Below, in pieces: positions 1 through 64,000 of a stretch of DNA of 64,000 nt. The notes under the pieces were generated by a model. It did not search any database, was not told the origin of the DNA, and saw only the letters and a program-made list of their open reading frames with translations. The position numbers and the translations under genes are program-made. Location: positions 23,462,460 through 23,526,459 of the forward strand of contig OX104112.1 of NCBI GenBank assembly GCA_944474755.1, given 5' to 3'. The number at the start of each line of letters is the position of its first letter. Within the stretch, counting starts at the first letter, position 1. Source of the stretch: Limnoperna fortunei (taxonomy: Eukaryota > Mollusca > Bivalvia > Mytilida > Modiolidae).

Positions 1-282
1 ACCTTAAAGTTTAAGAATGGTTTTTCTACTTTCATTTCAGTGTTGTGGTCACATTGTACCACATTACACACTTTAGGAAGTGCTTCCACTGTAAAGACAT
101 TGACTGGAAAAAAATATATTCTTGTTCTACAGTAATGCCATACCTTTCAAAATATCCAACTCTTAAGCAATAGCAGTTATAGGCAAAAGCAGAAACAAAA
201 GAGAAAATTGGGACTATTTTTTCATCCTGCCATCTTTTGACATGCACCGGAAATTCATTACATGAATAGGATAATGACCCCT
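1..282. mobile_element. Partial copy of a TA-flanked inverted-repeat element (MITE), cut by window start
   Basis: By eye this stretch is identical base for base to 1731-2012, so it is the right-hand part of the same element described at 1543-2013; its left part lies before the window. It ends in the same terminal motif (GGATAATGACCCCT, one base different at the very tip), followed by TA. The minus-strand open frame inside it recurs in the other copy and is simply the element's sequence, not a recognised protein. Confidence 0.75.
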
Positions 283-1542
283 TTAAGCAAAGCCAACAGT
301 TCCGGATTTCCACCAAAATTTTTTATATGTTATTTAATGATTCTGTAAATAAAATAAGCATGCAGTTTGAATATATTGCTACTCAAATAAAAATTATGAC
401 AGTTTCCAAAGATGTGGTGAAACCCTGTTTTAGCAATTTTTAACTGATAAGGACAGTAAGGGTATAATTTTTTTCTTCTGTTCAACAATTTTGGCACAAC
501 AGTCAAAATATCACCTTTTTATGACAGTACAGGTGTAATAGTTACCAAATAAGCAGAAACACATCTGATAAAAGCAACTTTTTATCAAGTGAGGGCTCAT
601 TTGAATATAGGGGGAGTTGAAAACAGTCGGTTCTGTTGCTATGACGGTATGATATAAAAATTTACATTTTTCCTCACAAAAGAAAAAAACTAACTAAAAA
701 AGCTTTTCTTAGCTGTAATGAGTGTATAAATGAACTTATTAAGTAGAAATACACCACAATGGAATTCAGGTTGAGAAGCAGAGGTCTCTTTTCTGTAGCT
801 TAAACTTTAATAAAACTATACACAGAGTAGAGTTATGACTAGTTTTAAGAAAACTGACATATAATTTTTATACAAAAAGACTCATTGGCATCTTTTCAGT
901 CCTTTTTGCATGCCAAGTCACTGAAAAAGTAGAAAACATAGCAATTGACTAGACTGATTGGTTCAAAGTACCCAAAAGCATACTAGATTCACAGACTTTA
1001 CATTAAAACGGCACATTGCAAATGATGCCTACCCATGCCAAATAATTACCTAGAGGCCAGGGGAATGAATAAACACTACATATTGATTAAAATACTGCTG
1101 TATAACCTTCTTTTAAGAAACAAAATGAATACATTTAATCTTTAGTTACAATCTTCAAGGTATGATACATGTTTCTGCCTAGCAATAAGTGCTGGTACAT
1201 GAAATAGGATCATGGTTTACCTTTATTTAATCAATTTTTGGTCTGAAAGGTATTATTTAATACCAATAATACATTTTTATTTCATGTCACCTTGGGTTCT
1301 ACCTTACTGTACTCTATAGAATTGTTAACAGTGTGCTTTTTGCAAAAATAATCACTTTTTATGATACCATAGGCCAAAAAGTCAAATTTTACTGCAGATA
1401 ATGAAACAGACTATAACTATAAAACCTGAAGATATATTTTGCAGAAAAGATGTTTTCCTATAATGAGTTCTGGTACCCTTTCATAAAAAGTACCTGACAA
1501 ATGGGATTTGTGTATTTGACCAATTTGTAAATTTTGCTCTTA
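283..1542. other. No gene recognised
   Basis: AT-rich sequence between two identical element copies. No long open frame, no recognisable exon, RNA gene or tandem repeat was seen on either strand. Confidence 0.5.
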
Positions 1543-2013
1543 CAGAGGTCATTATCCTTTTGGATGGCCTGAGCAAAAGTAACCAAACGGGCGAGACATC
1601 AAAAATTTTTATTAAAAAAATCTTTCTTTCACGTAAAATTTCATATATGGGGCATTACACATATAATGCTAAATTACATAAAAATGGAGACAAAAGTATA
1701 CCTGTCCACGGATTTTTTTTTGGGAAAATTACCTTAAAGTTTAAGAATGGTTTTTCTACTTTCATTTCAGTGTTGTGGTCACATTGTACCACATTACACA
1801 CTTTAGGAAGTGCTTCCACTGTAAAGACATTGACTGGAAAAAAATATATTCTTGTTCTACAGTAATGCCATACCTTTCAAAATATCCAACTCTTAAGCAA
1901 TAGCAGTTATAGGCAAAAGCAGAAACAAAAGAGAAAATTGGGACTATTTTTTCATCCTGCCATCTTTTGACATGCACCGGAAATTCATTACATGAATAGG
2001 ATAATGACCCCTG
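1543..2013. mobile_element. Complete 471-bp MITE with 15-bp TIRs and TA target duplication
   Basis: The left end reads CAGAGGTCATTATCC (1543-1557) and the right end is its inverted copy with one mismatch (1999-2013). TA lies immediately outside both ends (1541-1542 and 2014-2015). A TA duplication with termini starting CA fits a non-autonomous Tc1/mariner-type element. There is no transposase inside. The right 313 bp (from about 1701) recur at 24601-24910, and the last 282 bp are identical to 1-282, so one of these copies is recent or was gene-converted. The superfamily is inferred from the duplication and ends only. Confidence 0.75.
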
Positions 2014-2015
2014 TA

Positions 2016-3770
2016 AGGACTTTCTGCAAAGGGGAATGCCATTGACATAGTATTGGATTATGACAAGAAAATTAGTAAACCGTTCGGTCTGGCATTTAGT
2101 AGAAATTGTCGCTATATTTGTGTCAAACGGTGATATAAAGTCTGTTTAGTGTTTGCAAGTTTTAGTTATAATAATTGACCAAACAGGAAAAGTGTTAATA
2201 GAATAATATACCATTTTTGAATTTTTTTTCAAATTATGAAATTATGAAATTATGAAATGTAGATCGTTTGAAGTATATAATGATTATATGAGTTTTCTTT
2301 TTTGTATATTTAATAAAAGTCTGTAATGTCGCAAATTCAAGTTGTAAAAACCCACATGGTGAAAAGTGTAATTATTCAATCGAATAATGTAGGTTTTAAG
2401 TCGAATCGATGCGCAGGAAAATATTGAACATGTTGGTTGATTATGGCATGCTGTTCGTGTCTTATGTGTTAGTTTAAACATATTTTATTTGCAAAAAAAT
2501 CAGCAAAATGGATAAGACACAAGTTCAACAAACTTATGAAGTCTTCTCCGACAATAGCAAATATTTTATAATAATATATGTCTTATGTGTACAATAACAG
2601 TACTATCGAATATAGTTACCAGGAATAGATATTAAAGGCCTAGAAATCCTTATCACACCTCTCGCTGAACTGACAAGGATCTCCAGTATTCAGGAAACAA
2701 GATGTTTTTTTTAATGTAAATTTGGAATCAAACGAGAACGCAAGGTTTGGAGCTGGAAAAGACGCATCTTTTCTCACCTGAGGTATAGAGATATCTCGTG
2801 ACTTTCTGTATATGAGATATATCTGTCTTACTGGGTGAGATAAGCTGCACGCGACGGCAAGCACGCAATTATTACCGATAAAACTTCCAAACCTGTGGAA
2901 CAGATTTTTAGTACAAAAAATTAAAAATAAAGTTTTAAATAACTTCAAATGTTACGAAAAATACTCCTTACACCATCTAAATGTTTACATTCCGTTAACA
3001 ACCTGTGAAAATTACAAATTAATAACGAATGGTTATAATAAACCAACTATTTAACATTGTGTCTTCCATATGTTGTACCTGCAATTAAGATTTTATGTGT
3101 GAAAATCCTCGAAAGCAGTTGCTTGTGGAAGTTGAAAAATTAGACTTCGTTATTAACAAATAAAAAAAAATATAGGTCGTGCGGCAAAAATGACCGAAAA
3201 TTTTGGGTGAAAAAACAGCACTGAATGAAACTAACAAACTGTCTACCCCCCTTTTTTAAAAAAAAGCTCTATTTTCCCGGTATAAATGTTGTCCCCCCCC
3301 CCCCCAAATGTAGAAGATTTTCAATCAATTATGTTTCTATTTTTTTAAATTTTGCTATTTTCAGAACCCCAACATCTACTCAGATGCATCCGTGTATTTT
3401 CTTTTGATTACTATCTTGGGGTTCAATAATGTAAACAAATAATTGGTTTATTGTAACCAAATATATTTGCCATTCTGGAGGCTGCCATCTTGAGAAGCAG
3501 GAACTACTTCAGTAACTCTGTATCTCAACAACAAAAAAAAGGAAATAAAAAGGGAGACTACCCATTAATAAAATCGTCTGCTGGAGAAAAACCAATTTGA
3601 AAAAACTTTAAAATAGGAGATAAAGGTGGTGTGGGTTCAAAAGAAAAACATAAAAGGGCAAAATTTAAATACATTAAAACTATGTACACTCTACACCTAT
3701 TTGATGGTAATGTTACATTTTCCGCCGTTGCAAGGCATCAGCTTGGGAAAGGGGTGAATGACGACGAATT
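2016..3770. other. No gene recognised
   Basis: AT-rich; contains a C homopolymer run near 3294-3305 and several A runs. The short open frames here show no family resemblance. Nothing else supported. Confidence 0.45.
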
Positions 3771-4553
3771 CCCTGTCTTACTGTCTGAATTCACCGTTAC
3801 GATTCCTTGTCTTACTGTCTAAAGATACCGTTACGGCTACCCGCCATACTGGCTGATAATACCGTTACGGCTCCCTGTCATATTGTCTTCAGTCACCGTT
3901 ACGACTCCTTTTCTTACTGTCTTAAAAAAACCGTTACGTCTATCCATCATACTGTCTGAAGATACCGTTACGGCTACCTGTCTTACTGGCTGATAATACC
4001 GTTACGGTTACCTGTTTACCTGTCTAAAGATATCGTTACGCTACCTGTCGTACTGTCTGAAGATACCATTAACGATACCTGTCTTACTGCATTGCTGATA
4101 ATACCGTTACGGCAACCTGTCTTACTGTCTGATAATGTCGTTACGGCTACCTGTCTTATTATCTGAACCGTTACGGCTACCTGTCTTATTGTCTGATAAT
4201 ACCGTTACGGCTACCTGTCTTATTGTCTGATAATACCGTTACGGCTGCCTGTCTTATTGTCTGATAATACCGTTACGACTACCTGTCTTATTGTCTGATA
4301 ATACCGTATCGTCTACCTGTCTTATTGTCTGATAATGCCGTAACTCCTACCTGTCTTATTGTCTGATAATACCGTAACGCCTACCTGTCTTATTGTCTGA
4401 TAATACCGTAACGCCTACATGTCTTGATGTCTGATAATACCGTAACTCCTATCTGTCTTATTGTCTGATAATACCCTTACGGCTACCTGTCTTATTGTCC
4501 GATAATACCGTAACGCCTACCAGTCTTATTGTCTGATAATACCGTAACGCCAT
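3771..4553. repeat. 34-bp minisatellite
   Basis: About 22 head-to-tail copies of a unit around 34 bp that contains ACCGTTACGGCTACCTGTCT followed by TATTGTCTGATAAT. Copies at the left edge are more divergent and of uneven length; the centre and right are regular. No coding potential is indicated. Confidence 0.9.
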
Positions 4554-5836
4554 TAATGAGTTAAGACACAAAATTCATAACAAATTAAAGTTGATTAAAC
4601 TGGTAGATAATACAGGTACATATCAACATGATAATCCTTCAGATGCTCCTTAATCCCCACACCAAATGAACATGTTAATTTCTAATTGGAGATTGTATGT
4701 CGGTCAATACTAATCAAAAGCAACTACTACATGTATATTGTCACAACAGATTGAAATTAAAACGTTATAGTCTGTTTCAGAAATTTCGGACTTATATTTC
4801 CTGTTAGCGACGTGAGTTACATTGATTTTAGTCGTACATTTCTCGTCTTTTATAAATTAGAAAGGTTGGAATGTTTGGTATGGCTATTTTTACTAATAGC
4901 ACGTTATGTGTAAATTATACGCAATTCTGACTGTCAGCCTTCTACTTTCTGTTTGCCCGCCATTAACTACAGCAATTCAGCTCTTTTTTATGGTCAGAAC
5001 TGCAAAGAGCCTATTGCTCGTAATGGAGCAAGTCGGTAGTGATTCACACCCTGAGGTTTTATGCACATAATAATTTATTCAACCGTTTCTTTAAATTTCT
5101 ATATACTTTTTATTGTTGTTTTTTTTTAAGTTTGACAACACCTTATGCGTAAAAGAATTGTTTTTTTCCACTTTATTCGTAATCATGGCAATTGTTGTCA
5201 AAGTTTGAATTCCGGAAGTGCATAATTTCTGACTCAATTTGGTAAAAATGTTCATCCTTCAAGTTTTTCCGGATTTTTTGCATTAGCTGGGATCATATTT
5301 TTACCGACTCGATTCTACAGTTCTACACTCCTCAATTTAAATTTTGTCAACAATGCCATGATTACGAAAAAGAGTTAAATTATTTAATGAGACATTGTAG
5401 AAATGTCAGCTGAACGGCGGAGAAAGGAAAAATACAAACTAGACAAAGAGTAATGTTTAATAGCGGAAAATATGTAAATACAAGAGTGTTTTTACTCCTT
5501 TACGAGTAATGGGAACTCTTTGTAGCCCCGTCCTTAAAAAAAACGGGGCTACATTATTGAAGTTAGACCGCCATATACGTACAAAAATTCCGCCAAACAT
5601 TTTTCGGCTTTCGTTAGTGGGCAAAGTTGGACATTCATAAGGTGTTTAATATTCATGGATTGTACGATGTAAACTTTTTGAAGACCTTTCGACTACTACT
5701 TCCTTTTTGCAGAGCATACCTAAAACAACTGTCAAACGTTTCCCGGCTTCCGTAATCTCTTTCAGGGATTATCTGAAAAGCAATATACAATACCCGCTTA
5801 TTGCTTAAAGAAATTAAATATCAGGACGATCATGCT
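4554..5836. other. No gene recognised; one small hairpin
   Basis: No exon or RNA gene recognised. The only structure noticed is a perfect 11-bp inverted repeat (TGTAGCCCCGT at 5521-5531 and its complement at 5543-5553) with an 11-nt loop. Confidence 0.5.
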
Positions 5837-5892
5837 GTAAATTACGACAGCTTATTCGTGCCAAATAGAAAAAAGAAGACAAAAAATAATAA

Positions 5893-6632
5893 ATCGTGGC
5901 CACGATTTAATAATTCGTTCCCACAATTTAAAATTCGTTCCCACGATTTAAAAAATCGTGGCCACGATTTAATAATTCGTTCCCACAATTTAAAAATTCG
6001 TTCCCACGATTTAATAATTCGTTCCCACGATTTAAAAATTCGTTCCCACGATTTAAAAATTCGTTCCCACGATTTAAAAAATCGTGGCCACGATTTAATA
6101 ATTCGTTCCCACAATTTAATAATTCGTTCCCACGATTTAAAAAATCGTGGCCACGCTTTAATAATTCGTTCCCACGATTTAAAAATTCGTTCCCACGATT
6201 TAAAAAATCGTGGCCACGATTTAATAATTCGTTCCCACAATTTAAAAATTCGTTCCCACGATTTAAAAAATCGTGGCAACGATTTAATAATTCGTTCCCA
6301 CAATTTAAAAATTCGTTCCCACGATTTAAAAAATAGTGGCCACGATTTGATAATTCGTTCCCACAATTTAAAAATCCGTTCCCACGATTTAAAAAATCGT
6401 TCCCACAATTTAAAAATTCGTTCCCACGATTTAAAAAATCGTGGCCACGATTTAATAATTCGTTCCCACAATTGAAAAATTCGTTCCCACGATTTAAAAA
6501 ATCGTGGCCACGATTTAATAATTCGTTCCCACAATTTAAAAATCCGTTCCCACGATTTAAAAAATCGTTCCCACAATTTAAAAATTCGTTCCCACAATTT
6601 TATAAATCGTTCCCACAATTTAAAAATCCGTT
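5893..6632. repeat. Left subterminal array, about 35 units of 21 bp
   Basis: Each unit is a 10-bp core of the form CGT-N4-ACG followed by an 11-bp AT spacer. Core variants are CGTGGCCACG (a perfect palindrome) and CGTTCCCACG (CGTGGGAACG on the other strand). Spacers resemble ATTTAATAATT or ATTTAAAAAAT. The array begins 50 bp inside the transposon tip. Because 21 is a multiple of three, all frames stay open and give spurious seven-residue repeat proteins on both strands. The regular 21-bp spacing equals two helical turns; I infer binding sites for the element's transposase. Confidence 0.9.
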
Positions 6633-9600
6633 CAGGATTACGATTTTAAAAATTGATGCAAGACTGCATGGTGTAAATCAGCGAGATACCAAGTTGTTTT
6701 TAGTTAGATTGTTGGCTTAGACTGTAAGTCATAGTAAGTATAATTGTATCAAGAAATAGACTACTTTACTAGTCCTGTGAAATTTACCATTCCAGAATCG
6801 GCAAATCTGACTTTTTTATGCGTAACATATTTGAAAAATTCTTTCGGCACGTGTATAATGGTGTGTTGTATATTGAGAAAAAATATGTGTATTGACTTGT
6901 GTATTGCACCTCAACATGGGTAATTGGGATGGATGGATGGACGGACGGACGGACGGACGGAGGGAGGGAGGGATGGAAAACAAAGTTTCCAAGGGAAAAA
7001 CCATAGTTTCAAAGTTGGCGTTGTTGGCGTTTTTATTATTACATGCAGTGGTAGATGATTTTCCATCACACCTGCACTGACGACTCCTTCGTTGACAACA
7101 TGGCTATTCCGCATCAAATGTTTCTAGGGAGGCTTCAGAAATTGAGACTGTACACATAATATCATAGTCATATTGTGCACTGCTTTGGAAATTTAACTAC
7201 TGTTGCAAAATAAGTGCAATAACAATACTTATACATCAGGGACTTTATATACTAAAGTCCCTGTATATATACATATATTGCTGGCTAACTTAGCAATATA
7301 TATGCTGATGGCACAGCTAACGCTAACCCATGACAGTAGAAATAGTTTTTATTATTGCGTTAATCCGCTAATGAGGGTTGATAGCTTACAGATTCCAACT
7401 TTTTCACTAGTTGTCTGTCAAGACTTTTTTAGCCTATTAAATGTTTAGACATAATATGTAAATAGTATGAAAAATCTGTATATATATTTATGTTATGAAG
7501 AGGATTTTATGTGAATTGATCAATAACATTCATAAGGATTAAACACATGTCTCTGTCCTAAATAAAAGCTTATAGTTTATCTTTACTTGTATTTTTGGGA
7601 AACATTTGCTCTAAATAATTTATCTGAATAAGAAAATAAGTCCTGTTTAATAACTTGGACTTCTTAGGAGTTCATACTGTAAAATGTATTCTTTGAAAGG
7701 AGACCGAACGACCGACTTTTAGGCAGTCAGAGACATATACAACCTGAGATTCGCAACTAGCTCTGAGGCAGTGAACCGGGACCGAAGACTGGAACCGATA
7801 CCGACTTTTACGCAGTGTACATACACCCAAGCTCGTTTCGTTTCCCTTTACTAAGCACCCCTTGATTAGGCCGGGGAGTTATATATTATTTGTCCCAGAT
7901 TAGGTTAAAATATAAATTTACAGTAAGTATAAATTTCCGAAATGCAACAGAATTAAATGTTTACAAATTCTGCTTGTCATTGATGACTTTGATTGACGAA
8001 TTCATCACAAGGAAGCTGATCACAGTACATGTACAATAGGGGAAATTCGCCTATTTGCGGACATCGGGTATTTGCGGACAGAAGAGGAAGTATAATTATT
8101 TTCGTTTGTTTGAATAAAATGTCAATAAATACTGCTACATGCATCTTGGTGTTATTTATTTTTAAATACATAAAATTTTAATATGACAATATTCCTTGCC
8201 TAATTGCGAGCATCGCTTGTTTGATTTTTATGTGTCTTGTTAATAAATACATTTGTACAATAAATTTAAGTAAGGCTATGACTCAGTGTCACAGAAAAGT
8301 AACCTTGTATTAGTCAAGATGTGTAAAATTTAACTTCAGTGGTGTTCTGTGTTTTCATTTTTTACCTTTATTTAATAATAAAAATAGCGATTTTGTCAAA
8401 TTATTTTGTCACGCGTTAAGCCGTTCCTAAGTTTTCGTTTCGTATCTTAAGTGCTTTTTAAAAAATTTCGTTGCGTAATTTTAATAACTCAAGGATGACG
8501 TCATGCGTCATCAAAAGATGGCGTCAGTTTTCCAATAAGCGATTGAACTTAAGGTACAGTTCTTCTTTCTACTTTATTTTACAATTTTTACGGTGAACTT
8601 TGGGTCAATAGAAACATACAATTATGGAATAATCTGCTGAGTAAGAACTTTGTAAAAACAAAATGATCAGAAACTGCAATAGATTCCATTACGTGTTGTA
8701 ACCAGTGGTTACCAAGTTTTGACCATTGACTTTATTTTTTGTTTTTGTTTTTCTTTACTCTTTTTGGACAATATAATTTTTCTTTGTTTTAAAATGCCGT
8801 TTAAGACAAAAACCATTCACAGACTATTTTTATAGTAATGTTATCTACTTTCACTTTCACTTCACTGCCGAACTTCTGGCCGCGGATCACTTCCTGATTA
8901 TCGAAATTTTGTTCGTTCACTCCCTGTCACGTGACTCTTATACGCATGTAATCATCAAGCTCGCATCTGCGATGCTCCCTATTATCGTAAGATAAATTAT
9001 CCTAAAAAGATTAGTTAAAATGCGTCCAAAATCCACCAACAAGTTTTCATAGTGGGAAGTTTGAAAACTGTTTACAGCATACCCTTCAATCTAGCTTCGA
9101 ATCATGACTATATTTATATCATTTAAATACATCGATATCACGTACTTGAAGAACATAGAATAAGAAATGCATTCTGATATTTATTTAATTATCAAATTAT
9201 TGAAGATCAACGTGTTGTTTTTGTGACCAAAGAACTACTGAAAACTGGAAGATAACAACTAATTCATAAAGAAGTTCAGGCGTACCTCCCGAAATAATTT
9301 ACGTCAGACATTTCTCAGGACCTACTCATGGGAATAATATGAAATATGGTACGCAGCATGCATGAGTTGTATCGTATGTGCAACCTACGTGGATGCTGCA
9401 TGTCAACTTCCTGTTTACTGGACTTAAACCTAGTATCTGCATTTCAGAAAATAACATTAAACCCTGTACCAATAAATACATAGGAAGATCTCCATATAAC
9501 TTTTGTCCAATAAGAACTGAACCTGACTTCAATACTAATAACTTGAGAGTTTAGCTGATGATGTAAAAACCTAATAGTAAAAATGTCTTTTCATTTAAAT

Positions 9601-10540
9601 TAATAAGAATTTGAAGCACACTATTTTTGAAAACATAAGAATTATAGTTTTGAAGTGTAGCTTTCTGGTGACATCAGGAACAGTTAAATGTCATTAAATG
9701 CCATTGAAATTTAGCAAAGAAATCTCTTAAACCAATGCAAGGGGCTGTCTTGAACTTGCATTGAGGTGTGAGATTACTCCATGTTAAGGGCCTCACTATG
9801 ACATGGAGATGAATAACAGCAATAAAAGTGCTGTTCATTTGCTTGGATTCAAATTGTATATATGGGGATTTTGTGTCATGAATAAATGCACGATATCCCT
9901 GTCTTCATATGTCATAAAGGAGTCAGTTTGTATGTACGTACGTCCGTACAAATATTCGTCGCACCTTTCTCAGAAACCATAGATCAGATTAGTTTGATAT
10001 TTGGTAGGGTGACTCACCATAATGTACTGTATGTCCTAAGCGATTTTCAGATGGCTTGGATAGCTACTTCCTGTTTGCTGATACTTAGATATTCGCGGTG
10101 TCATTTATGTTCGATGGACACATTCTGTCTTTATTTTAAATAAAAAAAGAAATGCGTTGAATGATACATTGTAAATGTAGTTAAAATTTAATTCTAATGC
10201 TTTTTTTGTAATACCTTTTCTCATTGATGACAAACTAGGTAAAATACACGATCTACCTGCTAAGTTAAGTCGCCATATATGGGAAATTTCATTGTTCGTC
10301 AATACTAATATCTCGAAAAATAAATACAAAGTCTTCAGATTAAAATTTACAAGGATTTGAAGTATACAGTTAGTACAAAAAATTTAGAATTACAGTTTTA
10401 AAGGATGACTTTCTCGCGACATCACAAACATCTTTGTACATAAAAAAGTACATAATTTTTCGCAGACCTTTTTGTGAAGAGCTTGTTTTTGTGAAATTGT
10501 TCAATTAATAATTAGCAACTGTTGTAATTGATTGCATAAG
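6633..10540. other. Transposon interior, no gene recognised; microsatellite and diverged duplication
   Basis: Contains a GGAT/GGAC/GGAG tetranucleotide run at about 6928-6974. A degraded direct duplication of roughly 700-bp spacing (about 9500-9690 against 10280-10430) shares scattered motifs such as CAATACTAATA and GACATCA. A stretch at 9896-10080 has the look of a dispersed repeat. No exon of the HECT gene downstream could be recognised here, although its upstream exons would be expected on this strand. Confidence 0.4.
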
Positions 10541-10663
10541 CATGGGAATAACTGTTAATTATATTTCAAGCTTTGAGGGCGTTGCTAGGAACACTATAAT
10601 TGTGACAGTAAAAACTATGTTTTATACCCTCAAAGCTTGAAATACAATACGGTTATTCCCTAA
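10541..10663. repeat. Foldback hairpin, about 120 bp
   Basis: The arms 10547-10580 and 10625-10660 are inverted copies, including a perfect 18-bp core (TATTTCAAGCTTTGAGGG and its complement) and outer arms GGGAATAAC/GTTATTCCC. The loop is about 44 nt. It could be a small foldback MITE. It sits just upstream of the HECT exon's intron end. No clear target duplication was found. Confidence 0.65.
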
Positions 10664-10741
10664 TGCAGATATGTTGTCAAGTGTTAATGTGTATTTTTGT
10701 GATTCTTATACATTTACAATGTCTAGTTTTCTGTTTTTTAG

Positions 10742-10980
10742 ATGAAGAAGTAGACTGTACCTTCAAGGACATCCTTATATTTATCACTGGCGCCGATCAT
10801 GTTCCTCCAGGAGGATTTCCATCACAAATAAGCATCGATTTTTATAGTGAGAATGGAAGACTTCCATTTTCTTCAACTTGTACTCTTTCCATTTCACTAC
10901 CAAGAGGAATCCAGAATCCAGAATTTACTAGGCTTCTACTGAGAAGCCTGAAAGAGTGTGTTGGATTCGGGAAAATTTAA
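10742..10980 (+). CDS. Last exon of a HECT-domain (E3 ubiquitin ligase-like) protein
   Basis: The exon follows a polypyrimidine tract ending TTTTTTAG (10741) and stops at 10978-10980. Its translation resembles the C lobe of HECT ubiquitin ligases. An upstream strand-turn motif reads DILIFITGADHVPPGG, then LPFSSTCTLSISLPRG with the conserved TC preceding LP (the catalytic cysteine in this family). It ends ECVGFGKI, the usual end of the fold. HECT enzymes form a thioester with ubiquitin through that cysteine. The nearest remembered relatives are the G2E3-like HECT proteins that are often multi-copy in animal genomes. Upstream exons were not found, so this may be a cargo gene whose other exons I cannot see, or a stranded fragment. 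It lies inside the 13.3-kb transposon. The open frame continues upstream of the splice site to an ATG at 10663, but that part looks intronic. Confidence 0.7.
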
Positions 10981-11390
10981 GAACTGACATGCTTAAATTT
11001 ATTTATAGAAGTCATATTTTCATTTGATTTTTGTTGTTATTTGTGACGTTAAATGGATTTTAACAACAGTTTATGAGTCATTGTCAAGCGAAGGAATGAA
11101 AGAATTTTGAACTGTATTTTTCTGAGTTTCTAATGTTACTGTTTGTCAAATAGTTTATTACTGCCAAGTTAATTACATTATTGCCAATTATTTGTTTTAT
11201 GGTTGGTTTTCTTTACTTATCATCCTTCCCATTGCCTATATTGTCTTGTTGAACCATCTTTCAAAATTCATATCAATTCTTGCATGCTGGATTCAACTTG
11301 ACCGAGAGTTATAATTGTTTCATTATGACTTATATCAACAAATTTTTGCAATATTTAGATGATCAAAACAACAATACCATGACATCTTAA

Positions 11391-12480
11391 TTAGCTCACC
11401 TGACTCAAGAGTCATGTGAACTATTGCTATTACTTGGTGCCCGTCTTTTCTTAATGTTTCTTTGAGAATCTTCTTCTCTGAAACCATTTAAGGTATTGTT
11501 TTGAAACTTTGTATACCTTATATTTAGGGTATCTGCTAACAAGTTTGTGAAATGTATGGCTGTCAACTAACCAAGGTGGCCACTGTGAAAATAGAACACA
11601 GGGGTCAAAACATAGTTTTTGGCTCTTAGTTCAAAAATAAAAATAGATGGAGGAAAACCGACATGAACTTCCTTCTTCAGGATCAAAAGCTCTAAAACCT
11701 TTCCATTGAGTAAAAGTTGTATGATGACTCCTTATAGGAGTTGTTTCCCTTTAATGGTAAAATTAATTATTTTCACAGTTTTTCCTTAGTATAAGAGCTA
11801 GAGTAACAAAACTAAAGGAAACAATAAAATTATAGAAATGACAAGATTAGTCTCAAAGTCCAGAAGTGAAAGACAAAACAAAACATTACATACTAGAGAG
11901 TTTGAACATTGCAATGGTCCTGACTTGGTACTAACATTTTGAAAGAAATGGTGAGTTCAACCAGGTTTTATGTCACCAAACCTCCCTCTTACCAAAAACA
12001 CAACAGCTGTTGTGAGACACAATAGGTAAAGTAAAGTGATAATCTTAGGACAGTAGATAGAAAAAAAAATCAACAAAAACAATGGTGAACCATTTTGTCA
12101 GAAGCGTTGATAAGGAAAGAAAAACTTTTTAAGAATCTGAATTAAAAAAAATTCAGTCTCATAAGCGTAGAGAAACAAGTCGGCAATAAAAGTTAGCATT
12201 TCAATATTGTTCAGCTCATTAACATCTACAACAACGATATCTAGGTCTTAATTGTCTGAAGTCCAATTTCGGAGTTATTCCCCTTTAACTGCATTTTTCA
12301 TCAAATTTCAACTTTCTTTGAAAATTTTTATAAGAACCATTGGGGGATTGCTTTGAAACTTTGCAAATATCATCTACAAAATGTCCACTATATAGTTTTT
12401 GCAATGTATGGCCGCTGACAAACCGACATTGCCGCCATAGCTAAAAAAAGAACATATATAGTGGTCAGATTGCAAATTTG
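11391..12480. repeat. Dispersed repeat, copy A (interrupted)
   Basis: Starts TTAGCTCACCTGA and shares blocks with 13880-14360 (for example GGGGTCAAAACATAGTTTT and the later block around GTTCAGCTCATT and TTTGCAAATATCAT). Copy A carries about 370 extra bases (roughly 11820-12190), part of which (11910-11995) recurs inverted at 13305-13395. Non-coding, probably an old element fragment; the family is not identified. Confidence 0.6.
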
Positions 12481-12589
12481 GCAAATTTAACAATATATGT
12501 GACTTTAAAGTGAAAAAAATGTTTTAAAGGTGACATTGTTAGGGCAAGTTAAATGTTAAAGACGAAATAAATTTTCAAAATATCTTCCA

Positions 12590-13190
12590 TTTGAGAGATT
12601 TTTCAACAAGTTGGCATTCCAATGGGCACAAACTGTGCTCCTCTCCTCTCCGACCTGTTTTTATACTCATACGAGACTGGATTTCTTCAGGAACTCGTAA
12701 AAAACAAGAATATTAATGAGGCAAGGTCTTTTAACCTGACTTACAGATACATTGATGATGTCATCTCTGTCAACAACACTTCGTTTGGTAGTTGGATTCC
12801 TTCAATTTATCCACCGGAGTTGGAGATTAAAGAAACCACAGAGTCAGCTTGCTTCACATCATTCTTGGATTTACATCTCGAATTTGACCCGGGTGGTCAT
12901 CTCAGTACAAAAAATTTACGATAAAATAGACGACTTTAATTTTAAAATTATTAATTTTCCTAACCTGAAAAGTAACATACCTACCTAACCTGCATACGGT
13001 GTATATATTTCTCAACTTATTCGGTATGCTAGGGCTTGTACAAGTTTTTCAGTCTTTTTGATCCCACACCACTGTCTTCGTGACCGACTTTTAGACCATG
13101 GTTAAAAAAGAATACGTCTCATACGATCTCTAAAAAAGTTCTTCCTTAGATATACGCCACTGGTTGAAAAATTCAAAATTTTGATGATTA
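12590..13190 (+). pseudogene. Decayed YIDD-type reverse transcriptase fragment (Penelope-like)
   Basis: The palm region is readable: VGIPMGTNCAPLLSDLFLYS (residues before the catalytic core), then RYIDDVISVNN with the YIDD active-site motif, then ELEIKETTESACFTSFLDLHLEF. A one-base frameshift near 12910 moves the frame to KIYDKIDDFNFKIINFPNLK, a TAA at 12986-12988 breaks it, and then PAYGVYISQLIRYARAC follows. The same C-terminal block appears at 50140-50336, so the family is present at least twice in the window. The motif set fits Penelope-like or a related retroelement; the exact class is uncertain. It is dead: one frameshift and at least two stops. Confidence 0.75.
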
Positions 13191-13304
13191 ATTATTGTTT
13201 TAGTTAGTGTTTCACTGGTTATTGTACTGAGATGATCACCTCAATATCTCGATTATGTCTCACGACATTGTTGTGTTTTGTGTTACTACCGGACCCAAGG
13301 ATCG

Positions 13305-13395
13305 CAATGGAAGAGGGAGGTTTGGCGCCGTAGAACCTGGTTTAACCCACCATTTCTTTTGAAATGCCTGTACCAAGTCAGGACCATTGCGGTCT
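13305..13395. repeat. Inverted copy of part of 11910-11995
   Basis: The segment reads AGAGGGAGGTTTGG, then AACCTGGTT, ACCATTTCTTTTGAAATG and GTACCAAGTCAGGACCATTG. The complement of these blocks occurs in the same order at about 11910-11995. It probably belongs to the 3' part of the retroelement fragment immediately upstream. It has no coding potential. Confidence 0.55.
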
Positions 13396-13879
13396 TCATT
13401 TATCTGGTGTATCTTCCTTGTTTTGCTTATTTTCTTGTCGACTTTTGAGATTGATTATCCAAGTTCGGTAATTTTGTTAATACCTTTATTTTCTGTCAAC
13501 TTTTCAAATTGATGGAATTAAGAGAAATTCGGTATATAAGGAAACATTGTTTGCCGAGTTGACTTTGGTGATGATGTTTTTTCTGACCGATCATTTTCAA
13601 GATGGGCGCCATTTCCTACTACATTTTCAAATTTCTCTGATTTCAAAGAAATCAAGAAACATGGTACTATGCTGTAGTTAAAAGAAGGGGTATGGAGTAA
13701 GTACTCTTGACACAACAATCCAATATGTGCTTAATAACCTGTGTTGAATGGCAGTGTTAAAATTTTCGTAGCGGACTACCGTTTTCTTGTCAATTATTTA
13801 TTTATGCTCCAATATCTACATAGAACCTTAATACTGGCTGACTTGAATGATGATGAAAATTAATGCAGGTCATTTTTAT

Positions 13880-14360
13880 TAGCTCACCTGATCCAAAGCC
13901 AAGATGGCTGCCATTGCTAAAAATAAAACAGGGGTCAAAACATAGTTTTGGGCTTATAGTTCAAAAAGTATAACAGATAGAGCAACACCTAGGTTTTCTT
14001 CCTTCTCCACCATCAATATCTATTGAGTTGAAGTTGTACGACAACTCCTTATAAGAGTTATTGCGCTTTAATTGTAAAAATTGATGCTTTCCATAATATA
14101 TAGACAACTATAAGAACTAGAGAATATGTTAGCCTTGCAATTTTGTCTGGGAGTATTATAACTAATATTACTCCCATATTTTGTTCAGCTCATTGAGATC
14201 TCCAAAAATGATTTCAGGGTCAGAATTGTCCTATTTACGATTTTGGGGTTATCCCCCTTATATTTTTTAATCAAATTTTCACCTTTCTTTGAAAATCTCT
14301 CTATAAACCACCGAAAGGATTGCTTTTAAACTTTGCAAATATCATATACCAGACTCCATA
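13880..14360. repeat. Dispersed repeat, copy B
   Basis: Second, uninterrupted copy of the repeat at 11391-12480, starting TTAGCTCACCTGA. It is followed at about 14375-14450 by a block (GTCTCGCC...GGCGAGACATAGGTATTG) of the kind that recurs as a dispersed repeat in mollusc genomes, as far as I remember. The open frame over that block is not a recognised gene. Confidence 0.55.
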
Positions 14361-14539
14361 GCTTGTGGTGAATATGACGATTTTTGTCTCGCCAGCGACG
14401 AAAAGTCGCGTTAGGCGAGACATAGGTATTGCTTACCGCAGCGACGGTGGAGTAAACTTATTTAAGTTGTTAATAACTTTGAGGCTGAGATACCTAGAAA
14501 CTAGTCCTTTGGTTAACAGACCTTTCGTGGTCAAATCTT

Positions 14540-15720
14540 TCGACAGATTACAGGTCATGTGACTGACCTCATTTTCATGATTCAATGGCTTCGTAGAAAT
14601 TGCGTCAAAGTTTCACATTCGAGTCCATCACTCAGCAAGTGTAATACCTAGGGCTTGCGTATTTCATTTATAGATACATCTTAGATGGTACATGCCAAAC
14701 TGACAAATGTCATCAGACTCTGATCTCAATTTCTTGGTTCAGTAACTTTGAAAAAAATGCGTCAAAATTCACATTCGTGTTAATTTCTCAGCAAGTGTAG
14801 TACCTAGGCCATTCATATTTGGTGTGTAGATCATCTTACATGGTACATGCCAAACTGACATATCTCATTTGTCCTTGACCTCAATTTTACGTTTCAATGA
14901 CTTTTGTCTTATTTTTGCATTTTACTTTATTTCTCTGCAAGTGAAGTAGCTAGGCCATTCATATTTGGTTTATAGATACACCCTATAAGTACATACTAAA
15001 CTGACACGAGTCATCTGACCCTGACCTCAATTTTACGCTTCAGTGACTTTTGACTTATTTTTGGATTTAACTTCATTTCTCTGAAAGTAAAGTACCTAGG
15101 CCATTCATATTTGGTATGTAGATACATCTTGGAGATTACACGCCAAACTGACATATGTCATCTGACCTTGACCTCAATTTAACGCTTCAGTGACTTTTAA
15201 CTTATTTTTGCGTTTAACATCATTTCTCTGCAAATGTTAGTAAGACTTCAAGTATTCGGTCTTTAAGAATGTATTGGCAGGTAAGTGGCTTTCCAATACT
15301 TGTCATTTGACCTTGACCTCGATTTCATGGTTCAGTGACTTTCAATAGATTTTCAGTTAAGTGTCTAAATCAACGCCCATTATACCTGCATCCATATTAT
15401 TTTGCTTGAAAAAGTTTTTCCTTGGTTGATAATTGTCAGTCTAATAATTTTCAACTGACCTTGACCTTGATTTTTTGGTCGAGTGATTTTAAGACATTTT
15501 ATAATTGTTATACCTAGACTGATATTTAATCTATAGATGTGTTTTGATGCATACTTTTTAATTCTTCACTGGTCAACTGACATTAACCTAAATTTCACGG
15601 TTGAGTAACTTTCAAGATATCTTTATCATTGTTATTCTTAGACCTTGATATTTGGCCTGTTGATTGATATGTAATTTTTATTTTCTAAGGTTGTTGTCTG
15701 TCCTTGATCTATATTTCATG
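14540..15720. repeat. Diverged tandem modules, about 146 bp
   Basis: The phrase GGCCATTCATATTTGG recurs at 14808, 14953 and 15099, giving a 145-146 bp period. Flanking modules with CTGACCTTGACCTCAATTT and CAGTGACTTTTGACTTATT extend the array to roughly eight decaying copies. The order-preserving decay to the right suggests an old array. Confidence 0.75.
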
Positions 15721-16352
15721 ATTAATAATTTATCTTATTTTAATTGTTGTTAGACTTAAACCCATGTTATTAGGTCTGTGGGTAGGTCTTGGTGAGTAAA
15801 TTCATATTTAACTATCTATTCATGGAAGCACATAGTATTTTGTGATTTCACCTTTAGCAAGATGTAATTATCAGTCTTATATGTGCCATTAGTATGTCCA
15901 CATGCTTATTCAATCAAAGCAGCTTATTCAGGCAAGACATCTTCCGTGTTTCCACACTCGTTCTGATAGGACTTTGAGTATGACGCAAATTGATTTGGGA
16001 CAGGGATTTGTTGCTCTCAGGTTGTTGTCATCACTATAACAAAATATACAAAAGACATCACGTGCTTGTTGGAAATTTTTCTAATAAAATTAAAAATTCG
16101 AAAATTGATAAGAAAGGCAGTATCTTCCTTCATAGGACTTCAGAAACCACCAAATTGACATCCGCCAACACTACAGTGTGTAGCTACAAGTATGAACTGC
16201 TTACCCTTCAGGAGCTTCCGAGTTCACTTTTTTTAATATAGAGTTCGTGTTGTTGGCTTTGTTCATTGTTTTTGTGGGTGTTGATTTGTTAATGTTGGGG
16301 TATTTTTTTTGTCTTTCTTGTTTATGGACTCCGCTATTTGATTGCCGCTTGC
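15721..16352. other. No gene recognised
   Basis: An 83-codon open frame at 15990-16241 shows no family resemblance. T-rich sequence after 16240 is similar in composition to the tail after the retroelement fragment at 50340, but no firm assignment is possible. Confidence 0.35.
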
Positions 16353-16596
16353 AACACGCGTATCGAGTTTTTACTACTCGCGATATATAGTTTTCTTATT
16401 ACTCGACATTGTTATTCCAACAAAGGTGACGCGTATCAAGTCAAATAATTTTTCATATTACCAATTGGGTACGTTGGACCCCTTGTTTAATTTTTTAATT
16501 GTAACGAAAAATCCTTAGCAGTATTAAGAAAATTTATTGGACCTGATCCGCGTATGCATACGAGTAGTAAAAATTATTGCACTCGATACGCGTGTT
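16353..16596. mobile_element. 244-bp inverted-repeat element
   Basis: Perfect 15-bp inverted ends: AACACGCGTATCGAG (16353-16367) and its complement (16582-16596). The similarity extends inward as TTTTTACTACTCG/CGAGTAGTAAAAA. An internal near-copy of the end (ACGCGTATCAAG) is at 16429-16440. No convincing target duplication was found, so it could be a small MITE or a foldback. Confidence 0.55.
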
Positions 16597-16834
16597 CCTA
16601 GGGGTGAACATGTATTTGCTTCCTTAAGCATGGATTTATTGCGATTTAGTTTTTTAACTCTTTTCCGAAGGATGGCGAGCTAAAATTAATTCAAAATAAC
16701 AATTGTACGAATGGTTACGAGCTTTAACAAAAAAGCTTCCACTGTGCATGTACTTGTATATTTTTATTATAACATATATCAGAATAAAGAAGTTAATTTG
16801 ATGAAATTCCAATCAGACAAGCTCAAGAAGGTAT

Positions 16835-18628
16835 TTATTCCGAGTATAGCTGCTGTAAAATGGAGTTTCTAAGGTTAAGGTACAATTCCACTGCCTCTTC
16901 AATGTTATTTGGTCTTCTATACTGGTTTTCAGTCATGATCAAATCAATTAATTCAGCCACATCGGGATCACATATGTTAAGTCCATTGATGTCAACTTCT
17001 TCTCGGCATGATATAAAGTCATCAACATGATGGTCATCGACATCAAATACATGGTCCCTAGCTTGATAGAGTTCAGGAGTGTGATATAGAAGGTAAGGTT
17101 TTCCTCTCACACCAGAATAGTTCTTCTTATGCTGCAGTGCGTGGGCATGCCATACAGATTTTACCTTGTCAAGATCTCTCTAAAATGTAATAAAGTACTC
17201 AAATGTCAATTAGAACCATAATGAAGTAATTCTATAATACATTCCTAAAAAATGTTGAAGAGAGGCACAGTATTTTAATCTATTACATCTGTATTAGAAA
17301 TATTATAAAAAATATATATTATTTAAAATATACCCGAAAGTTAATGTGTAAAAATCCAGTGTGACCAAACAGATAAACTGTGACACAATGGTGCAACAGT
17401 AAGATAATCATCTCAGTACAATTTAACAGTGTTTATCAGAAAAGCGATCCCAAACTTCAAACTAAAATGTAAAGAAAAAAATGTATTCTTACAAGCGACG
17501 AAATATATATATATATGTAAGTAATCGATCAGATGTAGAGTTGTAAGAGCACTGGGTTTTAAATTGCGAGGTTTGACACCTCTGTGGTTTCAAGTATTTC
17601 ATGTGTCAAGGTATCAACTAATAGTTCTCTGTAGGTTTCACAGATTTTCCAGCTTGGAATTTTGGGCTTTCCTAGCACACACATTCTGGCGACCGTTTGA
17701 AGCCTATGAAATAAAAAAAAAGTGGGTGTTAAACTCTCCCTCAGACACAGACCGGAAATTGAAGACTGTCGAGTAGAACCATATTTTGACTTACCTGGAT
17801 AAGACCACAAAAGCAAAAACGCACAAGTTCTTTATCAAGCCAATCTCCAGAGAAGGAATCAAGATCTTCCTTTATCATTTGAAATAGGTCTATCCAGAAC
17901 TGCAGACACTCTTTCCGCAGTAGTCCCCAGAACCATTCAATTTGTTGATTGTGATTACTACTTCCATACACAAAGCTTTTTTCGCCTGCATTTATATCGT
18001 TGTGGTTCCTTCTAAAAAAAATTTGAAGTTGTTCAATAACTGTATTTTCTGTGCCTTTATCTGCCCTTATTTTTGCAGGACAACCACCAACATCTTCGAC
18101 AGCTGCTAGATAATAATTAGCAATTACCAACGGGTCATTGTTTGTGCGCCCTGCTTTAAGCCATAGTAAATGACGGGAATATCCGTCTATACATCCGTGA
18201 ATAGCTATGCCAAATCTCTTTAACTTGTCGTTACCGTCGACATGCCATACAAAATTCGGACCCTTGTTTCCATATATCCTACGTCTCAATCTGTTTTTTT
18301 TTCGTAAGCAAACTCCATCATGGTCTTGCAAAAGCAATAGTTGGCGGATTTCATTTTGCGATACTCTGTAACCTGCAAGAATAGCTTGCCAGTACATCCA
18401 TCTGTATCCATGTAATTGTCCACAACTTTCGAGCATTTTCTCCACAAAAAGTGCAACTTCTAAGATATCTGACTTATTTTTACGACGGAAAAGTCCCAAA
18501 TCTGCACATTTCCTCTTTGCTGTGCGTTCACTTAAGACTATTTTATGTTTATGTGCCAATACCATAATAATTTTTGGAAAGCTTAATCCCATTTCAAAAT
18601 AGTGCCGAATCAATTCATCTCTTTCCAT
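16835..18628 (-). CDS. DDE transposase/integrase, two exons, apparently intact
   Basis: Exon 1 is 18628-17795 and exon 2 is 17179-16835. The 615-nt intron has a GTAAGT donor and a TTTTAG acceptor, both phase 0, giving about 392 residues and no internal stop. The N-terminus (residues 1-50) looks like a helix-turn-helix (ERTAKRKCADLGLFRRKN). HGYRWM at 73-78 recalls IS3-type transposases. The RNase H-like core has D131 (WHVDG), followed by CIDGYSRHLLWL, D190 (IRADKGTEN) and E231 (QQIEWFWG), with DDE spacing 58 and 40. The last exon, beginning RDLDKVKSVWHAHA, completes the tail usual for this family. It is expected to bind the transposon ends and catalyse cut-and-paste. The ATG lies 58 bp from the right 21-bp array, so its promoter would be in or beside that array. 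The open frame at 17559-17816 lies in the intron. The superfamily name IS3EU is from memory and is the least certain part. Confidence 0.85.
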
Positions 18629-18689
18629 TTCAACGCCTTGTCACGTCCAAACTACGGTTATATCGGTAAAAATCTCAAAAATCGCACAA

Positions 18690-19105
18690 TTTTTAAATCG
18701 TGGGAACGAATTTTTAAATTGTGGGAACGAATTATTAAATCGTGGGAACGAATTATTAAATCGTGGGAACGAATTATTAAATCGTGGCCACGATTTTTTA
18801 AATCGTGGGAACGAATTTTTAAATTGTGGGAACGAATTTTTAAATTGTGGGAACGAATTATTAAATCGTGGCCACGATTTTTTAAATCGTGGGAACGAAT
18901 TTTTAAATTGTGGGAACGAATTTTTAAATTGTGGGAACGAATTATTAAATCGTGGCCACGATTTTTTAAATCGTGGGAACGAATTTTTAAATTGTGGGAA
19001 CGAATTATTAAATCGTGGCCACGATTTTTTAAATCGTGGGAACGAATTTTTAAATTGTGGGAACGAATTATTAAATCGTGGCCACGATTTATTAAATCGT
19101 GGGAA
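18690..19105. repeat. Right subterminal array, about 20 units of 21 bp
   Basis: Same repeat as 5893-6632 in the opposite orientation: cores CGTGGGAACG, CGTGGCCACG and a diverged form (TTGTGGGAACG), each followed by an 11-bp spacer such as AATTTTTAAAT or AATTATTAAAT. The palindromic core occurs in a regular alternation with the others. The array ends about 50 bp short of the transposon tip. The inverted placement makes the effective inverted repeat several hundred base pairs long. All the reading frames through it are artefacts of the 21-bp period. Confidence 0.9.
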
Positions 19106-19165
19106 CGATTTATTATTTTTTGCCTTCTTTTTTCTATTTGGCACGAATAAGCTGTCGTAGTAAAT

Positions 19166-19800
19166 AGAATGTGATTTGACCTCAAAAAGAAAAACAACTT
19201 ATAGCCCAGACAGGAATATGTAATGCTAAAAGGAAATAAGTCTATGTTGAAGTATGAGGTCAAATGTCACCAACACAAATATCAAACATGTTAAATTCCA
19301 ATGATCTGTCCACGTGCCCAAATATCAAACGCCTGCCTCAAAAGACAAAACTTTAAACTCCCGGACACTCATTTTGTTATTCAATATGCAAAAATGTGAT
19401 CGGACTTAAGGTCAACGGTCAAAAACTATGGTACGGAAAATAGAAAGGAAACTGACCGAACAACAAGAGCCGAAAGTCAATATAGGCAAAAATATATTAA
19501 GCCCACATGCCAAATATCAAATAGCCTACCTGACGATAAAAAAGTTATAGCTCGGACACGATTTGTTGGGGACAGGCTGACAGACACAACAATAAGGAGA
19601 CCCTCTTTAACCTCTTTCACCTTCCGCCATAAGATTAATAGGTTATTTCATACGTTTTGGGGAAAATTCGGTTGATCTTTCACGAGTGATAGAAATTTTA
19701 TGTCTTTTCGCAAGTGGAGCGCAGCGCATGAAAGTACCTATTTCTTCCGTAAACCAACAACTTTCACATCGCTATAACCTATAGACTCTCCATTGTTTTA
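19166..19800. other. Flank of the transposon, probable dispersed repeat, no gene
   Basis: Repeated phrases of the type CCAAATATCAAA (19318, 19509) and GGACAC suggest an old dispersed repeat with internal duplication. No exon was recognised. Confidence 0.4.
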
Positions 19801-19897
19801 GACGTCCAATCAGAACGCCGGAAACAAGAACGTCAAACAAGAACGTTGTTATGCTTCGATAACAACGTTCCTGTTTCTGGCGTTTTGATTGGATGAC
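19801..19897. repeat. Foldback hairpin
   Basis: The arm GACGTCCAATCAGAACGCCG and its continuation GAAACAAGAACGT are mirrored by AACGTTCCTGTTTCTGGCG followed by TTTTGATTGGATGAC, giving arms of about 33 nt with few mismatches. A second small inverted pair (ACAGATG...CATCTGT) lies just downstream at 19907-19948. It is probably a small foldback element. Confidence 0.6.
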
Positions 19898-19979
19898 GCA
19901 GCAAGTACAGATGTGCGCGCGTGAGCTCATCTGTACTGGGTCATCTGTACCAGAAATTGGCCATTTAAAATGAATACAA

Positions 19980-20510
19980 AAACTTGCTGCTTTACATTAA
20001 GGGACTCAGTTACCATAAATACAGATTAACGGAGTCAATAACCATATAGACAAATAAACGGACTCATATAGACAAACTAACGGACTCAGTAACCATATAG
20101 ACATGTTTGAATTCGCATTGATTATTACTTACTATTTCTACAAGTCATATGAAGTGTCCTCAAAGTTTGTTGTCTCTTATTTATTTTTCAGATAACGAGC
20201 CCAAATACTCATGTACCCACGCCAAGATCAAAATCACAGATAAACAAATTTACCCATGGACAATGCGATAACGATTCCAAGTACTCATGTACCCACGCGA
20301 GATCAAAGTCACAGATAGACAAATTTACCCATGGACACTGCGGTAGCGAGTCAACGTTCTCATGTACCCACATCAAGATCAAAATCACAGAAAAACAAAT
20401 TTACCCATGGACACTGCGGTAGCGGGTCCAAGTACTCATGTACCCACGCCAAGATCAAAGTCACAAATATACACATTTACCCATGGGCACTGACGCAATG
20501 AGTCCGAGTA
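19980..20510. repeat. Two short tandem arrays (about 40 bp and 76 bp units)
   Basis: From about 19998 to 20102 a degenerate unit with ACGGACTCA and ACCATATAGACA is repeated three to four times. From 20192 on, CATGTACCCA recurs at 20210, 20286, 20361 and 20437, giving a 76-bp unit in about four copies that also contains AAATTTACCCATGGACA. Confidence 0.8.
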
Positions 20511-20517
20511 GTTTAGG

Positions 20518-22230
20518 TAGTAGGTCGTCTACATGGACCTAGGAGGCTGAGTGGTTAAGGTACTAGTAGGAAATCTACATGGACCTAGGAGCTGAGTGGT
20601 TAAGGTAGAAGGGCATCTACATGGACCTAGGAGGCTGAATAGTTAAGGTAGTAGGGAATCTACATGGACCTAGGAGCTGAGTTGTTAAGGTAGTAGGGAA
20701 TCTACATGGACCTAGGAGGCTGAGTAGTTAAGGTAGTAAGGAAACTACATGGACCTAGGAGGTTGAGTGGTTAAGGTAGTAGGGAATCTACATGGACCTA
20801 GGATGCTGAATGGTTAAGGTAGTAGGGAATCTACATGGACATAGGAGCTGAGTGGTTAAGGTAGTAGGGAATCTACATGGACCTAGGAGGCTGAGTGGTT
20901 AAGGTAGTAGGGAATCTACATGGACCTAGGAGGCTGAGTGGTTAATGTAGTAGGGAATCTACATGGACCTAGGAGCTGATTGGTTAAGGTAGTAGAGAAT
21001 CTACATGGACCTAGGAGGCTGAGTGGTTAAGGTGGTAGGGAATCTACATGGACCAAGGAGCTGAGTGGTTAAGGGAGTAGGGAATCTACATGGACCTAGG
21101 AGCTGAGTGGTTAAGGTAGTAGGGGATCTACATGGACCTAGGTGGCTGAGTGGTTAAGGTAGTATGGAATCTACATGGACCTAGGAGGCTGAGTGGTTAA
21201 GGTAGTAGGGAATCTACATTGACCTAGGAGGCTGAGTGGTTAAGGTAGTAGGGAATCTACATGGACCAAGAGGCTGAGTGGTTAAGGTAGTAGGGAATCT
21301 ACATGGACCAAGGAGTTGAGTGGTTAAGGTAGTAGGGAATCTACATGGACCTAGGAGGCTGAGTGGTTAAGGGAGTAGGGAATCTACATGGACCTAGGAG
21401 GCTGAGTGGTTAAGGGAGTAGGGAATCTACATGGACCTAGGAGGCTGAGTGGTTAAGGTAGTAGCCAAGTAGGGAATCTACATGGACCTAGGAGGCTGAG
21501 TGGTTAGGATAGTAGGGAATCTACATGGACCTAGGAGCTGAGTGGTTAAGGTAGTAGGGAATCTACATGGACCTAGGAGGCTGAGTGGTTAAGGTAGTAG
21601 GGAATCTACATGGACCTAGGAGGCTGAGTGGTTAAGGGAGTAGGGAATCTACATGGACCTAGGAGCTGAGTGGTTAAGGTAGTAGGGAATCTACATGGAC
21701 ATAGGAGCTGAGTGGTTAAGGTAGTAGGGAATCTACATGGACCTAGGAGGCTGAGTGGTTAAGGTAGTAGGGAATCTACATGGACCTAGGAGGCTGAGTG
21801 GTTAAGGTAGTAAGGAATCTACATGGACCTAGGAGCTGAGTGGTTAAGGTAGTAGGGAATCTACATGGACCTAGGAGCTAAGTGGTTAAGGTAATAGGGA
21901 ATCTAAATGGACCTAGGAGCTGAGTGGTTAAGGTAGTAGGGAATCTTCATGGACCTAGGAGGCTGAGTGGTTAAGGTAGTAAGGAATCTACATGGACCTA
22001 GGAGGCTGAGTGGTTAAGGTAGTAGGGAATCTACATGGACCTAGGAGCTGAGTGGTTAAGGTAGTAGGGAATCTACATGGACCTAGGAGCTGAGTGGTTA
22101 AGGTAGTAGGGAATCTACATGGACCTAGGAGGCTGAGTGGTTGATGTAGTAGGGAATCTACATGGACCAAGGAGTTGAGTGGTTAAGGTAGTAGGGAATC
22201 TACATGGACCTAGAAGGCTGAGTGGTTCAG
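20518..22230. repeat. 42/43-bp minisatellite with tRNA A-box-like units
   Basis: About 40 copies of a unit built from TGGACCTAGGAGGCTGAGTG plus GTTAAGGTAGTAGGGAATCT and ACA. Units differ mainly by one base in GGAGGCTG versus GGAGCTG (43 or 42 bp), plus scattered substitutions. GGCTGAGTGGTTAAGG resembles the D-arm/A-box region of serine and leucine tRNAs and the head of the SINE copies nearby (22752, 42615). No B box is present. Minus-strand open frames here are artefacts. Confidence 0.9.
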
Positions 22231-22749
22231 GTACAAGTAGCGGATAAGGGATGCCTTCTCGTTTGGGGAAGGGGGGGGGGGGGTCGTCATAATACAGAAA
22301 AGCTGTGCAGAGAACCATAGTGGGTGACGTGTTCTGAGAGTGCCACGCTACTTGCGCAATTGCATCCCTTGTGTAGATATAAAAGAAGGAGGCACGAAAA
22401 AGTAATTTTTTTCCGCCCCTACCCATACCAATTTATTTGTCCAGTGGCATTCAAAATGTTGCCCTTCTGTCCATCTTTCGCTAATTGATTGTTTTTAAAC
22501 TTGTTTTCGTCCTGAACAAAGCTGAAATACTGCTTGCGGGAAGTAATACAAACATCAATCAATCAATGTATAATTATTATTATTCAAATTAAAGGACGCT
22601 TTTTTAAAGTTTTGATTTTGTTTTATCGATATGGCTGTAATAACAATGTTTACACTAAAAAGATACTATTTCGTTCCATAAAAAACGGTTCTATCCGTTG
22701 CACATTTTTATGCTAAAGTGCAGTATTCGCAGACTTTTCTTCCGAAGGT
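22231..22749. other. Short SINE tail remnant and G run
   Basis: A G homopolymer lies near 22268-22283. At 22505-22566 a sequence resembling the 3' tail of the SINEs (GCTGAAATACTGCTTGCGGG ending in repeated ATCAATCA) is visible. No gene. Confidence 0.45.
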
Positions 22750-22985
22750 TATCGTGGCCTTGGTGGCTGATTGGTTAGTAATCTACTATATATCAAATGC
22801 AAATGAACAGGTTGCGGATTTGCAAATAACTGCAGGAAGGGTGTGCTCGACTCCAACTTAATTGACTAGGATTGTCCGTTTAAAAATGTACTCCGTCGTC
22901 CTACCACACCACCCCAATGAAAACACTGGATGCCATGAAATAGCTGATATGTTGCTGACAATCATAAAGAATCAAACAATCCAGT
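22750..22985 (+). mobile_element. tRNA-derived SINE copy
   Basis: The head CCTTGGTGGCTGATTGGTTAG is A-box-like. It is followed by GGTTGCGGATTTG (degraded B box), GGAAGGGTGTGCTCGACTCC, and the mollusc-SINE body ending GAAATAGCTGATATGTTGCTGAC. It shares order of blocks with the copies at 25730-25955 and 44605-44830. The open frame over it is not coding. Confidence 0.7.
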
Positions 22986-22989
22986 GTAA

Positions 22990-24600
22990 TTGTAAGCATA
23001 TGTCGTTAACTATTTTTACTGCATGTCAAATAAAACTTGCGACAATAATCGCTTTATATTTTACAATATTTTCACCTTTATGTTTAGTAAATAATATGTT
23101 TTTTTTCAACAATATTTGTTCAACAGTTCAACAATTGTTAACAATTGTTTATACATAACAGTTTTATAATTTGATTGAAAAAATGGGTGACCAAAAATGT
23201 TGTAGACTAAATAAAAACATGCACGCATACATTTAAGTAACTTGTTTTTTCTTACTGCATGTAAAATGTTGTCTGTGAAAGACCTGTCCTTTGCTAAATG
23301 TGAAATAAACCTATTACTGAGAGGGAGGACGGGGTCAGCAACTTGAAAATAATAATACGAATAATTTTCAATGTAATTAATATTTATTGACTTTTTTTCC
23401 TATCAAAACCGTGATTTTTTTCGTGTGACTTTCTTTCCGTTTACCGTTGTTGCTGCTGTGGAAATAGTCTTAAGTAGAAGTCTTTAAATTGGTTAACTAC
23501 TTGTTACACAAGTCGGGGTTTTTTGCTTATATATAGATCAGGAATACGAAACGTTATCTTACCACAACCTGGTCTTATAGTAAAACCTTCTGTTATTGAC
23601 CGTTTCGCGTTATTATCATACGACGACTTTTAAGGTACTTGGATGTCTAGTATCGCCATCTAGTGACGAGATGGTGACAAGATGGCGGACCTCCATAAGT
23701 GCATTTTTTACACGGTAAATTCCATGCAGAAACTTAACCACTGAAAATATAATAAAACATCAAGAGGCAAATGAGTTTCTTTTTAGTTGAAGAATAACAT
23801 ATTAAATTTTCATTTTTTTCCCGAAGTTTCCCTTTAAGTTATAGGTATCCACAAATAAACTGACTGATTTATGCAAATAATTAAATGACGGAATCTGGAT
23901 CGCACTGATTGGATTGATCGCACTGACGGTTACCAAGGTAATTACGGATTCATAATTTTGGACGGATGTATTCGTCATCAATCAGTCAGCGATCCGTCAA
24001 CGTTCCAAAATCCGTCAGCAATCAGTTATCAATCAGTCAAAGTGTTACGTTAGCGGGTGCAAGTACTGAAGTAGGTCATCTACATGGGCCTAGGAGTTGA
24101 ATATACACATGTTCTTAAAAAGTTATTCTACTAACTGTGATGAAGGTCTAAGATGAGCATGTCATCGTGCAATATATAGGAGCAAAATGGTGATTCTCAA
24201 CAACATGTTCACACGTCTTCACTACACAGTTGGTCTCATGAGACATTCCGTTTCATTAAATCCTAATGAAATATAAATTCTATATATAATTCTATATAAA
24301 AAATAACAACACAAAACAAAGTTAAGTTTTGCCACTAGCTCGTAGATTTGCTGTATTTTCTATGAACAGAAGAGTTTATTAAATAGAGTAATATATTAAA
24401 CAGATCCAGTGTCAACAGATACAATGTATATAATTAGTAAAAGATATTCTGTGGGCAGTCAGGAACCAAAAACAGTGGGTGGAAACCTTTCCTCTATGCC
24501 AGTTCCAGGCAAAACCAAGTATTGGACATCGCTTGTATATAAAACATACTAAATAACAAAAATGTAGTGTGCCCGCGGTAATAGCCGACCAAGATCTGAT
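22990..24600. other. No gene recognised
   Basis: AT-rich. A block at about 23885-24050 with CCGTCAGCAATCAGTTATCA recurs in part at 59120-59180, so it is a dispersed repeat. No exon or RNA gene recognised. Confidence 0.45.
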
Positions 24601-24910
24601 ACCTGTCCACGGACTTTTTTCGGGAATTTTACCTTAAAGTTTAAGAATGGTTTTTCTACTTTCATTTCAAAGTTGTGGTCACTTCTACCACATTACACAC
24701 TTCAGGAAGGGCTTCCACTGTAAAGACATTGACTGAAAAAAATATATTCATGTTCTACAGTAATGCCATACCTTTCAAAATATCAAACTCTTAAGCAATA
24801 GCAGTTATTAGCAAAAGCAGAAACAAAAGAGAAAATTGGGACTATTTTTTCATCCTGCCATCTTTTGACACGCACCGGAATTTCATTCCATGAATAGGAT
24901 AATGACCCCT
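24601..24910. mobile_element. Truncated third copy of the TA-flanked MITE
   Basis: Matches 1701-2012 with a few substitutions and small gaps. It lacks the left 158 bp, including the left inverted repeat. The right end GGATAATGACCCCT is intact, but the flanking TA is not preserved. Confidence 0.8.
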
Positions 24911-25729
24911 ATCATTTTGTGGTATAAATTGGGTCATGGAAGCTCAGATTTGTTGTGGTTTTCATGTTAATATTTAAAAAAAAAACATAGTAAACCAACA
25001 CAACTAAAGCATATATTTTATAATTTTTATTACTGAACAGACAGTTGACGTCACAATACAATTTTACGGGAAAAGGAGCGAGAAATTGTTTCTCACACAC
25101 GTGTTGAGAGCAGGATATCTCAACCGGCTAAAAATAGGTAACACGCTGTCTCATTAGTGAGAATATTAATTCCTGCTACACTACGTGACTTAGGGATTAT
25201 TTAACTCCATTCCCAACTGGACATTTAATGTAAATTTGTCAATTGTATACTTAATGATGGTTAATGCATCAACTGCACTCTTGTAGATGCAAATAGAAAT
25301 TTATGATTTATTGGACAAAACATCTACTTGGGTATTGTTGATAAACCTAGTCTACTTAACAAACATAATGGGATGGATTATAATTATCCTATCACACTGC
25401 CTTGTTAATCATACAGCCTGCTACACCTGACATATTCTAGGTCAATTCCTCTTATACCTAACATCTAGAACAACCAGCGCCCCCTACACCAATATGACCC
25501 ACGATAACGCCTCCTACACCTATTTCATTTCCCACGCCGCCAACGTCTCCTAAAACTATAGCGTCTACTTGGCCTAACGCCTCCTAAAACTATAGCGTCT
25601 ACTTGGCCAACGCCTCTTACTCCTCTAACATGTACAAGGCTAACGCCTCCATGACCCTTTAAAATCTGAGCAAACGCCTACTGCACCCTTTATAATCTCA
25701 GCAAACTCCTCCTGCACCTATAACCTGTT
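24911..25729. repeat. Region with short imperfect tandem repeats, no gene
   Basis: From about 25480 to 25730 phrases such as ACGCCTCCTA and ACTATAGCGTCTACTTGGCC recur. A perfect pair of about 36 bp starts near 25545 and 25582. The rest holds nothing recognised. Confidence 0.55.
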
Positions 25730-25955
25730 ACTTGTGATCACGTGCCTGTCAACACTGATGTTGCGGGTTCTAGTCGTATTGCGGGAAGGGTATTTTCGAC
25801 TGCCTTCCTAATTGACAAGATTGCCAGTTTTCCGACCGAAGATCTGGGTTTTCTCCGGGTACTCCGTCCTTCTCCCCGCCAAAAAACTGGGCGGCCATGA
25901 TATAGCTGAAAAATGCAGTGGCGGTAGTCAATAAACAAACAAACTAACAAAACGC
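25730..25955 (+). mobile_element. tRNA-derived SINE copy (body and tail)
   Basis: The B-box-like GTTGCGGGTTCTAGTC is followed by GCGGGAAGGG, TTTTCTCCGGGTACTCCG, AACTGGGCGGCCATGATATA and GCTGAAAAATGCAGTGGCG, then an AAAC-rich tail. This is the block order of a SINE family that I recall as abundant in bivalves. The minus-strand open frame over it is not a gene. Confidence 0.8.
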
Positions 25956-28057
25956 GAAACAGGAAAGAGGAAAATGACGACGCTTTTTCTTGCATAAGAC
26001 AACCAACATTTCAAAGCAGACATAGTCGTATCTAAATTGTGTACATGTGTATATAAGTTATGTTTCTTTACTTCATAACAGATTCAAACATTACATTCTT
26101 TGAATTGGATCGGTACTATAAAGTAGTTTTGACTTCCTGTGTCTGATTCAGTTTTAGAAAAAAAACCTTAAACAGTAAATTCCTCTGTCTTACTGAAAGA
26201 TTTCAAGCCATTTTCAGCAATGGTTGGGGGGAGGCCGGGTGGCGAGTAGGAAAGAAGCTACATACCGTTAAGAAGCACTGACAAGTCCCTGTCCAATTAA
26301 GGTTGGATTTACTTGATTGATTTCATTGAATAATTGGTTTAATTAAATTAAGCTGTCGTACTTACAGTGTTATATGTTATATTTACAGTACGAGTCATTT
26401 ACTGTATATGATTTACAGCGAAGGGGCGTTTATAGAGTCAGATAGGACGTGTATTGTAAATGATTTGTGGAATGGTCCAATTAAATTTTTCTACGTCGAA
26501 TTTATAAGCCCATATAAGTTACAGTGCGGCAATATTTTGAAAACTGTACATAACAAGGACATAACAGAACAATAATTGATTCTTCAAGTAATGTATGGCA
26601 GCAAGATCATGATATTTCGAGTTTGTACGATATTACGTTGTCATAAATAGCCACAAACATGGACATTATGTTTTTACCGAAATGGGAAAAACGTCAAACT
26701 GTCCAACATGGAGATTTCAACTTTGATTTTTCAATGTCAGACAGTGAATTAAATTCTAGCAGTGGAACCCAATTCATATGTTTATTCAGCGAGGTGCATG
26801 AAACATGTAACGGACGAGAAGATTATAATGCTGACTTAAAAAAAGAATTTATTCATCTCTAATGTGAATGTATTTAACAAACAACGGAGTCCGAAAATTC
26901 AATATTGTTTTATGTAAAATTGTTACAAAGATTCGTTTTGAGGCAAAGAAAAATTGAACTTAACATACCTCTAAAAGTGTGTACTTATCGCACGATAACA
27001 CGCTCCAACAGTTCAAGGGATGAAGCAATAGTTATTGAACAGTTGTGATGTCATACAAGCTCCAACCCTTGCATCATCTAAATTATTGTACACTTAACTT
27101 CAAAGAAAACTAAGACAAACCCAAACCATTCCACAATATTATAAGAAATCTAGTCAATCAATATGCATCTTTAGATGTTTATTTCAATGTTATTTTTTAT
27201 ATCTTTCATATCAATATTTTTATCACTATGTATAAAGTATGAAAAATATACAACAAACAAATAAGTAACACAAACCTCGCTGAACATTTCAGGTTACAAT
27301 GCTATCTTAGTGTAAACTTCTAAGAAATATCGCCAGAACCTAGTAATATTAAAGCCACAAACGGATCAGGCTAGTGACCTCAAAAATGGTAAGCAGTAGG
27401 CGAGCATTTTTCGTTATTTCGTGACATGTAGGTTCTAAAACCGTCTCGTTCTAACGTTGTAAAGTTTCTTATCGAACAAATCTCGGCCATAGGAGGCTAT
27501 GATCAAAAGTTGACATGACTAACCGCCGTGTGACACTTAGTTACCGTCGAAGGCTTCCCCCGTTTTGGTTGTGTTACCATGTTGCGGTCAGTACTCGGGC
27601 TACCCCTTCTTTTAGGGTCATAATCTTATATACAAATATTATATATGATTGTGGTCAATGTACACGAATATTCTCCAAAAGGTACTTTGTGTTTTGCCTG
27701 TATATGTTATAATGCCCGACAGTAACAGCGAAGGGCAATATAACATATAATTACATGCAATTCAAGGTACCATATGAAAATATCCTTAGCAAAAATCATA
27801 TGGAATATGTGGTATATACTATATTTAACTTAGCTTCGAAAACAAAACTTAGACTAACATATTTTTAATTTTTTGAACGCAGTCTCATAAAGATGTCATG
27901 ATCAACTGATCAGTGAAAATAACTCACGCGCGGGAAATTCACAGAACGAAAATCATAAGCACTATTAGCTATACAGTTATTACCAGGGAGACTTCGCAAA
28001 ATATATAAAATGCACACCATGTGTTCCCGTGTAACTAAATATAAAACGACGAAGTTG
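25956..28057. other. No gene recognised
   Basis: A 67-codon frame at 26659-26862 starts with ATG and is unlike its surroundings in being open, but matches no family known to me. A near-palindrome of about 50 bp (TATATGTTATAATGCCC and GGGCAATATAACATATA) lies at about 27701-27750. Otherwise nothing. Confidence 0.4.
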
Positions 28058-28066
28058 ATGTTTCCT

Positions 28067-28619
28067 CATCTTCGCTAGCCAAGGGTTACGATCCGTTACT
28101 CTTATCTTCACCCTTGGCAGATTGAGCCATAAAATCGTATTTCCCGCCTAGCGACATCTATCGGAATTAATCAGAAAACATAAACTCCGCCCATATGAAT
28201 TACATCATTTTTAGCCAATCAAAAGAAAGGTATTATGCAAGTTTTTTAAGATGTAATGTCTGCGCCCAGTGACTTTCCAAAACTGATATGTGAATTATTC
28301 AAAATAGATTCTTTAAACCAAAATCAGAAGGATGCGATCGAAGCTTTAATGCAGAGAAAAGATGTTTTCGTAGGGACAAGAACGGGTAGTGGAAAATCCT
28401 TGACCTACGTATGTATTCCGGTAACACGCTGTCATGTTTAAGTTTTTCAATCGCACATGTTATCAATGCGTGATCAGTAGTATCGAGCGTTCTGATTGGA
28501 CGCAGCTAGACTCAGCTGGAACCAATAAATGCCGGTAGCGGACAGACCAAAAAATCCGGCTCAATCTGCCAAGGGTGAAGATAAGAGTATCGGATCGTAA
28601 CCATTGGCTAGCGAAGATG
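28067..28619. mobile_element. 553-bp Pack-MULE-like element with 9-bp target duplication
   Basis: The ends are 62-bp inverted repeats (28067-28128 and 28558-28619) with two mismatches, starting CATCTTCGCTAGCCAA. ATGTTTCCT stands directly outside both ends (28058-28066 and 28620-28628), an exact 9-bp duplication. Long inverted repeats and a 9-bp duplication are the hallmarks of Mutator-like elements (MULEs). There is no transposase inside. Instead the element carries the first exon of a RecQ-like helicase with about 125 bp upstream of its ATG and a splice donor with some intron. A decayed MULE transposase lies 12 kb downstream (40565-42527), but I could not link the two by their ends. Confidence 0.85.
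28256..28420 (+). pseudogene. Captured first exon of a RecQ-like DNA helicase
   Basis: 55 codons from ATG (28256) to CCG before a possible donor GTAACA (28421). Residues 19-25 (SLNQNQK) look like the Q-motif region, and residues 40-48 (GTRTGSGKS) are a Walker A/motif I, followed by LTYVCIP. This matches the start of RecQ-type ATP-dependent helicases, which unwind DNA with ATP. Only motif I is present; motifs Ia to VI are missing, and the frame stops at 28441 if the donor is not used, so no working helicase can result. It lies wholly inside the 553-bp element. It is most simply a captured host gene fragment, or else a relic of a transposon's own helicase. Confidence 0.75.
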
Positions 28620-28639
28620 ATGTTTCCTTGATGTTAAAT

Positions 28640-29820
28640 GGCTTTTGTTTTTTTTTTACCATTTAAAGGGAATGGGTACTTTTGTTTAATCGACTGAACA
28701 TGTAATCAAGCGACTTTTTTACTCTATCTGCAATAGTTTTCATACAATAAGCAAAGACATGATTTTTGAATTTAAATAAAGGGTCAAAACCCCTTTAAAA
28801 AGTCATCCGGCCATCAAGGTCCAATGAAGAATTTTGTAGAGCTTCTTGAGCTCAACATTTCTGCGAGCAACAGCTTTTCTCTTTTTGCAACAGTTTTTAT
28901 TCTAAAAGGCAAACACATAAACAAGTGATTTTTTCTACTTTAAGGGTATAACCACTAAAAGTGATCATCTAACAAAATTGACGTAATAGAGATTTCGGAG
29001 AACTTTTGATTCTGAAGAGCCTTAAGATCTATCGCATTTTTACTATCTGATATAGTTTTTGAGTTACTAGTATAAGCGATTCTAAGTGATTTTACTACTT
29101 TTAGTAACAGTGGCCATGTTTGTTAATTAACTCAATTCGAAATGATGATCAGTTGTTGATAACATGTCATTATATCATTCTTGCAAATGTTAAGTCAAAT
29201 TGGATCAGTGATTTCACAGGAAAGGAGTTATGAATTGTTTACGGACGACAGACAAAAACACAATTTTGTACCTTTAAAGGGACAAAACCCCTAAAAGAGG
29301 TCATCTGACAACTAACGTCGAATTGAGACTTTTGTAGAGCTTTTTAGCAAGCAACAGCTTTTCTTTATCTGCAATAGTTTTCATTCTAAAAGTCAAAACA
29401 CATTAATAAAAAAACCGTGATTTTTTTTTTATTTTAAGAGGAATAACCGTTAAAAGGGGTCATCTGAAAACTTTGACCATATCGAGACTTTTGTCAAACT
29501 TCTGATTCTTTTGATAGGTCTCAAGATCATCAGATTTTTCTTATCTGTTATAGTTTTTGAGTTTTAGCCATTTTAAGTGATTTTTACCATATGTTCTATT
29601 TTGCTATGTTGTATATAACAGCGGACATGTTTATTTTTTGATTCATTCAAAATGAGGATCGCTTGTTGCCAACATGCCATATATTATTCCTGCAAAGTCA
29701 AATTGGTTCGGTGGTTTTAGAGGAGAAGATTTTTAAAAATATTTACGGACGACAGACTACGACGAACGCAGATAGTGATGGCATAAGCTCACATGGCAGG
29801 TGAGCTAAAAAACACACACA
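28640..29820. repeat. Dispersed repeat of duplicated modules
   Basis: Similar modules recur at 28785-28930, 28940-29080, 29280-29410 and 29440-29580. They share phrases such as GTCAAAACCCC, GACTTTTGTAGAGCTT and GCAACAGCTTTTCT. The stretch ends with GGCAGGTGAGCTAAA (about 29797-29811), the complement of the TTAGCTCACCTG motif that opens the repeats at 11391 and 13880. No coding potential. Confidence 0.6.
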
Positions 29821-29939
29821 TTGCTTATTATGCACCGAGCTTTACTTGTTTCTCTGGAGTTTAGCAATTTACTTTGTAGTGAAAGGGAAGTAACTCGATT
29901 AGCCAAAATGATTCATATCACCTCCGGGGTATAAATTTG

Positions 29940-31938
29940 CATTAATAAAGGTTATATTAAATAGAGCTTATTTTCCAAAAGAGTAGAAAAAAGCTAATGT
30001 TACACCGGTTTTCAAAAGTATTTATCCCAGTGAAATTAAAAACTACAGACCAATATCCCTTTTATGTATAATGGCCAAGTGTTTCGAAAGATGTGTTGAC
30101 AAACAAGTACATAATTATTTAATATAATATAGAATTATTACTCCTAATCAATCCGGGTTTACTAAAGGAGACTCGGCTTTAAACCAACTTGTTAATATTT
30201 CTAATGATTTTGGGAGGGCCCTAGACAGTGGCAAAGAAATAAGGGTGGTATTCTGTGATATAAGCAAAGCCTTTGATCAAGTTTGGCATAAAGGCTTGCT
30301 TTTTAAATCGTAAAATTATGGAATTTCAGGCAACTTACTAAACTGGTTCACAAACTACTTAAATGCTAGATATCAACGCGTTGTGTCAAATGGCGGTTGC
30401 TCTGCATAGAAGCCAATTAAGGCAGGGGTTCCCCAAGGGTCTATATTAGGTCCACTCTTGTTGCTTTTATTTATAAACGACATAGTCACTGAGATCGGTG
30501 CCAGCATCAAACTATTTGCTGATGATACAAGTTTATATTTAATTGTCGATACCCCTGAAAATGCTGCAAGATTACTAAACAGTGACCTTGACAAAATACA
30601 CGAATGGTCAAATAAGTGTCTGGTCAACTTCAATCCACAGAAGACGGAAAAATTAATACTTTCTCGTAAGCCAGTGAAACCCGTACATCCTACTCTGTTT
30701 ATGAATGATCATGACATACAAGAGGCCCATTGTCATAAACAATTGGGTATTTACTTTTCCAAAGATGGTATGTTGTACGATCACATTGATTATATAGTAA
30801 AAAGGCTTATACTAGAATAAATATTCTGCGCAAATTTCGACTAGTCTTGATGGGCACGTTTTAGAAAAAATGTACTTTTCTTTTATAAGACCTTTATTAG
30901 AATTTGGGGATGTAATATGGGGTTTAGTCAATAAAATAAAAAATGTTTAAATAGAAGCTATGAGAATTGAAACGGGGGGTAATAAATTAACTTCTATTGA
31001 AAATATATATAAAGAAACGGGATGGAAATCGCTTTCAGACAGGCGAGAGACCCACAAACTTATATTATTTTACAAAATGATTAACTTCGAAACCCCAGAT
31101 TATTTGCGGGAATTGGTACGTTCATCAATTGAAAATACACATACACATTATACCCGTCAATCACAAAATATTATTGAGGTCCGTACAAGAACAAATTTGT
31201 ACTCGGAATATTTTCTGCCTTCGACCGTAAAATTATGGAAAAGATACGACGGCTTATTCGTGCCAAACAACAAAAAGAAAAAAAATATTTATTTCGTTTG
31301 TACGATTTATTAATCCGTTTGTACGGTTTATTAAATCGTTAGTACGCTTTATTAAATCGTTTGTACGATTTATTAATCCGTTTGTACGGTTTATTAAATC
31401 GTTTGTACGGTTTATTAAATCGTTTGTACGGTTTATTAAATAGTTTGTACCTGTTTATTAAATCGTTTGTTCGATTTATTAATCCGTTTGTACGGTTTAT
31501 TAAATCGTTTGTACGGTTTATTAAATCGTTTGTACGATTTATTAAATCGTTTGTACGGTTTATTAAATCGTTTGTGCGGTTTATTAAATCGTTTGTACGG
31601 TTTATTAAATCGTTTGTACAAACGGATTAATAAATCGTACAAACGAAATAAATATTTTTTTTCTTTTTGTTGTTTAGCGCGAATAAGCCGTCGTATAAAG
31701 ATTACCCCTGCATACTCGAAATTATCTTCAAAAAACGAATAAGTCAACATGTCCAGATTATTACTACGTAGGAACCCGACTGGGACAGGTATTACACACC
31801 AGATTGCGACTGGGAAGTAGCTCGCTAAATGAACAGCTCTACGTACGAAATCTGGTGGACTCTCCTAACTGCACATGCGGACAAGTTGAAACCTCTTCAC
31901 ATTTACTCTTAAATTGTACAAAATATGATACCACGAGG
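29940..31938 (+). pseudogene. Decayed LINE (non-LTR) reverse transcriptase, split by a 451-bp transposon
   Basis: Reading across frames gives KNYRPISLL, PNQSGFTKGDSALNQLV, VVFCDISKAFDQVWHKGLL, AGVPQGSILGPLLLLLFIND, the active site KLFADDTSLY (30510-30540), and EWSNKCLVNFNPQKTE. The downstream thumb region IRPLLEFGDVIW and SLSDRRETHKLILFYKMINF follow. The C-terminal zinc-knuckle-like CTCGQVETSSHLLLNC lies after the insertion. Stops at 29984, 30125, 30311 and 30407 and frameshifts near 30820 and 30950 show it is dead. The transposon at 31245-31695 interrupts it in the thumb-to-tail region, and the frame resumes exactly after one copy of the 6-bp duplication. The clade (L2/CR1/Jockey-like) was not resolved; no endonuclease domain is visible upstream, so the copy is 5'-truncated. 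Confidence 0.85.
31245..31695. mobile_element. 451-bp non-autonomous relative of the 13.3-kb transposon
   Basis: The ends are inverted repeats of about 80 bp with two mismatches, starting TACGACGGCTTATTCG, clearly related to the 13.3-kb element's TACGACAGCTTATTCG. The flanks are AAAAGA (31239-31244) and TAAAGA (31696-31701), a 6-bp duplication with one mismatch. The interior is a 21-bp repeat array with core CGT-TTGT-ACG and spacer GTTTATTAAAT, the same plan as in the 13.3-kb element but with different core bases. The frames over it are artefacts. It has no gene, so it would need a transposase supplied in trans. Confidence 0.85.
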
Positions 31939-31939
31939 T

Positions 31940-33258
31940 AGGAACTAATATTATCAATCCCATATTCAATTCCAATTGATTCCCACCTTTTATTTCGGAT
32001 CAAATTTACTAAATACAATCCTGAATAAGGAAATCTGTTTAAAAGTCCAGAAGTTTGTTTTAAAAAGCAAACGATTTGTCACTTCTTTAGAAAAATAATT
32101 TTAAAGTTGCATACATTTCACCCAACCCTTTAATGTTTTTTTTTTTGTTTTCCGGTATTATTATTGTTGTTTTTCTTCTACATTATATGTAGCAGGTATA
32201 TAATACCTTGTGATTTTTATAACATATATATGTTGAAATCACAAGCATGCAAACCGTTATGAGATTTTACTTTATGTGATATATATTTAATTAGGAGATG
32301 GATTAATATAAGTTTCAGCTTGTTTCCGAATCCTTATGTGTTATAATTTGTGTGTGGTATGTTACGTGTATACACAGTTGCAAGATTTCAAATAAAATAT
32401 GTTAAATTTAAACTAACTATAGCATGAAAGAGATGTTTGTCATGTTTCCCCGTTTTCTACAAACAGAACGCCAGAAATCTCGATCCTTCGTTCTCGTAAT
32501 TTCATTACACCGAATGTGAACCGTTTTCAATATACGAAACGTTTGAATTGTGTGATTTGTTTGTTTTATTTTGTCTTTTGATATTTTAAGGTTATACAGC
32601 TTTTTTAGCAAACACACCCCATCAGATAAGAGTTTATGTTACTTCAATAATTATATTGATTATACAGTATAAAGTGTGTGCCGAATTTCGTTTTGTCAGA
32701 TCAAGGCAGGATTTGGTAAATATTTGAATTCAACTATTTTCAAAATTTTTCTTACCACTAAATGAAATTTTTACAATTTACATAAATAAAAAAAGATTAA
32801 ATAAATTGTTTATTTTACTCGTAGATGCTTTATTTCTGTATTGATTATATTGCTTTTTGGCTATACATATGAAACTCTTACAGTTGTATGATATACTGAA
32901 TCGCAAAAGGACATCTTATATCACATTTTAATCAAATTGTTTGCCTAGACCCCATATCATGCCACATTTGCGCGTCACCAAACTTATACAGTTTATCATG
33001 ATAGCACAAGGGCGCATTGAGCATGAACAAGAGCCACAATGGAGCTCATAGAACATAATAATGTCAATGCGATGGATTCGCGGTTTTGAGTCCAGATCCG
33101 AGCCATATTGTGCATTTGTGTGATAAAGTTAAAATACGGGTGATTGCGGAGCAGCCAAGTCTCAGCTGATTTTTTGCCATCGTTTTAAAGGTTATCTGCA
33201 TGCATTATAAAGGCGTCCATAAATCGTCTAATCAACTGCACTCATCGGAAATATGCCG
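31940..33258. other. No gene recognised
   Basis: AT-rich; the first few hundred bases are probably the 3' part of the LINE. Nothing else recognised. Confidence 0.4.
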
Positions 33259-33261
33259 CTG

Positions 33262-34626
33262 TGGTAAGTGATGGTGGTGGACATGTACGTACATGTTATA
33301 GTGGTGGACATGTACGTAATGGTCGTGGACATGTACGTAATGGCGGTGGACATGTACGTAATGGTGGTGGACATGTACGTAATGGTGGTGGACATGTACT
33401 TAATGGTTGTGGACATGTACGTAATGGTGGTGGACATGTACGTAATGGTGGTGGACATGTACGTAATGGTGGTGGACATGTACGTAATGGTGGTGGACAC
33501 TGTACGTAATGGTCGTGGACATGTACGTAATGGTGGTGGACATGTACGTTATGGTGGTGGACATGTACGTAATGGTGGTGGACATGTACGTAATGGTGGT
33601 GGACATGAACGTAATGGCGGTGGATATGTACGTAATGGTGGTGGACATGTACGTAATGGTGGTGGACATGTACGTAAATGTGGTGGACATGTACGTAATG
33701 GTGGTGGACATGTACGTAATGGTGGTGGACATGTACGTAATGGTGGTGGACATGCACGTTATGGTGGTGGACATGTACGTAAATGTGGTGGACATGTACG
33801 TTATGGTGGTGGACATGTTCGTAATGGTAGTGGACATGTACGTAATGGTGGTGGACATGTACGTAATGGTGGTGGACATGTACGTAATGGTGGTGGACAT
33901 GTACGTAATGGTGGTGGACATGCACGTTATGGTGGTGGACATGTACGTAAATGTGGTGGACATATACGTAATGGTGGTGGACATGTATGTAATGGTGGTG
34001 GACATGTACGTAATGGTTGTGGACATGTACGTAATGGTGGTGGACATGTACGTGATGGTGGTGGACATTTACGTAAATGTGGTGGACATGTACGTAATGG
34101 TGGTGGACATGTACGTAATGGTGATGGACATGTACGTAATGGTTGTGGACATGTACGTAATGGTGTTGGGCATGTACGTAAATGTGGTGGACATGTACGT
34201 AATGGTGGTGGACATGTACGTAATGGTGGTGGACATGTACGTAAATGTGGTGGACATGTACGTTATGGTGGTGGACATGTACGTAATGCTGGTGGACATA
34301 TACGTAATGGTGGTGGACATGTACGTAATGGTGGTGGACATGTACGTAATGGTTGTGGACATGTACGTAATGGTTGTGGACATGTACTTAATGGTGGTGG
34401 ACATGTACGTAATGGTGGTGGACATGTACGTAATGGTGGTGGAGATGTACGTAATGGTGGTGGACATGTACGTAATGGTGGTGGACATGTACGTAATGGT
34501 GGTGGACATTTACGTAATGGTGGTGGACATGTACGTAATGGTGGTGGACATGTACGTAATGGTGGTGGACATTTACGTAATGGTGGTGGACATGTACGTA
34601 ATGGTGGTGGACATGTACGTAATGGT
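33262..34626. repeat. 21-bp minisatellite, about 65 copies
   Basis: The unit is GGACATGTACGTAAT followed by GGTGGT, with point variants (AAATGT for AATGGT, TTACGT, GCACGT). Variant units recur in clusters, which suggests block duplication. The period is a multiple of three and lacks stops, so frames of up to 459 codons run through the array on both strands; these are not proteins. No inverted ends like those of the 21-bp transposon arrays flank it. Confidence 0.92.
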
Positions 34627-35814
34627 AATTTAAATTTTGTGAAATAAATTAATTAAATTGTAATATCATTTTAAAATAAACGTCCGTCAATCTCTACATT
34701 TTTGAGGTCATCATACATCGCCTTTCTTATTTGATGATATTGATAAATACAATCTATCAACAAATACAGATCTTTTTTTCATTTCGATACATCAAGCAAA
34801 TATGTCATGTGACTTACCACAGCCAATGGCAAAGTGGATGAGATATTTTCCCACTGGAAGAACACATAAACTTACCACATTAAACTGACCATTTATATAC
34901 AAATATTTTGTTACAATAAGGGGTAAATTACAGTAAGTTTGCTGAGTGACTTTGCCTAATCTGAATATATCGAGTACACATCTCTTATCCATAAACGAAA
35001 TAATCAAATTGTTTTTGTTTTTTGTTTGTTGTATAGTATCTAAACCTGGATAGAAGTGATCAAATCCACTCACAAAGTACACAAATTAACCGTTACTGTA
35101 AATGGTAGTGGCTTTATTTTATTCTTAAATTGCAGGTAATTGTAATGTCAAAATCATTTTGTAATAAATTTAAAGAATTTAGTACTTAATTTTGTAGTCA
35201 AAGGGGAGTAACTCGATGAGCCAAAACTGCTTTTCGCAATCACCTACTTGTCAATAATAGCAATATAAAACATGCGATATTTGGCAGATACATGACTTTG
35301 TGTGAACATTTGTTGACTAAAATGCGTTTGTAGTAAAAACATTATGTACGCCAGATATTTTTTCTATGAAATGGCGGCCTCTGCGGCTATGTAATCTATG
35401 CAGTTGGTCTTTTCAAGAACTTCATCACATGCGTGTCTACAATGGGGATCTTAGTTCGTGCTTATGACCTTATGACTTGTTGTTACAATCAAGCACAGTA
35501 AGGCCCTTTTTTCACGCAAATGCACCAATTTTATTGCAGGACAAACCGGTCGTATTGGCAAAAAAAAAATGCTTGAGGTCATTAGGGTATGCTCAGTGGG
35601 CAGCTAAACAGAATTCGTGTTGTTATAGCTTTATCAGCCTCAAACAGAAGATTATTAGATTCATATTAAGTGTGATGATTGCATAAAGTTTGGTAAGAAA
35701 ATCGTCTTTTTACGTGTGTTACTCTTACAGAAAGATTTGTAATTAATTATGACAAAGCTACGTCTCTGAAGATTACAAGGGATATACCCCTTCCTGGTCC
35801 CTACCATGAACCCA
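34627..35814. other. No gene recognised
   Basis: AT-rich sequence with short frames only. Nothing supported. Confidence 0.45.
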
Positions 35815-37464
35815 CTGGAGCAAAAGCGGCCCTAAGACCTTCACCGAGAAATAGGCTTCCATTACTGGGGCAAAAGCGGCCCTAAGACCTTCACCGAGAA
35901 ATAGGCTTCCATTAATGGGGCAAAAGCGGCCCTAAGACCTTCACCGAGAAATAGGCTTCCATTACTGGGGAAAAAACAGCCCTAAGACCTTCACCGAGAA
36001 ATAGGCTTCCATTACTGGGGCAAAAGCGGCCCTAAGACCTTCACCGAGAAATAGGCTTCCATTACTGGGGCAAAAGCGGCCCTAAGACCTTCACCGAGAA
36101 ATAGGCTTCCATTACTGGGGCAAAAGCGGCCCTAAGACCTTCACCGAGAAATAGGCTTCCATTAATGGAGCAAAAGCGGCCCTAAGACCTTCACCGAGAA
36201 ATAGGCTTCCATTACTGGGGAAAAAACGGCCCTAAGACCTTCACCGAGAAATAGGCTTCCATTACTGGGGCAAAAGCGGCCCTAGGACCTTCACCGATAA
36301 ATAGGCTTCCATTACTGGGGCAAAAGCGGCCCTAAGACCTTCACCGAGAAATAGGCTTCCATTACTGGGGCAAAAGCGGCCCTAAGACCTTCACCGATAA
36401 ATAGGCTTCCATTACTGGGGCAAAAGCGGCCCTAAGACCTTCACCGAGAAATAGGCTTCCATTACTGGGTCAAAAGCAGCCCTAAGACCTTCACCGAGAA
36501 ATAGGCTTCCATTACTGGGGCAAAAGCGGCCCTAAGACCTTCACCGAGAAATAGGCTTCCATTAATGGGGCAAAAGCGGCCCTAAGACCTTCACCGAGAA
36601 ATAGGCTTCCATTACTGGGGAAAAAACGGCCCTAAGACCTTCACCGAGAAATAGGCTTCCATTACTGGGGCAAAAGCGGCCCTAAGACCTTCACCGAGAA
36701 ATAGGCTTCCATTACTGGGGCAAAAGCGGCCCTAAGACCTTCACCGAGAAATAGGCTTCCATTACTGGGGAAAAAACGGCCCTAAGACCTTCACCGAGAA
36801 ATAGGCTTCCATTACTGGGGCAAAAGCGGCCCTAAGACCTTCACCGAGAAATAGGCTTCCATTACTGGGGCAAAAGCGGCCCTAAGACCTTCACCGAGAA
36901 ATAGGCTTCCATTACTGGGGCAAAAGCGGCCCTAAGACCTTCACCGAGAAATAGGCTTCCATTACTGGGGCAAAAGCGGCCTTAAGACCTTCACCGAGAA
37001 ATAGGCTTCCATTACTGGGGAAAAAACGGCCCTAAGACCTTCACCGAGAAATAGGCTTCCATTACTGGGGCAAAAGCGGCCCTAAGACCTTCACCGATAA
37101 ATAGGCTTCCATTACTGGGGCAAAAGCGGCCCTAAGACCTTCACCGAGAAATAGGCTTCCATTACTGGGGCAAAAGCGGCCCTAAGACCTTCACCGATAA
37201 ATAGGCTTCCATTACTGGGGCAAAAGCGGCCCTAAGACCTTCACCGAGAAATAGGCTTCCATTACTGGGGAAAAAGCAGCCCTAAGACCTTCACCGAGAA
37301 ATAGGCTTCCATTACTGGGGCAAAAGCGGCCCTAAGACCTTCACCGAGAAATAGGCTTCCATTACTGGGGCAAAAGCGGCCCTAAGACCTTCACCGAGAA
37401 ATAGGCTTCCATTACTGGGGCAAAAGCGGCCCTAAGGCCTTCACCGAGAAATAGGCTTCCATTA
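35815..37464. repeat. 50-bp minisatellite with 800-bp higher-order period
   Basis: About 33 nearly identical units made of GGGGCAAAAGCGGCCCTAAG, ACCTTCACCGAGAAATAGGC and TTCCATTACT. Few substitutions mark individual units. Four such marks (36221, 36291, 36391, 36471) recur exactly 800 bp downstream (37021, 37091, 37191, 37271), showing duplication of a 16-unit block. Confidence 0.95.
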
Positions 37465-38759
37465 AGATTTCCCTGTAGTTAATAAGTCTCTGATTCTTTA
37501 AATTGCACAAATTGTTAAAATTACAAATAATTTGATAAATTGTTTAAGGTCTGACTACTTGAACCAACTTAGACAATACTGGGGCAGTTCCAAGTAACGC
37601 GTTATATTTGTTTAAGTTATTTGTCTAAATTTAAGCGTACAAGACCGCACAAGTGAGGCAATTACCTCACTTATTGAGCTTTTGTTTTTTTAACTTTGTT
37701 TTCCAAGCGATTGAAATCAAAACGAGACGTTGGACTGGGGGAACCGAGAGAGAAGAGAATTAGCTATCTCTGCAAAAATGGACTTGGAGATGAATTCCAC
37801 ACTACTTGTTTGTATGTGGCTTTAAGGCAATTGAAAAATCCGAGCTCTCTATACCGAGTTTTTATATTAATAACCCAAGCAGGCTAAGAGAATATAAATT
37901 AAAGGGCTTACTTTCTCTCTGCAACTAACAGTTACAGAAAAAAAGCAATATTCTTGAAGAAAATAGGAAATTTTCTATGTTGCTCTTGTAACATGTGTCT
38001 GAGTAAAATAATAAACACTTCAAATCGCAAATGCCGAATTTTGAACCGTTAACCACAGAACCTTGCCATAGATTTTTCGGCGAACTTCGCATTGGCGTCA
38101 ATTATAGATAATTCACGTATGAGTTCTCACAACATAGCGTCATATAATACACTAATGTAGTTACTTTTAATTTGTTTGTTGGGATATTCACGACCTAATT
38201 AATCGAACGTTATGTTGAATTTTAATGATTAGAAAGATAATTCGTACTGTTATACTGTAGAGATACATGTTGAACAGTAGTAAATGTTTTGGCTGTAGAA
38301 AATAGTAACATTTAGGTGATTTGCATACCTTTCTTACATACCTCAGCATTTACCTGGGATAGGAAATTAATCAGCCTTCATTCAACATTAAAACTGTATG
38401 CCATATATATCCTTGGACGAATTCCCCCTTTTCACTAGTTAGAATATTTTGAGACGCTCCCACTTCTACATACAATATATATCCTTGGGCCAATTGCCCT
38501 TTTCACTACCGTCCGACCAAGGGCATTAAGTTGTCGGTGTAGGACGTAAAAAACTTCCCAAGTCTAGTTAAGTCCTTTTTCACTAGTTAGAATATTTTGA
38601 TACGCTCCAACTTTTACATGAAATGTCTAACGCAGTGAGTGTAAAAAAATACCAACATTTTGTCTTGTAAAATCAAAGATAAATTTTAACACTTTTATAA
38701 AACTTAATTTATGCAGGGGCTTAAAAAGAAAAAAAATGTACACATGTAACCACTATTGA
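37465..38759. other. No gene recognised
   Basis: A small direct duplication of about 45 bp (CACTAGTTAGAATATTTTGA at 38435 and 38580) with nearby copies of TATATATCCTTGG is the only structure noticed. A 63-codon frame at 37696-37887 has no recognised relatives. Confidence 0.45.
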
Positions 38760-40180
38760 CTAAATCAAAACAAATTGATGAGATCTGGATAGACTGAAAT
38801 GATATATCGTAATCAGAAAATCGACAGACATGAGATGGGTAGACTGAAATGATATAGCGTAATCACAAAATCTACCCAGGCATGAGATGAATAAACTGCA
38901 ATGATATAGCGTAATCACAAAATCGACAGACATGAGATGGATAGACTGAAATTATATAGCGTAATCACAAAATCAACACAGACATGAGATGGATAGACTG
39001 AAATGATATAGCGTAATCACAAAATCGACCCAGGCATGAGATGGATAGACTGAAATGATATAGCGTAATCACAAAATCGCCAGACGTGAGATGGGTGGAC
39101 TGAAATGATATAGCGTAATCACAAAATCGACCCAGGCATGAGATGGATAGACTGAAATGATATAGCGTAATCACAAAATCGACAGACATGAGATGGGTGG
39201 ACTGAAATGATATGGCGTAATCACAAAATCTACCTAGACATGTGATGGATAGACTGAAATGACACAGCGTAATCACAAAATCTACCTAGACATGAGATGG
39301 ATAGACTGAAATGATATAGCGTAATCACAAAATCTACCTAGACATGAGATGGATAGACTGAAATGATATAGCGTAATCACAAAATCTACCTAGACATGTG
39401 ATGGATAGACTGAAATGACACAGCGTAATCACAAAATCTACCTAGACATGAGATGGATAGACTGAAATGATATAGCTTAATCACAAAATCTACCTAGACA
39501 TGTGATGGATAGACTGAAATGATATAGCGTAATCACAAAATCTACCTAGACATGTGATGGATAGACTGAAATGATATAGCGTAATCACAAAATCTACCTA
39601 GACATGTGGTGGATAGACTGAAATGATATAGCGTAATCACAAAATCTACCTAGACATGAGATGGATAGACTGAAATGATATAGCGTAATCACAAAATCTA
39701 CCTAGACATGTGATGGATAGACTGAAATGATATAGCGTAATCACAAAATCTACCTAGACATGTGATGGATAGACTGAAATGATATAGCTTAATCACAAAA
39801 TCTACCTAGACATGAGATGTATAGACTGAAATGATATAGCGTAATCACAAAATCTACCTAGACATGAGATGGATAGACTGAAATGATATAGCTTAATCAC
39901 AAAATCTACCTAGACATGTGATGGATAGACTGAAATGATATAGCTTAATCACAAAATCTACCTAGACATGAGATGGATAGACTGAAATGATATAGCTTAA
40001 TCACAAAATCTACCTAGACGTGTGATGGATAGACTGAAATGATATAGCTTAATCACAAAATCTACCTAGACATGAGATGGATAGACTGAAATGATATAGC
40101 GTAATCACAGAATCTACCCAGACATAAGATGGATAGACTGAAATGATACAGCGTAATCACAAAATCCACACAGACATGGG
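38760..40180. repeat. 52-bp minisatellite, about 27 copies
   Basis: The unit is AGATGGATAGACTGAAATGA then TATAGCGTAATCACAAAATC and TACCTAGACATG. Units at the left edge use GACCCAGG or GACAGACATG and are 50-53 bp; the interior is more uniform and alternates between CATGAGATGG and CATGTGATGG, and between AGCGTAA and AGCTTAA. The minus-strand 103-codon frame over the left part is an artefact. Confidence 0.93.
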
Positions 40181-40564
40181 TAGATAGACTTCAGTATGAG
40201 GTCTTTTAATCAAAGTACTAATTTAAATCATGGTCTAAATCTCTAAAACTATGTATGGTATGGCTTTAAAACTTTATACTCAGAGTGGTATTTGGTAGTA
40301 CAAAACTAGTATAGTTTACCGATTTTACCACCTGAACGCCTTTTTTTTCGAGTAGGGCATCCGTGTTTCATAGACAACTATTCTAGTTGTTATTTGTATG
40401 CCGAGTTACGAAAGTAGGGGGCATATAGTGTTTGGGTCCGTTCGTCCGTACGTCAGTCCCAAATGTTGTGAGATTGGGCATTATGTCTTTTGGACATATT
40501 CTTGATATATATTTATATGATACTCCTAGTAATCATTTTATTGTTGCTTTTCATTTGTAATCCG
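40181..40564. other. No gene recognised
   Basis: Contains GTCCGTTCGTCCGTACGTCAGTCC near 40436-40460, typical of dispersed repeats in this window. No exon. Confidence 0.4.
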
Positions 40565-42527
40565 AAGCTCATGACCACGAGCCAGATAGAGCTCTTCTTA
40601 CTTCAAGGAAAGTGTTCAGTGAGCCAAAAGAGCACGACCCAACGCGGCCTATTAAAAGAACATTTAATGAAATTGTCGCTGAGTTCGCTGATGTCAGTGA
40701 TGAAGAAGACCTTGAACTTCCAAGCTTTTCGAGCTTAAGAAGTAGACTACAACGTGCAAGATCAGCTTGCTTGTCACCTTTACCTGAAACTATAGATGAT
40801 GTGGACATACGCGGTTTTTGGAGAAACAATTAGAGGGATGACCGGTTTCTTTCCCTTTTGGATAACAATTGGGGGGTAGCGGGTTTTTATACAGAGAGAA
40901 ACTATATAATATTGCAAACTTGTGACGCCATATTCATTGATGGTACATTTAAGACATGTCCAAGACCGTACACCCAGTTTATATCCATACACGGAACACA
41001 TTTGGACAGGTTTTCCCCTGGCTATGTGTCTTCTAACAGGTAAAAAAGTTGGCCAACACAGATAGATGCTACAGCATATTAAGCAACGAGTGCGACACTA
41101 TACAGGACATAGGTGGCGACCAAATCAAGCAGTTTGTGACTTTAAACATGGCCTTATCATAGCTCTGGAGAACTGAAACACACACGAATAAGAACTTGTT
41201 ATTTTCATTTCTGTCAAAGCCTATGGCAGAAATGCCAGGATTTTGGGTCTCGCTGAACCATACAAAAGACGACGACGGCTTCAAAAAATTACCAGAAAGT
41301 GTATGTCTATTGGTCATTTACCAATTGCAGTTGTCCGACAGAATTTCAAATTGCTAGTAACCGATCAAAACACTAGGAGGGTGGTTAACCGATATCCTTA
41401 ACTCAATGACTTTCCCTATTACCTGCTGAACACATACATACCGGGCACATTCCCTATCCACATGTGGAATGTTTATGGCCGAGGCAGTGACTGTCGAACA
41501 TACAACATTGTAGAAGGTATAAACATGTATATGATAATAGGAACTTTTTAAATTTTACATTTTAGGGCCCGCATCAAGAATGCGAAAGTCCTATAGCGTT
41601 CACTTCCGTCTGTCAGTCCGTTAATAATATAAATTACACCTACATGTATGATGGGGCGCAATATAAACATTAATAGCACACAATGAATAAAGTTAACAAT
41701 ATTTTGTGAATGCTTGAACTCAAAAACAATAAGGAATAAAGATTTGAAATTTTACACAGTGATAAAAGTACCATTTGAAAGATCGCATACTACCATTTTA
41801 TAAAAATCTGTTGAATATTTTTGGAAAAATATTGACTTATTGCAGATGAGGCATTCTTGACTTGGTGATTCTAGTTTTAAACTACATCATTTTCAACGCA
41901 AAGAAACAAACATAAACAGTATTTTAGTTTTAGAGGACAACAATTTGCAAATACATAAATGGTACTACAAGTAAACGGGTAATATGTTCGATATTCTCGG
42001 GTTTAAGTCCTTTCTAGCACATGTTGAACGAACATTACAGGATCAGGTAATACGCGAGGATATCGGGAAATCGTTACGGGTATTTACAAAGAAATTTCAT
42101 GCCATCCGTGTTTACCAAAAACTTAACACAATAAGTCACATGTAAAGATATTAGAAAATACATAGCGCGGATATCACTAGTGTATATTACTTTTGTATCT
42201 CTGTAATTAATTGGGTTCGTGTTTTGTCGTTTGATAGGGTTTCATAGCAGGTGGAATAGTACAGTGGGAACACGACACCCGTCACTCTGGGTTTTCATAA
42301 GAAAACTCAAGGATGAAGAACGTCTAGAAAGAGTAAGAATGAGACGAGTAAGACAAGGGCAACTTGAGACCAAACTCAAAAGAAAGTTGATAAAAATGAC
42401 ACGCAATTGTCGTGTAGCTCACCGCTTTTCGCGGGAAAGTTTAGCTGCTCGCTGCGAGTTGTGCTCGCTACAACGACCAGCTAGTGGTGATAGTAAATAC
42501 TTACTTCCTCTTTGTAATCCCTTGTAA
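40565..42527 (+). pseudogene. Decayed MULE transposase, two exons
   Basis: Exon 1 (to 41516) reads ALLTSRKVFSEPKEHDPTRP, DRFLSLLDNNWGVAGFYTER and CDAIFIDGTFKTCPRPYTQF, whose DGTFKTCP is the signature of the MULE transposase core. After a frameshift near 41000 it continues FPLAMCLLTGKK and YIPGTFPIHMWNVYG and ends in NIVEG. A donor GTATAA (41517) and acceptor TTGATAG (42237) splice in frame to exon 2 (42238-42527), starting FHSRWNSTVGTRHPSLWVFI, the usual C-terminal block. In-frame stops (for example after RGFWRNN at about 40831, and several between 41170 and 41400) show it is dead. An intact copy would cut and paste Mutator-like elements. The intron of 721 nt contains no recognised gene. Confidence 0.82.
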
Positions 42528-42599
42528 TGCTACTTTCAAAATTTTGTTTGGCTTTATATCTTTGTGTATTATTGTCTTATAAATGTTATTTCTAATATT

Positions 42600-42770
42600 T
42601 ACTCTGAAAATCTGTGGCCTTTGTGGCGAGTGGTTTATGTAGTTAGTTATCTCCCTTAATAATCAGCGTGTCACAACTGAGGTTTAAAAGTTCAAGCCTG
42701 ACTTCCTGCATGGCATACTCGATTCTAACCTAAAATAACAAGAATAGTTTTCTTGTCGAATCTAAGGTCG
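42600..42770 (+). mobile_element. SINE head remnant
   Basis: TTTGTGGCGAGTGGTTTATG looks like a tRNA A-box region. GAGGTTTAAAAGTTCAAGCC at about 42680 is a plausible degraded B box, followed by TCCTGCATGGCATACTCG. It ends without the usual body. Confidence 0.5.
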
Positions 42771-43022
42771 GGGATTTCTATTGAGTACCCTAATAAAAAA
42801 AAAACTGGACAATGTGATGAGAGTGAGAACGAATATAGCTGCAATACTGCTCGTTATCCATCCAAAAATCAATCAATCAGTCTGTCAATCTATCAGTTAA
42901 ACAATATGCAGACTTTAAAGAAGGAGGATGGAAACAAGCGTATCAGGTTAGAGCCAAGGAACTTTGAAATGACGAATGTCAATACATGTATTTGTTAACT
43001 AAATACATAAGGACTATTGAAG

Positions 43023-43280
43023 ACCGATTACAGCTTTTATCTAGACCAAGAGGACTACATCACACCTTGTATCTACATAAAACGGTCACTGAGGACCATT
43101 TCACAGATTGTACCTAGACCAATCGGTCACTGAGGACCATTTCACAGTTTGTACTTAGACCAGTCGGTCACTTATGACCATTTCACAGTTTGTACCTAGA
43201 CCAATCGGTCACTAGGGACTACTCCATAGTTTGTACCTAGACCATGCCGTCACTGAGGACCACTTCAATGCTTGTACCCG
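43023..43280. repeat. 41-bp minisatellite, about 5 copies
   Basis: The unit contains CGGTCACTGAGGACCATTTC followed by ACAGTTTGTACCTAGACCAAT. Copies start near 43083, 43124, 43165 and 43206, with degraded units on both sides. Confidence 0.85.
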
Positions 43281-44600
43281 ATTATTGCTTATTGGCGTGT
43301 CTAGGCTGAGATTTTGAATTGCAGTCAAACTACCAGAAGGGTTTGCTTGACTTCGACCGTAACAAAACTTAAATCTCTTATTATTCTTCTTTAAGTACCA
43401 TTTATATTTTATTACTCCTTGTTTTTAAGAGAGAAAAAGATTCGTCTGTTAACGAATAGCACATACAATTTGAAGTCCCCCGACCCCTTTTCCGTCTACA
43501 AAATGATTCATAAATTTGAGCGTGAGAATCCAGTTGAATTATGTAAGCAAGACTCGGTCAAAAGGACTGAAAAAAAAGTTGAGCAATTTTATATTGTAGT
43601 CGTGATAATTTTTATCGTCATCGTCGTCATTCAATTTATTATAATAGCCGTAACAGTTTCTACCATAGCGTTTTAATTCTAGGAAACACTCGAAACTTTT
43701 CTGCACCTTTGTTTTAATTTATACTTTCAATTATTATTGACCATACTTATTTGCATTCAAACATTACATTAACATTCCGTTATTAAGCGTAAAAATCGTA
43801 ATGTTTATGATGGGTGGTGATGCTAAGCCCTACCCCCGCCAACAAAAAAAAATAATATAAAAAGAATAAAAGAAGATCAATCTAAATTAACACAACAAAA
43901 ACAATATAAAATAATGGTATTGTGTATTTTACTTTAATAAAACAACCAGGTAATTGACAGTAAGTTGACGAGTATTGTCCCGTCCGTCTGCCCGTCTATC
44001 AGTTAGTCGCGGCGCGACTTTAAAATTGATCAAATATGTAACTGCATGAACTTTCATGAAACAGTGTGTACACGCAACTTCTTTGAAATGAAACCAAAAA
44101 AACATAATGTCATGCTATTTTGTAGCTAATTCTTTACATTACTTGTGTCTGTCATCGATATTCTAGATTTTTATTGGTTCCAACCATGACAGATGACGCA
44201 GAATCATTCTTTGCATTTCTCAATGAAACCGGTAGCCGTGAAGAGCACGCGCTTCTGTATGTTGACTGTACAGTAAACATACAGCGCGGAGTGGAGTAAT
44301 TTAAATCAACAAAAATACCTAGTGTACGATGAATTAGGACCCCGGAATTTTTTGGTTAATAAAATAAAATGTAAATATAAGAATTAAATGCATTCTTTTG
44401 AAGTTTTATTGGCATATGAAAGCGTTGACCGAAGAACGTTTTTATCATGAAGCGCTACCGAGCTGCTTTGAAAATATGCTTCAGCCAACTATTTTATACG
44501 TAAATGAAACTTCAAAAGAATGTATTCAGTTCTTAATTACGGCATATACATTATTTCATGTTCTCTATAATCATCGAAGACTATGTGTAATTTGTAAATG
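43281..44600. other. No gene recognised; one open frame with a hydrophobic tail
   Basis: An 85-codon frame (43419-43676) ends in a hydrophobic stretch of about 30 residues that could be a membrane segment, but no family is recognisable and the composition is that of AT-rich DNA. A frame at 44398-44601 is likewise unrecognised. Confidence 0.35.
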
Positions 44601-44604
44601 ATGT

Positions 44605-44830
44605 TTAACGCCACTGTTGGGCAATTTGTCTGAGTTCACTGTTTACTGCGTTAGGAAGCCGGAGTACCCGGAGAAAACTTCTGGCCTTCGGTAGGAAACT
44701 ATCAACAATGATTGGAGTAGAGCACACCAATTAGACGCGAACCCCGCAACCTCAGCATTGACAAACTACGTGATAAATATGACTAACTACCATGAACCAC
44801 TTGGATACGCACCCAACATCCTATGTAGAT
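44605..44830 (-). mobile_element. tRNA-derived SINE copy
   Basis: On the minus strand: CCAAGTGGTTCATGGTAGTTAG (A-box-like head), GAGGTTGCGGGGTTCGCGTC (B box), CCTACCGAAGGCCAGAAG, TTTTCTCCGGGTACTCCGGC and AGTGGCGTTAAACATC. This is the same block order as 25730-25955. Confidence 0.82.
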
Positions 44831-44889
44831 GGGCAGATCAGCAGAAATTATTAGTCCGTTTTTATGGAAAGTCATCGAGGTCAAAATTC

Positions 44890-44975
44890 TTAATAATTCA
44901 AAATTATTATTCATTCTGAATTCATTATTCATTCAGAATTCATTATTCATTCTGAATTCATTATTCGTCATCCTT
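44890..44975. repeat. Short tandem repeat, GAATTCATTATTCATTC-like unit
   Basis: About four copies of an 18-19 bp unit alternating CATTCTGAATTC and CATTCAGAATTC. The GAATTC palindromes make it locally self-complementary. Confidence 0.75.
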
Positions 44976-45240
44976 TCATAATTATTCTTTATTCCATGTT
45001 TTAAGTTCTATATCTTTTTTGTTATTTCTTTATTCTTTGTCGAATTCGTTTCCAAAAAGAAAAGCAGAAGGGGGGGGGGGGGGTGAAAATAAATTGTACG
45101 CAAATAGGGACTCTTCTTTGGATTTATTGTTGCTACAAACAAATACAAACTAACCAACCAACAAACAAACATAACAAAATAATTCATTATACATACGAAT
45201 TTTAACTTTAAAGATAAAATGTAAGTTTTCAAAACTATTC

Positions 45241-45440
45241 NNNNNNNNNNNNNNNNNNNNNNNNNNNNNNNNNNNNNNNNNNNNNNNNNNNNNNNNNNNN
45301 NNNNNNNNNNNNNNNNNNNNNNNNNNNNNNNNNNNNNNNNNNNNNNNNNNNNNNNNNNNNNNNNNNNNNNNNNNNNNNNNNNNNNNNNNNNNNNNNNNNN
45401 NNNNNNNNNNNNNNNNNNNNNNNNNNNNNNNNNNNNNNNN
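45241..45440. other. Assembly gap (200 N)
   Basis: Exactly 200 N. The 28-bp array starts directly at its right edge, so the gap probably hides more of that array and its true length is unknown. Confidence 0.98.
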
Positions 45441-48400
45441 CCTACTAACTGTCCTAAGGTGTACCCACCTACTAACTGTACTAAGGTGTACCTACCTACA
45501 AACTGTACTAAGGTGTACCTATCTGCTAACTGTACTAAGGTGTACCTACCTGCTAACAGTACTAAGGTGTACCTACCTGCTAACTGTACTAAGGTGTACC
45601 CACCTACTAACTGTCCTACCTGTATACCTACCTACTAACTGTCCTACTGGTATACCTACCTACCAACTGTCCTACCGGTATACATACCTACTAACTGTCA
45701 TACCTGTATACCTACCTACTAACTGACCTATGGTATACCTACCTACCAAATGTCCCACCGGTATACCTACCTACTAACTGTCCTACCGGTATACCTATCT
45801 ACAACTGTCCTACCGGTATACGTATCTACAACTGTCCTACCGGTATACCTACCTACTAACTGTCCTACAGGTATACCTACCTACTAACTGTCCTACCGGT
45901 ATACCTATCTACAACTGTCCTACCGGTATACCTACCTACTAACTGTCCTACAGGTATACCTACCTACTAACTGTCTTACCGGTATACCTACCTACTAACT
46001 GTCCTACCGGTATACCTACCTACTAACTGTCATACCTGTATACCTACCTACTAACTGACCTATGGTATACCTACCTACCAAATGTCCCACCGGTATACCT
46101 ACCTACTAACTGTCCTACCGGTATACCTATCTACAACTGTCCTACCGGTATACCTATCTACAACTGTCCTACCGGTATACCTATCTACAACTGTCCTACC
46201 GGTATACCTACCTACTAACTGTCCTACAGGTATACCTACCTACTAACTGTCCTACCGGTATACCTACCTACTAACTGTCCTACAGGTATACCTACCTACT
46301 AACTGTCTTACCGGTATACCTACCTACTAACTGTCCTACCGGTATACCTACCTACTAACTGTCATACCTGTATACCTACCTACTAACTGACCTATGGTAT
46401 ACCTACCTACCAAATGTCCCACCGGTATACCTACCTACTAACTGTCCTACCGGTATACCTATCTACAACTGTCCTACCGGTATACCTACCTACTAACTGT
46501 CCTACAGGTATACCTACCTACTAACTGTCCTACCGGTATACCTACCTACTAACTGTCCTACCTGTATACCTACCTACTAACTGACCTACCGGTATACCTA
46601 CCTACTAACTGTCCTACCGGTATACCTACCTACTAACTGACCTATGGTATACCTACCTATTAACTGACCTATGGTATACCTACGTACTAACTGTCCTACC
46701 GGTATACCTACCTACTAACTGACCTATGGTACACCTACCTACTAACTGACCTATGGTATACCTACCTACTAACTGTCCTACCGTTATACCTACCTACTAA
46801 CTGACCTATGGTATACCTACCTACTAACTGTCCTACCTGTATACCTACCTACTAACTGTCCTACCGGTATACCTACCTACTAACTGTCCTACCGGTATAC
46901 CTACCTACTAACTGACCTATGGTATACCTATCTACTGAATGTTCTACCGGTATACCTATCTACTGACTGTCCTACCGGTATACCTATCTACTAACTGTCC
47001 TACGGTATATCTACCTACTGACTGTCCTACCTGTATACCTACGTACTGACTGTCCTACCGGTATACCTATCTACTAACTATCCTACCGGTATTCCTACCT
47101 ACTAACTGTCCTACCTTTATACCTACCAACTTACTGTCCTACCTGTATACCTACCTACTAACTGTCCTACCGGTATACCTACCAACTTACTGTCCTACCT
47201 GTATACCTACCTACTAACTGTCCTACCGGTATACCTACCAACTAACTGTCCTACCGGTATACCTACCAACTTACTGTCCTACCTGTATACCTACCTACTA
47301 ACTGTCCTAACGGTATACCTACCTACTAACTGTCCTACCGGTATACCTACCTACTAACTGTCCTACCTGTATACCTATCTACTGACTGTCCTACCGGTAT
47401 ACCTACCAACTTACTGTCCTAACTGTATACCTACCTACTGAATGTCCTACCGGTATACCTACCTACTGACTGTCCTACCGGTATACCTATCTACTAACTG
47501 TCCTACGGTATACCTACCTACTGAATGTCCTACCGGTATACCTACCTACTAACTGTCCTACCGGTATACCTACCAACTTACTGTCCTACCTGTATACCTA
47601 CCTACTGACTGTCCTACCGGTATACCTACCTACTAAATGTCCCACCTGTATACCTACCTACTAACTGTCCTACCGGTATACCTACCTACTAAATGTCCCA
47701 CCTTTATACCTACCTACTAACTGTCCTACGGTATACCTACCTACTATATGTCCTACCGGTATACCTACCTACTAACTGTCCTACAGGTATACCTACCTAC
47801 AAACTGTCCTACCAGTATACATACCTACTAACAACTGTCCTACCAGTATACCTACCTACTAACTGTCCTACCGGTATACCTACCAACTTACTGTCCTACC
47901 TGTATACCTACCTACTAACTGTCCTACCGGCATACCTACCTACTAACTGTCCTACCGGTATACCTACCAACTAACTGTCCTACCGGTATACCTACCAACT
48001 TACTGTCCTACCTGTATACCTACCTACTAACTGTCCTAACGGTATACCTACCTACTAACTGTCCTACCGGTATACCTACCTACTGACTGTCCTACCTGTA
48101 TACCTATCTACTGACTGTCCTACCGGTATACCTACCAACTTACTGTCCTACCTGTATACCTACCTACTGAATGTCCTACCGGTATACCTACCTACTGACT
48201 GTCCTACCGGTATACCTATCTACTAACTGTCCTACGGTATACCTACCTACTGAATGTCCTACCGGTATACCTACCTACTGACTGTCCTATAGGTATACCT
48301 ACTTACTAACTGTCCTACCGGTATACCTACCTACTGACTGTCCTACCGGTATACCTACCTACTAACTGTCCTACCGGTATACCTACCTACTATATGTCCT

Positions 48401-48960
48401 ACAGGTATACCTACCTACTAAATGTCCCACCTGTATACCTACCTACTAACTGTCCTACCGGTATACCTACCTACTAAATGTCCCACCTGTATACCTACCT
48501 ACTAACTGTCCTACCGGTATACCTACCTACTATATGTCTTACCGGTATACCTACCTACTAACTGTCCTACAGGTATACCTACCTACTAACTGTCCTACCA
48601 GTATACATACCTACTAACAACTGTCCTACCAGTATACCTACCTACTAACTGTCCTACCGGTATACCTACCTACTAACTGTCCTACCAGTGTACCTACCTA
48701 CTAACTGTCCTACCGGTATACCTACCTACTAACTCCCCTACATGTATACCTACTTACTAACTGTCCTACCGGTATACCTACTTACTTACTGTCCTACATG
48801 TATACCTATCTACTAACTCTCCTACCTGTATACCTACCTACTAACTGTCCTACCAGTATACCTACTTACTTACTGTCCTACCAGTATATCTACTTACTAA
48901 CTGTACTACCGGTATACCTAACTGCCCAACATATACCCAGCGTCCCACCTACCTACATGT
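45441..48960. repeat. 28-bp minisatellite, about 125 copies, with higher-order blocks
   Basis: The unit is CTACCTACTAACTGTCCTAC followed by CGGTATAC. Variants include CTGTATAC, CAGGTATAC, GACCTATGGTATAC and a three-base-shorter form. A rare marker (GTCATACC) recurs at 45697, 46029 and 46361, a 332-bp higher-order period of about 12 units. A second block around ATACATACCTACTAACAACT recurs 786 bp apart (47811 and 48597). The array decays after about 48900. Open frames over it are artefacts. Confidence 0.95.
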
Positions 48961-50124
48961 ACCTAGCAACTTACCTACTTATACCTTGCGGACTACCTAC
49001 CTATCCGCTTACTGATCTACATATATCCAGCGACCAAACAACATACCCACTGACCTACATTCCCACTAAATGACCTTTTTGTACATAGCGGCCAACCTAC
49101 TTAACGACTAACTGCCCTTCTTCTTCCTACAAGCCACCATAGTTTTTTTACTCTTCGGCTATATTAAAATTTGATAATTTTGACTTATCCTAGAAAATGT
49201 ACCTTTGTTTCAAATTAAGTGACACTTCTGTCTCCTATAAAAATGCACTGGCTGAACATTCTGTCAAAATTTCACAGTATGATTCATTGCATATTAGAAA
49301 AAACGCCCAACCTGAAGTCCACGTGGTCTAAAAATCTGCTTTACAAGGGGTCAGTAATAAGATATCAATGCTTCAATATCAACAATTCACCCGAGAAAGA
49401 TTACATCAGAACTTTTTCATCACAGTGATGCTGATCTGAAACAACAGTTCAAGAGATACGAATGCTATTTGCTGAAAAGAATGGCTCATGAAAAGAGTAA
49501 AAAAGATAATATAATCGAAATTGCGAAAAAGAAATGAATGATGATGAGGAAGTGAATATCACGGGTTTTTTTTTAACAAAGCAATACACATGGTGAATGG
49601 CAGACTGAAAACTTTCAATGTCAAAATCAAAATAAGCTGCCAATAAGGAAATGAATGTCCAAATGTTATTTTGGAATAAGGAAATAAAATTAGTGAAGAT
49701 CTGAATAGAAATTTCCTTATCAGAATTTGTTAGAAAATACGGCAACAAATGGTAAATAAAGAAATGAATATTACATAATTTTTTTTAAAAAACTTAAAGT
49801 AATGAAAAATGAAAAGGTCAGCAAGAAATGTTTGCTTTTCTTTGTGTATCTCATTCACATGGTACGGGCTTCAGTTAGTAAAACTGAAAAAAATAAAACA
49901 GATTACAGGTTAATATTATTGTAAGATACATAAAATAAGCGATTATAGTTATATCGTCTTTAACCTGTACCTTTACAAGAAGGCGTTTTAAAAGCATCAT
50001 TTTACAGTCTCAATTCCAGTCGATTACTTCATAAATTGTTGCCTCATACCTTGACTTACAAGATCGTCTGTGAACCAAAATTAATGACATCAGTGATGAT
50101 TTCAATTTACGTACTGTGACTTTT
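48961..50124. other. No gene recognised
   Basis: The edge of the minisatellite decays to about 49110. Frames at 49219-49428 (plus) and 49449-49748 (minus) match no family that I recognise. The part nearest 50125 may belong to the retroelement fragment that follows. Confidence 0.4.
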
Positions 50125-50340
50125 TCTTTTTTGTGTGGCAAAATTCCAGCAGCACGAGCATATGGAGTTTACATCTCCCAACTGATCAGGAAATCAAGAT
50201 CCTGTATTTTTTATCAGAATTGTCTTGTGAGCGGACAAAAAAGCTACCTAAGCAGGGGTGGAAAGATCAAATCATCGCTTGGAAAATTTTACGGTCGTCA
50301 TCATGACTTGTTTGACCGTTACATAATATCTGTGTGACAA
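50125..50340 (+). pseudogene. C-terminal fragment of the YIDD-type (Penelope-like) reverse transcriptase
   Basis: KIPAARAYGVYISQLIRKSR and KIKSSLGKFYGRHHDLFDRY before a stop at 50335-50337. The first block is the same as the one in the fragment at 12985-13040. No palm core is present, so this is a 5'-truncated copy. The following 240 bp of T-rich sequence to the ATT microsatellite could be its 3' end. Confidence 0.72.
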
Positions 50341-50631
50341 ATGGCCATTGATTTGTTCCATTTGAAGTAACCACTTTTCTTACTGGATTATGACTACCAC
50401 CGGATACGATTATTTACCGGATTTGTATCTAATAAGCTTACACCATATACCACCTGAACTAACCCCGGTTTTCAGTGGCGTTCGTATACCTCAGTTTTTT
50501 TTCTGTTTTTGCGTTGTGTCTTGTTTTGTTGGTTGCTGTCTTCTATTATGCTTAATTTGTTTTGCCTGCCCTTGACGTATTTTCTATTGCAAATTGACCG
50601 GTATCTTTGAACTTTTTCTTATGCATAATAA

Positions 50632-50633
50632 GC

Positions 50634-50694
<61 letters not shown>
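50632..50694. repeat. (ATT)n microsatellite
   Basis: About 20 perfect ATT triplets, directly after the T-rich tail of the retroelement fragment; such trinucleotide tails often mark retroelement 3' ends. Confidence 0.95.
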
Positions 50695-50699
50695 GTACC

Positions 50700-51186
50700 A
50701 CATTGAAACCTGATCAGCTTTGTATCATCGTGTATTTCGATTTGTCACGGCCAATTGCTTGCTTGATTGCTAAAAGCTTATCGTAAAGAATTGATTGTTT
50801 GAGCGTTATCGGATTGGGAGAAACTCTCTCGTTGCGCGTTTGACAGGTAATAATGCAGCAAGCCTGGTCTTAGACCGTAGCCGTTGAGTATTTGGAGATT
50901 GCACGGCACCTTGCACGATAAAAACTGTCTTTAGATTGAAAGCTCATTGCAGTCTCTACAACAGGCTAAAACTCTCCATCTCTACTTCAGCCTATATAAT
51001 TTTACAATGTTAGTCAAAATTTGCATTAACGCTGATTTATTGTCTGATAATTTGGTTTCGTTCTGCCAACTGACACAACTGAAATATTGCTCGATGTAAA
51101 TAAACATTGAATCCATTAATATAAAAAATGTATCGACATATGGAAACATTTGAATGAATAATCCCACTATATTTATAAGTACAAAC
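50700..51186. other. Downstream of the lectin exon, no further exon recognised
   Basis: The lectin gene needs at least a short terminal exon after 51187 on the minus strand, because its last recognised exon ends in phase 2. I could not identify it here. Confidence 0.35.
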
Positions 51187-54100
51187 CTGGTTTCGCAAAT
51201 GAAATTGAGTTCATCTGTACAAGGGCCATCATTCCAGTGGTATGCAAGATGAGGAGCCATTTGTAAACAGTCTTCACTATTGCCCATATTATTTGGTTCA
51301 CCAGGAGCCCAGTCTGTATATTCGAACGGGTGATTGCTATTGGCCCAGTACCAATGACCTTCAGTAACATCGTCCTTACCGCCTAACCAATGTACTTTCG
51401 GAATACAATAGAAAAATAAAATAAAAAATAGTAACCATAGTTTAACATATACATATTTTAGTTTATCATAATGAGATCAAGTTGTATTGCCCAATATACA
51501 AAAGTCTCATATCATTCTTCTGACGTCTCAAGGGTAAGACTAATAAAATTACCAAAGATTTTTTTTCAATGAGCTGATTAATCAATTATGCTTAAATATG
51601 ATTTTATATCCTTAGTAGAAGACTCGGAAACATTGTTTCGATTTTTATGACCTGTTGTTTGCGATAGAAGCAAAATGTACCAATTTAAAAGTCTCTGCTT
51701 TGATACGACTGTGGTATGGAACGCACTATATTTATTATCCCGATTTTTCAGTGACCGAATATGCATTGAGCGTATTTCAAATAAGGCCATAATTGATTTC
51801 AACAGACAATCGAATTAAAACAAGACTTCAAAGTAGAAAGAAGTTAGTGAATTTTATTTGATAATTACTTTAAGATTATTATGTAAAGCGACCATTCTAG
51901 AAGGTTTCAAGCGCTTGACTGAAAGAGCTACCACAATAGGTCCATTTTAACAATCTGAACCAAAATTGAACTATATTATCCAAGCTCTTTTACCAAGATT
52001 ATATTCTCTACCAATGCATTCCAACTATTATGTCATCATTGAGGAAGACGGCTATTTCTCAAAACCTTGGTATTGGCTGTCATAAAAGCGTTCCTTTTCT
52101 TATCAAAATGTTTGATTGAACAAATCGCTTATTTGTTCAACAAAACAAAGCAAATTTAAAGATATCCTTAGGAATTAAAGTAGATGTCAAATATTCCGTC
52201 TTTTTTAAACAGATATGTTTGTCTCGTCAGTCGAATATAAACTTTTGTCAAGTGTTGACAAATAAATCAAGTACCAATTTTCTCCCGGCAGAGGACTAGT
52301 CCGATTTGACCCAAAAAAAGTTTTAAGTATTAGTACGTGGTTTCTTTTGAATACGTCTAATAAAGTTTTCACTTTGACATATATTCCAGATTGATCCGAA
52401 ACCTGGAATTTATTCTGCTAAATATGCAATCCGTATTTTGACAATTAAAATATATTTTGAAACAGTTATGAGGCAAACATTTCGAATTACATATAACTTA
52501 CACAATCGGGAATGACAAATTGTAAAATAATAATTAATTTTTATAAATACATACATTTCCCATATGCTTTTGTTATTCCTTCTATGTAATCTGATTCGGA
52601 CTGTTTCAACTTCTGCCAGATAACCAGGGAACCCTTTACATGCATCCTGTAAAAGTTGAAAAACAAACGAATTCGTTTAACAATTACCTTTAAATGAGAT
52701 CCAAATAGCTTTTATACATACCCGTTCTACAACAGACACACTTTCCGTATGTAAACTGCAGACAGAAGAATTGAAACATAATGTTAGTTCTGAAAAATGT
52801 CTTTTTGTTCTTTTCTAAGGCTATTGACTCTGAACGAAAATTATTGTGTTCCAGATAAAACGCTGACTTTTGACCTCGACTTCTTAATTTTTTCACTGCT
52901 TAAATGACGTATTGGTTTGAAATTCTCCGGTTGTTAGTGAACTGGTGGAACAAAATGCTATTTCTAATTGATTGATATTTCTTTCAATTTTCTTTGTGCT
53001 CTTTAAGTTTGCCGTCCACATCTGTCTCTCATAATATCTCACTAATTGACATTGGTTGTCCTGTATGGAGAAAAATTCTTACGTTTTTCAGACTTCCCAT
53101 TCAGTTCTATTGTCATATATATCAAACTGCAGGAGTTTTCATCGCTTACTTTATTTCACCAAAACTCCAGTAAATATAGAAACACCATGTTATATCTTTT
53201 CCGATCTCCCTATGTCGATGACATGCTAATTTTAATTTGTTTCAAGCTTGGTTCTAGCTTACTACACTTTTAATTATTACTTAATCGTAAGTTTCCAACT
53301 TTACTTAAAGATTAGGTGCGTATGCGTTCTTATTAATTGAGTATTTATAGACCGGATTGATTGCAACTTTAGAAAAATGTTTGATTTCTAGAAACGCAGT
53401 TCGCTTTAATTAATTTGTGCTTAAAACTTGTTCAGATTTTATTGTATAACCAGAGCTGGTTTCTTTTTGTATACTGATCTATGTGGTTAACGGAATCCTT
53501 CCTTCACCTGTCAACAATCCATAACTAGCTGAACTTTTTATATCAACATTTTGAAAGGATGGCGGTAACATTTATCTTAACCAAATTATAAAACCGTATC
53601 ATGCTTTCAAGAAAAAATCCTTAATTTTTTTATTTACTTCTCAATACATACTAACAATAGTTTGTAAATGTATTCTTATCAGGCTTATATTATAATCTTG
53701 TGCAATCTTCCCCAATCAATGGCCGCGATTTTAAATTTCCAAGAGATTTTACTCTTAGAAGGTTCCTAATTCCGTCCCACCCTTAATGAGGAAGTCTTTA
53801 TTTTTTAGTTTTATTCTTAAGTTTAGATATTATGCAAAACATACACGTAGTTTTCACTTGGCTCTCAAAATAAGGTCATTAGACGAGACAATGTCTAATA
53901 ACAGTCATATTTGTCTTGTATTTAAAAAAATATTATGAAGATTGATTTTTTATACTATATACATACAAACGTTTCCTAAGAGAACATTTCTTGAATGTAA
54001 GACATAATGTTCACAAGACTACATAGCAATCGGTGGTATCATTTAAATACATTTTTACCACATACATATTGTTGTTTCTTTTAAAAAACGAAATATCTTT

Positions 54101-55066
54101 TTTGCTGAGGCATGCAATGGCTTATTAAGTCTTTTCATTAGTTTATTCATTTTTAACAAAATTTAAGTCTATAGTAGGGAGTAAAAAGGCCATAACTTCA
54201 GCTTTTTAATATAAGTAGTCTTTTTAAGTAGTATACATGTGTACTTACCTGAGCTATGTCCCATGGAAGCGTGTTATCGCTGAAAAAGTAACAAGAACTC
54301 CCATGATGGAGCCAGCCAGGTGGACACTCCGCGCATAGAATACCTACAATTTAAGGGTGTACTTACATTTTTTGTTTCCTTCTTATGACTTATGACTTCT
54401 TATGACTTATAATTATCTATAAACCTCTCAAAATCCTTTCTTGAATATATATTGTGATTTTTAAGCCCCATTGCCATATGACTTCTTTTTGAGACCAAAA
54501 AAATCAATCTCTGCCTACACTAGCTGAACCGTGCATTCACCGATGCACATGGCTAGATTAATATTTTCTAAATGGCTCACTCAAAAGTGGATGACTTATT
54601 AACCCCGCATTGATTGATTTCCTAACCGATATTTTCCAACCCCAAATTTGTCAACAATCTGACCCCGCTTTCAATGTTTTGAAAATAAGTATTATTTATT
54701 ATTGAACATGCATAATCAAATGTTAGACACTTCTAGTGAATAGCAAGATTATGTTTCATCCCTAAGCAAAAACCATTAATTTTATTTTGACAGAAACAGT
54801 GTTATGCTTTCTTTTATCTAATGTGTTTGAAGTAAAGAATATTTCAGCTTTGTGATCAGATGCGAATATATACCTCATAATTACAATGATAACGTAAGAT
54901 CTTCAGGGTCGTTCAACAAACCGTAACCGTTGTTTTTGTTTACTTCTTTTTGATGAACAAAGAATAACTTAATGTTTGTTAAGTTGTATCTGTAACATTA
55001 AGGTCAAAATTACTCACCAAGTATTCCAATTAATATCAGGCGGCAAAGCAACGTAGATTCAGGCAT
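51187..55066 (-). CDS. Secreted C-type lectin-domain gene, four exons seen, one with a frame disruption
   Basis: Exons on the minus strand are 55066-55018, 54343-54249, 52646-52555 and 51394-51187, all with GT and AG borders and compatible phases. Exon 1 codes for a signal-peptide-like start (MPESTLLCRLILIGIL). Exon 2 gives CAECPPGWLHHGSSCYFF, the entry of a long-form lectin domain with extra N-terminal cysteines. Exon 3 gives ACKGFPGYLAEVE. Exon 4 holds WLGG, PGEPNN (EPN, the mannose-type calcium/sugar motif), YHWND (WND calcium motif) and CTDELNFICE. Such proteins bind carbohydrates with calcium outside the cell, in invertebrates often as immune recognition molecules. Exon 3 is 92 nt where 91 is needed: after AEVETV an extra base shifts the frame from ESDYIEGITKAYG. 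This is either a real lesion (pseudogene) or a sequencing error. The final exon after ICET was not found. Confidence 0.8.
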
Positions 55067-56359
55067 TTGACAGAAGACAGACAGTATTTCTTTACTGCAA
55101 TAATTCATGTAGCCATGCTAGTGTTACCATGATTATTACGATAAGATTAAAATTTTTTGCTGTTGTCGTGCAAGGTCCTTTAATTGTGTGCCTTAGTTTT
55201 ATGCAAGCCTTGAGCTATATTGCGTTCATTGTCGTCAGACATATAAGTAATCAGGTTGTTATGGTGCATATCGCCTATACATTTATATGCACATACATGC
55301 CCGAAAAATTGAAATTTAATTAATCAATTATTTTATTATATTGATATATTTGTTTTATATTGGACCTTTAGTTTTATATATCATACGAGCTTTTTCCTAC
55401 CACACCCCATATAAGCCTTAGACATATATATAATCCCAAAAGTTCATGCGCCAAAATAGATAAGAAAATTGTGACAGCGATTACCGGTTATGCATGATAT
55501 AGATTAAAAATGCGGTTTTGACACGAGGTAAAGATTTTCGCTATTTACATGATATTTTTATCTTTTATTGACAGACCGATGATATGATTCTGTGGCCAAT
55601 ACATTTTAGTGTATTTACATTAGCTTTATTATTAAACCCTTTCCTTATTTATGATCCACGGACATACGAATTAAATAATGAAATATTTAACAAATTCTTG
55701 TTTTTCGTAGTATTTTGAAGGAAAACGAAGGTGTGAGTAGATATGGCGTTATTAATTGTTTACTAATACAATTTAAACACTGTTTTACCAAACGTAAGCT
55801 TGGTAACTTATTGTTCTACCACAGTCCATGCAACAAAGTAAATGTTTTGCATGAGGGATCATAAAGGAAGTGGAAATGTATGAAAATGCAAATGTCATGT
55901 AACTTAATTGGCTGAAACATGGAAGTATTGTGTAGTTTTTTTTCGTAGAAAAAGGAGCAGATTGATACTTAATCAAAGGTGCATTCCAAAAAAGCCCAAA
56001 GATATGCAGAAATTGCAGTTTTTTCTGCAGTAAACTTGAAAAAACGGAATATATTCAGTACAGTTTACTTCAGAAATATGGTTGGAATCAAAACATATGA
56101 GACAAATGACAGATTACAATTTATTCTATAATTCCTTCATTTTTATTATCTTAATAGTTGTTTTGCCACATCTATATCAGTACTACCGTTTTACATCTAT
56201 TGCTAGTTTCGTTGTATCACACTTAATTTCGACATTACTTATTGAGACACTAAGAAAGAAAAACAAATTGAAGGTAGCACAACTCTTTTATGTTTGGAGC
56301 CGTATTTTGTATTCTAGTAATTATAGACAGCTTGCTGTATAATTAAACACTTAGTTCAA
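55067..56359. other. Lectin upstream region, no gene recognised
   Basis: AT-rich. It should contain the promoter of the minus-strand lectin gene, but I saw no element that I can name with confidence. Open frames at 55129-55323 and 56082-56342 have no recognised relatives. Confidence 0.4.
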
Positions 56360-56580
56360 CTTTCCAGCTATACCACGTCAGTGTGATATGGGAGAGGAAG
56401 CCTGAGCAACCGGAGAATCCCCCACCCCGTCCTTCGGTAGGCAAACTGACAATTCTTTCCCATTAGGATTGTAGGCTAGTATATTTTGCCCCAAGTGAGA
56501 CTTGAATCCGCAGCTACAATTTTGGCAGGCACGTGATCAAAAGTAAATAATTAAACACCTTTTCCACTCGCCCCGAGGTC
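56360..56580 (-). mobile_element. SINE copy, divergent
   Basis: On the minus strand: CCTCGGGGCGAGTGGAAAAG (A-box-like), GTAGCTGCGGATTCAAGTCTC (B-box-like), CCTACCGAAGGACGGGG, TTCTCCGGTTGCTCAGGCTT and a body ending in GTGGTATAGCTGG. It has the same block order as the other SINEs with more substitutions. Confidence 0.68.
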
Positions 56581-56620
56581 CTAGAAAGAAGAATGTTTTA
56601 TATAATATTCTGTAATATAT

Positions 56621-56756
56621 ATATATAAGTCTAGAGGATTATGCAACGATACAAATATATATATATGTTTCTACTATAAAATAAATATATTAATAAATCG
56701 ACAAAATTTTCGACCAACTGATGGCCTTCGGTGCATAATCCTCTAGACTTATATAT
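56621..56756. repeat. 136-bp hairpin with perfect 25-bp arms
   Basis: ATATATAAGTCTAGAGGATT plus ATGCA at 56621-56645 is exactly mirrored at 56732-56756. The loop is about 86 nt and AT-rich with further ATATAT runs. It is likely a tiny foldback MITE inserted in an AT tract; a TA duplication cannot be told apart from the surrounding repeats. Confidence 0.75.
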
Positions 56757-56759
56757 TTT

Positions 56760-58145
56760 TTGTTTGTTTATGCTGTATCGTCATTTTAAAGATCCGATAC
56801 TTATTGTTATTTCGAATGCGACAAAAATATTTCTATTATATGTGTGTTCTCTTGTTGAAATGTTATTTTAAACTGAAATTGTTCCTTTCACATTTCTCTG
56901 CGCTACAAAATAAGGTTACGTAAGTTTACATTTTAATCATAAGAAATAGATTTCATAAATCATGAAAAAATGCATATTGCTTGATATCTTTTTGTAAGTT
57001 GCAGCAAAAGATGGCGTTTTCTTGAACCGGCGATTTTGTAACTGGAGCGATTTTGATGAAGGCTGGGGTTGTATTTGAGGGGCGCTTTTTGAAATAAGTG
57101 GCAGTGATTTTACGGAGGCGATTTGAATTGAATGTATATTTTTTAAGATCTGCGTGCTTGCGTGTTTTATTTGTCTGTTTTAGTTGAATGTCGTCTTATT
57201 CCAAATAACGTAACGTATATTATATAAGAAACTAAACAAAATAGAAGGTACTTGCGCTTTTGAACTCTTTTATCACAAGTATAAATCGAGCGCTGTTCTT
57301 TTCTGTCTATGTATAGAGCTACAAAAATACTCTCCCTTCAACGATATTATATAAGATAGATCTCTGTGTTCATGTACCTTGATAACGAAAGCTATTTCAT
57401 TCGTTTCTGTCTCATCGGCGATGTGGCTGCACGTTTTTTACTTTATCCCCGTCTTGTAACAAATTCTAATTGGATGGTTACCTGTCTGTACAAATCCCAT
57501 TACCCGGGTGAAGCGTTGATAAACTCATTGTTGGTGCTGTTGCCAATGTATGTCTTAGAGCACCCTTGTAAGTTATTCCACAGAAAAATACTTTCAATTC
57601 TGTGTTGTCTTTGATATTTATATTTACTTATGTTGTAAAACACTGCAGATGTCCTACATTCACACTGACACACATATGGTATAAATGAAATCTGAACGTG
57701 ACGACATTGTCTGTTGATGTCAAGATAACATAACCAGAATAAAAAATAATAAAACTAGCTTAGTCTGACCATCATCGACCTGGTAAAAGGGACCTTTTTG
57801 GAATGAAAAACATATATTTCCTTGTGAGCCATTGCAATACAGTTGCAATAAGTTCATTTCTGATGACAAAAAAGATGATTTCAAACCATGGTGTAAAACC
57901 TTTCAGAAGTACTTTCGGGTGGCACAGTTTCCATACGCCAGGTATTAAGATAAGTTACTCATAATATTGTCATCAACGCCACATCCTCCATTTCCTCGTA
58001 GTGGCAGAGTTAAAATGTTTTAGCTGTACGGATAATCGTTGTCAGTTAACAAGCTTTAATCCCACTTCCCGGCGATAAATATGATGAATATCAAATGACT
58101 AAAAAGACTACTATCTATACTACATGCACCAGATTGTTTTTGTTT
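56760..58145. other. No gene recognised
   Basis: Only short frames without relatives (for example 57366-57614). No repeats beyond base-composition bias. Confidence 0.45.
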
Positions 58146-58149
58146 GTTT

Positions 58150-58350
58150 GAATGGTATTTGACGCCACTTTTAGCAATTATTCAGACATATCAGGTAGTC
58201 CAATTTTTATTGGGGTGAAAGCCTTAGTGCCCTGAAGAAACCCCGGACCAGCGGTAGAAAGCTGGTAATAGTTGTCAATTTAGATTGACCTCTCGACTAT
58301 ACTCGAACCCGCAACTTGCGTAATGACAGACCGAGGCCCTACGGGCACAC
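58150..58350 (-). mobile_element. SINE copy, divergent
   Basis: On the minus strand the head is TGTGCCCGTAGGGCCTCGGT, followed by AAGTTGCGGGTTCGAGTATA (good B box), TTTCTACCGCTGGTCCGGGG and a tail AAAAGTGGCGTCAAATACC. The A-box part is degraded. Confidence 0.68.
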
Positions 58351-58484
58351 AAAACAAGTGCATATAAAACTGGATGATCACTATATACGTAAAAGGTTGC
58401 TGGTCAACTGCAGAATGCATTTTTTTGCAAGCTTGCATTGCCTCCTGTTTTGTACATAACAACGAAACTATATGTTACGTCTTA

Positions 58485-58840
58485 GCTGTACCTGTCAATC
58501 TGAAAGCTCTGATCGTCATAACTGTATTATTCAAACCAACAACTATGTTCGTCATAGCTGTACATGTCTGTTAATTCAATAACTCTGCTTGTCATAGCTG
58601 TACGTGTCAATCCGATAACTAAGTTCGTCATATTTGTAATTTTTAAATCGACAACTATTTTTGTTATATCATTAAATATCAGTCCGACAAATCTGTTGTC
58701 ATAGCTGCACATGTCAAAAATTGACAACTCTGTTCGTCATAGCTGTACATGTCAAACCTATAACTCTGTTCCTCATAGCAGTAAATGTCAAACCTACAAC
58801 TCTGTTCGTCATAGCTGTACATTTCAAACCGGCACCTCTA
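58485..58840. repeat. Degenerate minisatellite, about 36-40 bp unit, 8-9 copies
   Basis: The phrase AACTCTGTTCGTCATAGCTG followed by TACATGTCAAACCTAC recurs with much variation. The best copies are at 58725-58830, and the left copies vary in length. Confidence 0.82.
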
Positions 58841-59990
58841 TGCTTGGTACATGGAATAATGTTTAAGTAAAATGCCTGATGACTTGCGCACTTGTTTTTG
58901 GAATTTCTTCAGGAAAAGAGCTGTTAGACAACTGCATGTACTAAGCGAGCAACATGAACCAATTTCTACATTTCAGACTCGTCTGAGTAGATAGCTTGGG
59001 AGCTGACCCTCAGTTCTGTCTATTGAGTGCCAATATACTGAGTTCTTGCATTTTGAAAAGATAAACAGGCACAACATGAAACACTACTCGCGATTGCAAA
59101 AGCAACACTTTTAGCCATCCGTCAGCAATACGTCGGCGTTCTTAAATCCGTCGGCAATCAGTTATCAATCAGTCCGATCAGTCAAATAAGAGGCCCCACC
59201 GCGTGGGGACGAGCCGGGTAGCGCTATCGATCGAGCACTGGGATCATTCCCCAAATTGGTTTCAGACATTACAAAAAGTACAGTTAAAGCTAGCCTGTCA
59301 TCTTTTTTAAAACTGATAGAGACCCCAATGTTTTCACAATATAATTTATCATTTTAATGTGGTTGTATGTGAACTGGTTTTTTAACAGGAAAATAAATTC
59401 TGGAAATTTCTGCAGAAATTGTCGCTTTAAACGCTGTCAGTACACGACCACGAACTTCTTACCATCCCGCACCACATCGAGTCATACCCTATTTTAGTCG
59501 AGTTCGTGCACCCAATTTTGCTTTTATATGTTGTGTGTCTGTTAGTTTTTCTGTTGTCCACTGTTTGTTTAACCACGGCTTTGTCTGTGACTGACTTATC
59601 GTTTCTGAAACACTCTTCGCTATCTTAGATTCTTTTTCCTTTCAATAACCACCATGAATTATGAAGCATAGTCGACTTAATCCGTTTGTCGATTGCCGTT
59701 TTCTGAATAAAGAATCAGAACTATTTTTTAATATACAAAATACAAAACCCATGTCCACTTCCTGTGTGGCTCAGTTCAAACTAATGAAAATTCTCCACTT
59801 ACGTCCCCTACATCTCCACTGCAGAAAGTTATATAATTGTTAGTCATGAATTACCAACATTTGATATTGTACATACACATGTATGAAAAGGTTTATGTAC
59901 CAGTCAACATTTTCGCAACTACTGAAATGAGTAGTCTTCAATCTCATATCAGTTTCGGTATTTTACAAAATAATCACCGGTAAATATTTG
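58841..59990. other. Dispersed repeat fragments and tRNA-like SINE head, no gene
   Basis: The block at 59120-59180 (CGTCGGCAATCAGTTATCAA) resembles the one at 24000-24040. At 59205-59260 GAGCCGGGTAGCGCTATCGA followed by TCGAGCACTGG resembles a tRNA 5' half and could be a SINE head. Its lack of a B box and 3' acceptor stem argues against a functional tRNA gene. The rest is unassigned, and probably includes the 3' end of the B-box gene's transcript. Confidence 0.45.
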
Positions 59991-61691
59991 TTAGTAAATA
60001 ACATCATATAACGCAGCGTTTTCGTTCCCCCGATTGCAGACCAGAAGCCGTTTATAGCCTTTGTCGTAGCACACAGCACCTGGGGTCTGGAGCCTATCAG
60101 AACTAGTCAGTAGAACCTTCTGTTGCCTACCATCAGGAGAAATGGCCATAACTAGATTGTTGTCATAACCAGCTGCAAACGTTATACCATGATTATCAAC
60201 AGCTATTGCTGGAGAAGACAACGATGATTTCAATCGATCATCCTGAAACGTCCAGATTTCCGTACCTTCCATATCTACACAGTGTACACTCCCGTCTCTG
60301 ACTGAGTAATAAATCTTGTCTTTCTGTGTTGTAACTTTAAACGTATTCTTTGCCGTGTCGTATATACGTATTGTTTTGATAATATTCCCTTCTAGATCTA
60401 TTACCTTGATTCCCTCTCCCCTGGCAACGGCATATATTTTACCATCATTGTATGTAATGCCAAAGATCAAATGTTTACATAATTTCTCCAGAGTTTTATT
60501 TGAACGTTGATTGTTAATATTTACTATGGTTATACATTTGTTTCCATGCGAAACTGCAACCCATTGGTCATCAATTAATGTGACGTCATAAGGATTATAC
60601 GGAACACTGATGTCACGGTCATGTGACCCGTCTTCCTTTAGAATAGTAAGCCGAGATGGTTTTTTCCAACTCACAATCATAATTGACTTGTTAGGTAATA
60701 TTAAGCAGCTCGTTAAATTCAAATTCTTTTCATCAATTTTTATGATTGATCTCAGCTTCATTTGTAAATTGTCTAATATATGGACTGCCGGTTCAGCTGG
60801 ACGCTGGTACGGTACCTGTATTAGAGGTCGCTCAACATATGGAACTACTGATTGTTTAGATGTTATTTGTATCTCTCCTAAAGAGTCGAAGGATTCAGTG
60901 ATTCGGTCAAATTTAGGGTTAATCTTAAATGCTATACCTAGCTGTGGGATACTGTTAACTAAAAGTTTGATTCCATTTGTTTCGTTGACAACAGTTTTCA
61001 GAATACTCTGAATTCCAACAAACATTTGCAGATTTGATGAAAACTGTCCCATGTGTTGTGCAGTGTCTTTAATATCCGAAATATGTTTGCGTTGTGTTTC
61101 AAGTTTGGTTGTCATCAAGGACATTTCATTTGTGGCCTTTTCTGATTTGGATTTTAGTTCTATTAACAATTTTTCCTCTAGGCGATCTAAATGTCTATTT
61201 ATTTCCTCTCGCTTTGTAGCGATGGATTTCTTTATGACATCTTCCCTTTTCTTCACATTTTCTTGATTTTGTTGAAGGTGTCGTACTCCTTTTTCTATGT
61301 TTTCAAGAAGTCCATCGATGGTGTGCTCCAGGTTGGTTAGTGCAGAGGAAGTAATGGCACCCTTCACTGCTTCATCTAACGGCCTAAGATCTTTACAACT
61401 GCCATGGTTTATTTGGACACATACAACACAGACGATACTGTCGTGGGAAGGACAGTAGAAGTCGAACTGTTTACTATGATCTTGACATTTTAAGTTGACA
61501 CTGATTTTATTGGTATTTAGATAATTTTCAGCTGATATCACTTTGTGATTTCTGGATATTTTGAGAGCTGTGTGACTCGTACAGCAATCTTTGCAGTAAC
61601 CTTCCTGACAGTCCGTACACCATATGCTCGCTGATTTTGTAACATTTTTATGATGACAGGGCTCGCAATTTAATTCGCTAAATTCGGCCAT
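59991..61691 (-). CDS. B-box/coiled-coil/propeller protein, TRIM-like without RING
   Basis: One uninterrupted 566-residue frame. I start it at the ATG at 61691 (MAEFSELNCEPC) because an intron acceptor (polypyrimidine then ACAG, 61702) lies 10 nt upstream, which places the extra 15 residues of the longer frame in an intron. Residues 9-49 form a B-box 1-type zinc module (C9, C12, C25, C28, C33, C36, H40, H49). Residues 69-96 form B-box 2 (C69, H72, C80, C88, C91, H96). A coiled coil spans about 115-235 (rich in EK heptads such as EEINRHLDRLEEKLLIELK). Residues from about 330 to 566 are NHL-like propeller strands (for example GNIIKTIRIYD and AIAVDNHGITFAAGYDNNLV). Bivalve genomes carry very many such genes, often annotated as TRIM45, TRIM56 or TRIM71-like. 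Without a RING it is unlikely to be a ubiquitin ligase by itself and may be a scaffold or binding protein. No lesions seen. Confidence 0.9.
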   Translation of the reverse strand: MAEFSELNCEPCHHKNVTKSASIWCTDCQEGYCKDCCTSHTALKISRNHKVISAENYLNTNKISVNLKCQDHSKQFDFYCPSHDSIVCVVCVQINHGSCKDLRPLDEAVKGAITSSALTNLEHTIDGLLENIEKGVRHLQQNQENVKKREDVIKKSIATKREEINRHLDRLEEKLLIELKSKSEKATNEMSLMTTKLETQRKHISDIKDTAQHMGQFSSNLQMFVGIQSILKTVVNETNGIKLLVNSIPQLGIAFKINPKFDRITESFDSLGEIQITSKQSVVPYVERPLIQVPYQRPAEPAVHILDNLQMKLRSIIKIDEKNLNLTSCLILPNKSIMIVSWKKPSRLTILKEDGSHDRDISVPYNPYDVTLIDDQWVAVSHGNKCITIVNINNQRSNKTLEKLCKHLIFGITYNDGKIYAVARGEGIKVIDLEGNIIKTIRIYDTAKNTFKVTTQKDKIYYSVRDGSVHCVDMEGTEIWTFQDDRLKSSLSSPAIAVDNHGITFAAGYDNNLVMAISPDGRQQKVLLTSSDRLQTPGAVCYDKGYKRLLVCNRGNENAALYDVIY

Positions 61692-61701
61692 TTTCGTCTT
61701 T

Positions 61702-64000
61702 CTGTAAAAGAATAAAACGGAAAGTACATAATACATATAAAAACAAATAATTCAAAACCCAACTGCCCCGATGTTGGCGGGTACGCACGGCCAAACCTTT
61801 TTTGGAACAGGTTGCAACTTTTCCTGTCGAAATAAAAACTAAAAGCCACGAAATAACTGCTAAAATGCTAAAAGTAGCGTTAAACCTAATGAAAGAAAAC
61901 AAACAGATATTTCGTTATTTGTTTTTTCTTAGATGCCTGGAAAAAGGTCCCTCCTCGTTACCTACAATAAGAAAACCGCCCAAGTTTAGGTTTCAGTTAG
62001 CTTTTGTTAAACATCTCTTCTAGTTGTCTTCTATATGACAGAGTACACACATATTCACAAGATGTTGCGATTAACAACAAAGGTAAGTCGCTCCGGATTT
62101 TTTACTTCAGGAAAAAGGGACGGAAGTCGACGTTGTGACGAATACATAGTAGTGCGTATTGTTCCAATTGTATGAGCGATTATCTAAAAGTAAAAATAGA
62201 ATCGAGAAACCTCTTGGTGCAATTTCCTGTAAAATGTTTGGGGTTCTCCTCATTGGTGTAAACAATCAAAACGACTTACTTTTCGCTCAGCTCTATGGAA
62301 ATATTACGAGATGGTTTCTGTTTGTTTTTAATACTGATGGTGTTTAACTTGGTGCCTTAACTTAATCAATTAAGAGTTTCTCGATACATAACTCTTACAG
62401 CGCAAAGTCACGTGACCTTCTAATAATAACCAACATACCAGGTGTAACCAATTTGACCGACCGTATTAACCTGACATTGCCTTGAAAGAAGTAATTTGTG
62501 CATTATTGCTTGGATGTTTTTCCTGTCCTTTGTTACAAGCGCCAGAAAAATGTACGATATTATTGTCCAGGATTGTCTACAATGTTATAAGTTAAGTGTA
62601 TAGCTGAGATTTTACCTAACTGCAAAAAATTGTCTGAAAACTAAAACGTCTCTTCAAATATTTAGAAAACAGCTCTTATTTGGCAGTTATAAACAATGCC
62701 GCGTAAATATTCATCTATGTACTTGTGAATATACTTTCTTGGAATAAATATTATATCTTTCAGTTATTTAACATTTACATACTACTCTCTTTAGAATTAA
62801 GCCAAAAATGACCCAACATTCCGTATTATCGACGTTACTTTTAACGGACTTGCTGAAAATTGCCCTGACCGGATGAAACCACTGCTATGTTTATTTAATT
62901 TTGGATAGAACGCAGGAACATTAAAATTCAATTATTTTGAAAATAATTGATTTTATGTCAAATGATCTAATGGACCTTCATTGAATTGCGTTAACGGCCG
63001 TCTACAGCCTAAACGTCCGTCATTACGAGTTTGCTCGATCACAAATAGCCGAATGACGGTAAATTTTGCTGAATACAATGTTGATGCCAAAATCGATAAA
63101 ATTTCCCCTTCAGTATGTAGAAATTAAGAAATGTGTATAAAAACTGTATTTTGATCAATTTAAAGCCGGCACTTTAATTAAATTCTAAATATAGTTTATG
63201 GTATGTGGACGTGGCGAAAGTAATTCCATATCATACCACAATAAATCGTCTGGAAATACATATATGACACACAAAAACGCAACAGTCGAACATTGCCGAT
63301 ACTGATGAGCTCATTCGCGATAGATCACTTTAGAAAAATCATTAAAAAGGAATTTTAAAAACTCTCATCACAACAAATAAACATTTACATCATTGTGTGA
63401 TGTTTTGGACCCTTTATATTTTACGAAAACAATCGCATTGAATTCGATGAAAAATAGTAATTTATCCGCTGTAAAAACTGGTCGCATTTGCCCCAAAGCT
63501 CAAGGAGTTTCAAAATGGTTGTACATGTATAAATTTATACTAATAGTATTTCAATATCATTCTTAGTTGCTTTTTCTACCCCATTCCCCAGTGGTTTCTA
63601 AATTGTCTCAGGACAATACAGTTGGACAGACGTTATAAATATATTTTGGTTAGGTGCATACTGAGTAAGCCTGTAGGTCATACAAAACCTTAAACCTTTT
63701 TGAGACGGACTGACCACCCCACCCTTTTCTGCTGATGCACAGTCGTGAAAATTATTGCTGCTCGTTTTTATTAAGTTCTCACCCCTTGATCAGTGTTGCT
63801 TTCCTAATCCCATTACTTTAACTCCACTGAAAATTAAAGGCCATGACCTAAAATGTAGACACACGGGTTAAATAACTATGGATCAGTTCAAATTACAGTT
63901 GGATGTTTTATGTTGGCGGAAATATTGTTTGTGAATAATTGTCAGAGTTACAGTTACTATGTTATACTGATTGATAAATTTATTGGATGTTTCCTTTGTG
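61702..64000. other. Upstream of the B-box gene, no gene recognised
   Basis: This stretch should contain the upstream non-coding exon and promoter of the minus-strand B-box gene, but I could not place them. The short frames (61802-62023, 62159-62347) show no relatives. No tandem repeats or inverted elements were noticed. Confidence 0.45.

Follow-up and report, generated by a model that had tools for sequence, protein, structure and literature searches.

Positions 5843–19159 of a 64,000-nucleotide stretch of the Limnoperna fortunei genome (assembly GCA_944474755.1, contig OX104112.1, positions 23,462,460–23,526,459 of the forward strand; hereafter the window, whose own coordinates are used throughout) are one 13.3-kb copy of a DNA transposon, since the copy is bounded by an exact insertion scar and matching uninterrupted sites exist elsewhere in the genome. 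We consider it probable that this is an internally deleted transposon of the IS3EU type, in which arrays of 21-bp repeats would act as docking platforms for the transposase and as an operator, and a HECT gene would be the second gene of the element. The element likely moves by cut-and-paste. What is new is the architecture of the ends together with this second gene. The features are collected in Table 1.

Table 1. Features of the transposon copy and of a related element in the window
Feature	Position	Strand	Basis or remark
Left target site duplication, GTAAAT	5837–5842	.	One copy only in three empty sites retrieved
Left terminal inverted repeat, TACGACAGCTTATTCGTGCC...	5843–5897	+	End comparison and genome-wide pattern search
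Left array, 35 units of 21 bp	5900–6633	+	Tandem Repeats Finder
Internal deletion junction	9280–9281	.	E5 bases 3531–9106 (~5.6 kb, upstream HECT-gene exons) absent
Last exon of G2E3-like HECT gene: HECT C-lobe, Cys of LPFSSTCTLSISLP	10741–10980	+	Pfam HECT 9.8e-10
146-bp tandem repeat	14783–15233	.	In interior common to other copies
Transposase exon 2, with stop	16835–17179	-	
Intron, 615 nt, GT..AG	17180–17794	-	Splicing predicted
Transposase exon 1, with DDE core (D131, D190, E231) and two modelled helical domains	17795–18628	-	
Right array, 20.4 copies of 21 bp, inverted relative to left array	18688–19115	-	Tandem Repeats Finder
Right terminal inverted repeat; inner end overlaps first right-array unit	19105–19159	-	End comparison
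Right target site duplication, GTAAAT	19160–19165	.	Identical to left 6 bp
Second, non-autonomous group member: TACGACGGC... inverted ends enclosing nothing but a 21-bp array	31245–31695	+	

Ends, insertion scar and copies elsewhere in the genome

The first-pass annotation had taken two distant minisatellites for the two ends of one element, pointing to a 55-bp inverted terminus with one mismatch, to inward-pointing 21-bp arrays and to the hexamer GTAAAT on both flanks. All three observations held: read inward from 5843 on the plus strand and from 19159 on the minus strand, the ends are identical at 54 of 55 bases, the two arrays are mutually inverted, and both hexamers are exact. A genome-wide pattern search with the terminus returned 979 termini at up to two mismatches and 44 at zero mismatches; 24 of these 44 make 12 inverted pairs, with 20 left without a zero-mismatch partner, so that the termini are not confined to single-ended copies. 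All 12 pairs have TACGAC..GTCGTA termini, and 11 of them carry an exact 6-bp target duplication (binomial chance about 3e-37), the remaining one, E8 (1401 bp), being an inverted pair without a matching duplication. Exact duplications flank both ends-only, non-autonomous copies, E9 (914 bp) and E11 (219 bp), the latter consisting almost wholly of inverted repeat. The empty-site test proposed earlier was run within the host assembly and, among the 40 matches scored, uninterrupted sites were found for three of the ten elements queried, the window copy among them, and none for the other seven. For the window copy, its own chromosome holds seven paralogous sites that match across the joined flanks at 94–98% identity, and in three retrieved empty sites the junction and the 26 bases to either side show neither gap nor mismatch, with GTAAAT single. 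Thus pairs, duplications and empty sites agree genome-wide with the claim that the two minisatellites are the ends of one element.

The window contains a second member of the group, a non-autonomous element of 451 bp (31245–31695) with flanks AAAAGA and TAAAGA, alike at five of six positions. Its terminus and unit recur upstream of the transposase of locus L059, which is 79% identical to that of E1. When 15 arrays in the window were tested, clear inverted flanking ends were found only for 31294–31619, besides the 5900/18688 pair, and 12 others had no outstanding inverted flanks, three of them exceeding the best of 30 shuffles by 1–4 points; we therefore rejected the idea that the remaining minisatellites are ends belonging to this group, their flanks lacking clear inverted ends. 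One of them, at 33264–34626, is also a 21-bp array, so the period alone is not diagnostic, and most have different periods (28, 34, 43, 50 and 52, for example). In viral contigs 24 stretches matched a pattern, and none encoded relatives.

Transposase, interior and HECT gene

As the first-pass annotation had it, the transposase begins just inside the right array, its ATG (18628) lying 59 bp to the interior side. The frame of 392 codons has no internal stop, and the Pfam search that had been recommended matched PF24764 (E 7e-27); NCBIfam matches were weak and far below cut-off for both IS3 (2.3e-4) and IS481 (1.8e-3), and a search of the PDB by sequence gave no match. An AlphaFold model (mean pLDDT 90) places two helical domains before the catalytic core and finds its best solved-structure matches in IstA and TnsB. 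Forty residues separate D190 from E231. The Pfam core match starts at residue 118; ahead of it the only cysteines are C41, C69 and C107, with no CxxC and no HHCC zinc motif, and this region is modelled as helices. Scanning the exon 1 frame against Pfam at E 0.1 revealed no THAP domain; the scan returned PF24764, rve below cut-off and two further sub-threshold matches. The gene had been described as free of lesions, which is right for the open reading frame but not for residue 229, two before the catalytic Glu, which is Gln in the window copy and Arg in at least 90% of aligned rows. Of the eight copies that bear a transposase, five include at least one transposase copy with a frameshift or stop.

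Similarly, the copy had been called complete, and this stands for its ends but not for its interior, from which about 5.6 kb is missing relative to E5; by this alignment, the window copy is an internally deleted derivative. Homologous interiors are common to E1–E7 and E10, which rules out random capture of cargo. The largest copy, E10, spans 58,851 bp with an exact duplication, and was rejected as a 59-kb mobile unit because, compared with E5, about 24 kb and about 6 kb of it are inserted sequence, whose long frames, judged by eye, are gag-like and reverse-transcriptase-like. After subtraction of these insertions its element sequence would amount to about 28 kb, a figure that includes by inference an 8-kb part (37.3–45.3 kb of E10, with upstream HECT-gene exons) having no counterpart in E5 or E3.

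The HECT exon of the window is the final one of a G2E3-like HECT gene with several exons, a remnant of what is seen more fully in other copies, where the gene runs convergent with the transposase; the same last exon is present in E2, E3, E5, E6 and E10. Outside the window copy's family, seven of 18 HECT loci lie within 13 kb of a listed transposase, where 0.03 would be expected given the at least 84 transposases among the matches listed; the other 11 have no transposase nearby among those matches. All seven linked loci are convergent with their transposase, which is 73–79% identical to the window one at six loci and 50% at one. Moreover, dN/dS between HECT exons was 0.13–0.18 in six comparisons covering four loci. 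Since the cysteine motif is conserved, the linkage recurs and dN/dS is low, we suggest that the HECT gene is a maintained second gene which likely serves the element, with one exon retained in the window copy. That it is instead passive cargo without a role for the element is the less probable reading, though one to be taken seriously: several copies, the window one included, have lost most of the gene, and in none of the copies examined was a complete exon set found, but a passive gene would account poorly for the convergent layout beside transposases of such differing identity or for the low dN/dS. As a maintained gene, the ligase would possibly target host restriction factors or the turnover of the transposase. 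Our literature search, which covered IS3EU under that name, found no paper combining IS3EU and HECT; if functional, the gene would be, to our knowledge, the first known E3 ligase that is a conserved gene of a DDE transposon.

The 21-bp arrays

The left array of the window copy follows a loose 63-bp order made of a palindromic unit, AAATCGTGGCCACGATTT, and two TCGTTCCCAC-type units. Among 30 ends retrieved from the 44 zero-mismatch ends, 28 carry a 21-bp array beginning 42–65 bp inside, and the distance from one unit core to another is a multiple of 21 in 466 of 489 cases. We also sampled 16 transposase loci, 79 to 35% identical to the window transposase, and found an array of about 21-bp period within 1 kb upstream at 12 of them, reaching down to 41% identity and built of differing units. 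The four others (35–40% identical) have no array in 1 kb upstream, and one of them none in 2.5 kb; an intron may precede their start. Unit sequences diverge between lineages while the period of about 21 bp stays, and the idea that units are wholly replaced was rejected because cores are shared. An inverted core, YGT-N4-ACR, is common to eight of ten unit types; this motif, picked after the arrays had been inspected, reaches 0.49–0.98 occurrences per unit in 13 of 15 arrays, where 500 shuffles gave no more than 5 per array; the arrays of L065 and L068 lack it. An arm-based test of inverted symmetry gave p<0.05 for six of ten unit types (Fisher 2e-8, types with the common core not being independent) and no significance for the single types B, L063, L065 and L068, and an earlier, cruder test gave p<0.05 in six of 15 arrays. 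Array length ranges from about 6 to 50 units among copies and is about 15–50 per end in the large ones. Within one element, the left and right arrays have unit types in common but not the number or order of their units; the same two differences separate the right arrays of E2 and E3, copies with interiors 99.6% identical.

From these sequence patterns and the protein model we infer that the arrays are multi-site docking platforms for the transposase, each 21-bp unit being a putative bipartite site to which the two N-terminal helical domains would bind. Since 21 bp corresponds to two turns of B-DNA, successive sites fall on the same face of the helix, and therefore many transposase molecules could align; such alignment would make end recognition and synapsis more specific and of higher affinity, and the 4-bp spacer with its flanks would give each lineage private ends. 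Because the transposase start codon comes directly after it, the right array would also act as an operator, coupling end occupancy to transposase dose. Only tentatively do we extend this to a scheme of private, helically phased operator arrays with dozens of 21-bp sites per end, bundled with control of stability by HECT. In this scheme the spacer and flanks would change in step with the DNA-binding domains of the transposase, the two-turn register and the YGT-N4-ACR core would be kept, and the transposon-encoded ligase would determine how stable either the transposase or a host restriction factor is.

It is rather unlikely that the arrays are passive, that is, minisatellites grown by slippage or gene conversion beside short functional termini and without a role in transposition. 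Their variable length and the divergent right arrays of E2 and E3 are what such growth would produce, and the window abounds in unrelated minisatellites, one also of 21 bp. Passive growth is, however, hard to reconcile with a period that persists, with changing units, upstream of most sampled transposases, or with an inverted core recurring in eight of ten unit types, and the other minisatellites of the window are mostly of other periods, the 12 tested having no outstanding inverted flanks. We regard as very improbable a foldback role, in which the inverted arrays let the ends pair as single strands in a hairpin with no protein bound per unit: the two arrays are indeed inverted with common unit types, and E11 is nearly all inverted repeat, but lengthwise pairing would be poor because left and right arrays differ in unit number and order, and pairing needs no fixed two-turn period. 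That two separate small elements lie 13 kb apart, with GTAAAT matching by chance, has practically no probability left, for although E9 and E11 have these ends and consist of arrays alone, empty sites join both outer flanks at base resolution and so refute it for the window copy, and the duplications of the 11 pairs and the homologous interiors oppose it as well.

These findings matter beyond this copy. A class of dispersed minisatellites is now linked to identified elements that encode a transposase and whose insertion is proven, their 21-bp period gains a testable reason, and the sampled loci with matched transposase and array offer a natural experiment on the coevolution of a transposase and its binding site. 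If the private-operator scheme were true, many of the 21-bp minisatellites scattered through this genome would be transposase landing arrays rather than junk satellites.

Comparison with known systems

IS3EU elements are described as having TAY termini, 6-bp target duplications, long inverted repeats and an IS3/IS481-like DDE transposase (PMC10045372, PMC12730594). Set against this description, the transposase, the TA..TA ends and the 6-bp duplications appear to fit the IS3EU superfamily, as had been guessed from TAY ends and duplications alone: TA..TA termini are found in 12 of 12 pairs and exact duplications in 11, the DDE domain is of the integrase type, and there is no HHCC motif. In fungi, members have additional genes (TET/JBP, alpha-kinase) arranged in a fixed order; in contrast, subterminal arrays of about 21 bp and a HECT gene, both present here, go unmentioned for IS3EU in the accessible portions of these two sources (PMC10045372, PMC12730594).

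In Galileo and Foldback-like elements of the P superfamily the inverted ends are very long and hold tandem repeats, and those of Galileo contain several binding sites for the THAP domain of the transposase (PMC3688188). Such ends resemble the long, repeat-holding ones described here, but these elements belong to another superfamily and have another transposase, and no THAP match was found in our exon 1 scan. Tn7-like elements have TnsB sites as 22-bp repeats, three at the left and four at the right end (PMC8649781). They share with the present element repeats at both ends, here of about 21 bp and predicted to be sites, and TnsB is among the top fold matches; Tn7, however, has 3–4 sites per end as against about 15–50 units in our large copies, and relies on bacterial multi-protein machinery. 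Tandem-repeat MITEs and Tetris (PMC4079207, PMC4596501), and the MITEs of Donax (cited in PMC8268682), have inverted ends around a tandem-repeat core, like 31245–31695; in the present group, relatives that share the ends and encode a transposase are identified, together with a period that persists from lineage to lineage. The coral CMITE paper was set aside as a comparison, since it deals with piggyBac-like elements. Finally, the Helitron-encoded VTD deubiquitinases provide a precedent for a ubiquitin-pathway enzyme as a transposon gene (PMC9741609), although there the element is rolling-circle and the enzyme a deubiquitinase, whereas here a DDE element is associated with a HECT ligase.

A transposon insertion with paired ends

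The element E1, at window 5843-19159, is a transposon insertion. Its inverted termini, from 5843 and 19159, agree in 54 of 55 positions; both outer flanks carry the hexamer GTAAAT, and 21-bp arrays are directed inward from both termini. This is the configuration described by a first-pass annotation made from the sequence alone, which took the two inward-pointing arrays for the ends of one element and proposed searching for an empty site and for other inverted pairs. Using ten joined flank pairs as one query, with 40 of 7507 candidates scored, we found seven paralogous, junction-spanning empty sites of E1 in the host assembly, all on the same chromosome and 94-98% identical; E7 had two such matches (one full-length, one partial), E9 had 32, and the seven other elements queried had none among those scored. 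Five empty sites were fetched: three of E1, one of E7 and one of E9. Each has a single hexamer and is free of gaps up to 26 bases from the junction; over this distance the E1 and E9 sites show zero mismatches, and the E7 site a few. Since these sites join the outer flanks ungapped and with a single hexamer, they provide direct proof that everything between the E1 flanks is insertion. The target of E1 is itself a repeat, and at least seven further copies of it lie within about 5 Mb on the chromosome of E1.

The first 20 bases of the terminus, with up to two mismatches, occur 979 times in the host genome (1.335 Gb, 285 contigs; 481 forward, 498 reverse), against 0 occurrences there of the same pattern read backwards. 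Pairing was counted among the 44 ends with zero mismatches, 24 of which make 12 inverted pairs (E1-E11 and the C14 pair) ranging in length from 219 bp to 58,851 bp, with 20 ends outside such pairs. An exact 6-bp duplication was present at 11 of the 12 pairs (GTAAAT, ATTGAG, CATAAC, ACATTT, GTTGAT, GTTGAG, GTCAGG, CCGTAT, ATTCAC, GTCTAG and ACTAGG); for E8, the sole exception, none was found. At the C15 locus, the fetched 6.9 kb contained no reverse end at up to three mismatches.

The transposase is encoded by each of E1-E7 and E10, which also have a common interior with long matches of about 96-99.6%. E5 and E10 represent a longer arrangement, of which E1 lacks about 5.6 kb (E5 3531-9106), and in E10 retrotransposon-like insertions add about 30 kb. 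By eye, E10 contains several nested head-to-tail retrotransposon-like copies with long gag-like and RT-like frames. E6 carries inverted transposase sequence at both ends, as though a copy of one end had replaced the other. The common interior also holds a reverse-transcriptase-like fragment, whose longer frame in E3 matched RVT_1 at 0.0032, below the Pfam cut-off. Because E9 (914 bp) and E11 (219 bp, about six units) consist of ends only and both show exact duplications, their sequences suggest that the ends and arrays hold everything required in cis.

Positions of features in the window and elsewhere in the host genome
Feature	Position	Remark
Target of E1	window 5718-5842 and 19166-19290	
HECT exon	window 10741-10980	
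Reverse-transcriptase-like fragment	window 12622-12924	
Lone TACGACAGCTTA	window 26349-26360	minus strand
Array-only element	window 31245-31695	TACGACGGC type
65-copy minisatellite	window 33264-34626	
E6	C6:18731931-18739846	stretch L047
E10	C13:21895353-21954203	stretches L052-L057
Related transposase frame	G000:C2:23421050-23422195	35% identical
HECT locus, dN/dS comparison	C1:41695487	transposase-linked; between inverted ends C1:41687898 and 41701443
HECT locus, dN/dS comparison	C9:49657057	transposase-linked
HECT locus, dN/dS comparison	C10:66032384/66034496	transposase-linked
HECT locus, dN/dS comparison	C2:61589947/61592259	none of the listed transposases nearby

Transposase and HECT gene

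The E1 transposase frame, reported as intact at first pass, is indeed open throughout its 392 codons, with a predicted 615-nt GT..AG intron. In E1, E2 and E10 exon 1 is open and exon 2 aligns stop-free, its length differing only by an in-frame 9 bp. E3, E4 and E7 carry frameshifts; in E5 a stop interrupts exon 1 and the start of exon 2 is missing; of the two copies in E6, one keeps exon 1 open and the other is frameshifted. The nearest named relatives are from the bivalves Saccostrea, Tegillarca and Mytilus. Assignment of the element to the IS3EU superfamily, an initial guess, is now well supported at the sequence level, since the Pfam rva_4 match (7e-27), the TA..TA ends and the 6-bp duplications all agree with its definition, which in PMC10045372 covers ends, duplications and transposase type. 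Fungal members have TAYGG..CCRTA ends and extra genes, according to PMC12730594. In a limited literature search, covering paper listings and selected passages, neither the array architecture nor a HECT gene was described for IS3EU; an earlier description may exist. Some 41 kb before the window begins lies a related transposase frame, with no array in the 1 kb upstream of it.

The HECT exon, which had been placed in a cargo-like interior, proved to be the last exon of a multi-exon gene with its remaining exons in other copies: E3 has two upstream HECT exons and E10, by eye, SAM-like and linker exons, a complete gene being shown in none of the copies examined. Among four matches to the strung-together exons were two proteins of Mya arenaria, one of them named G2E3-like, and this bivalve genus provides the nearest named relative. 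The host genome gave 38 matches, of which 14 belong to the E1 family and the others fall at 18 distinct loci; at seven of these 18, one of 84 listed non-family transposases is no more than 13 kb away (0.03 expected), each time convergent with the HECT gene. HECT-exon dN/dS between the E1 family and four loci was 0.13-0.18 (six comparisons, 73-88 codons), with dS of 1.35-2.27, near saturation. The STCT motif, which presumably holds the catalytic Cys of the HECT domain, is kept in all four last-exon sequences read. The gene probably serves the element.

Occurrence and composition of the arrays

Among the first 30 of the 44 zero-mismatch ends (L009-L038, some being two ends of one element), 28 contain a 21-bp-period array beginning 42-65 bp inside the end, and 466 of 489 unit-core spacings are multiples of 21. 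In E1-family arrays AAATCGTGGCCACGATTT, an 18-bp perfect palindrome, alternates with TCGTTCCCAC-type units, following a loose 63-bp order. We also fetched 1 kb upstream of 16 transposase loci, some closely related to one another, sampled from 79 down to 35% identity out of a list of 109 matches, for which 105 of 1085 first-look candidates had been scored. Twelve, all with at least 41% identity, have an upstream array with units of 21 or alternating 20/21, 20/22 or 21/22; at the other four (35-40% identical) none was found in 1 kb, nor in a further 1.5 kb at one of them. By eye, five of these 12, the upstream stretches L059, L064, L067, L068 and L074, also show sequence that resembles the outer terminus and begins TACG.

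Within the window, an array-only second member of the same group lies 12 kb from E1, its flanking hexamers agreeing at 5 of 6 positions. The 65-copy minisatellite has the 21-bp period of the transposon arrays and a different sequence, and clear inverted flanking ends were not found for it. At the lone TACGACAGCTTA the terminus match ends with that motif, with no array reported there.

The 12 arrayed loci together with the E1 family comprise ten unit types, which are not unrelated: AAATCGTGGCCACGA is common to the E1 family and the 57% loci, CGTAATAACG to three types and TTGTGCGCAC to two. An inverted core, YGT-N4-ACR, is found in 13 of 15 arrays, belonging to 8 of 10 types, at 0.49-0.98 per unit, and at most 5 times in shuffled arrays, counts that are descriptive and no independent test because the motif was chosen after viewing the same arrays. 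Its 4-bp spacer varies by lineage (GGCC or TCCC, TTGT, AATA or GCGC), and the core is absent from the L065 and L068 arrays. An arm-based symmetry test gave p<0.05 in six of the ten unit types, with a Fisher value of 2e-8 that is overstated because unit types share cores; a cruder test gave p<0.05 in 6 of 15 arrays.

Predicted docking sites and known systems

An AlphaFold2 model of the transposase from 49 aligned sequences (mean pLDDT 90, pTM 0.59) has two three-helix groups preceding the catalytic core (helices 3-12, 17-28, 34-43; 55-67, 75-84, 91-101), both of which we read, from the helix pattern, as putative helix-turn-helix domains. The top Foldseek matches were IstA (8b4h, 4e-7) and TnsB of CAST (7svw, 1.6e-5), followed by retroviral integrases, Tn7 TnsB and MuA, with low TM-scores by query length (about 0.2-0.36). 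Because of the IstA and TnsB fold matches, the TnsB sites at Tn7 ends and the multi-site repeats of Galileo, we propose that the transposase would dock at many array sites spaced two helical turns apart; the arrays are best explained as predicted docking sites. PMC8649781 describes Tn7 ends with 22-bp repeats and three and four TnsB sites per end, and TnsB is among the fold matches of the model. Galileo, like E1, has tandem repeats inside long ends, and according to PMC3688188 several sites within its repeats are bound by the Galileo transposase.
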